Positions 1 to 37,717 of a stretch of 37,717 nucleotides of DNA are shown here, piece by piece (position 1 is the first letter of the stretch; each line of letters opens with the position of its first letter). The DNA is taken from contig JAEURV010000036.1 in the NCBI GenBank assembly GCA_016788465.1, positions 1 to 37,717 on the forward strand. Reading direction: 5' to 3'. Source of the stretch: Nitrospira sp. (GTDB lineage Bacteria > Nitrospirota > Nitrospiria > Nitrospirales > Nitrospiraceae). The translations under genes and the position numbers were made by a program. The notes under the pieces are model-generated. The model searched no databases. It was not told the DNA's origin and saw only the letters and a list, made by a program, of their open reading frames with translations.

Positions 1-183
1 TATGAGTACGACCAGACCATTGTGCCAGGGCCTCCGTTTTCCGTTACTCCCGACGAGCTTCATCGCCACTACAGCGACAGCTACACCCTGACACCACTGG
101 CCCGTCTAGATGTCCCTAACGGACTCAAGGGGAAATGCCCAGCGATAGAGCATGTTTGGAAGTTAGAAAAGCGGCAGGGCTAG
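1..183 (+). CDS. Thiopurine S-methyltransferase-like protein, C-terminal part (cut by window edge)
   Basis: An open frame runs from the first base to a TAG at 181-183 and encodes the last 60 residues of a protein. It contains the string GPPFSV followed by a D-E-L-x-x-x-Y segment, which resembles the C-terminal part of bacterial thiopurine/thiol S-methyltransferases. Those enzymes transfer a methyl group from S-adenosylmethionine to sulfur, selenium or tellurium compounds. The SAM-binding Rossmann core would lie outside the window, so the family call rests on the tail alone. Two overlapping short dyads (188-202 and 191-208) follow the stop but have no T-run. An unrelated SAM-dependent methyltransferase with a similar tail is the main alternative. 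Confidence 0.7.
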   Translation, partial: YEYDQTIVPGPPFSVTPDELHRHYSDSYTLTPLARLDVPNGLKGKCPAIEHVWKLEKRQG

Positions 184-210
184 TTCAGAAGACAGAATCT
201 TCGCTGTCGA

Positions 211-319
211 CTACACGTTAAATCTGAAATAGACAATATCCGCTTCCTTGATGACGTAGTCTTTGCCTTTCAGCGGGGTCACCCCTTTCGCCTTCGATCC
301 ACCTGATAATTGATTATCC
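211..319 (-). pseudogene. Relic of a second ychF 3' end
   Basis: Read on the minus strand, this stretch encodes about 35 residues ending in GKDYVIKEADIVYFRFNV and a TAG stop. Those last 18 residues are identical to the C-terminus of the intact YchF at 2899-3990. Over the final 59 bases the two copies differ at 8 positions, all synonymous. Upstream the similarity weakens (a G-S-x-A-K match remains) and an in-frame TAG lies at about 319-321, so no start or GTPase domain remains. Similarity also stops two or three bases beyond the stop codon. It is a degraded fragment of a ychF homologue, in the same orientation as the intact gene. Confidence 0.85.
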
Positions 320-506
320 TAGAAATAACCACGCATGCACCTTCCCCACCGAAAGATGGGGCTACTCCGAACAGACCATTAGGTATACTTCATCGCGCGT
401 TGCTAGCAGCATGCACCACTGAGGATTCCAACTATGACCCGATCTGTCTATGTTAGTGACGTTGTAATCTGATCAACCTCCGTATCTACCAAACGAGGTA
501 ATTCTC
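320..506. other. Non-coding stretch upstream of the kelch lipoprotein
   Basis: I see no gene here. A short hairpin (CCCCA 344-348 with TGGGG 357-361) is the only clear structure. A good ribosome-binding site (GAGGT, 8 bases before the ATG) marks the end of the stretch. No convincing -35/-10 pair was found for the gene that follows. Confidence 0.5.
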
Positions 507-2750
507 ATGATCTCAGCCGGACGCTTCAAGCCATTCGTTAGTGCAGGACTTGTGGTTGCTCCGTTTTTTCTGCTTGCTTGTTCCAGTGATACTGGAGGAG
601 GAAACGTTCCGTCTCCAGGTTCCCCGTTACTTCCAGCTGGCCCCTCGATCACCTGGACATTCAAAAACCCAATGCCGACACCGCGCACGGAATTTGGTGT
701 GGTCACAGTCAATAATAAGATCTATGCCATCGGAGGTTATTCCGGATCAGTTCTTCGAACAGTAGAGGAATACGATCCGGCGACAGACACCTGGACTCGC
801 AAAGCAGACATGCCGACCGCACGCCGCCAGCTTGTCGTCACCACCGTGAATAATCGGATCTATGCGATTGGCGGTGTCAATTTCACCTCAGACCCCAATT
901 CCCTGGTCTATTCATATTCAACTGAAGAATATGATCCTGCCACCGATACTTGGTCAGCAAAAGCTTCGTTGCCAACCGGTGGCACTGTCAACGGTATCCT
1001 TGGCAACCGTTTTATTGATGGCGCTGCCGCAAATGGAAAGATTTATGTGGCCGCCTTCAGCAATGGTGGCTTTGCTCCCCTTACCCATACGCTTGAGTAT
1101 GACCCTTCTTTGAATGTTTGGACCAGCAGGACCCAGCCTCCGTTTAGTTACACACGATATACTGTGGCATCTCTGAACAATACAGTTTATGCGCTCTCCG
1201 ATTTCGGTGAACTAGCAGAGTATGACCCCCTCAAAGATCGCTGGATCGTCCGGCCCCCATTATCAACACCTCGATTCCGTGCTGGCCTTGCCTCAATTGG
1301 AGGAAGACTCTTTTCAATTGGTGGAGGACAAAATTCCTCTCCTGTCAGTACCGTGGAAGAGTATGACCCTGAGACTCAGAACTGGACACTGAGAGCGTCT
1401 ATAAGTTCTCCTCGAGCTTCAGTTGCAGTTGCAGGAGCACTGGGCAAACTGTACGCAATCGGCGGGTCCTCAAATGTAAGCGACACCTTCCCTTCCCCCC
1501 TACCCACTGTAGAAGAAGGCACACTGCCTCCCATTGGGTCAGTGCTTCAGATTCCTACAGGAGATACGATTACAGCTGGCAATGGTCAAATAACCATCCG
1601 TTGGAATCCAGTGGCTGGAGCAACAGCCTATAACATCTATATGGCCTCCGACATCAACCTTAGTCGCAGCAACTATACCAGCTTACCCAATGGTGCAAAG
1701 TTTGTCGGTGTCACATCTCCTCATACGGTCACAGGATTGACCAATGGTAAGACTTATTACTTCTTTGTGACAGCCGCCGATGCGGGACGAGAGAGCGAAG
1801 AGTCTTTCGGCTCTTCCGCCACTCCCACAGTCCCACCTGGCCTCCTCTGGCGCACAAAAGCGTCGATGCCAACACCTCGCCTTGAATCCGGGACTGCGGT
1901 CGTGAATGGCAAAATCTATGTAGTGGGTGGATATTCAGGAAGCGCACTGACAACAACTGAAGAGTACGATCCAGTTACGGACGCGTGGACGACCAAAGCC
2001 GATATGCCCACGGCTCACCGCTCTCCAGTTGTCGCAGCGGTAAACAACAAAATCTATGCCATCGGAGGCATGAGTTACATCAATACCAATCAAGTGACAT
2101 ACTCCTACGCCACGGAAGAGTTTGACCCGTCAACCAATACCTGGACCTCCAGGGCCTCAATGCCGACAGGAAATGCCGTGAACTCCATCCTCGGAAATCG
2201 CTTTATTGCCGGCACTACTGTGAACAACAAGATCTATATCACCGTGTTCAATAATGGCGGAGTCTCACCAATTTCCTCGACGTTTGAGTACGATCCTGTA
2301 ACGAATGCGTGGGATACTACAAAATCTTCGGTTCCGTTCGGCAATGCCCAGTATACTGTGGCATCATTGAGTGGCAAGCTGTACACACTCACCTCTGGTT
2401 CGTTTGCAGAGTATACCCCCTCAACCAACACATGGATCATCCGACCCTCTCCTCCCCAACCTCTTTCCCAAATGAGACTTGTTGCGGTTCCCGCAAAGAA
2501 TCGGCTTTATGCGATTGGAGGCTCCAGCGCCTCGGACGTCCATGATACCGTCCAAGAGTACGACCCCGCCTCCAATGTCTGGACGACCCAAGTCGCTGTT
2601 CCCATTCCAAGGCATTCCACGGCGACGGCTGAGGCAGGAGGAAAGATCTACGTTTTGGGAGGCTCTCTTTTCCCTGAGTTTGTGAGTGCGGGATCTGTCC
2701 CTACAAATTTGAACCCGTTTCCGTTGTCAGATGTGGAAGAAGGCCAATAG
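507..2750 (+). CDS. Lipoprotein with two kelch beta-propellers joined by a fibronectin type III domain
   Basis: The 747-residue product starts with a signal peptide ending in the lipobox L-L-A-C (Cys25), so it should be a lipid-anchored envelope protein. Residues about 55-340 hold kelch repeats, each with an I-Y-A-I-G-G type strand and an E-E-Y-D-P-x-T-D-x-W segment. Residues about 345-440 look like a fibronectin type III domain. Residues about 448-745 hold a second kelch set that mirrors the first block by block. Kelch propellers generally bind proteins or glycans; nothing here fixes a ligand. A GAGGT Shine-Dalgarno supports the start. The neighbours (methyltransferase tail, ychF relic, ychF) give no functional hint and the gene looks like a single-gene insertion. 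Confidence 0.88.
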   Translation: MISAGRFKPFVSAGLVVAPFFLLACSSDTGGGNVPSPGSPLLPAGPSITWTFKNPMPTPRTEFGVVTVNNKIYAIGGYSGSVLRTVEEYDPATDTWTRKADMPTARRQLVVTTVNNRIYAIGGVNFTSDPNSLVYSYSTEEYDPATDTWSAKASLPTGGTVNGILGNRFIDGAAANGKIYVAAFSNGGFAPLTHTLEYDPSLNVWTSRTQPPFSYTRYTVASLNNTVYALSDFGELAEYDPLKDRWIVRPPLSTPRFRAGLASIGGRLFSIGGGQNSSPVSTVEEYDPETQNWTLRASISSPRASVAVAGALGKLYAIGGSSNVSDTFPSPLPTVEEGTLPPIGSVLQIPTGDTITAGNGQITIRWNPVAGATAYNIYMASDINLSRSNYTSLPNGAKFVGVTSPHTVTGLTNGKTYYFFVTAADAGRESEESFGSSATPTVPPGLLWRTKASMPTPRLESGTAVVNGKIYVVGGYSGSALTTTEEYDPVTDAWTTKADMPTAHRSPVVAAVNNKIYAIGGMSYINTNQVTYSYATEEFDPSTNTWTSRASMPTGNAVNSILGNRFIAGTTVNNKIYITVFNNGGVSPISSTFEYDPVTNAWDTTKSSVPFGNAQYTVASLSGKLYTLTSGSFAEYTPSTNTWIIRPSPPQPLSQMRLVAVPAKNRLYAIGGSSASDVHDTVQEYDPASNVWTTQVAVPIPRHSTATAEAGGKIYVLGGSLFPEFVSAGSVPTNLNPFPLSDVEEGQ

Positions 2751-2761
2751 CACCTTCTAAA

Positions 2762-2801
2762 CATGCGTGTACGGGTTCGATGACAGACCCTTGCACGCGT
2801 G
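2762..2801 (+). terminator. Imperfect hairpin after the kelch gene
   Basis: Twelve bases after the stop codon, 2762-2776 pairs with 2787-2801 over 15 positions (12 Watson-Crick, two G-U, one mismatch) around a 10-base loop. No T-run follows, so it may be a weak or factor-assisted terminator, or an mRNA-stabilising end. Confidence 0.45.
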
Positions 2802-2898
2802 AGAAACTCTATGATTTCCACACTACCTAAACTAAGGGGACTGTGGGGGGCAAGATACGCTCTTTGGGTAGATGGCAGTAGAGTCCACGAATTGATGA

Positions 2899-3990
2899 CT
2901 ACACGTTGAACCTAAAATACACGATATCCGCTTCTTTGATGACGTAATCTTTACCTTCAAGGCGGAAGAGGCCCTTTTCTTTCACCTTCGCTTCCGACCC
3001 GCAGGCCAACAAATCGTCATAGTGGTAGACCTCGGCGCGGATGAAGCCACGCTCCATGTCGGAATGGATCTTACCCGCGGCTTGCGGGGCTTTAGTGTTT
3101 CTGGGAATCGGCCAGGCGCGAGACTCGGTGTCGCCGGCGGTGAAAAACGTCACCAAATCCAGCAAGCTATAGGCTTCGCGCGTCAGCCGGACCAGTCCTG
3201 ATTCGGTCAATCCCATTTCACTTAAGAAGTCCGTCCGTTCGCTTTCAGGTAACGACGAGAGCTCTGCTTCCAGTTGCCCGCAAATGGTGACAACTCTGGC
3301 TCCGCGCTTGGCAGCAAAGTCTCTCACCGTTTGGACCATGGCTTCGTCGGCATTCTTTCCTTCCGAGACGTTAGCCACAAACAGCACCGGCTTCGCGGAA
3401 AGCAGCTGACATTCCGTGAGGATCGCCCGTTCCTCTGCCGGGTATTCCCGATTACCCAACCACTCACCCTTGTCGAGCATGCCAATGAGCTTGGCAAGAA
3501 ACTCCACTTCAAAGGCCGCCTTCTTATCACCGGCCCGGACTTTCTTTTCGGTTTTCTGTTTTCGCCGATCGAGCGTCTCGAGATCGGAAAGCATGAGTTC
3601 CGTTTCAATCACCCCAATGTCTCGGAGAGGATCCACGCCGCCGCTGACATGGACCACATCGGTTCCCTGAAAACAACGCACGACATGCAATAATGCATCG
3701 ACTTCTCGGATGTGGCCAAGAAACTGATTGCCGAGTCCTTCCCCTTTACTCGCCCCTTCGACCAGCCCGGCGATGTCCCGCACTTCCAGCGTGCTGTAGG
3801 TGGTTTTCTTCGAGGCAAAGATCTCCGTCAATTTGACGAGCCGAGGATCCGGCACCAGCGCCACGCCGGTATTAGGATCCACCGTGGCAAACGGATAGTT
3901 CGCCGCAAGTGCTCCCCCACCGGTCAGTGCGTTGAAGACCGTTGTTTTACCAACGTTCGGAAGCCCGATCATGCCGCAACAGAGTCCCAT
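2899..3990 (-). CDS. ychF: Ribosome-binding ATPase YchF (Obg family)
   Basis: A full-length 363-residue YchF/OLA1 protein. The P-loop GLPNVGKTT is at residues 9-17, the G3 motif D-I-A-G at 72-75, and the nucleotide-specificity motif is N-V-S-E at 207-210 instead of NKxD. That change is the family hallmark linked to preference for ATP over GTP. A TGS domain fills the C-terminus and ends in the invariant DIVYFRFNV tail. Family members bind ribosomes and are tied to stress and redox responses. The ATG has a GGAG ribosome-binding site directly upstream. It lies 57 bases after pth and is probably the last gene of the prs-rplY-pth-ychF run. Its 3' end is partly duplicated at 211-319. Confidence 0.97.
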   Translation of the reverse strand: MGLCCGMIGLPNVGKTTVFNALTGGGALAANYPFATVDPNTGVALVPDPRLVKLTEIFASKKTTYSTLEVRDIAGLVEGASKGEGLGNQFLGHIREVDALLHVVRCFQGTDVVHVSGGVDPLRDIGVIETELMLSDLETLDRRKQKTEKKVRAGDKKAAFEVEFLAKLIGMLDKGEWLGNREYPAEERAILTECQLLSAKPVLFVANVSEGKNADEAMVQTVRDFAAKRGARVVTICGQLEAELSSLPESERTDFLSEMGLTESGLVRLTREAYSLLDLVTFFTAGDTESRAWPIPRNTKAPQAAGKIHSDMERGFIRAEVYHYDDLLACGSEAKVKEKGLFRLEGKDYVIKEADIVYFRFNV

Positions 3991-4047
3991 ATTTCTCCAG
4001 TTCTAAGCTTTGAGTGCCGAGTACTGGGTTTCCCCAACACCAATCAC

Positions 4048-4632
4048 TCACAACTCACCACTTCTGCTTTCTTCACGAACATTGAACTGATTCATCGCGA
4101 CGTCTGGCCCCCGGTGGATCAGACACTCCAGCGCATCAACAGCTCGCTCCAAACAGGGTTCGAAGACCGCTAATTCATCCCTCGTGACTGGTTCTAACAC
4201 ATAGTCCGCAGAATCTTGGCCTGGTGCAGGCCGACCGACTCCAATCTTGAGTCTGATAAATTGCGGAGTGCCCAGCGCTTCAATAAGGGATTTGATTCCG
4301 TTATGTCCCCCGTAGCCTCCGGCCAGTTTGATCCGCAGCCGACCCGGCTCTAGATCAAGATCGTCGTGAATGACAATAAGTTCGTTCGGGGTGAGGGCAA
4401 ATTCTCGCAGAAGACCCTTCACGGGAGGGCCGGAACAATTCATCCAGTCGAGGAGACCAGCCAACTCGATTAATTCTCGACCAAGTCGCCCGGAACCCCG
4501 CTGTGCATTCCCGCGCGGTGAGAGCCGGATCGACCATCGAGCGGCAGCCCGCTCGATGGCCCACATTCCGACATTGTGACGGGTCTGGGCATAGGCCTTT
4601 CCCGGATTGCCCAGTCCAACAAGCAGACGCAA
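4048..4632 (-). CDS. pth: Peptidyl-tRNA hydrolase
   Basis: This 194-residue protein should release peptides from prematurely dropped peptidyl-tRNA in the cytoplasm. The N-terminus has G-L-G-N-P-G and T-R-H-N with the catalytic histidine at His19. Further family signatures are the M-N-x-S-G segment (64-68), H-D-D-L-D (89-93) and GGYGGHNG (105-112). The start is an uncommon TTG located two bases after the rplY stop codon, so translation is probably coupled to rplY, and the purine-rich end of rplY (AAGAAG) can serve as ribosome-binding site. Length and order of motifs are normal. The rplY-pth pairing is common in bacteria. Confidence 0.96.
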   Translation of the reverse strand: MRLLVGLGNPGKAYAQTRHNVGMWAIERAAARWSIRLSPRGNAQRGSGRLGRELIELAGLLDWMNCSGPPVKGLLREFALTPNELIVIHDDLDLEPGRLRIKLAGGYGGHNGIKSLIEALGTPQFIRLKIGVGRPAPGQDSADYVLEPVTRDELAVFEPCLERAVDALECLIHRGPDVAMNQFNVREESRSGEL

Positions 4633-4634
4633 CG

Positions 4635-5417
4635 TTACTTCTTCTTTTCAGCTTCTTTCTTCTCAGCCTTGGGCGCAGCAGCCTCTTTCTTGTCGCCACC
4701 CTTTGCATCAGCAGCCGGTGCGGCTGCTCCGGCTTTGGCAGGTGCTGCAGCTCCAGCCGCCCCTTCAGCCCCAGCTTCCTTGCCCTTCGCCATCACTTCC
4801 GGTTCTCCTGCCTGACCCGCCCCCGTGGTCAGCAAGGCCTCCAGCTTCGCATCCGACATCGGAGCCGCAACACTCACCACCATCTGCTCAGGTTCATCCA
4901 GGAAACGGAGCCCCTCACGCGCACCAATCTCTCTCACATGGATACCGCTCCCGATGGTCAATGCTGACGCATCCACCTCAATATGATCAGGTAACGCAGC
5001 GGGCAAACATTCGACGTGCATGTCACGCATATTGTGGTGCAATACACCACCTTCCTTCACGCCGGCTGGGATGCTGCCGATGACCTTGACCGGCACTTTG
5101 ACCCGAATCGGTTTGCTCATGGAAATTTCAAAGAGATCCGCGTGCAAGACCGCTCCCGTTACCGGATCCACTTGATAATCGCGCAAGAGTGCGGTGCGAC
5201 TCGGATTGGACTTGGCCCCGGTGACGGTCAGTGAAATCAGCGCGGTGCTACCCGCGTGAGACTTCAAAATTTTGACCACGTCGTCGGGGTTGGCGGTCAG
5301 CGAGAGACATTCACCCTGGCCATACAACACCGCCGGAATTTTCCCTGCCCGCCGCATCGACCGCGCAGCCCCTTTACCCGCTCGCTCCCTGACTGACACT
5401 GTCAAATCGAATTTCAT
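4635..5417 (-). CDS. rplY: 50S ribosomal protein L25/general stress protein Ctc
   Basis: A 260-residue long-form L25 (CTC type), which binds 5S rRNA in the large subunit. The N-terminal L25 domain (about 1-95) carries the G-K-G-A-A-R-S-M-R-R segment and Y-G-Q-G. A second beta-rich CTC domain follows to about residue 185. The tail, about residues 200-260, is nearly all Ala, Lys, Glu, Gly and Pro and is probably disordered. I chose the ATG at 5415-5417 because an optimal GGAGGA ribosome-binding site lies just upstream; an in-frame start 36 bases further upstream (5453) lacks such support. The gene follows prs by about 50 bases and abuts pth. Confidence 0.95.
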   Translation of the reverse strand: MKFDLTVSVRERAGKGAARSMRRAGKIPAVLYGQGECLSLTANPDDVVKILKSHAGSTALISLTVTGAKSNPSRTALLRDYQVDPVTGAVLHADLFEISMSKPIRVKVPVKVIGSIPAGVKEGGVLHHNMRDMHVECLPAALPDHIEVDASALTIGSGIHVREIGAREGLRFLDEPEQMVVSVAAPMSDAKLEALLTTGAGQAGEPEVMAKGKEAGAEGAAGAAAPAKAGAAAPAADAKGGDKKEAAAPKAEKKEAEKKK

Positions 5418-5468
5418 GATTCTCCTCCGTCTCCCCAGCTTCCAGCACAACACCCCGCCCAGACCGGG

Positions 5469-6410
5469 CTAGGCAAATAGTGAACTTACCGACTCATCTT
5501 CATGAATGCGCCTGATCGCCTCACCTAAGAGTGGCGCTACCGACAATTGATGCAGCTTTGGACAGATCAACTCTTTCCCTCGCAGCGGAATGGTGTTGGT
5601 GATCACCACTTGGGAAAGACACGAGGACTGTAATCGTTCCAGCGCCGGCCCCGACAAGACAGCATGGGTACACGCGGTTATTACCTCTCGCGCGCCATGA
5701 TCGAGACAAGCCTGGGCTCCCTGAACAATCGTACCCGCCGTATCGATCATATCATCAAGGAGGAGGACTCGCTTCCCCTGCACATCCCCGATGATATTCA
5801 TGATTTGGGCTTGGTTGGGCCCTTCTCGACGTTTATCGATGATCGCCAGGTTGGCTTGGAGTCGTTTTGCAAATGCTCTGGCTCGCTCCACCCCACCGGC
5901 ATCAGGAGAAACCACGACGAGGTCGGTCATTTGTTTTTTGATGATGTAATCCAGCAAGACCGGAAGCGCGTACAAGTGATCGACCGGGACATTAAAAAAC
6001 CCCTGAATTTGTCCGGCATGAAGGTCCATCGAGAGCACGCGGTCGGCACCCGCCGTGGTCATCAAGTCCGCGACCAATTTAGCGGTAATGGGAACACGGG
6101 GTTGATCCTTCCGATCTTGACGGGCATACCCAAAATACGGGATCACTGCCGTGATGCGATTCGCCGAGGAGCGTTTCAGCGCATCAATGATGATCAACAA
6201 CTCCATCAAGGAATCATTAACCGGCTGACAACAAGACTGCACGACGAAGACATCAGCGCCGCGCACATTTTCGTCGATCTTGACACGGATCTCGCCATCA
6301 CTAAACGAAGAGACCGTCGCTTCCCCTAGCTTTTGCCCGAGGTAGGTGCAAATCTCATGTGCAAGCGCAAGATTGGCGTTTCCAGAGAAAATTTTCAATT
6401 CTCTGTTCAT
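5469..6410 (-). CDS. prs: Ribose-phosphate pyrophosphokinase (PRPP synthetase)
   Basis: The 313-residue enzyme makes phosphoribosyl pyrophosphate from ribose 5-phosphate and ATP, feeding nucleotide, histidine and tryptophan synthesis. Class I features are visible: F-S-D-G-E-I near 36-41, [10 protein letters not shown] at 92-101, the active-site His131 in M-D-L-H-A, the K-R-R-E-G flexible-loop segment near 193-197, and the PRPP-binding loop DDMIDTAGT at 219-227. The ATG follows an AGGA ribosome-binding site at good spacing. A near-consensus promoter at 6559-6586 would give a leader of about 140 bases. Confidence 0.98.
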
Positions 6411-6558
6411 CGAACGTTCCTAACTGACGGTCTCGTCTTTAGTCTAACGTGCTGGATTCTCTAGTGGTTCTTGTGTGGCACTCAATGCTGACCGTTATCA
6501 GTCTTCACAATACTTGTCGCAGCACACACGACTGGGGAAACCAATCAAGGGGTGAAAC

Positions 6559-6586
6559 TGTATAAGAAATCTCCGGTCGCTGTCAA
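6559..6586 (-). promoter_or_regulatory. Predicted sigma70 promoter of prs
   Basis: On the minus strand TTGACA (6586-6581) is followed after 16 bases by TATACA (6564-6559). The -35 is perfect and the -10 matches the consensus at four of six positions. Transcription would start near 6552 and leave a leader of about 140 bases before prs. The -35 element sits in the loop of the hairpin at 6571-6600. Confidence 0.65.
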
Positions 6587-6600
6587 CAAACGACCGGGAG
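6571..6600 (-). terminator. Hairpin downstream of ispE, possible terminator of the pilC-ispE operon
   Basis: CTCCCGGTCG (6600-6591) pairs with CGACCGGAG (6579-6571) with one bulged base around a loop of about 11 bases. The sequence ATTTCTTATA follows on the minus strand, a weak T-rich tail. It starts about 15 bases beyond the ispE stop codon. The loop holds the -35 element of the putative prs promoter. Confidence 0.5.
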
Positions 6601-6615
6601 AATATTGAGATCGGT

Positions 6616-7527
6616 CTATGAGGAGAGACTCGACGTTTGTGCGACAAACACCCTGAACTGTGGTTCATTTAGAAACACAGTCTGTGCCTGACGGGCCTGT
6701 ATTTCATCATGAAACAGCCCGAAAACGGTTGCCCCGCTCCCCGAGAGAAGCGCTGCCTCGGCCCCGTGAGCAAGCAAGCGATGCTTGATTTCCTCCAACA
6801 GGGGATAGGTTTTAAACACCGGTCCTTCGAAGTCGTTTTCTGCCACCTCTAGCACCTGCTCCCATCTCAACTCAGCTGCTTGTTCCAGTCTGGCATGAGC
6901 ATGAGAGAGCGGAACAACTCCGGTTCGAGTGGCCGCGAGTTCCTGATACGCCCACTTTGTTTCAACAGGAAAACCAGGGTTGACTAAAACAACCCACCGA
7001 GTCCCCCTGATTCGAACCGGAGCAACGTGCTCACCACGACCTGCCACGCTCGCAGAAGGCGCGAAGAAAAAGAACGGCACATCGCTCCCAAGCATTTGGC
7101 CGATGTGCGCCATCTTTTCCGCCGACCACCCCAGATTGAACAACCGATTTAGCCCGATAATCGTCGCAGCCGCATCACTACTCCCACCTCCCAACCCAGC
7201 CCCCATTGGAATCCGCTTTGCGAGGGTGATATCCACTCCCCCCCCTCGTCCGCTCTGCTCCATGACCTCCACTGCCGCGCGATAGACCAAATTGGAGGCA
7301 TCGGCTTCCAACGAGGGATCGTCACAGCGCAACGTGATCAGAGAATGGCTGCTGCTCAGCCTGATGGTAATCTCGTCCTCCACCATGACTGTCTGCATCA
7401 ACGACCATAGGTTGTGATACCCGTCAGGGCGACGATCGAGAATGCGTAGCACGAGATTGATCTTGGCAGGTGCGACAACGCGTACGGAGACAGGGTCGGA
7501 GGTTGATACGGGAGACGGATTAGTCAC
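6616..7527 (-). CDS. ispE: 4-diphosphocytidyl-2-C-methyl-D-erythritol kinase
   Basis: A 303-residue GHMP-family kinase of the MEP isoprenoid pathway; it phosphorylates CDP-methylerythritol on the 2-hydroxyl. The N-terminal P-A-K-I-N-L motif (Lys22 region), the D-G-Y-H segment (35-38), the ATP-binding PMGAGLGGGSSDAA loop (107-120) and a C-terminal L-S-G-S-G-A-T motif are all present. The start is GTG and overlaps the last eight bases of the pilR-like gene, with a G-rich ribosome-binding site inside that gene, so expression is likely coupled to the regulator. ispE-prs adjacency is common in bacteria; the coupling to a pilus regulator is less so. Confidence 0.97.
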   Translation of the reverse strand: MTNPSPVSTSDPVSVRVVAPAKINLVLRILDRRPDGYHNLWSLMQTVMVEDEITIRLSSSHSLITLRCDDPSLEADASNLVYRAAVEVMEQSGRGGGVDITLAKRIPMGAGLGGGSSDAAATIIGLNRLFNLGWSAEKMAHIGQMLGSDVPFFFFAPSASVAGRGEHVAPVRIRGTRWVVLVNPGFPVETKWAYQELAATRTGVVPLSHAHARLEQAAELRWEQVLEVAENDFEGPVFKTYPLLEEIKHRLLAHGAEAALLSGSGATVFGLFHDEIQARQAQTVFLNEPQFRVFVAQTSSLSS

Positions 7528-8905
7528 GACCCCCTTTTATAGCATACTTCTCCAACCGATACCGAAATGATCTGGTGTTCAACCGAAGCATTCGTGCCGC
7601 TTTCTTCTTGACCCATTTGGACCGCTCCAGCGCCTTGAGTAACAGGTCCTTTTCGATTCCGTTGATCAGCCCCTCCAGATCCACACCTTCATCAGTCAAG
7701 TCCAGCGGCATCCCCTGTACTGGTGGCGGTGCCGTGGGCCGATGAAGCCATCCGCGCACATCGGCGTCCGTTACCGATCCGTCCACAGAGAATGCCACGA
7801 CTCGCTCGATCAGATTCTCCAATTCACGAACGTTACCCCGCCATTCATGCTCCAACAGAACATGCATCGCTTCGGAGCTGAGCACCGGCTTTGGCTTCCC
7901 GCTGTCTTTTGCAAACCGTTCCAGAAAGTGATTGACGAGGAGCGGGATATCACCGGTTCTCATCCTCAACGGCGGAAGCCGGATGGGAATCACGTCCAAG
8001 CGGTAATAGAGATCTTCCCGAAACGAACCTTCTGCCACGGCTTTCTCAAGATCTTTGTTGGTGGCGGCCACCACCCGCACATCGACCTTGATGTCCTGAC
8101 TCCCTCCCACTCGGCGAAACTCCCGCTCCTGAATCACTCGGAGTAGTTTCACCTGAATGGTCGGTGTCGTGTCCCCGATTTCGTCAAGAAAGATCGTTCC
8201 GCCGTTCGCAATCTCAAACAAGCCCGCCTTATTCGCGATCGCACCGGTGAAGGATCCCTTCATATGGCCAAAGAGCTCGCTCTCGAGCAAGGTTTCCGGC
8301 ACAGCACTGCAGTTCACCGCCACAAACGGCAAGACGCTCCTTGCGCTATTGTAGTGAATCGCACGAGCCACCAATTCCTTCCCCGTTCCACTTTCTCCGC
8401 AAATCAGCACGTTACTTTTTGAATCGGCGACCTTCCGAACGACTTCAAACACTTTTTGCATCGCCTCACTATGGCCAACTAACTGTGCGAATGACGACTG
8501 ACTCGCCATTTCACGCTTGAGCAGCATGTTCTCGGTCGTGAGACGCCGTTTTTCCAACGCATTTCTGATGATCAACTGCACTTCATCTACTTGGAAGGGT
8601 TTCGTCAAATAATCATACGCACCCTGTTTCATCGCTTCGACAGCTGAATCTGCACTCGCAAACGCGGTGATGATCAACACCACCGTTTCGGGAGAGGTCG
8701 ACTTGACCGCTTTGAGAACCTCCAGACCGTCAACCTTTGGCATGCGCAAATCCGTGATGACCAGATCAAAGATCTCCTTCTGTAGTAATTCCACGGCTTC
8801 TTCACCATCGGTGGCACTGGTCACCGCGTACCCTGCCCGCTTGAGCATGATGCTCAACACCTCGCGCAGGCTTTGTTCATCATCAACGACTAAGATCTTT
8901 TCCAC
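7520..8905 (-). CDS. pilR: Sigma54-dependent response regulator, PilR-like (NtrC family)
   Basis: This 461-residue protein has a receiver domain (acidic pair D8-D9, phospho-acceptor D52, K102), a sigma54 AAA+ domain (Walker A GESGTGKE at 170-177, Walker B F-L-D-E-I-G near 239-244) and a C-terminal Fis-type helix-turn-helix (about 415-461). The sigma54-contact loop reads GSFTGA (217-222) instead of GAFTGA, a variant I recall from PilR proteins. The GTG start overlaps the end of the kinase gene by 16 bases. Together with pilC and the PilS-like sensor it should switch on sigma54-dependent pilus genes outside this window. A generic NtrC-family regulator is the alternative. Confidence 0.9.
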   Translation of the reverse strand: MEKILVVDDEQSLREVLSIMLKRAGYAVTSATDGEEAVELLQKEIFDLVITDLRMPKVDGLEVLKAVKSTSPETVVLIITAFASADSAVEAMKQGAYDYLTKPFQVDEVQLIIRNALEKRRLTTENMLLKREMASQSSFAQLVGHSEAMQKVFEVVRKVADSKSNVLICGESGTGKELVARAIHYNSARSVLPFVAVNCSAVPETLLESELFGHMKGSFTGAIANKAGLFEIANGGTIFLDEIGDTTPTIQVKLLRVIQEREFRRVGGSQDIKVDVRVVAATNKDLEKAVAEGSFREDLYYRLDVIPIRLPPLRMRTGDIPLLVNHFLERFAKDSGKPKPVLSSEAMHVLLEHEWRGNVRELENLIERVVAFSVDGSVTDADVRGWLHRPTAPPPVQGMPLDLTDEGVDLEGLINGIEKDLLLKALERSKWVKKKAARMLRLNTRSFRYRLEKYAIKGGRD

Positions 8906-10584
8906 GGCTCTCTTCCCTCATGCCAGAGTCTGATTCCTGAATCTACGGTACGAGGCAAACAGACCCCGAACCTCGTTCCCACCCCTTCCTCACTCTCTAC
9001 CTTGATCCACCCGCCGTGAAGATCCACGATACGATGGACTGCCGCCAGCCCCAGTCCAGATCCACTCTTCTTGGTGGTAAAGAACGGAAGAAAGATTTTG
9101 TCGAGATTCTTCTTCGGGATGCCTTCCCCCGTATCCTGGAACGACACCTCAATCACATCCGCTTTCCGACCTGCCACATCCACCTTTCGACATCCGGCTG
9201 ATACCGTCAGCTGTCCCCCTTTAGGCATCGCATCAAAGGCGTTCACGGCGAAATTCCAAAACACTTGTTTCATCTGATCCTGGTCTATTTGTGCAGGCAG
9301 TGCATCGGGACAAGGCACAATCACAACGGTGATGTTCGTTCTCGTTCGTGCTTCATGTTGTACCAGATCAAACGTCTCAGCAAGGACTTTGTTCAAATCA
9401 CACTCGACCAAATTCAGGGCAGGAGGCCTGGCATACTGCAAGAATTCCGTAATGATGGCATTCAACCGGGTCGCTTCCCGAACCGCGATTTCCACCAACC
9501 GCTGACTGGTTTCGTCGGTTTGAACATCTTTCCGAAGCATTTGCATAGCTCCGGCGAGGGCACCCAGGGGGTTACGAATTTCATGCGCCATCCCCGCCGA
9601 CATCTCTCCAAGACTGGCAAGCCACTCTTTTCGCCGCATTTCCTCCTCTAAGTCCCGAATCTGGGTGAGATCCTTGCAAACGCCCACCAACCCCGTTGTT
9701 TCCCCTTGCTCATGCAAGGGTCCCAGTGTCATGCCAAGAATCAGCCGATTCCCATCGGCCCGTTTACACTCGACCTCAAATCGCAGATTACGCGACACCT
9801 GCTCAGCATCCTCACTCTCCAGTTCTCCTGGCTGCCAGTTGAACACGTCTCGCCAAGGGCGCCCTTGGACCTGCTTGCTGCTATAGCCCGTCGCTTCTTC
9901 GGCTGCAGGGTTGAATGACGTGATCAGGCCGTGCGCATCGGTTGTAAACACCCCGCTGCTGATGCTGTTTACGATGTTCTCATGGAACGCTCGGAGACGA
10001 TGGAGACCCTGCTCTTTTTCTAGGAGCGATTGATCGGCCGTCCGCAATTGATCCGCAAGTGCCCCACTCAGAAACCCAACAACCAGAAATGCCAGCGCAT
10101 ACACGCCGAACGCCTGAAGCGTTTCTGCGGCACTTAATCGAGTATGAGGAAGCCAGCCCCAGGTTTCCGCCAGACCATACAGCTGCACATTGGTAAGAAG
10201 TCCAAACAGGATGATGCAGAGGCTTGCGGTCAACAAGCCGACTCGGCGCCGTGGGACCAGACTTGCCACCGTCACGCTGATGACGTAGAGCACGGCAAAG
10301 GGACTTTCAATTCCGCCTGTTCGTGCAATCAGCACGGACTCAACGATAAAATCGACGGCGATCTGACCCCATGCAAACGGCACAAGCACTTCTGGGCGAA
10401 CAAGACGTTGAAGGATAACGGCATAGAGGATCGTGGCCGCATAGGTGAACACGATCAAGGCATAGAACGTTTCGACGCGCTCGCCTTTCGTCACCTGGAA
10501 CGCAAGGGATAACCCCAGCAGCAATGTGACAAGAACGACCCGCCACCCCATCAGCCAATAGATTCTGGTCTTGATCTCGCCCAT
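8890..10584 (-). CDS. pilS: Membrane sensor histidine kinase, PilS-like
   Basis: A 564-residue kinase. Residues 10-180 hold about six hydrophobic segments, as in PilS. A PAS domain follows (about 200-310), then a HisKA domain with the phospho-acceptor His334 in A-H-E-I-R-N-P-L, and a HATPase domain with an N-box (W-N-F-A-V-N-A), D-T-G-E-G-I, F-F-T-T-K and G-S-G-L-G-L-A. It should phosphorylate the regulator encoded directly downstream, whose start lies within its last 16 bases. The ATG follows a GAGGTG ribosome-binding site. Assignment as PilS rests on the membrane topology and on pilC upstream; another NtrB-like sensor is possible. Confidence 0.88.
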   Translation of the reverse strand: MGEIKTRIYWLMGWRVVLVTLLLGLSLAFQVTKGERVETFYALIVFTYAATILYAVILQRLVRPEVLVPFAWGQIAVDFIVESVLIARTGGIESPFAVLYVISVTVASLVPRRRVGLLTASLCIILFGLLTNVQLYGLAETWGWLPHTRLSAAETLQAFGVYALAFLVVGFLSGALADQLRTADQSLLEKEQGLHRLRAFHENIVNSISSGVFTTDAHGLITSFNPAAEEATGYSSKQVQGRPWRDVFNWQPGELESEDAEQVSRNLRFEVECKRADGNRLILGMTLGPLHEQGETTGLVGVCKDLTQIRDLEEEMRRKEWLASLGEMSAGMAHEIRNPLGALAGAMQMLRKDVQTDETSQRLVEIAVREATRLNAIITEFLQYARPPALNLVECDLNKVLAETFDLVQHEARTRTNITVVIVPCPDALPAQIDQDQMKQVFWNFAVNAFDAMPKGGQLTVSAGCRKVDVAGRKADVIEVSFQDTGEGIPKKNLDKIFLPFFTTKKSGSGLGLAAVHRIVDLHGGWIKVESEEGVGTRFGVCLPRTVDSGIRLWHEGREPWKRS

Positions 10585-10773
10585 GCAGTCATCACCTCAT
10601 TGTCAAGCTATGGCCCTCCATGGAGAGAACCGCTCGACTGAGACGAACAGCTTCGCGGAGAGATCCGTAGGCGGGAAGAATGCCGCTAAGGTTTGCTTCA
10701 ACAAGGATGGACAGACGCCCAACCAGCGTGACTCCGGAGATAGAAAGAACGACCAGTCGCCCTCAGCGTAGTC
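10585..10773 (-). other. Spacer between pilC and the PilS-like kinase
   Basis: This 189-base gap is the longest inside the pil group. I found no convincing gene, no -24/-12 sigma54 element and no strong terminator. A nine-codon reading frame just before the kinase is too short to support. Confidence 0.4.
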
Positions 10774-11988
10774 TCAGCCGATCGCAGAAGCCATGGTGAA
10801 GATCGGCAGATACATTGCCACCACGATAAAACCGACTGTGATTCCCAGGAACACCATCATCATCGGCTCTAAGAGCGCCGTGAGATTCCCGACAGCCTCG
10901 TCCACTTCATCTTCGTAGAAATCGGCGATCTTCCCAAGCATGGTGTCCAATGCGCCTGTCGACTCTCCAACCGAAATCATGTGCGTGACCATCTTCGGGA
11001 ATGTGCCGCTTTTCGCGAGCGGCTCCGAAATCGTTTTTCCTCCGCTGATGCTGACCTTTGCATCAAGTAGCGCCCCTTCGACAACCTTGTTGCCAGATGT
11101 TTTGGCACAAATCGTCAACGCCTCCAAGAGAGGCACGCCGCTCGCCAGCAAGGTCCCCAATGTCCTGGTGAACTTGGCCACCGAAGCCTTTCTAATTAAG
11201 TCACCAAACACAGGCAATTTCAGCAGAAACTTATCGATCGCCAATCTCCCCTGGGGCGTGGCATAGTATTTCTTGATACTCACTACTATCCCGACGATCA
11301 CCCCCAGGATGATATACCAGTTCCCTTGCGCGAAATTGCTCATATCGATGACGAGCTGGGTCGGTGCCGGAAGCCCCATTTTCCCATTGGACATTTCCGT
11401 AAACATTTTTTCGAACACCGGGATGACCCAAATCATCAAGACTGTAATCACGATCGCCGCGATGCCAAGAATGGCAGCGGGATAGACCATCGCACTCTTA
11501 ATCTGTCCTTTTAATTTCATTGCCTTTTCGATATGTTTCGACAACCGTCCAAGGATAGTATCCAGCAATCCCCCCACTTCGCCGGCATGAACCATGTTGA
11601 CATACAGGTCATCGAAGATTTTGGGGTGCCTTCGAAGGGCATCTGAAAACGTCGCCCCTCCTTCGACCTGCCCCTTGATCTCACCGACCGCTTTTCTCAA
11701 CACGGCATTCTCGGATTGTGTCGAAAGGATTTCGAGGCATTGAATCAACGGCAATCCCGCATTGATCATCGTCCCGAATTGTCGAGTGAATACAACTAAG
11801 TCTTTTTCCTTTATCCCGCTTCCCAGCTTAAGACGGAATCCCTCTTTGGCGGCCTTTTCCTCGAGACTCGTAACGACGACGTTCTGCCTTCGCAACTGCT
11901 CCACGGCCTCATCCCTCGACTTGGCAACGAGCTCACCCTTTTTCACTGCTCCAGACTTACTGCGCCCAATGTAGGCAAATGTGGCCAT
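10774..11988 (-). CDS. pilC: Type IV pilus inner-membrane platform protein PilC (type II secretion F family)
   Basis: The 404-residue protein has two repeated T2SSF domains (about 70-190 and 270-395) with E-K-D-L-V-V-F-T-R-Q-F at the entry of the first, and three strongly hydrophobic segments near 170-190, 225-245 and 375-395. PilC/GspF proteins form the platform that couples the PilB and PilT motor ATPases to pilin assembly. A promoter at 12049-12077 precedes it. The kinase and response regulator follow on the same strand, the PilC-PilS-PilR order known from type IV pilus loci. The pilB, pilT and pilin genes are not in the window. A type II secretion GspF is less likely given the neighbours. 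Confidence 0.93.
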   Translation of the reverse strand: MATFAYIGRSKSGAVKKGELVAKSRDEAVEQLRRQNVVVTSLEEKAAKEGFRLKLGSGIKEKDLVVFTRQFGTMINAGLPLIQCLEILSTQSENAVLRKAVGEIKGQVEGGATFSDALRRHPKIFDDLYVNMVHAGEVGGLLDTILGRLSKHIEKAMKLKGQIKSAMVYPAAILGIAAIVITVLMIWVIPVFEKMFTEMSNGKMGLPAPTQLVIDMSNFAQGNWYIILGVIVGIVVSIKKYYATPQGRLAIDKFLLKLPVFGDLIRKASVAKFTRTLGTLLASGVPLLEALTICAKTSGNKVVEGALLDAKVSISGGKTISEPLAKSGTFPKMVTHMISVGESTGALDTMLGKIADFYEDEVDEAVGNLTALLEPMMMVFLGITVGFIVVAMYLPIFTMASAIG

Positions 11989-12048
11989 AGGTTCTCGACT
12001 TTATTGGCTCCAACGCCAGTTATAGAACGATATGGAGACTACGAAGCG

Positions 12049-12077
12049 AGTCTACTGGTGACCCTAAGCCCTGTCAA
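12049..12077 (-). promoter_or_regulatory. Predicted sigma70 promoter of the pilC operon
   Basis: On the minus strand TTGACA (12077-12072), 17 bases and TAGACT (12054-12049) form a good promoter. Transcription would start near 12042, about 54 bases before the pilC ATG. It lies downstream of the pgsA stop, so pilC is probably not just read through from pgsA. Confidence 0.65.
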
Positions 12078-12136
12078 AAACAATTACATTATTTACCTTG
12101 GCAATCGGGCGAACCCCGAGACGGAAGAAGAGGAAA

Positions 12137-12679
12137 TTAGCTCAGTGGAGGAGCAGCATTCGCGTCTCGATACCCTCGATACAAGTAGTGGAATCCTGAG
12201 GCAAGAGTAAAACCGACCAGTAGGACAACGAGCGGAGTAATTGACGAGCGATCAATACCGCGCCATGTCAGCAGAACCGTCAGAAGAACATAGCTCAGTT
12301 GAAACAGTGTGGTTCCTTTTCCAAGGAACGTCGGAGTGACATTGATCGGCGTACTGGTCACATGGGCGACCGCGGTGCCCAGTAAGAGCATCAGATCTCG
12401 GCTCACAACCAGAATGACAAGCCATGACGGCACAAGATGGAGCACCGCAAGCGAAATGAAGCTCGATGTCAACAAAAGCTTGTCTGCTAACGGATCGAGT
12501 AATGTTCCCAATCGTGTCCTCTGATTGAGCTTGCGTGCGAGGTAGCCATCAACCGCATCCGTGAGCCCGGCAAGAAGCAGGGTCAGCAGGGCAAACCCAT
12601 AGGAACCATAGGTCATAAAGCCGATGAATACGGGAACCAAGAGAATGCGAAGAATGGTCAGACTATTGGGGATATTCAT
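12137..12679 (-). CDS. pgsA: CDP-diacylglycerol-glycerol-3-phosphate 3-phosphatidyltransferase
   Basis: A 180-residue integral membrane enzyme that makes phosphatidylglycerophosphate, the precursor of phosphatidylglycerol and cardiolipin. The complete CDP-alcohol phosphotransferase signature D-x2-D-G-x2-A-R-x8-G-x3-D-x3-D runs from Asp41 to Asp66. Several hydrophobic segments surround it. I place the start at the ATG at 12677-12679 because the predicted promoter lies at 12722-12750; the longer frame starting at 12847 would begin upstream of that promoter and adds a non-family N-terminus. The ribosome-binding site is weak. The homologous synthases for cardiolipin and other phosphatidyl alcohols share the motif, but the short length and N-I-P-N-x-L-T start fit PgsA. 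Confidence 0.93.
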   Translation of the reverse strand: MNIPNSLTILRILLVPVFIGFMTYGSYGFALLTLLLAGLTDAVDGYLARKLNQRTRLGTLLDPLADKLLLTSSFISLAVLHLVPSWLVILVVSRDLMLLLGTAVAHVTSTPINVTPTFLGKGTTLFQLSYVLLTVLLTWRGIDRSSITPLVVLLVGFTLASGFHYLYRGYRDANAAPPLS

Positions 12680-12721
12680 GGAGTGGCGTTTGGACCGGCC
12701 TCCGACTTGATGAGGCGAGGC

Positions 12722-12750
12722 ATCATAGTAACCGACGGCGAGCTTGTCAA
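12722..12750 (-). promoter_or_regulatory. Predicted sigma70 promoter of pgsA
   Basis: TTGACA (12750-12745), 17 bases, TATGAT (12727-12722) on the minus strand is close to a consensus promoter. Transcription would begin near 12715, about 36 bases before the pgsA ATG. Confidence 0.75.
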
Positions 12751-12754
12751 CGAG

Positions 12755-12784
12755 TTGCAGGGAGGGACGAACACCTCCTATAAT
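12755..12784 (+). promoter_or_regulatory. Predicted promoter of the small divergent gene
   Basis: A perfect TATAAT (12779-12784) lies 18 bases after TTGCAG (12755-12760), a weak -35. The expected start near 12791 leaves about 41 bases before the ATG at 12832. Its -35 is four bases from the -35 of the opposing pgsA promoter. Confidence 0.5.
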
Positions 12785-12831
12785 CAGGACGGTGTCTTCT
12801 ATCTCAACTGATGGCGAAGGGATACGGAAGT

Positions 12832-13149
12832 ATGAGCACGTTACCACTCTTGTTCAAGAAGGAAGGCTTAGTCGAAAAGCACCAAATTGAGGGAGTAGAT
12901 CCAAGCGACCGCTATTTTAATCGCGCCATCCTCGTGAATAGAACCTCAGCAGGCTACTCAACGAGAGTGACGTATGAAGCGTTGGTCGTTGAGAGCCGAT
13001 CGCACTCAACCATCATTGCGTCCGTAAAGGAATTGGTTGAAAAGCTCCAGGATTTTGGGTTCACACGCCTGAGAACACGACCTAATTTTAAGGGCACCCG
13101 ATATCTCGCCGAGAAGGAAACCTGGATCGATTATCCTGACCGTTCTTGA
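12832..13149 (+). CDS. Small protein of unknown function (105 residues)
   Basis: I do not recognise the family. The product is soluble-looking, has no signal peptide or membrane segment, and appears to be a compact alpha/beta fold: strands around residues 38-55, a helix with V-K-E-L-V-E-K-L-Q near 65-75, then a basic strand region rich in Arg and Lys. The ATG at 12832 is preferred over one at 12811 because purine-rich AAGGGA and GGAAG precede it and a TATAAT promoter sits 48 bases upstream. It is transcribed away from pgsA and ends two bases from the convergent serine hydrolase gene. It is one of the few plus-strand genes in the core region. Confidence 0.75.
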   Translation: MSTLPLLFKKEGLVEKHQIEGVDPSDRYFNRAILVNRTSAGYSTRVTYEALVVESRSHSTIIASVKELVEKLQDFGFTRLRTRPNFKGTRYLAEKETWIDYPDRS

Positions 13150-13151
13150 GG

Positions 13152-14282
13152 TCAAGCAAGAAATTCTTGGCTGACGAGGTCGTGGATCACTGGACGGAAT
13201 TCCCGAATGGCTTCGTTCCGACTTGTCGGATGGACACGATTGGAAAGCAACACGACTTCGAGACGCCGCACGGGATCAATCCAGACTGAAGTGCCGGTGT
13301 AACCAAGATGACCGAAGGACTGCACTGAAAAACCGGATCCAGCCGATGACGGCGTTGAGGGAGTATCCCATCCTAATGCCCAACTGGATGTCCCCTCTTT
13401 CGCCTGCCGCTTAGTAAATTCCCGGACAAGATCTCGGTTGAGCATTGTAGTCTGGCCATGGTACGCCCTCAGCCACTCACCCGTGATCGCCATGACTGCG
13501 TCAACATTTCCGAATAGTCCCGCGTGACCTGCCACACCACCCATTGCACCCGCATTCTGATCATGTACTTCGCCGCACAACACCCGTCCCCGCCACGAGT
13601 CGATCTCGGTCGGAGCGATCCCCTCATGCGTCTCACCCACTTGCCCAAGAAATGCGTGGAGCTCCTCGGGCAGAACAAATTGAATGCGTGGGCTCCCCAG
13701 CCGATGCACAATCCGATCAGAAAAAAACTCATTCAGTGATAGCCCACTGATCCGCTCAACGATCATCCCAAGCAGCATAAACCCCAGATCGCTATAAAGA
13801 CTGCGAGTACCTCGCGCATAGACCAAGGCTTCCGATCGAATCATGCGCACCAGCTTTTCCTTGACCTGTAGCCGATCTTCCCTCGACGAAGGAATTGTTC
13901 CATTCGGGCTGAGCCGCTCATAATAACCTCGCCATCCAGGCAATCCAGACTGATGAGTCAATAAATCCCGAAGAGTTGCAGACCCGATCGGACTCCCCGC
14001 GCATTCCTCAAGGTACTCCTCCAACGAGGCATCGAGCCGACACCGACCATTCTGGATTAGCAGAACGAGTGACGTTACGGTTGCCAGGGGTTTTGTTAAA
14101 GAAGCCAGATCGTAGATGGTGGAGGCAAGAACAGAAGCCCCTGGTGGGTCCGTCGATAACCGTCCCGCAGAAAATCGAGCGATCGGTCGATCTCCCTGAC
14201 GTACTGCCAGGACAGCTCCAGGGAAAACGCCCGTTGCAACGGCTCGATCAAGTTCGGTCTGAATCGAGGAGAAGTCAGACAT
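13152..14282 (-). CDS. Serine hydrolase of the class C beta-lactamase/DD-peptidase-like family
   Basis: A 376-residue protein of the beta-lactamase-related fold. The nucleophile motif S-L-T-K is at 61-64, the second motif Y-S-D at 163-165, and a H-L-G triad-equivalent at 325-327 in F-G-H-L-G-Y-T-G. The family includes esterases, D-amino-acid peptidases and wall-recycling enzymes; the substrate cannot be read from sequence. No signal peptide is seen, so it is probably cytoplasmic. It lies 75 bases after divIVA on the same strand and may be the last gene of the dcw transcript, which would fit a role in peptidoglycan recycling, but this is inference. A small dyad (14315-14332) lies in the gap. 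Confidence 0.85.
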   Translation of the reverse strand: MSDFSSIQTELDRAVATGVFPGAVLAVRQGDRPIARFSAGRLSTDPPGASVLASTIYDLASLTKPLATVTSLVLLIQNGRCRLDASLEEYLEECAGSPIGSATLRDLLTHQSGLPGWRGYYERLSPNGTIPSSREDRLQVKEKLVRMIRSEALVYARGTRSLYSDLGFMLLGMIVERISGLSLNEFFSDRIVHRLGSPRIQFVLPEELHAFLGQVGETHEGIAPTEIDSWRGRVLCGEVHDQNAGAMGGVAGHAGLFGNVDAVMAITGEWLRAYHGQTTMLNRDLVREFTKRQAKEGTSSWALGWDTPSTPSSAGSGFSVQSFGHLGYTGTSVWIDPVRRLEVVLLSNRVHPTSRNEAIREFRPVIHDLVSQEFLA

Positions 14283-14357
14283 GGTGAGAAGATTGACCTA
14301 ACACAAGTGGAGGAGCGGTATTAGCAAACCGCAGACTCGACGGGAGAATTCAATGAG

Positions 14358-14870
14358 TCATCGCGCAGGGCTAGACTCTCCCTCCATTTTTTCCTCCTGC
14401 ACAATGCCATGGTCTTGATAGACCTCACTCGCCTCAACATCCAGCATTCGCTCGAACGTGTTGAGCGTGGCGCGCATACGCTCCACCATCAGCAGACGCT
14501 GTTTCTTGAGAACGGATAGATCTCGCTGCGTATTCCCCAACTCAACGCGTGCTTGCCGAAACAGTTCGCTCGCCTTCAATTCCGCTTCTTTCACGATCAG
14601 ATCAGCATCTCGTTGGGCGCTGCGCTTGACGTCCTCGGCCAAGGATTGTGCCGACACAAGAGTATTGGACAAGGTTGTCTCGGTCCGTTTTAAGTCTGTC
14701 ACCTGTTGCTCAAGCGAGTAGATTCGTTCACGCAATGTCGCATTGTCTCGATTCAGGTATTCGACCGTCTGTGCAATCTCCTCCAGAAAACGGTTGACCT
14801 CCTCGCGATCATAGCCACGAAGCTTGACCTGAAACACCATCTGTTGAATGTCGATCGGCGTGATCTTCAT
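14358..14870 (-). CDS. divIVA: DivIVA-domain protein
   Basis: A 170-residue protein. Residues 1-60 match the DivIVA lipid-binding N-terminus, with M-K-I-T-P-x-D-I, the R-G-Y-D-R-E-E-V-N-R-F-L segment and a coiled-coil start; a long coiled coil follows to about 150. Such proteins sense curved membrane at poles and septa and organise division or wall growth. I chose the ATG at 14868-14870, preceded by GGGGGA. A longer frame reaching 15071 overlaps yggT and adds non-family sequence. The gene follows yggT by 20 bases at the end of the cell-division cluster, the typical place for divIVA in Gram-positive and some Gram-negative phyla. Confidence 0.9.
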   Translation of the reverse strand: MKITPIDIQQMVFQVKLRGYDREEVNRFLEEIAQTVEYLNRDNATLRERIYSLEQQVTDLKRTETTLSNTLVSAQSLAEDVKRSAQRDADLIVKEAELKASELFRQARVELGNTQRDLSVLKKQRLLMVERMRATLNTFERMLDVEASEVYQDHGIVQEEKMEGESSPAR

Positions 14871-14890
14871 GGCATCCCCCATTGGTTGAG

Positions 14891-15187
14891 TCAATTCATC
14901 CGTACCGCTATGTCCTTTATTGACTGGACAACCGCAATTTGCATAAACCAAATCCCTGCAATAACGATCAACGGGGAAAGGTCTACCCCCATCCCCAAAC
15001 CAAGCCGACGCCGAACAGGAGCCAATACCGGCTCTGTTGCCCGAGTCAGAAATTGGACGATCGGATTCCACGGGTCAGGATTGACCCAGGAAATGAGCGC
15101 CCGTGCAATAATGATCCAGCTATAGAATGACAACGCATAGTCTAGCACCGTTGCCAGCCCTAACAAGGTATTTCCAACCACAAACAT
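14891..15187 (-). CDS. yggT: YggT family membrane protein
   Basis: A 98-residue protein with two hydrophobic segments separated by the family signature, S-W-V-N-P-x-x-x-N-P-I-V-x-F-L followed by T-E-P-x-L-x-P-x-R-R. YggT/YlmG proteins are linked to division, chromosome distribution or osmotic tolerance, but have no fixed biochemical role. Its ATG overlaps the proC stop codon by one base (TAATG), so translation is probably coupled. The yggS-proC-yggT-divIVA order is a common tail of division clusters. Confidence 0.92.
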   Translation of the reverse strand: MFVVGNTLLGLATVLDYALSFYSWIIIARALISWVNPDPWNPIVQFLTRATEPVLAPVRRRLGLGMGVDLSPLIVIAGIWFMQIAVVQSIKDIAVRMN

Positions 15188-16005
15188 TAGTTTCCAAGCT
15201 CCTGAGATCGTTTTGCCGCAGCCTCAACTGCGTCCATCAATACAGCCCGCAAGCCTCCTCGCTCTAATTGGTGAAGGCCCGCAATCGTCGTCCCTCCAGG
15301 AGAAGCGACTTGGTCCTTGAGGCGCGCAGGATGCTGACCTGACTCTAGCACCATCTTGGCCGCACCCAACACCGTCTGCGCAGCCAATATACTCGCCGTT
15401 TCTCGTGGTAAACCCATTTTTACTCCACCGTCCGCCAGCGCCTCAATAGCAAGAAAGATAAACGCGGGGCCGCTTCCGCTCAAGCCGGTCACGGCATCCA
15501 TGAGATGCTCGTCGACCTGGGCCACCTTGCCGACCGACTCAAACATCCGCCTTGCAGAGGCGACCGCCTCCGGCCCAACCCCTGGACCAACCGCCATTGC
15601 GGTCATCCCCGCACCGACCATTGCCGGCGTGTTCGGCATCGCACGAATAATGGCAGTTTGAGGGACGAGAAATTCCAGCATCCGACGGATTGGAATTCCA
15701 GCCGCCACCGAAATGACAAGCTGACGAGCAACGCTCTGCCGCACCTCCTTGAGAACTTCGGCAATCATTTGCGGCTTCACGGCTAACACGACGACATCGC
15801 TTGCGCCTACCACATCACCATTGGTCAGGCCAACCTGAATGCTGTAGTGCTGTTTCAGGTGATCTCGCCTCCTCCCATCTGGATCAGCGACGCGAATCTT
15901 GTCCGGTTCATACAGCTTGGCAGCAAGCACGCCGCTGATCAAGGCTTCTGCCATGCGCCCACCACCGATAAATCCAATGCGATTCATCGCAGAAGAATTA
16001 GACAT
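15187..16005 (-). CDS. proC: Pyrroline-5-carboxylate reductase
   Basis: About 272 residues from the ATG at 16003-16005. It catalyses the last step of proline synthesis, reducing pyrroline-5-carboxylate with NAD(P)H. The Rossmann motif G-F-I-G-G-G-R-M-A-E-A is at the N-terminus, and the C-terminal signature region around V-A-S-P-G-G-T-T-I-A-G-L is intact. The chosen start has a GGAG site seven bases upstream and overlaps the end of yggS by eight bases. A longer frame to 16071 overlaps yggS further, and an internal ATG at 15987 lacks a clear ribosome-binding site. Within this cluster proC is a metabolic passenger often found next to yggS. Confidence 0.95.
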   Translation of the reverse strand: MSNSSAMNRIGFIGGGRMAEALISGVLAAKLYEPDKIRVADPDGRRRDHLKQHYSIQVGLTNGDVVGASDVVVLAVKPQMIAEVLKEVRQSVARQLVISVAAGIPIRRMLEFLVPQTAIIRAMPNTPAMVGAGMTAMAVGPGVGPEAVASARRMFESVGKVAQVDEHLMDAVTGLSGSGPAFIFLAIEALADGGVKMGLPRETASILAAQTVLGAAKMVLESGQHPARLKDQVASPGGTTIAGLHQLERGGLRAVLMDAVEAAAKRSQELGN

Positions 16006-16708
16006 GCCGCGCTCCAAAAATGGCGCTCCCGACACGAACAAGCGTCGCCCCTTCCTCGATGGCAACTTCATAGTCGTTTGACATTCCCATGGAAAGCTCC
16101 TCCATCTTCACCGATGGAAGATGTTGGGCATCAATCAGCTTTGCTAGCCCCTTGAGCTTTCTAAAATAGGGCCGAGCCGATTCGGGATCACCAGTTGGTG
16201 GCGGAATAGCCATCAACCCCTTGATACTGACATGAGGGAGACGCGCCATTACTGACACGATGTCCGGCACGTCGTCCGGACGAAGCCCGGCTTTTGTGGG
16301 CTCGTTCCCGATGTTGACCTCCAGTAATACATCTTGCTTATGACCGGCATCTCCCGCACGACGGTCGATTTCTTGTGCTAGTTCCAGACTGTCGACCGAA
16401 TGAATTAGATTGAACACACCGACCACGGATCGAACCTTCCGCCGCTGCAATTGCCCGATAAAATGCCACTGGACTTGACTATGGTTGAATGCAGGAATCT
16501 TGGTGAGTGCCTCTTGAACTCGATTCTCGCCCAGGATCGACAAGCCCGCTCGCACCCCTTCTGCAATCTGTGGAATGGCAACAGTCTTGGTCGCAGCCAC
16601 AAGACGCACGCTTCCCGCTGGACGACCCGCCTTTTCGGTCGCCGCTCGAATTTTGGCAAGCACCGACTGCACTCTAGTTTCGACTGTATCTTGGATGGGA
16701 GATTCCAT
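15998..16708 (-). CDS. yggS: PLP homeostasis protein, YggS family
   Basis: A 236-residue single-domain alanine-racemase-fold protein (COG0325). The pyridoxal-phosphate lysine lies in V-A-A-T-K-T, followed by L-G-E-N-R-V-Q-E and H-F-I-G-Q-L-Q; later H-S-V-D-S, V-N-I-G-x-E-x-x-K-x-G and L-S-M-G-M-S-x-D-Y complete the family pattern. YggS proteins bind PLP without known catalytic turnover and balance vitamin B6 and amino-acid pools. The start is uncertain: an ATG at 16706-16708 is listed, and a GTG at 16718-16720 in the same frame is equally possible; neither has a strong ribosome-binding site. It precedes proC, overlapping it. Confidence 0.94.
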   Translation of the reverse strand: MESPIQDTVETRVQSVLAKIRAATEKAGRPAGSVRLVAATKTVAIPQIAEGVRAGLSILGENRVQEALTKIPAFNHSQVQWHFIGQLQRRKVRSVVGVFNLIHSVDSLELAQEIDRRAGDAGHKQDVLLEVNIGNEPTKAGLRPDDVPDIVSVMARLPHVSIKGLMAIPPPTGDPESARPYFRKLKGLAKLIDAQHLPSVKMEELSMGMSNDYEVAIEEGATLVRVGSAIFGARHV

Positions 16709-16792
16709 ATATATGCCCACGAATTAGGACACAGCCCTTCACCGCGCCGCCCACATTCTATCGGATTGGACTGATAATTGGCAGGGACCGGT

Positions 16793-17536
16793 TTATCGTC
16801 GTTTTGGGGGTAAGCCAATGGCACTGATCATGGTCCCATTGACTTTTCCTTCTCGCCGATAAGAGAAAAATAGATCCTCATGGCAAATCGTACACAGGTT
16901 GACGGTCGAGATTGCCTGTGCAACGGCACCATAGGCTAAGGCCTGTTCTTTAATAAGCCCCTTCAAGTTCAGCTTGGCTTTTCCTCCATTCCCTATTCGA
17001 ACGACTTTCTTCCAACTTGGCACCTCCAGACGAACACGTTCAAGGACTGGCTCATCCACTTCATAACAGCACACACCGGCTGACGGACCAATACTGAGCC
17101 GTACCTGCTTTGGGTGAGAGCCAAAACGCTCTTCCAACAGTGCGAGGGTCTTTGGCACGATCGCCCCGACAGCTCCTCGCCATCCTGCATGGATCGCTGC
17201 CACCACTCCCTGGACAGGGTCATGCATGAGAATCGGAACACAATCGGCGGTCCTTACGGCCACCATGACCCCTGGCTGATTGGTAACCAAGGCATCCCAG
17301 CCCCCCACAAAGCGGTCCGTTGCCGACAGCGCTCGATCAACCACAAGAGCCTCGGTCCCATGAACCTGCTTAACTGACAGCGTCCACGCCGAAGGTGCAG
17401 CCCCGTGGACGCCCCGCATGGGTGTCCCGATTCCCAGATCGTGCGCCAGGGTATGTTGCTTGGTTCCAAAAAAGTGATGAACCTGGCTCCTCGAATCTGT
17501 AAAGGCTGGGACCGTTATTACGGATACGCTTGCCAT
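16793..17536 (-). CDS. pgeF: Peptidoglycan editing factor PgeF (YfiH, multicopper oxidase-like fold)
   Basis: A 247-residue protein of the DUF152/YfiH family. Metal- and substrate-site signatures are complete: K-Q-V-H-G, T-A-D-C-V-P, H-A-G-W-R-G, and G-P-S-x-G-x-C-C-Y-E-V. Family members were annotated as polyphenol oxidases or laccases; YfiH in E. coli prevents misincorporation of L-Ser for L-Ala by MurC. That role fits its place directly after ftsZ in a cluster that also encodes MurC. It lies about 40 bases after the ftsZ stop on the same strand. Confidence 0.94.
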   Translation of the reverse strand: MASVSVITVPAFTDSRSQVHHFFGTKQHTLAHDLGIGTPMRGVHGAAPSAWTLSVKQVHGTEALVVDRALSATDRFVGGWDALVTNQPGVMVAVRTADCVPILMHDPVQGVVAAIHAGWRGAVGAIVPKTLALLEERFGSHPKQVRLSIGPSAGVCCYEVDEPVLERVRLEVPSWKKVVRIGNGGKAKLNLKGLIKEQALAYGAVAQAISTVNLCTICHEDLFFSYRREGKVNGTMISAIGLPPKRR

Positions 17537-17578
17537 CTCAATGCTTACCAGAGCTCATACACTGACCGATCTGAGAGA

Positions 17579-18775
17579 CTAATCGGCCTGCTTACGAAGG
17601 AAGGTTGGGACATCCCATTCGTCCTCAGCCGTCATCGCCGCGCGATCCGCTGGGTCCCGCATATCCGACATGCGCCGTAAAAACGTCGGTCGGTCGAGAT
17701 CTTTCATAGGACGATCCGCCGCAAGGGATGCGACCATCCCTGCCAGAAGCGGCTGAATCGGCTTCGCAGGCCTATTCATCCCTCGATCACCTGTCATGGG
17801 AGCCGCAGGTTGATCTTCTTCTCGTTCAAACCCTGTTGCAATTACTGTAATAATGAGATCCTCACCCATATCAGGATTAATAACCTGGCCGACGATGATA
17901 TTGGCCTCTGAGTCCGCCGTCTGTTGAATAATACTGGCCGCCTCTTCAACTTCATGCAGAGATAAGCTGGGGCCTCCGGTTATATTAAGGAGAACGCCTC
18001 GAGCTCCCTCCACACTTCCCTCTTCAAGAAGTGGACTACACATTGCCTTCTGGGCGGCTTCAATTGCTCGGTTCGGACCACGCGATACGCCCATTCCCAT
18101 AACCGCACGACCGGTGTGGGACATCACTGTGCGGACATCTGCAAAATCGACGTTCACATGTCCTGTTGTCGTAATCACATCGGCAATGCCTTGAATGGCT
18201 TGCCGCAAGACATCATCGGCCACCTTGAAAGCCTCTAGCAGCGGGGTTGATTTATCGACGATTCCCAAGAGCCGTTGATTGGGGATAACCAACAGCGTAT
18301 CGACATGACGACGCATGTCACGGATCCCCTCCTCAGCGTGTTTGTTTCTCCGTTGGCCTTCATATTGAAACGGCTTCGTCACCACACCCACCGTCAAAAT
18401 CCCCATTTCTCTGGCGATGCTGGCGACAATGGGGGCCGCTCCGGTCCCTGTCCCTCCCCCCATACCGGCCGTAACGAACACCATATCCGCTCCCTCAAGG
18501 CATTCACGGATATGCTCCTTACTTTCCAGTGCGGCATCCCGTCCGATTTCCGGTTTTGCCCCCGCACCTAACCCACGGGTCCGATCCGGCCCAAGCTGTA
18601 TTTTGTAGGGAGCCAGCGAGCGATCCAGTGCTTGAAGATCCGTGTTGCTGGCGATAAAATCGACGCGAGCGAGTCCAGAGGTGATCATCGTGTTGATCGC
18701 ATTGCATCCGGCTCCGCCGATTCCGATCACCTTAATCCGGACAGGTGACAACATATCTTCCTGAAATGAAAACAT
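17579..18775 (-). CDS. ftsZ: Cell division protein FtsZ, with a duplicated C-terminal peptide
   Basis: A 398-residue tubulin-like GTPase that forms the Z ring. The N-terminal G-G-A-G-C-N-A-I motif and the tubulin signature [10 protein letters not shown] are intact, as are the T7-loop residues N-V-D-F-A-D. The variable linker leads to the conserved C-terminal peptide [11 protein letters not shown] (388-398), the docking site for FtsA and other partners. A second copy, [11 protein letters not shown], lies at 361-371. The ATG at 18773-18775 has a perfect AGGAGG site seven bases upstream; a longer frame to 18802 lacks support. A small dyad (CGAGCG/CGCTCG) lies in the 63-base gap after ftsA. Confidence 0.98.
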
Positions 18776-18838
18776 TGGAGCACCTCCTCGCATCACCCGC
18801 ACACCGAGCGCCTATCGCTCGCAAGGGTTTTATAAAGG

Positions 18839-20083
18839 TTAAAAGACCTCCAACACCCGTTTCGTCCAGCTGAACATTTTTTTCGCCCAGGTTCCACCGT
18901 TTCGAAGTCCGGCCGTCTCCAATTCATCGACATGTCGTCGGGCATGCAGCAAGAGACCGACCCCTGTCGAATGACTAGGGTGGCCGACGATATCTCGAAG
19001 TCCGCCAACCCCTGAAGGGACTCCCCGACGTGCCGGCAGGTTCAAGACTCTCTCGGCAGCATCCGGCATCCCTTCCAACAATGAGGTACCTCCGGTGATC
19101 ACCACACCGGCTCCCAACATACCTTCATATCCGGCACGCGTAATTTCTCTCCGGACCAGCTCGAACATCTCATCGACACGAGGCTCTAAGATCTCCGCAA
19201 TATCCCGCCTGGAGAACGTTCGGGGTGGACGGTCTCCGACCGAAGGTACTTGGACGACTTGATGACCAATTACAAACTCGGTCCTTGCGATGCCATGTTG
19301 GGTTTTGATCCTCTCAGCCTCGGTCTGCGACGTCAAGAGACCAATGGCCAGATCCTTGGTTAAATTCTGTCCACCGATCGGGAGAACCGCCGAGTGACGG
19401 ATACTCCCGTCTAAAAAGATGGCGAGATCCGTGGTCCCCCCGCCCAAATCTACCATCACCACACCGAGTTCACGTTCTTCTTGGCTTAGTACCGCTTCGC
19501 TGGATGCCAATGGCTGAAGAATGATGTCGACCACGTCAAGTCCGGCGCGATTCACACTCTTCACGATATTCTGCGCGGACGTCACTGCTCCGGTGATGAC
19601 GTGCACGTTGACTTCCAATCGATTCCCGGACAGGCCTAGAGGCTCCCTCACCCCTTCCTGACCATCCACCATGAATTCTCGAGGTAACACGTGGAGGATC
19701 CTTCGCTCTTGAGGGATCACCGCGAGCGTTCGGGCGCTTTCAATAGCTCGATGGATATCTTCTCGAGTCACCTCCGCACGTTTCAGAGCCACGACACCTT
19801 TGCAGTTTTCGGCCGCGATATGGCTCCCGGCAATGCCGGTGTACACAGAATTGATCTGGACCGCCGCCATCAACTCTGCTTCTTCAACCGCCTTTTTGAT
19901 AGATTCAACGGTGCTTTCAATATCAACCACAACGCCCTTGCGTAGACCTCGTGAAGGGCTCATGCCGACGCCAATAATGTTGAGACCTCCCGCATCGGTC
20001 ATCTCCGCGACGATCGCGCAGATCTTTGTCGTCCCAATGTCGAGTCCGACTAAGATTTGATCTCGCTTCGGCACCGCAATCAC
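18839..20083 (-). CDS. ftsA: Cell division protein FtsA
   Basis: A 414-residue actin-fold protein that anchors FtsZ to the membrane. It shows G-L-D-I-G-T-T-K-I at the N-terminus, the D-L-G-G-G-T-T-D-L phosphate loop, G-G-x-x-L-T-x-D-L and V-I-T-G-G-T-S-L-L-E-G adenosine motifs. The C-terminus, with A-K-K-M-F-S-W-T-K-R, has the look of the membrane-targeting amphipathic helix. The start is GTG, overlapping the ftsQ stop (GTGA); the preceding G-run of nine bases serves as ribosome-binding site and could allow slippage. ftsQ-ftsA-ftsZ is the canonical order. Confidence 0.98.
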   Translation of the reverse strand: MIAVPKRDQILVGLDIGTTKICAIVAEMTDAGGLNIIGVGMSPSRGLRKGVVVDIESTVESIKKAVEEAELMAAVQINSVYTGIAGSHIAAENCKGVVALKRAEVTREDIHRAIESARTLAVIPQERRILHVLPREFMVDGQEGVREPLGLSGNRLEVNVHVITGAVTSAQNIVKSVNRAGLDVVDIILQPLASSEAVLSQEERELGVVMVDLGGGTTDLAIFLDGSIRHSAVLPIGGQNLTKDLAIGLLTSQTEAERIKTQHGIARTEFVIGHQVVQVPSVGDRPPRTFSRRDIAEILEPRVDEMFELVRREITRAGYEGMLGAGVVITGGTSLLEGMPDAAERVLNLPARRGVPSGVGGLRDIVGHPSHSTGVGLLLHARRHVDELETAGLRNGGTWAKKMFSWTKRVLEVF

Positions 20084-20940
20084 CCCCCCCCATCCCGTAC
20101 GATGATTCGATTATCGTACCGGAGATCTACCTCGCTGACCCCACGCCCTGCCCCGTCAAAATTTAGTGATTTCAACGTTGGTTTGACGCGTTGGAACCGC
20201 TCCCATTGTTCCTCAACCGATTCCTCTCCAAAGCGAAATCGAACGCCCTGAATGAACGCCACAAGATTTGTCTGGTTTTCGGCCTGCACCTGCAAGCGCC
20301 CATCAGACGTGCGTCCAATGACTCTTGCGAGTTCGATGCCAGACATGATTGCCCGTCGCACCACGTCGGTCCCCTTCAGCAGGCCATCGAGGTCAACCCC
20401 CGTCACCAGTGGAAACGCGTCATCATCGACCTGCCCCAGCTTGGTCAGCACATACCCTTCTTCATCACTCAGGAAGTTCTGAGATGCCGCACGGACGACG
20501 GCAGCAGGCTTTCGTTCGATCACCGCGATCCTCAACTCATGGAACGGAACTCGCGAGACTTCAGCCTCTTTAATCCAAGGGTGGGATTCAATCTTACCCT
20601 CTATGCTGGCGGTAACGATCTGATAGAGCGGCACGCCCTGCTTGACCTGAGCCAGCTCGATCACTTTTTCCTTATCGAGATGATGCAGACCTTCAACCGT
20701 GATCGTATGGATTTCGAGCAACTCACGGACCATACGACTGGAGTAGGTCACCCCCATCGTGAGCAGCCATCCAAAAATCGCCACACCCGCCAACACCACA
20801 CCGACACGAACCACAACATTTTGCCTGACACGCCGCGTCCGCCCGGTTTGCTTCACCGCCCGTTCCCCAGTTGAATCCTTCCATCGATTCATGCGTGGGA
20901 TTGCAGGCTTAACTCGTCGTGGCTTGAACGAGAATCGCAT
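20080..20940 (-). CDS. ftsQ: Cell division protein FtsQ/DivIB
   Basis: A 286-residue single-pass membrane protein. A basic cytoplasmic N-terminus (about 1-45) is followed by one hydrophobic segment (about 46-68), a POTRA domain starting at I-T-V-E-G-L-H-H-L, and the FtsQ domain with I-E-R-K-P-A-A and D-E-E-G-Y-V-L. It links early ring proteins to FtsW and FtsI in the divisome. Its ATG overlaps the ddl stop by one base (TAATG) with a GGAG site inside ddl. The gene ends in nine G residues directly before TGA, giving three terminal Gly codons. Confidence 0.95.
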   Translation of the reverse strand: MRFSFKPRRVKPAIPRMNRWKDSTGERAVKQTGRTRRVRQNVVVRVGVVLAGVAIFGWLLTMGVTYSSRMVRELLEIHTITVEGLHHLDKEKVIELAQVKQGVPLYQIVTASIEGKIESHPWIKEAEVSRVPFHELRIAVIERKPAAVVRAASQNFLSDEEGYVLTKLGQVDDDAFPLVTGVDLDGLLKGTDVVRRAIMSGIELARVIGRTSDGRLQVQAENQTNLVAFIQGVRFRFGEESVEEQWERFQRVKPTLKSLNFDGAGRGVSEVDLRYDNRIIVRDGGG

Positions 20941-21926
20941 TACTCAGACTCCGGTTTGGTACGCGACGCATAACGACCCGCACGAACCAAAGCCGACTGC
21001 AAGATCCGCTCGACCAAGTCGTCGTAACCGATGCCAACCTGTGCGGCAGCCATTGGCAGCAGACTCGTCGCTGTCATGCCGGGAACCGTATTGATTTCCA
21101 ATACATAGGGTTGGCCACGTGGTGTGATGCGAAAGTCAACGCGTGCAGCTCCCTCGCAACCAAGCACCTTGTAGCTGCGGGAGGCCAAGTCTCCTATTTT
21201 CTGCATCACCTTAGTCGGAAAAGGAGCCGGGCAGAGATATTGCGTCTTGCCCTTCTGGTATTTAGCCGCGAAATCATAGAACCCTTCCGGGGCCACAATT
21301 TCTATTGCCGGAAGGACCTTCGTCTCATCCTCCTTGGCCGTCCCGAGAATCGACACGGTCGCTTCATGCCCGGGAATATACTTCTCCACCATTGCTTCAA
21401 GATCGTAGCGATGAGCCAACGCAAGCGCTTCCTTCCACTGAGCCATACGCTGCACAACCGTTACCCCGATCGTAGAGCCCTGCGAGACCGGCTTGACGAC
21501 TACCGGCAACTGGAGTTTGGCCTCTCTCAGGACCTTCGTCAGCGATGGACGGTCCCCTTGCCGAATAACCGTTCCTGGAGGTACCGGAACACCATGCTCA
21601 GCCAGTAGGGTCTTCGTCATGACCTTATGCATTCCCACAGCACTCGCCCGCACACCTGAGCCTGTGTACGGAATCCCAATAGTCTCAAGGAACCCCTGAA
21701 CCAAGCCGTCCTCGCCCCCTGCCCCATGAAGCGAGAGAAAGGCGATGGCAACGTCCTGTTCCTTCAGGTCTTGATACAGCCGGTCGCCGACATCGATGGC
21801 CACCGCTTCATACCCACGACGAAGCAATGCCTGATGGACCGCTTGGCCCGTCTTTAGAGAAATTTCACGCTCTGAAGATCGGCCTCCCATCAGCACCGCG
21901 ATACGCTTATCCGTTAGTTTCCCCAT
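20940..21926 (-). CDS. ddl: D-alanine-D-alanine ligase
   Basis: A 328-residue ATP-grasp ligase that joins two D-alanines for the pentapeptide stem. The N-terminal G-G-R-S-S-E-R-E-I-S-L motif, H-G-x-G-G-E-D-G, Y-T-G-S-G-V, the K-P-V-S-Q-G-S-T-I-G-V nucleotide loop and E-I-N-T-V-P-G-M-T are all present. The ligase product is used by MurF, encoded in the same cluster. It follows murB by about 22 bases and overlaps ftsQ by one base. The family also includes D-Ala-D-Lac ligases; nothing in the visible motifs suggests that variant, but specificity was not tested. Confidence 0.96.
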   Translation of the reverse strand: MGKLTDKRIAVLMGGRSSEREISLKTGQAVHQALLRRGYEAVAIDVGDRLYQDLKEQDVAIAFLSLHGAGGEDGLVQGFLETIGIPYTGSGVRASAVGMHKVMTKTLLAEHGVPVPPGTVIRQGDRPSLTKVLREAKLQLPVVVKPVSQGSTIGVTVVQRMAQWKEALALAHRYDLEAMVEKYIPGHEATVSILGTAKEDETKVLPAIEIVAPEGFYDFAAKYQKGKTQYLCPAPFPTKVMQKIGDLASRSYKVLGCEGAARVDFRITPRGQPYVLEINTVPGMTATSLLPMAAAQVGIGYDDLVERILQSALVRAGRYASRTKPESE

Positions 21927-21948
21927 TGGATATCAGGATGTCCTTAAC

Positions 21949-22893
21949 TCACGCTTGACCCACTAATTTCAACTCCAGCGCCAACTTCACTCCCGTCTTT
22001 CGAGCAACCTGGGCGCGAACTTTTCTGATAAGGGCAAGTACATCGGTGGCCCTCGCCTTCCCCTGATTCACGATAAAGTTGGCATGTTTGGTCGAGACAC
22101 AAGCATCGCCGACCGATACACCCTTGAGTCCTGCGGCCTCAACGACCCGCCCTGCTGAATCATTGGCAGGGTTCTTGAAAACACACCCGGCGCTGGGAAG
22201 GGTCAGTGGCTGTGTCTCCCGTCGATAGCGCAAATACTCCTTCACCACCTTCTCAATATCAGTGCGCACTCCCGGTCTCAGTTGGAGCCATACTCCGACC
22301 ACAATTCCTGACGGCAGGAACGCCCGCCGATACTCGAATGTGATGGATTCCGCAGGACAGTCCAGAACCTCGCCGTTTTTCCCCACAACTCGAACAGCTT
22401 TAACAGAATCCTTCATCTCGCCGAGTCTCGTCCCAGCATTCATCACGACGCACCCCGCCACCGTCCCAGGAATCCCGGCAGCCCATTCCAATCCCGCCAG
22501 CGAACGACGGATGGCATGGCCAATCAATGTCGGCATCCCGACACCACCCTCGGCATAGAGCACCGATCCGGATTCCTCCTTGATCGTACGCAGCTTCGCC
22601 AGGCTGACCACGACACCTCGAATACCCTTGTCCCGAACCAGGAGATTCGTCCCTCCCAACACGAAGATTGGAAGTTTCTGTTCATGCGTTTGTTTGACCA
22701 AACGAATAACATCCTCCACATCAGCCGGTTCCACCAATACATCGGCTGGACCGCCGATCCGAAAGGAAGTGTACTCGCTCAACGGTGCGTTGAAGCGAAC
22801 CTGCCCCCGAATACCAGCTACCGCTGACCGAAGTTTTCGCTGCATCCTCGTGTGTGACGCGGCCCTTCCGCGCCTGATAGATATACGTTTCAT
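21949..22893 (-). CDS. murB: UDP-N-acetylenolpyruvoylglucosamine reductase
   Basis: A 314-residue flavoenzyme that reduces UDP-GlcNAc-enolpyruvate to UDP-MurNAc. FAD-binding motifs are Y-T-S-F-R-I-G-G-P-A (41-50), G-G-T-N-L-L-V (80-86) and A-G-I-P-G-T-V-A-G-C-V. The catalytic segment reads P-S-A-G-C-V-F-K-N-P, placing Cys237 where E. coli MurB has the proton-donating Ser; Cys at this site occurs in some lineages. The start ATG at 22893 lies seven bases after the murC stop and has no clear ribosome-binding site; a downstream ATG at 22845 is an alternative. Confidence 0.95.
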   Translation of the reverse strand: MKRISIRRGRAASHTRMQRKLRSAVAGIRGQVRFNAPLSEYTSFRIGGPADVLVEPADVEDVIRLVKQTHEQKLPIFVLGGTNLLVRDKGIRGVVVSLAKLRTIKEESGSVLYAEGGVGMPTLIGHAIRRSLAGLEWAAGIPGTVAGCVVMNAGTRLGEMKDSVKAVRVVGKNGEVLDCPAESITFEYRRAFLPSGIVVGVWLQLRPGVRTDIEKVVKEYLRYRRETQPLTLPSAGCVFKNPANDSAGRVVEAAGLKGVSVGDACVSTKHANFIVNQGKARATDVLALIRKVRAQVARKTGVKLALELKLVGQA

Positions 22894-22899
22894 GAGTCA

Positions 22900-24393
22900 T
22901 TACGCGGACTCAAGTCGTGCAAGAATTCCGGTCCCTGCCTTCCAAATGTCACCCGCCCCCAAAGTCAAGACGAGATCCCCTGCCTGAAGCTGAGATAAGA
23001 CCTGATCTGGAAGGGTCTCCTTGCGTTCGATGAACGTCACGGCAGGATGACCGGCCGCCTTCACCCTTTCAGCCAAGGCAGCCCCGGTCACTCCCGGTAG
23101 AGGTTGTTCTCCGGCTGGATAAATATCGGTCATAAACAGGACATCGGCATGATCAAACGCGTGGGCAAACTCTCCAAGACAATCACGCGTTCGGCTATAG
23201 CGATGAGGCTGAAAAAGGACGACCAGGCGACGATCCCAACCCTGTTTTGCCGCAGCCAGCGTGGCTTTGACCTCCGTAGGATGATGCCCATAGTCATCGA
23301 CCACCATGATCCCACCGGCCTCGCCTCGCAAATGAAATCTCCGTTCAACACCTGTAAACGCAGCTAACCCTTTACGAATCAAATCGACCGGAACATCCAG
23401 TTCCATCCCGATCGCAATGGCAACGAGCGCGTTCGAAACATTGTGGATCCCCGGCACTGTCAACCGGAACGGACCAAGGTTCTTCCCACGAAAATGTACG
23501 CGGAAGTCCGCGCCCCATTGTTTAAGACTGACATCCGTCGCGAGAAAGTCCGGCGCCACTCCATCACGTTCGCGCAGCCCGTACGTCTGGTAGCGCTTGA
23601 CGAGGTGAGGAAAGAGCGCGACGAGGCGATCGTCGTCTGCACACAACACTGCTACCCCATAGAAGGGAATCTTATTGATGAACTCGAGAAAGCTCTCGTT
23701 GATTCGCTCCATCGACCCATAATGATCCAGATGCTCACGGTCCAAATTCGTTACAGCAACAATGGTGGGAGAAAGGCGCAGAAAAGACCCGTCACTTTCA
23801 TCCGCCTCGGCCACCAGAAGGTCCCCACGACCAAGCCGTGCGTGGCTACCTAACGCGTTCACCTTGCCGCCGATTACCATCGTTGGATCAAGTCCACCCT
23901 GCGCGAGTACAGTGGCGACCATCGATGTCGTGGTCGTCTTTCCGTGGGCGCCGGCAATAGCGACTCCGAATTTTAATCGCATAAGCTCTGCCAACATCTC
24001 TGCCCGCGGAATCACGGGGATCTGCATCGCTTTTGCTTTCACTACCTCAGGATTACTTCCTGCCACAGCAGATGAAATGACTACGACCTGCGCCGCGCCC
24101 ACATTTGACTCCTGATGGCCGATGAAAATCCTCCCGCCGAGCTCCTCCAGACGCTTTGTTGTCTCCGACCCCTGCAGATCAGATCCCGTCACCGTGTAGC
24201 CCATGGTGAGCAACACTTCTGCAATACCGCTCATACCGGCCCCACCGATGCCAACAAGATGAATTTGTTGGATTTTGCGAAACATTCCCATACGACTCAC
24301 CCGTTGCCGTCCAAGAGAAGAGCCTGTCCCAAGTGTTGATTCTCCAAGCGTCTTACCCTCCGGCCTTTCTAAAAGAAGATTGGTTGTTGTCAT
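22900..24393 (-). CDS. murC: UDP-N-acetylmuramate-L-alanine ligase
   Basis: This Mur ligase adds L-Ala to UDP-MurNAc. The N-terminal dinucleotide-like motif [12 protein letters not shown], the ATP loop GAHGKTT (148-154), and later D-E-S-D-G-S-F and D-D-Y-G-H-H-P-T-E motifs are intact. The listed start gives 497 residues with a 36-residue extension before the Rossmann domain; it has a good GGGAG site but overlaps the end of murG by 41 bases. A shorter form starting at 24291 or 24285 would match the usual family length. PgeF, which edits MurC errors, is encoded downstream in the same cluster. Confidence 0.95.
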
Positions 24394-25480
24394 GCGTCAC
24401 TCCCATCATCGCGTAACATTCTCCGACGATCCGTTCGCCGGCATCAATTCGTCGCATCGCCAAACTCCCTCGGCGCATGCTGTTCCACCGCTGCGAGTCC
24501 GATAGGATCGCGTCCACCATCGTGCTCAATGTCGCTCCAGTCAGGTCTGTCTGCGGTAGCACCACGGCCCCACCTGCAGCTTCCATGGCTCGAGCATTCT
24601 TCATCTGATGATCATAAATGGCCGTGGGTAGCGGAATCAGGATGGCGGGCTTTCCACAAGCCGCCAGCTCAGCGATCGTCATAGCCCCAGCACGAGCTAC
24701 CACCACATCCGCAGCCCGTAACGCTGTTGGCATGTCATACAGAAACGGAACTACGGTGGCAGAGACCCCCAGAGCCTTATAGCCCTCCCTGACCCGCTCA
24801 TAGTCTTTCTCACCTGTTTGGTGTGTGATCGTCAGTGCAGGCAAGCGCGCTCTGAGTAAAGGCAGTCCTTCCAGCACCGCACTATTGATCGCCTTGGCCC
24901 CCTGACTTCCACCAAAGATCAGCAGATGTTGTCTATTCAGATTGATGATCTCCCGGCTCTCAGGTTGATGATTGAGAAACTCCTGCCTGATCGGTGTTCC
25001 TACAACGTGCACCTTGTGTCGATCAAAGTGTGTTGCCGCCGACTCAAACGCCAGGAAAATCCGTTGTGCAAGTGGACCGACCACTTTGTTGGCCAAGCCA
25101 GGATATGCATTCGGTTCCAAAATCACGCGTGGAATCCCCCTCAGTGCGGCCGCTACCAGCACCGTTGGACTCGTATAACCACCAACCCCAATCACGAGAT
25201 CAGCCTGTCGTTGTCCCAAGAGATGCCATGACTGCCAGATTCCCGCTGGAACAGACAGCACAGCCTGAAGAACCTCCAGTAATCCCTTCCCCATCACCGG
25301 CTTGGCGGTAATCATCGCCAGCTCAAATGCCTCATGCAGGAGAACGCGAGACTCAATCCCTCGCTTCGTGCCAATAAAGAGTATCTTCGTGGAAGAGTCT
25401 CGCCTTAAGAATTCTCGTGCCAGGGCGATGGCCGGGTAGAGATGACCTCCGGTGCCGCCTGCGGCAATAACAATCGTCAT
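24353..25480 (-). CDS. murG: UDP-N-acetylglucosamine-lipid I GlcNAc transferase
   Basis: A 375-residue GT28 glycosyltransferase that turns lipid I into lipid II at the inner membrane face. [10 protein letters not shown] at the N-terminus, [14 protein letters not shown] and [16 protein letters not shown] mark the family, with D-H-Q-x-x-N-A near the sugar-nucleotide site. The ATG overlaps the ftsW stop by four bases (ATGA). The same frame stays open upstream through all of ftsW, but that extension is not MurG-like. Its end overlaps murC. Confidence 0.97.
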
Positions 25481-26682
25481 CCTTGTTTTGCCCGCCTCTG
25501 CCCACTCTGATGTTCTATCTCCTCTCGTCCGGCATGGCGATCCCGGGAAATGCTCAACAACATTCCCACTCCTGCCAAGCTCACGACAAGAGAGGATCCT
25601 CCATAACTGACGAATGGTAGAGTGAGCCCTTTTGTCGGCACGAGTCCCGTCACCACGCAAGCGTTGACTAATACCTGAACCCCGATCAGGGTGGTGATGC
25701 CGATCCCCAGATACCGCCCAAATGGAACCCGTGCACGGGTCGAAATCTGAAATCCTCTGATCATGAACAATACAAATAACAGGATAATGACGCCGGCACC
25801 GACAAAACCCAACTCTTCGCCAATCAGCGCCAAGACGAAGTCGGTGTGTGCTTCGGGCAGAAAAAACAGTTTCTGTTTCCCCTCTCCCAACCCTACCCCG
25901 AAAAGGCCGCCGCTGCCGAACGCCAGAAACGATTGGGTAATCTGAAACCCGGTATCGGATGCATCGCGCCATGGCTCCAAGAACGCCATAAGCCGTTGAC
26001 GTCGATATTCGGTGGATAAAACAAGTGCCAGTCCGATCGGCACCGCACAGAGCACCAATATCGACAGATGAGATAAGCGTGCGCCCCCTACGAATAAAAG
26101 GCTGCCTGTGACCATCCCCAACACCACGACCGTCCCTAAGTCCGGCTCCATCAGAACCAATCCGCTGAGGAGACCGACCACGAGCAGCACAGGAAGAAGC
26201 CCTGCTTGAAATTCTTGGAGTCGGTCCTCCTTCCTTGCTAAGTACGCAGCGAGATAAATGACCACCGCCAACTTCAACATTTCGGCTGGTTGAATTGACA
26301 CTGGCCCAACTCCCAGCCACCGTCGAGCCCCATTGACCGCTGTACCCAAGGAAGGAATCAGGACTATCACCAAGAGCGCCGTTATGCCTCCGAGTAAGGG
26401 ACGGGATAGCCGTTTCCACCAGACATAGTCCATGCGAGACAACGCATGCAGAAGGCTCAATCCCACCACCAACCAAACACATTGTCGCTTGAGGTAGTAC
26501 CAGGAATCGTGATGCCGATTTACGGCCAGGACCGCGCTGGCGCTGAACACCATGACCAAGCCGACGATAGTCAGCATCACCGTCACGCACAACAAGACCT
26601 GATCCATTCCGACCCGCTGCGGAACCCGCGAGCCTTTCGTATCCCATGGTAGTGTCAAAGTCCCATCCGCCTTCTGTGGCAT
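25477..26682 (-). CDS. ftsW: Septal peptidoglycan polymerase FtsW (SEDS family)
   Basis: A 401-residue polytopic membrane protein with about ten hydrophobic segments. SEDS signatures include R-R-W-L-G-V-G-P-V-S-I-Q-P-A-E, the Y-R-R-Q-R-L-M-A-F-L segment, G-E-E-L-G-F-V-G and P-F-V-S-Y-G-G-S-S. FtsW polymerises lipid II at the septum together with FtsI, encoded upstream. Position between murD and murG is canonical for FtsW rather than RodA. It lies 34 bases after murD with no strong ribosome-binding site. Confidence 0.96.
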   Translation of the reverse strand: MPQKADGTLTLPWDTKGSRVPQRVGMDQVLLCVTVMLTIVGLVMVFSASAVLAVNRHHDSWYYLKRQCVWLVVGLSLLHALSRMDYVWWKRLSRPLLGGITALLVIVLIPSLGTAVNGARRWLGVGPVSIQPAEMLKLAVVIYLAAYLARKEDRLQEFQAGLLPVLLVVGLLSGLVLMEPDLGTVVVLGMVTGSLLFVGGARLSHLSILVLCAVPIGLALVLSTEYRRQRLMAFLEPWRDASDTGFQITQSFLAFGSGGLFGVGLGEGKQKLFFLPEAHTDFVLALIGEELGFVGAGVIILLFVLFMIRGFQISTRARVPFGRYLGIGITTLIGVQVLVNACVVTGLVPTKGLTLPFVSYGGSSLVVSLAGVGMLLSISRDRHAGREEIEHQSGQRRAKQG

Positions 26683-26716
26683 TGCTCAGCGTCAATGTCC
26701 TCTGCGGTGCCGCCTC

Positions 26717-28126
26717 TTAAGCCGGCAAAGATTTCACCGCATCCTTAAATTGCCTCCCTCGGTCTTGGTAGTCGGCAAACATATCGAAACTCGCACAGGC
26801 CGGGGACATCAGCACGACATCACCTGCACGTGCTCCTGAAGCCGCCAACCCGACGGCTTCTTGCAGACTCGCAGCCCGCTCGATGGCTCGATAACCCTGC
26901 ACAGCATCAGCGATGAGCGGCGCCGCTTCTCCGATTAAAATGAGCCCTTTTACTCGCTGATGGATGGCAGGAGCCAACCGCGAGAAATCTCCACCCTTAT
27001 CGCGTCCGCCGGCAATCAGCCAAATTGGCTGCTCAATACTATGTAATGCCTTCAAGGTCGCATCGACATTGGTTCCTTTCGAGTCGTTGATAAAGCGTAC
27101 GCCTCGACGATCACGGACCACCTCCAATGCATGCTCCAGACCTGGAAACTCTCTGAGGACTCGACGCACAGCGTCCAGTGGACACCCACTCAAGAGCGCA
27201 TACATCACCGCCACCATGGCGTTCTCAATATTGTGAGCACCAATGATCTTGAGTTCACTCCTGGTACAAATCTCCTGCGTCCGGCCATCAATGGTGGTCA
27301 TAATGCGATCATGTTCAAGATAGGCTCCTCCCGTCAGGTCTGATGGTAATGATGCACCCCTCGTGAAGCCGTAGGGTTTTGCCTTTACCCCATGTCGTAG
27401 CGCACCAACCCGTGGATCATCGATATTAAAGAGGGCAATATCCAATCCCGTCTGATTCTCAAAAATCCTGTTTTTTGCAGCAAGATATTCTGCAATAGAC
27501 TCATACCGATCCTGATGATCGACGGTCACATTGAGGATTGCTGCAATCCAGGGATGAAACTGCTCGACCGTCTCGAGTTGAAAGCTGGAAACTTCAACCA
27601 CGGCGGCATCATACGGACAGGACCGTCCCTCCGACACGGCACGTAACGACAAAAGAGCCGCTTCGCTAAAGGCAGTCCCAAGATTTCCACCGACAAATAC
27701 CTGTTTCCCGCTCGCCTGCAACATTTTCCCTATCATCGTGACCGTCGTACTTTTCCCATTTGTGCCAGTCACCGCCAGGATGGGAACGGGTATGAACCTC
27801 GATGCAAGCTCAAGCTCGCTGATGACCTTCACGCCTCGACGACGGACGCGCTCCAACGCCTCCATCCGATAGGGCACACCGGGACTAATGACGACTAGCT
27901 CAGCCGTTGTCAGAGCCGTTTCATAGTTACTTCCCAACACGACGTTGATTACCGATTCATCAAGGGTATTCAGTACCCCAAGTAGCTCTCCCCGATCTTT
28001 CCGATCCGCAACAGTCACGACTGCGCCAGCCGCCTGCAGAAGGTGGGCAGCAGCGCCCCCGCTCCGTGCCATTCCGACGATGGTCACCCGTCTGCCTTGC
28101 AATTGCTTCGTGTCCACTTCCACCAT
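26717..28126 (-). CDS. murD: UDP-N-acetylmuramoylalanine-D-glutamate ligase
   Basis: A 469-residue Mur ligase that adds D-Glu to UDP-MurNAc-L-Ala. The N-terminal [11 protein letters not shown] domain-1 motif, S-P-G-V-P, the ATP loop GTNGKST (121-127), N-V-T-x-D-H-Q-D-R and N-D-S-K-G-T-N segments are all present. It begins six bases after mraY, with AAGG as ribosome-binding site. Length and domain order are usual. Confidence 0.97.
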
Positions 28127-28132
28127 CTCACG

Positions 28133-29209
28133 CTACCTTAATTTGAGGGTACTCAGGCTCAGCAGTGCGAGCAAAATCGCGACGATCCAGAGACGAACCA
28201 CCACTTTGGGTTCTTCCCAACCCTTCATCTCAAAGTGATGGTGAATCGGGGCCATGAGAAAGATACGCTTGCCGCGAGATTTGAACGAGACAACTTGAAA
28301 AATAACCGACACAGCCTCAATGACAAAGACCCCACCGACCATCAGCAGGAGCAGCTCATGCTTACTGATCACCGCCACCGTTCCAAGCGCCGCACCAAGC
28401 GGGAGAGACCCAACATCCCCCATGAATACTGAAGCGGGATAGGTATTGAACCAGAGAAAACCGAGGCTCGATCCCAAGATCGCAGCAGTAAAGACGGCCA
28501 ACTCTCCTGCTCCTTCGATGTGGGGAATCAGAAGATATTCGGACATCAATCTGTGACCAGTCACATAGGCGACGACGGTGTACGCCAAAGCCGTGATCAT
28601 GATCGGCCCAATAGCCAACCCGTCAAGACCGTCCGTAAGATTTACAGCGTTGGAACTACCAACAATGACGATGATGGCAAACACGATGTAAAACCACCCT
28701 AAGTCCGGCGTGAAGCTTTTAAAGAACGGCACACTCAACTTCGTGTTGTACTCCGGCAGACAATAAAGAACCACTGCGACGATGAGCGCCACTGCGATTT
28801 GTGCGGTAAACTTTTGCGCCGCGGAGAGCCCCTTCGATCGAGATTTGATGAACTTGAGATAATCATCAACAAACCCAATGGCACAGAAACCCAGCGTTGC
28901 TCCCAACACCAACCAGATATGCGGTCGTGAGATGTCCGCCCACAACAACGTTGACAGTGTCACTGCAAAGATAATCAGGATCCCGCCCATCGTCGGAGTC
29001 CCACTCTTGGCAAGATGACGTTTCGGTCCGTCGTCGCGCACCTGCTGACCCAACTTGATTTCTTGGAGCTTTCTGATCACCCACGGGGCCAGCACAAATG
29101 CGATCAGAAAGGCAGTGACCGCCGCATAAATGATGCGAAAACTCTGATAGCGAAACACATTTAGAAATGAAAATTGCGTATGAAATGGGTAGAGCCAGAT
29201 ATACAGCAT
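28133..29209 (-). CDS. mraY: Phospho-N-acetylmuramoyl-pentapeptide transferase
   Basis: A 358-residue membrane enzyme that forms lipid I from UDP-MurNAc-pentapeptide and undecaprenyl phosphate. About ten membrane segments are visible. Signatures include K-S-G-T-P-T-M-G-G, F-V-D-D-Y-L-K with the aspartate pair, N-A-V-N-L-T-D-G-L-D-G-L-A, F-M-G-D-V-G-S-L, and the C-terminal A-P-I-H-H-H-F-E loop. It follows murF by 14 bases. All catalytic Asp and His motifs are intact. Confidence 0.98.
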   Translation of the reverse strand: MLYIWLYPFHTQFSFLNVFRYQSFRIIYAAVTAFLIAFVLAPWVIRKLQEIKLGQQVRDDGPKRHLAKSGTPTMGGILIIFAVTLSTLLWADISRPHIWLVLGATLGFCAIGFVDDYLKFIKSRSKGLSAAQKFTAQIAVALIVAVVLYCLPEYNTKLSVPFFKSFTPDLGWFYIVFAIIVIVGSSNAVNLTDGLDGLAIGPIMITALAYTVVAYVTGHRLMSEYLLIPHIEGAGELAVFTAAILGSSLGFLWFNTYPASVFMGDVGSLPLGAALGTVAVISKHELLLLMVGGVFVIEAVSVIFQVVSFKSRGKRIFLMAPIHHHFEMKGWEEPKVVVRLWIVAILLALLSLSTLKLR

Positions 29210-29223
29210 GGTGTAGACGAGAC

Positions 29224-30672
29224 CTACGAAGCTTTCTTTGTCACACCTGGGAGTCCCCGGAGTGCATCGGCAACAAGTTCTAACTTCATACCACGTGACG
29301 CTTTGATCAACACTACATCGCCAGGTTTGGCAATGGCTTTCACTGCGGTGGCTGCACCGGAAGCATCTGAGACTTCCACAATGTGGGAGGGATCTTGCCC
29401 AGCATTTCTTGCCCCCTCGACAAAACCACGCCCCAACGGTCCACAGGCGATAAGTTGATCGATTCTGTGCCGTGCGACGAACCCACCAACCTCTTCGTGC
29501 ATCCGGGCAGCATTCTCGCCGAGCTCTAGCATGTCCCCTATTACGGCGATCTTTTTCCCCTTAGCTCTGATCTGAGCTAAAAGCTGAACAGCCGCTTTCA
29601 TTGATGCCGGGTTGGCATTGTAGCAATCAATGATCAGCTTGATACCACGACACACACAGACCTGAGACCTCATGTCAGCTGGTCGAAACCTCGAGAGCCC
29701 TTGAGCAATCGCCGATCCAGAGAGCCCCAGGACTGTACCCACCGCTGCTGCTGCCAGTGCATTCGAAATGTTGTGCTCTCCTTGAACTCGAATACGGACA
29801 GAAGTACGGCGTACCTTTCCTGGGAGCATCAGCTGAAAGATCGTCCCAGTGCGCTTATCCGACGCCAGATTCATTGCACGGACATCGGCTTTGGCTGACA
29901 GGCCAAAAGACACCACACGGCATCGGGCTCGCGCTGCCAGATAGTCATAGTAGGAATCATCAGCATTCAGAATCGCCGTCCCATTCGCCGGGAGGAAATC
30001 GAGCAATTCTGCTTTCGCTTGAGCAGACACATCCATGGATCCAAAAAACTCAAGATGATCCGGTCCGATGTTGGTAATAATTCCAATCGTCGGGTTGGCG
30101 ACCTCGCACAATCTACTCGTCTGTCCAATGTTGTCGACCCCCATCTCGATGACCGCTCCTTGATGCCGTGCATGGAGGCGGAACAGGGTTTGGGGAACCC
30201 CCAATCGGTTGTTCAGATTACCTTCCGTCTTGAGGATCTTCCAGCGATGCGCCATGACACTCGCCACCATTTCTTTGGTCGTCGTTTTCCCGTTACTGCC
30301 CGTAACTGCAACGACCGGAATGCTGAAGCGACGTCGAAAGTTTGCGGCCAGCTGCTGGTAGGCATACACCGGATCAGGAACACCAAGAATCACCGGCCTC
30401 ATCCGTTTTGACAGCGACCTCTCAATACATAGAGCGGCGTCGTAGGACTCACGCACGATCGCACCAACTGCGCCCTGCAGGAGTGCCGTTTTGACAAAAT
30501 CATGTCCATCGAATCGTTCGCCTCGGATTGCGACAAAGAGATCCCCACGTCGAAGAGACCGAGTATCGAGACAGATTCGCCGGACACGTTGCTTTATTCC
30601 GTCGGGCCTGTCTCCGCTTAAGATTCGACCGTCGATCGCCCTCTGCACCTCTTCGACGGAAAAGAGTGTCAT
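29224..30672 (-). CDS. murF: UDP-MurNAc-tripeptide-D-alanyl-D-alanine ligase
   Basis: A 482-residue Mur ligase that adds D-Ala-D-Ala to the tripeptide stem. The ATP loop GSNGKTT is at about 125-131; the N-terminal D-T-R-x-L-R-R-G-D-L-F-V-A-I-R-G segment and D-C-Y-N-A-N-P match MurF. I chose the ATG at 30670-30672 because AAGGA lies six bases upstream; a frame from 30693 has no such site. It lies about 40 bases after murE and uses the dipeptide made by Ddl. Confidence 0.97.
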   Translation of the reverse strand: MTLFSVEEVQRAIDGRILSGDRPDGIKQRVRRICLDTRSLRRGDLFVAIRGERFDGHDFVKTALLQGAVGAIVRESYDAALCIERSLSKRMRPVILGVPDPVYAYQQLAANFRRRFSIPVVAVTGSNGKTTTKEMVASVMAHRWKILKTEGNLNNRLGVPQTLFRLHARHQGAVIEMGVDNIGQTSRLCEVANPTIGIITNIGPDHLEFFGSMDVSAQAKAELLDFLPANGTAILNADDSYYDYLAARARCRVVSFGLSAKADVRAMNLASDKRTGTIFQLMLPGKVRRTSVRIRVQGEHNISNALAAAAVGTVLGLSGSAIAQGLSRFRPADMRSQVCVCRGIKLIIDCYNANPASMKAAVQLLAQIRAKGKKIAVIGDMLELGENAARMHEEVGGFVARHRIDQLIACGPLGRGFVEGARNAGQDPSHIVEVSDASGAATAVKAIAKPGDVVLIKASRGMKLELVADALRGLPGVTKKAS

Positions 30673-30713
30673 GGCTGTCCTTCTCCACACCAACCCATTT
30701 CTATCGCCCTGGG

Positions 30714-32216
30714 CTAAGCGTGAAATCTGAGTCTTTGAATTGCATGACGCGCCACCTCACGATCGTCGAAGTGATGCTTCGTGGTCCCGATAATCTGGTA
30801 GTCCTCATGCCCCTTCCCTGCGATCAACACAGTATCCGCTGCGCGTGCTTCTCGTACGGCCATTTCGATCGCCTCCCTCCGATCAGGAATCTTGTGATAT
30901 TCCACGTGAGGCCGGTGCTGCAAAGCCCTTATTACACCCTGCTCTACTTCCTCCAGAATCGCATGCGGATCTTCCGTTCTTGGATTGTCCGAGGTGAGTA
31001 TCACGACATCACTGGAACGCACAGCAGCTTCTCCCATTTTTGGACGCTTGCCTCGATCACGATCCCCACCGCAGCCAAACACCGTGATAATCCGTCCTGT
31101 CTTCACTGCCTCAGCCGCCATCAGCAGTCGAATCAACGCATCCTCGGTATGGGCATAGTCGACCACGACGGTGAATGGCTGGCCAGCCATCACTCGCTCG
31201 AACCGTCCGGGAACATTCGTAATCCGCGTGACGGCATAATGAATCTGATCGGGCGTTGCTCCTTCATGAAGGGCCACCCCAATAGCCGCTAATAGATTGT
31301 AGACGTTGTGTTCCCCAACGAGCTGACTCTCGATCCTAAAATTCCCCTTCGGAGTTACAGCGTTAAAGGCCGTTCCCTGGAGAGACAGCCGCACATCTTC
31401 GGCACGGAGGTCTGCTTTGGCCTTGAGCCCATAGGTCCACACTGGCACAGGACATCGCTCAATGATACGACCGCCATAGGGATCATCGACGTTAACGATT
31501 GCCCGCTTATTGTTTTTATGACCAATGGCCATTTCGGTAAAGAGTCGCAACTTTGCCTGAAAGTAGGCTTCCATCGTTCCATGAAAATCGAGATGGTCCT
31601 GTGTCAAATTTGAAAAAACAGCTACATCATACTCACACCCGGTCGTACGATCCTGGGCCAAGGCATGTGAGGAAACTTCCATGACAGCCGCCCTGCATCC
31701 ATCAGTCACCATCTTCGCGAGCAACTCCTGGAGTTCAAGCGCTCCAGGAGTCGTATGGGAGGCGGGAAGTATGATATCTCCAATTTGATAAGCAACTGTG
31801 CCGATCATCCCGACTTGGGCACCGACAGCTTCTAAGAACGCTTTACACACGTAAGTGGTTGTAGTCTTCCCGTTCGTTCCTGTCACGCCGACTATCCTCA
31901 GTCGTGACGAGGGATCTCCATAGAAATGACTCCCCAGAAAACCGAGCGCTTTTCGGGAGTCCTCGACCCGAACAAAGGGAACCGTCCCTGTCTTCATGGG
32001 TTGCTGTGCAAGCACGCCCACGGCACCCCCGTTCACCGCCTTCTGAATAAATTGATGCCCATCCACTCGTTCACCTTTCACCGCCACGAAGAGGCTTCCT
32101 ATTGACACCGCGCGAGAGTCATCAGTGATTCCCTTCACCGCTATCGTGAGGTCACCACGACGCTCAAGAATCGGCACGCGCCCCTCAAGGGCTTGAAGCA
32201 TGGCGGCAAAAGTCAT
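30714..32216 (-). CDS. murE: UDP-MurNAc-L-Ala-D-Glu-meso-diaminopimelate ligase
   Basis: A 500-residue Mur ligase for the third stem residue. The ATP loop GTNGKTT is at about 113-119, and the specificity motif D-N-P-R at 410-413 is the one found in meso-diaminopimelate enzymes; lysine-adding enzymes usually carry a different tetrad. This points to A1-gamma-type peptidoglycan, in line with a Gram-negative cell. It follows ftsI by 27 bases with an AGGA ribosome-binding site. Confidence 0.97.
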   Translation of the reverse strand: MTFAAMLQALEGRVPILERRGDLTIAVKGITDDSRAVSIGSLFVAVKGERVDGHQFIQKAVNGGAVGVLAQQPMKTGTVPFVRVEDSRKALGFLGSHFYGDPSSRLRIVGVTGTNGKTTTTYVCKAFLEAVGAQVGMIGTVAYQIGDIILPASHTTPGALELQELLAKMVTDGCRAAVMEVSSHALAQDRTTGCEYDVAVFSNLTQDHLDFHGTMEAYFQAKLRLFTEMAIGHKNNKRAIVNVDDPYGGRIIERCPVPVWTYGLKAKADLRAEDVRLSLQGTAFNAVTPKGNFRIESQLVGEHNVYNLLAAIGVALHEGATPDQIHYAVTRITNVPGRFERVMAGQPFTVVVDYAHTEDALIRLLMAAEAVKTGRIITVFGCGGDRDRGKRPKMGEAAVRSSDVVILTSDNPRTEDPHAILEEVEQGVIRALQHRPHVEYHKIPDRREAIEMAVREARAADTVLIAGKGHEDYQIIGTTKHHFDDREVARHAIQRLRFHA

Positions 32217-32243
32217 CGCCGTTTCCTAATACCGTCAGGATTA

Positions 32244-33953
32244 CTACAGTGCCATTGCCAGAGTAACGGGTTCGTCCGACCCCACACCTAAGTAGCTCAG
32301 CACCTGTTCTCCGACGCGACTAAACACGGGAGCCGCCACCGTCCCACCCCACGCGTCACCCTGAGGTTCATCGATCACCACAATCATGGCCAGCCGCGGG
32401 CTGTCCGCAGGGACATACCCCGCAAATGATGTCACATATCGGGAAGCAGCGTAGCTACCCGTTCGAGGATCAATCTTTTGAGCCGTGCCCGTCTTCCCAG
32501 CAACCCGGAATCCCGGAATGGCGGCCTTTGCCCCGGTCCCATCGGTGACGACACCTTCTAACACTTTTGTCATTGTACTGGCGGTTTCTGGAGAAACAAC
32601 CCGTCGCCTCACCTGGGGAGACATTCGCTTCAGAAGATGCCCCTCGGGACTGCGAATCTCTGAAACCACGTGCGGTCTCATTAATACCCCTTCGTTTGCC
32701 AGAGCAGCGATCGCAGAGACCATCTGAATCGGGGTGACCCCTATTTCCTGTCCTATCGAAATAGAAGCAACCGAACGCCGCCCCCAGTCCTTCACACTTC
32801 TGAGCAACCCGGCCCCTTCCCCGGGAAGATCAATCTCCGTCTTCTGCCCAAACCCAAACGCCTGAAGATATCGATGAAGTCGCTGTTCTCCCAACATCAT
32901 GCCGGTCTTTGCCGCACCAACGTTACTTGACTTCTGAATGACCTGCGCAAAGGAAACCCAGCCCAGTTTTTCATGATCATGAATGACCGTGTTGGCAACG
33001 GCCATACGACCGTGTTCCCCAAATACCATCGTATTCGGTCTCATAACCCGCTCTTCAATGGCTGCGGCCGCTAGCACAGCCTTCAGCGTCGATCCCGGCT
33101 CATACGCATCCGCAAGAGCCTTGTTCCGCCATCGATCAGGGCTGAGATTCGAAACGACGTTGGGATCGAATCGCGGACTGACCGCCATGGCCAACACCGC
33201 TCCTGTCCGTGGATCCAACACAATCATCGTACCGGACTTTGCCTGAGCGCGAGTCACGGCATCCTCAAGTTCTCTCTCCGTAATGTACTGAATAACCTCG
33301 TCGATCGTAAGTACGAGGTTATGCCCAGGTGTCGGATTTCGTTCCGTCAAATCCGCAGGAAACACCGAACGCCCGAGAGCATCACGTTGGAGGACCATCA
33401 TCCGCTTTTCACCACGCAGATACGATTCATACCGATGCTCAATACCCTCCAGTCCTTCACCATCCATTCCGGCAAAACCCAGGACATGTGACAGAAACGG
33501 GCCCTTTGGGTAAAACCGGCGTCCCTCCATGACAACCCCTACTCCATCAAGGGATAATCGCTCAAGGCGGCGCCCCTGTTCAGGGTCTAACTTTCGAGCC
33601 AGCCACACAAAACTCCGCGTCTGTCGAAGCTTGCGCTCCAATTCATCACTCCGAACATGTAAAACAGGGGCAAGCACCCGGGCCGTTTTCGTTGGGCTGT
33701 CTAATGTGGTCGGAACTCCAAAAGCGGACGGCACTTCAACGTTCATGGCCAAGACCTTACCGTGCCTGTCGACAATCGTACCGCGCGCTCCCTCCAGAGA
33801 GACCGTCTTCCGATGCTGTCGGTCTGCCTTGACTGATAATTCCGCAGCCTGCCAGACTTGCAGCGTTACCAGACGGAATAGAACGACCCCATATCCACAC
33901 AGCAATAGAAGCAACAAGACGTACTGCCGACCGCTTGGAATAAAACCGGTCAC
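32244..33953 (-). CDS. ftsI: Septal penicillin-binding protein 3 (FtsI, class B transpeptidase)
   Basis: A 569-residue protein with a short cytoplasmic N-terminus, one membrane segment (about 11-32), a pedestal domain and a transpeptidase domain. The three active-site motifs are S288-T-L-K, S342-S-N and K487-T-G. No PASTA domain follows. It crosslinks the glycan made by FtsW at the septum. Translation starts at GTG, which overlaps the ftsL stop (TAGTG), and a perfect AGGAGG site precedes it, so the two are tightly coupled. Confidence 0.97.
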   Translation of the reverse strand: MTGFIPSGRQYVLLLLLLCGYGVVLFRLVTLQVWQAAELSVKADRQHRKTVSLEGARGTIVDRHGKVLAMNVEVPSAFGVPTTLDSPTKTARVLAPVLHVRSDELERKLRQTRSFVWLARKLDPEQGRRLERLSLDGVGVVMEGRRFYPKGPFLSHVLGFAGMDGEGLEGIEHRYESYLRGEKRMMVLQRDALGRSVFPADLTERNPTPGHNLVLTIDEVIQYITERELEDAVTRAQAKSGTMIVLDPRTGAVLAMAVSPRFDPNVVSNLSPDRWRNKALADAYEPGSTLKAVLAAAAIEERVMRPNTMVFGEHGRMAVANTVIHDHEKLGWVSFAQVIQKSSNVGAAKTGMMLGEQRLHRYLQAFGFGQKTEIDLPGEGAGLLRSVKDWGRRSVASISIGQEIGVTPIQMVSAIAALANEGVLMRPHVVSEIRSPEGHLLKRMSPQVRRRVVSPETASTMTKVLEGVVTDGTGAKAAIPGFRVAGKTGTAQKIDPRTGSYAASRYVTSFAGYVPADSPRLAMIVVIDEPQGDAWGGTVAAPVFSRVGEQVLSYLGVGSDEPVTLAMAL

Positions 33954-34294
33954 TAGTACCTCCTGGCCAGAAGCTCATTCTTCGCGACTCGAACCCCTAC
34001 TGGCACAGCATCGGCGACCGCCACAGGCTTAATATTGCCCGGTCTAAATTGAACCAATATGACCTGTCCTTGCTGAGGCGGACTCATTCCCAACTCCTTG
34101 GTCGCTACCCGTGCAATTCGCCCAGATGCACTCAATGTGGAAAACTGCACCCTTAATTCGTCACGCTGCCGTTCTAAGGCAGTTTTATCGCGCTTGAGCC
34201 GTTCGATCTGATAACCAACACGGACCATATCGACTCGCTCCCACACGAACACAAACACCAGACACAGCCCAAGAAGAACAGCCAAGATTTTCAT
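33953..34294 (-). CDS. ftsL: FtsL-like division protein
   Basis: A 113-residue bitopic protein: one N-terminal hydrophobic segment (about 3-20), then a basic, heptad-like coiled coil (about 28-60, I-E-R-L-K-R-D-K-T-A-L-E), then a short tail with A-T-K-E-L-G-M. FtsL proteins diverge strongly, so the name relies on topology, coiled coil, size and position between rsmH and ftsI. FtsL would pair with FtsB and FtsQ to activate FtsWI. It starts eight bases after the rsmH stop. Confidence 0.85.
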   Translation of the reverse strand: MKILAVLLGLCLVFVFVWERVDMVRVGYQIERLKRDKTALERQRDELRVQFSTLSASGRIARVATKELGMSPPQQGQVILVQFRPGNIKPVAVADAVPVGVRVAKNELLARRY

Positions 34295-34302
34295 GACAGC
34301 TC

Positions 34303-35220
34303 CTACTTCGGTTGACGTTCAGCAACGCGCAATTTTGCGCTCCGTGACCGGGGGTTCACCTCACACTCTTCCCTGGACGGAACAACTGGCTTCTTCGTGC
34401 ACAAGGAAAGCCTTGCATGAGGTTCGTGCGTGAGAGACCGAAACGTATGCTTGACCATGCGGTCTTCAAGAGAATGAAAAGAAATGGCGCAGATTCTCCC
34501 CCCCTCTAACAGAACGTCTGTTGCATCTCGAAGTGAAGATTCAATACTCTCAAGCTCTTGATTCACTGCAATGCGAATCGCCTGAAATGTCCGCGTCGCG
34601 CAATGAATCCGTCCATGTCGATAGGACGCCGGCACTGCACGAGCGATAATCGCAGCTAAGGCCTCTGTTGTTTCGATCCGACACCTCTGCCGCTCCCGCA
34701 CAATGGCCCGAGCAATCCGCCGTGCATACCGTTCCTCTCCAAACTGATAAATGATGTCGGCAAGCACAGACTCTGAACTGGTATTCACCACATCAGCGGC
34801 AGTGGAACCAATTGACTGATCCATGCGCATATCCAGAGGACCGCTCTGCTGAAAGCTGAAACCTCTTGCGGCATTATCAATCTGTGGAGAGGAGACCCCG
34901 AAATCAAAGAGCACCCCCCCCACTGTCGTGATACCCACCTCTGCGAGATGCCGTTTTAAATCTCGATGGTTCCCATGCTGCAACACGATACGATCTCCGA
35001 ACCGACTCAACCGCTCTCGACAGAACTCAATCGCTTCAGGATCGCGATCTAAACCTATGACTTTCGTTCCAGGTGGAGCAGCTTCCAAAATCAATTCAGC
35101 ATGCCCACCATACCCCACCGTGCAATCTAAAATAGTGATCGGACGATTGGAAAGAAGCCATTCGCATACTTCTTTTCCAAGCACTGATATATGCTGCAAT
35201 TCAGCAATGATCTTTTTCAC
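34303..35220 (-). CDS. rsmH: 16S rRNA (cytosine-1402-N4)-methyltransferase
   Basis: A 305-residue SAM-dependent methyltransferase that modifies C1402 of 16S rRNA in the decoding centre. It shows H-I-S-V-L-G-K-E-V at the start, the SAM motif D-C-T-V-G-Y-G-G-H-A, F-D-F-G-V-S-S-P-Q-I-D, R-G-F-S-F-Q, M-D-Q-S and the late I-S-F-H-S-L-E-D-R motif. The start is GTG with a G-rich upstream stretch. It is the first gene of the dcw cluster here, about 27 bases behind the predicted transcription start; mraZ, which often precedes rsmH, is absent. Confidence 0.97.
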   Translation of the reverse strand: MKKIIAELQHISVLGKEVCEWLLSNRPITILDCTVGYGGHAELILEAAPPGTKVIGLDRDPEAIEFCRERLSRFGDRIVLQHGNHRDLKRHLAEVGITTVGGVLFDFGVSSPQIDNAARGFSFQQSGPLDMRMDQSIGSTAADVVNTSSESVLADIIYQFGEERYARRIARAIVRERQRCRIETTEALAAIIARAVPASYRHGRIHCATRTFQAIRIAVNQELESIESSLRDATDVLLEGGRICAISFHSLEDRMVKHTFRSLTHEPHARLSLCTKKPVVPSREECEVNPRSRSAKLRVAERQPK

Positions 35221-35243
35221 CCACTAGCCACCACTTTTCCCCA
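35221..35243 (-). promoter_or_regulatory. MraZ-box-like 10-bp direct repeats at the rsmH start
   Basis: On the minus strand TGGGG, TGGTG and TGGGT begin at 35243, 35233 and 35223, exactly ten bases apart with five-base spacers. MraZ of E. coli binds TGGGN repeats separated by five bases. Two of three units match; the middle has one deviation. The repeats lie in the transcribed leader and touch the GTG start. Confidence 0.45.
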
Positions 35244-35253
35244 CACTTGAGGG

Positions 35254-35281
35254 AGTATACTCTCGCATTTCTGGTTGTCAA
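35254..35281 (-). promoter_or_regulatory. Predicted sigma70 promoter of the dcw cluster
   Basis: TTGACA (35281-35276), 16 bases and TATACT (35259-35254) on the minus strand form a near-consensus promoter. Transcription should begin near 35247, leaving a leader of about 27 bases before the rsmH GTG. Since the genes down to divIVA have short gaps or overlaps, it could drive the whole 21-kb cluster. Confidence 0.75.
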
Positions 35282-35297
35282 CTGCATTTCAGCTACT

Positions 35298-35311
35298 TAC
35301 AGCTTGCTGTA
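35298..35311. promoter_or_regulatory. Palindrome upstream of the dcw promoter
   Basis: TACAGC and GCTGTA form a perfect six-base dyad with a two-base centre, 16 bases upstream of the -35 element of the rsmH promoter. It could be an operator or activator site for either the dcw cluster or the divergent gene. No regulator was matched to it. Confidence 0.35.
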
Positions 35312-35480
35312 CCTGTAGATAACGTGCAAGGTGGCACTCATCATGGGGGGCTAATTCTTCTGCCGCTATAGGTCTAAGTGGCCATACCATTTACCATTTT
35401 TCTAACCAACCCCACCCTTCAAGTCGTCCGACTCTTTGAGTTTCATTGACTTCTGCAACCTTGGGTTAGAGAATGATTTT

Positions 35481-36584
35481 ATGCGGAAAACTACTCTAAC
35501 TGATTTCCTTACAGGTCTTTCCCTTTGGGTCACCGCTATGTTTCTCGTCACACCGCAAGCCATGGGGAAAGACTTCAACCCTGACAACCCCCTCAATCTA
35601 CCGGCAGCGGTTTCTTGGTGCCCTGACAAAACCCCTGACCAACAGATTGCAGCCGGGAAAAGCTCAGGCTGTAAACCCCTCTACGACCAGCACGCCGTGG
35701 AATCGTTCCAAGAGTCTGCAAGAAAGCGAGGCTTTGACCTTCCAGACCGGGACCCAATCAAGATCGTTGACCTACAAAATGCTGCGTCGAAATTTTCCGA
35801 TCGTTATCGAACGTTTGTGTCATGCTGTCTCACCGATGGTGATGCACCAGCAGAAATTGTAGATCTGATCGATGAGGCAAACCACATCCTCAAAGCCGTC
35901 CAACAAAAAGGGGTCTACAATTCTAGCGGGTTTGGAAAGGGACAGGGAGCCACGGCCGCAGGCCCTGGGAACGGCACAGGAAACGGCGGGCTAGGCGGTG
36001 GCCCTGACATCGCCCCAAAACTTGGGACGTTTGCGCGGCAATTCACTCTCAGCCAAATTGTCGGGACCGTCGCACGGGCCCGTGAGGACCTACTTCGTCT
36101 GAACGACCGTTTGGAACGGTTGAATGAGGCACACCAGAACCTTAAAGAGTTGGAGTATGAAAGCAGCGGACGCGCCAGATTACGAATTCAGGACGAGGAA
36201 GAAGCAATCAAGAGGGAGTTCCAGACTAAAAAGCCACCCTCCGCCGCACCAACAGGAATGGATATTCAGGACACCACCTTGAGATCACGAATCGGCGGAG
36301 ATATTGAAGACACCAGATTAAACGCCAATTTCGGAGCGGACATCGGCGCCTCAGTGTCTCCCTATAGCAATGTCAATGAATCCCTTCGCCCTCGGAGAGG
36401 AGAATCTGTCCACGATAGCCAGCTCCCCTATCGACCGGGCACGGAGATTCAAGACACCACCATGTCGAGCAGCACAGGCTTTGAAGTTGATCGCTCGCAA
36501 AATCGTGAAGGAAGTTCCACACTGCCGCAGCGGGGAGTCGGTGCTGCAATCGGCGATTCCGACTTGAACAGCCAACGTCGATAG
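35481..36584 (+). CDS. Secreted protein of unknown function with a coiled coil and 13-residue repeats
   Basis: I do not recognise this 367-residue protein. A signal peptide (about 1-29, cleavage after A-M-G) is followed by a region with Cys47, Cys64 and Cys115-Cys116, a Gly-rich linker (about 149-180), a charged helical stretch likely to form a coiled coil (about 195-250), and a tail (259-367) of degenerate repeats of the form G-x-D/E-I-x-D-T-x-L. Repeat glycines lie at 259, 272, 285, 307, 320 and 333. An in-frame TTG at 35436 is an alternative start, but the ATG at 35481 places the signal peptide at the N-terminus. It is divergent from the dcw cluster and convergent with the next gene. Confidence 0.8.
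   Translation: MRKTTLTDFLTGLSLWVTAMFLVTPQAMGKDFNPDNPLNLPAAVSWCPDKTPDQQIAAGKSSGCKPLYDQHAVESFQESARKRGFDLPDRDPIKIVDLQNAASKFSDRYRTFVSCCLTDGDAPAEIVDLIDEANHILKAVQQKGVYNSSGFGKGQGATAAGPGNGTGNGGLGGGPDIAPKLGTFARQFTLSQIVGTVARAREDLLRLNDRLERLNEAHQNLKELEYESSGRARLRIQDEEEAIKREFQTKKPPSAAPTGMDIQDTTLRSRIGGDIEDTRLNANFGADIGASVSPYSNVNESLRPRRGESVHDSQLPYRPGTEIQDTTMSSSTGFEVDRSQNREGSSTLPQRGVGAAIGDSDLNSQRR
36255..36581 (+). repeat. Degenerate 39-bp coding repeats
   Basis: This part of the secreted-protein gene encodes repeats with a 13-residue period (13, 13, 22, 13, 13 between leading glycines). The common pattern is G-x-[DE]-[IV]-x-D-[TS]-x-[LM]. The DNA copies have diverged, so the repeat is clearest in protein. 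Confidence 0.7.
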
Positions 36585-36595
36585 TCTTTCGCCCA

Positions 36596-37606
36596 CTATC
36601 CTCCTACTGGCGACATCGGCTCCCATGTCTCACCCGCATCATGACTTCGATAGAGACCGCTCCCATTGGTACCGACATAAAATACGGTGGGATCAACGTC
36701 GCTCTGAACAATGGCTCTGACATTAGTAGTAGCCAGCCCCTTATTGATCGGCTTCCACACCATCCCGCCATCATTACTGCAATGCACCCCATCACGTCCC
36801 GTGATATAAATCACACCTCGGCGGGTGCGATCCAGCACCATCCCTACAATCATTTGGTCCGCAAGTGATTCTCCGATACGCCTCCAGGACTTCGCTCCAT
36901 CCGTAGTTTTGTACATCCCAGCCAACGTAGCCGCATACACGGTATCAGGCTCATAGGGATCAACCAATATCGCCGTGACATTCAGGGCTCGTGACGTTTT
37001 CACCATATCCGGTGGAACAAGCCCGTTGTTCACCTTTTCCCAATGCCCAGCTTGGTCGATGGACTTATAGACACCGCCGCTCGTTCCTGCGTAAAGAATC
37101 GATGGGCGAGTGGGATCCATCCCAAGCGTCACGACCATCAAAACCTCCTTCATACCCTCCATTTTCTTGACCCACTGCTCACCACCATTTTTCGTTTCGA
37201 ATACCCCCATCGTCGTGGCGATAAAGATATGCTGGGCATCAGCAGGGTCAAAGAGAAATTGATTCACGACAGAGCTGATCGTTGCATCATCAAGCCCCGA
37301 ACGCATCGAAGCCCACCGCTGTCCCCCATCGTGACTTTTGTAGACCGCATCGCCCTTCGTCCCGGCATAGACTGTCGCAGGATAGGCAGGGTCAATTGCC
37401 ATGGCAATCACACGGGAATGACTCATCCCTTGCGAGAGGTTTGACCAGGCCTGCCCCCCATCACGGGTCTTATAGATGTAATCATTAGTTGCGACATAGA
37501 TGATGTCGGGGTTCTTTGGATGCAGCTGAATAAGGACAATGGGATCGCTACGATTACAACCGAAGAGCGAAGCGGCAAGAACGAGGACCACGAGAAGGTT
37601 TCTCAT
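36596..37606 (-). CDS. Lipoprotein with seven Asp-box (BNR/sortilin-like) repeats, predicted beta-propeller
   Basis: A 336-residue protein with a signal peptide ending in the lipobox L-F-G-C (Cys17). Seven repeats of about 40-45 residues follow, each with I-Y-A-G-T or similar and an Asp-box such as S-x-D-G-G-x-x-W followed by N-x-G-L. The pattern resembles YCF48/sialidase-like BNR proteins and predicts a seven-bladed propeller at the envelope. Sialidase catalytic residues were not identified, so no enzyme activity is claimed. Its ATG overlaps the stop of the upstream gene (ATGA), so the two are co-translated. It ends 11 bases from the convergent secreted-protein gene. Confidence 0.85.
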   Translation of the reverse strand: MRNLLVVLVLAASLFGCNRSDPIVLIQLHPKNPDIIYVATNDYIYKTRDGGQAWSNLSQGMSHSRVIAMAIDPAYPATVYAGTKGDAVYKSHDGGQRWASMRSGLDDATISSVVNQFLFDPADAQHIFIATTMGVFETKNGGEQWVKKMEGMKEVLMVVTLGMDPTRPSILYAGTSGGVYKSIDQAGHWEKVNNGLVPPDMVKTSRALNVTAILVDPYEPDTVYAATLAGMYKTTDGAKSWRRIGESLADQMIVGMVLDRTRRGVIYITGRDGVHCSNDGGMVWKPINKGLATTNVRAIVQSDVDPTVFYVGTNGSGLYRSHDAGETWEPMSPVGG

Positions 37607-37717
37607 GTGGGATTTTGAATTTTTTCAGGATGCTCAAATGGACTATCCAACAAGGCCGCAGGGAGAGCCGGATGCCGAGGCGTGCTCTGCTTTACACGTT
37701 GAGGTGGGCGATCGACC
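37603..37717 (-). CDS. C-terminal end of a gene cut by the window edge
   Basis: One minus-strand frame is open from the window edge to a TGA at 37603-37605, giving 37 residues rich in Pro and basic residues (begins V-D-R-P-P-Q-R). The other two frames close early. The stop overlaps the ATG of the Asp-box lipoprotein gene, which supports a real, co-translated gene. Too little is present to assign a family. Confidence 0.6.
   Translation of the reverse strand, partial: VDRPPQRVKQSTPRHPALPAALLDSPFEHPEKIQNPT

Follow-up and report, generated by a model that had tools for sequence, protein, structure and literature searches.

A putative MraZ operator is retained at rsmH across an order of Nitrospira relatives in which mraZ lies elsewhere

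The stretch of DNA we analyzed (the window; 37,717 nucleotides of Nitrospira sp. contig JAEURV010000036.1) carries a dcw cluster on its minus strand. The first dcw gene here is rsmH (mraW; 34303-35220; PF01795, 367 bits), followed by ftsL (33953-34294; PF04999) and the open frames of the rest of the cluster, ftsI to ftsZ (17579-33953), which we named by reading their translations and which are the expected downstream targets of control exerted at rsmH. The rsmH promoter consists of a TTGACA -35 element (35276-35281) and a TATACT -10 element (35254-35259) separated by 16 nt; the same -35 element and spacer recur in the order’s rsmH leaders, and the -10 element is conserved. From the position of the -10 element, transcription is expected to start at 35246-35248. 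A further open frame of the window (35436-36584; 382 aa) has a glycine-rich middle, repeated ‘xIQDT’ stretches, and no Pfam match.

Ten bases after the -10 element, and 3-5 nt after the expected transcription start, begins a short array of repeats. On the minus strand, positions 35243-35219 read TGGGG-AAAAG-TGGTG-GCTAG-TGGGT, three TGG units at an exact ten-base period. We annotate these as putative MraZ boxes by sequence comparison: unit 1, TGGGG (35239-35243), with a TGG that is invariant in Nitrospira; unit 2, TGGTG (35229-35233), preceded by AAAAG; and unit 3, TGGGT (35219-35223), which lies over the rsmH start codon. A preliminary description of the sequence had placed three ten-base-spaced TGG units at 35243, 35233, and 35223, between the promoter and the rsmH start, and had remarked that mraZ is missing before rsmH. 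The coordinates prove exact and the placement is borne out, with the third unit overlapping the GTG at 35220; the window contains no mraZ, and dcw order there starts with rsmH. The array consists of direct repeats of the TGGG/GTGG type, with five-base units and five-base spacers, just 3′ of the dcw -10 element and over the predicted start site, as is typical of MraZ operators. Unit 2 is TGGTG, and TGGT or TGGA units also occur in the arrays of sister taxa. An autoregulatory MraZ operator lies directly 5′ of mraZ, whereas this array precedes rsmH and the mraZ found elsewhere lacks one.

We rejected chance as the origin of the array, which is near-unique in the genome and conserved across relatives. 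The pattern TGGK-N6-TGGK-N6-TGGK has six exact matches in the 3.7 Mb genome, one of them the rsmH leader, which is also its only match without mismatches in the window. The pattern TGGN4AAGTGGN7TGG has a single match in the whole 3.7 Mb genome, this same rsmH leader; by our estimate, the chance of a random match on the right strand of a 60-nt leader is about 1e-4 or less. Across 59 genomes of the order this pattern has 59 matches: 48 fall at rsmH and ten at other places, the remaining one being on a small unassigned contig. A reversed control pattern has 26 matches in the same 59 genomes (manual count), above the number of non-rsmH matches of the array pattern, and the mis-spaced controls TGGN3AAGTGGN6TGG and GTGGN3AAGTGGN7TGG matched no rsmH leader in genome-wide searches. 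Across whole genomes, rsmH is essentially the only place where the array pattern occurs. Two matches far from rsmH in family f3, one of the order’s four families (f1 to f4), lie inside a conserved reading frame and were taken as chance (G048:C2:736278 and G058:C24:156456).

Alignment of the rsmH leader across relatives, a check proposed in the preliminary description, showed that the ten-base spacing is kept while the flanks have diverged. Of the order’s 54 rsmH leaders, 50 carry the triad at an exact ten-base spacing and 48 match TGGN4AAGTGGN7TGG; in full arrays the distance from the -10 element to box 1 is 8-13 nt, with a -35/-10 spacer of 16 nt. Among further leaders, mostly from other genera of the family, 18 of 19 carry the triad, and the nineteenth (G194) has two units only. 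None of the nine TGG bases varies among 33 distinct leaders from Nitrospira, in which pair identity averages 0.89 at the extended positions, 0.40 at other array positions, and 0.33 in the 60 nt 5′ of the -35 element. If the array were a relic of lost MraZ control with no present function, partial arrays would be no surprise, and four f3 genomes (G045, G048, G055, and G058) together with G194 do have degenerate or two-unit arrays despite the presence of mraZ. We nonetheless consider a relic very improbable, given nine invariant TGG bases against neighboring bases with 33-40% pair identity, and an mraZ that is retained and strongly conserved in the order.

A whole-genome search located the genome’s one mraZ on another contig (G000:C64:871-1311). 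The encoded protein contains two MraZ domains (PF02381; 51.3 and 42.5 bits against a cut-off of 23, 91.9 bits for the whole protein), and in NCBIfam it scores best against TIGR00242, whose cut-off of 98.35 it narrowly misses with 94 bits. A DxxxR motif is expected in each half of MraZ, and both are present here as DEKGR and DKTGR. We detected mraZ in 56 of 59 relatives, so that gene and array (50/54 leaders) are conserved together; in G002 the array is present and mraZ was not found in a genome that is 90% complete. The preliminary description had offered two explanations for the array, that mraZ moved and still controls the cluster or that the repeats are remains of lost control, and had named as fatal to its idea an absence of mraZ from the genome or its relatives and an unconserved spacing. 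Neither was seen. With mraZ elsewhere and the array conserved, the first explanation is strongly favored, continued control being the part that we infer; the second is disfavored by the invariant TGG bases amid diverged flanks and by the retention of mraZ.

The separation of the two genes is a property of the entire order. Named records identify the genus as Nitrospira and include N. moscoviensis. None of the order’s 35 scored genomes has mraZ directly 5′ of rsmH, whereas 6/6 class-mates and 80/80 other members of the phylum do (86/86 outside the order). Where both genes of an order member share a contig, they are 0.2-1.3 Mb apart. Because adjacency has been lost throughout the order and only there, and because the order’s MraZ proteins form one clade, a single displacement in the order’s ancestor would be the simplest account. 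On C64, mraZ is accompanied by comF-like, zinc-ribbon, and excisionase-type HTH_17 genes, with a rusA-like gene downstream. When its neighbors were clustered across the order, most genomes had the comF-like gene upstream; the HTH_17 gene was seen in f1 and f2 only, with none in f3 and f4.

The 20 sister genomes read retain mraZ at the head of the cluster, and all of them have a triad of this kind in front of it, with one unit departing from TGG in L214 and L218; at several plus-strand sister loci, the stretch read ended before the mraZ-rsmH gap. We set aside the idea that the array belongs to an old internal rsmH promoter, as sister genomes carry it 5′ of mraZ. At the order’s own mraZ loci, TGGN4AAGTGGN7TGG has no match in any of the 59 genomes, the top score for a triad-like sequence within 1 kb 5′ of mraZ is at the level of shuffled sequence except in family f2, and the apparent own promoters of mraZ in f3 and f4 have no such repeats. 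The usual autoregulatory loop therefore appears to have been cut in the order, and to be absent or replaced, because mraZ is without such an array in three of four families and no longer stands behind its own operator. In f2 (L109, L110, L113, L116, L117, and L121), a TGGCA triad with a ten-base period occurs ~315 nt 5′ of mraZ, just 5′ of the -35 element of the HTH_17-mraZ promoter (in G051, AGTGGCAAGGAGTGGCAAGGAGTGGCATG); candidate roles for it are an HTH_17-binding site and a variant form of the MraZ array. HTH_17 proteins of the excisionase type are able to bind direct repeats, and the gene just before mraZ, which adjoins it in f1 and f2, could in principle encode the reader of the rsmH array. 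We give this, or a reading by any other protein, slightly less credence than a relic: the array is kept in f3 and f4, where no HTH_17 gene was seen beside mraZ, and sister taxa have the same array before mraZ itself.

The array also coincides with signals for translation. Most Nitrospira leaders offer just one in-frame start codon (ATG, GTG, or TTG) 5′ of the conserved RsmH domain, a GTG within box 3 (or within box 2), and the sequence of box 2, often TGGAG(G), resembles a Shine-Dalgarno sequence. In the window this region of boxes 2 and 3 lies at 35218-35235, and the TTG at 35199 could also serve as the rsmH start. Because the start GTG and the Shine-Dalgarno-like sequence fall within the array, operator and translation start region seem to have merged. 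One could go further and regard the repeats as mainly the rsmH translation start region, with box 2 as Shine-Dalgarno sequence, the GTG in box 3, and only a likeness to MraZ boxes. The placement of the sole in-frame start and the frequent TGGAG(G) would suit such a reading, which leaves three units at an exact ten-base period unexplained; in f2 and f4 the same array lies far upstream of the rsmH start (74-196 nt before the RsmH domain), and sister taxa have it in front of mraZ. We judge it as improbable as a different DNA-binding reader.

The MraZ protein itself has an unusual history in the order. MraZ proteins from all four families of the order group together as one fully supported clade, which joins a class-mate weakly (92/87) and none of the five sequences included from other phyla. 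The stem of this clade measures 1.85 changes per site; RsmH of the same genomes has no such stem. MraZ distances are well below those of RsmH within the genus (0.14 vs 0.85) and within the order (0.47 vs 1.52), close to them elsewhere in the phylum (2.17 vs 2.66), and far above them between the order and the rest (4.58 vs 2.63), so that the MraZ/RsmH ratio is 1.74 for order versus rest and 0.81 among the rest. These distances indicate a single episode of great change in MraZ, with strong conservation ever since. The long stem would be compatible with a move into a new expression context and also with a foreign mraZ having taken the place of the original, and the specificity of a protein so diverged from its neighbors’ MraZ could have changed. 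Replacement by a foreign or divergent mraZ, which may or may not read the old operator, draws on the stem and on the ratios; we regard it as unlikely, though the most credible of the alternatives, because the stem is accounted for just as well by rapid change following a relocation and the clade, one across four families, has its weak affinity to a class-mate and to no row from another phylum.

The array resembles known MraZ operators. In E. coli, TGGGAAATTGTGGGGCAAAGTGGG lies just after the -10 element and before mraZ, and related triads occur in Bacillus and Paenibacillus. E. coli MraZ reportedly acts on boxes in the promoter of its own gene and represses itself. In that arrangement mraZ comes first behind the operator, whereas in Nitrospira rsmH comes first and mraZ is elsewhere; the MraZ proteins of the two are 33% identical. 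The MraZ boxes of the E. coli mraZ promoter (Eraso et al, 2014, as cited in PMC8475190) are likewise three TGG units with an exact ten-base period right after the dcw -10 element. Burkholderia cenocepacia MraZ was found by gel shift to bind GTG repeats over the start site (PMC7761207); their seven-base repeats and three-base spacers likewise give a ten-base period 3′ of the -10 element, but there are four of them, before an unrelocated mraZ, rather than three before rsmH. In mollicutes the MraZ site is described as AAAGTG[T/G] repeats (Fisunov et al, 2016, as cited in PMC8475190), and the Nitrospira units similarly read (A)AAGTGG. In M. genitalium, the cell-division cluster is reported to carry the main genomic site of MraZ, as in Nitrospira, and to be repressed by it (PMC8475190); unlike in Nitrospira, Mycoplasma mraZ heads its own cluster. 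The solved relatives of the order’s MraZ are mollicute chains that match it at only 35-42 bits. By analogy with repression in M. genitalium and binding in B. cenocepacia, MraZ should bind the Nitrospira array and repress the cluster.

We propose, with considerable confidence, that the array is the MraZ operator of the dcw promoter, and that mraZ, displaced in the order’s ancestor, acts on it in trans to repress the cluster without the usual autoregulation. In this model, the mraZ coding region would have left the slot between operator and rsmH in the order’s common ancestor and settled after comF and before the rusA-like gene, while the operator was left behind and now abuts rsmH. MraZ made in trans would bind the three ten-base-spaced boxes, cover the transcription start, and block initiation, thereby repressing rsmH-ftsL-ftsI and the genes after them. 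The degenerate or two-unit arrays of the four f3 genomes and G194, the array of G002, where no mraZ was found, and the divergence of the order’s MraZ weigh against this model. The product of rsmH is reported to antagonize MraZ in E. coli (PMC8475190); in Nitrospira, rsmH is left as the first gene under the putative operator.

The MraZ-dcw system is known, and what is new here is an mraZ unlinked throughout an order with its probable operator retained at rsmH. Our literature search, which had partial coverage, found no paper on an order-wide displaced mraZ with a kept operator, although a dcw survey in a subscription journal may hold one; searches on mraZ with Nitrospira and on mraZ-DNA structures returned nothing on point. 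MraZ is among the most widely conserved transcription regulators of bacteria, and to our knowledge there is no settled explanation for its tie to itself and to the dcw cluster. This environmentally important order of nitrifiers, with regulator and operator separated and both kept, offers a natural experiment on the need for linkage and autoregulation. More tentatively, and at a little short of an even chance in our estimation, a self-repressing first dcw gene may have become, order-wide, an unlinked regulator that has a single main target promoter and is expressed from a comF/HTH_17/rusA neighborhood in response to another input, its protein changing fast once around the move and nearly frozen since.

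Two genes beside mraZ merit description. The small HTH_17 protein encoded before it (L108:1326-1553) resembles excisionases and the helix-turn-helix protein of the antiphage system MAD1, the latter at 61 bits, below the cut-off of 80. Directly 3′ of mraZ, a rusA-like endonuclease gene (L108:265-870 and relatives) is present in all four families.
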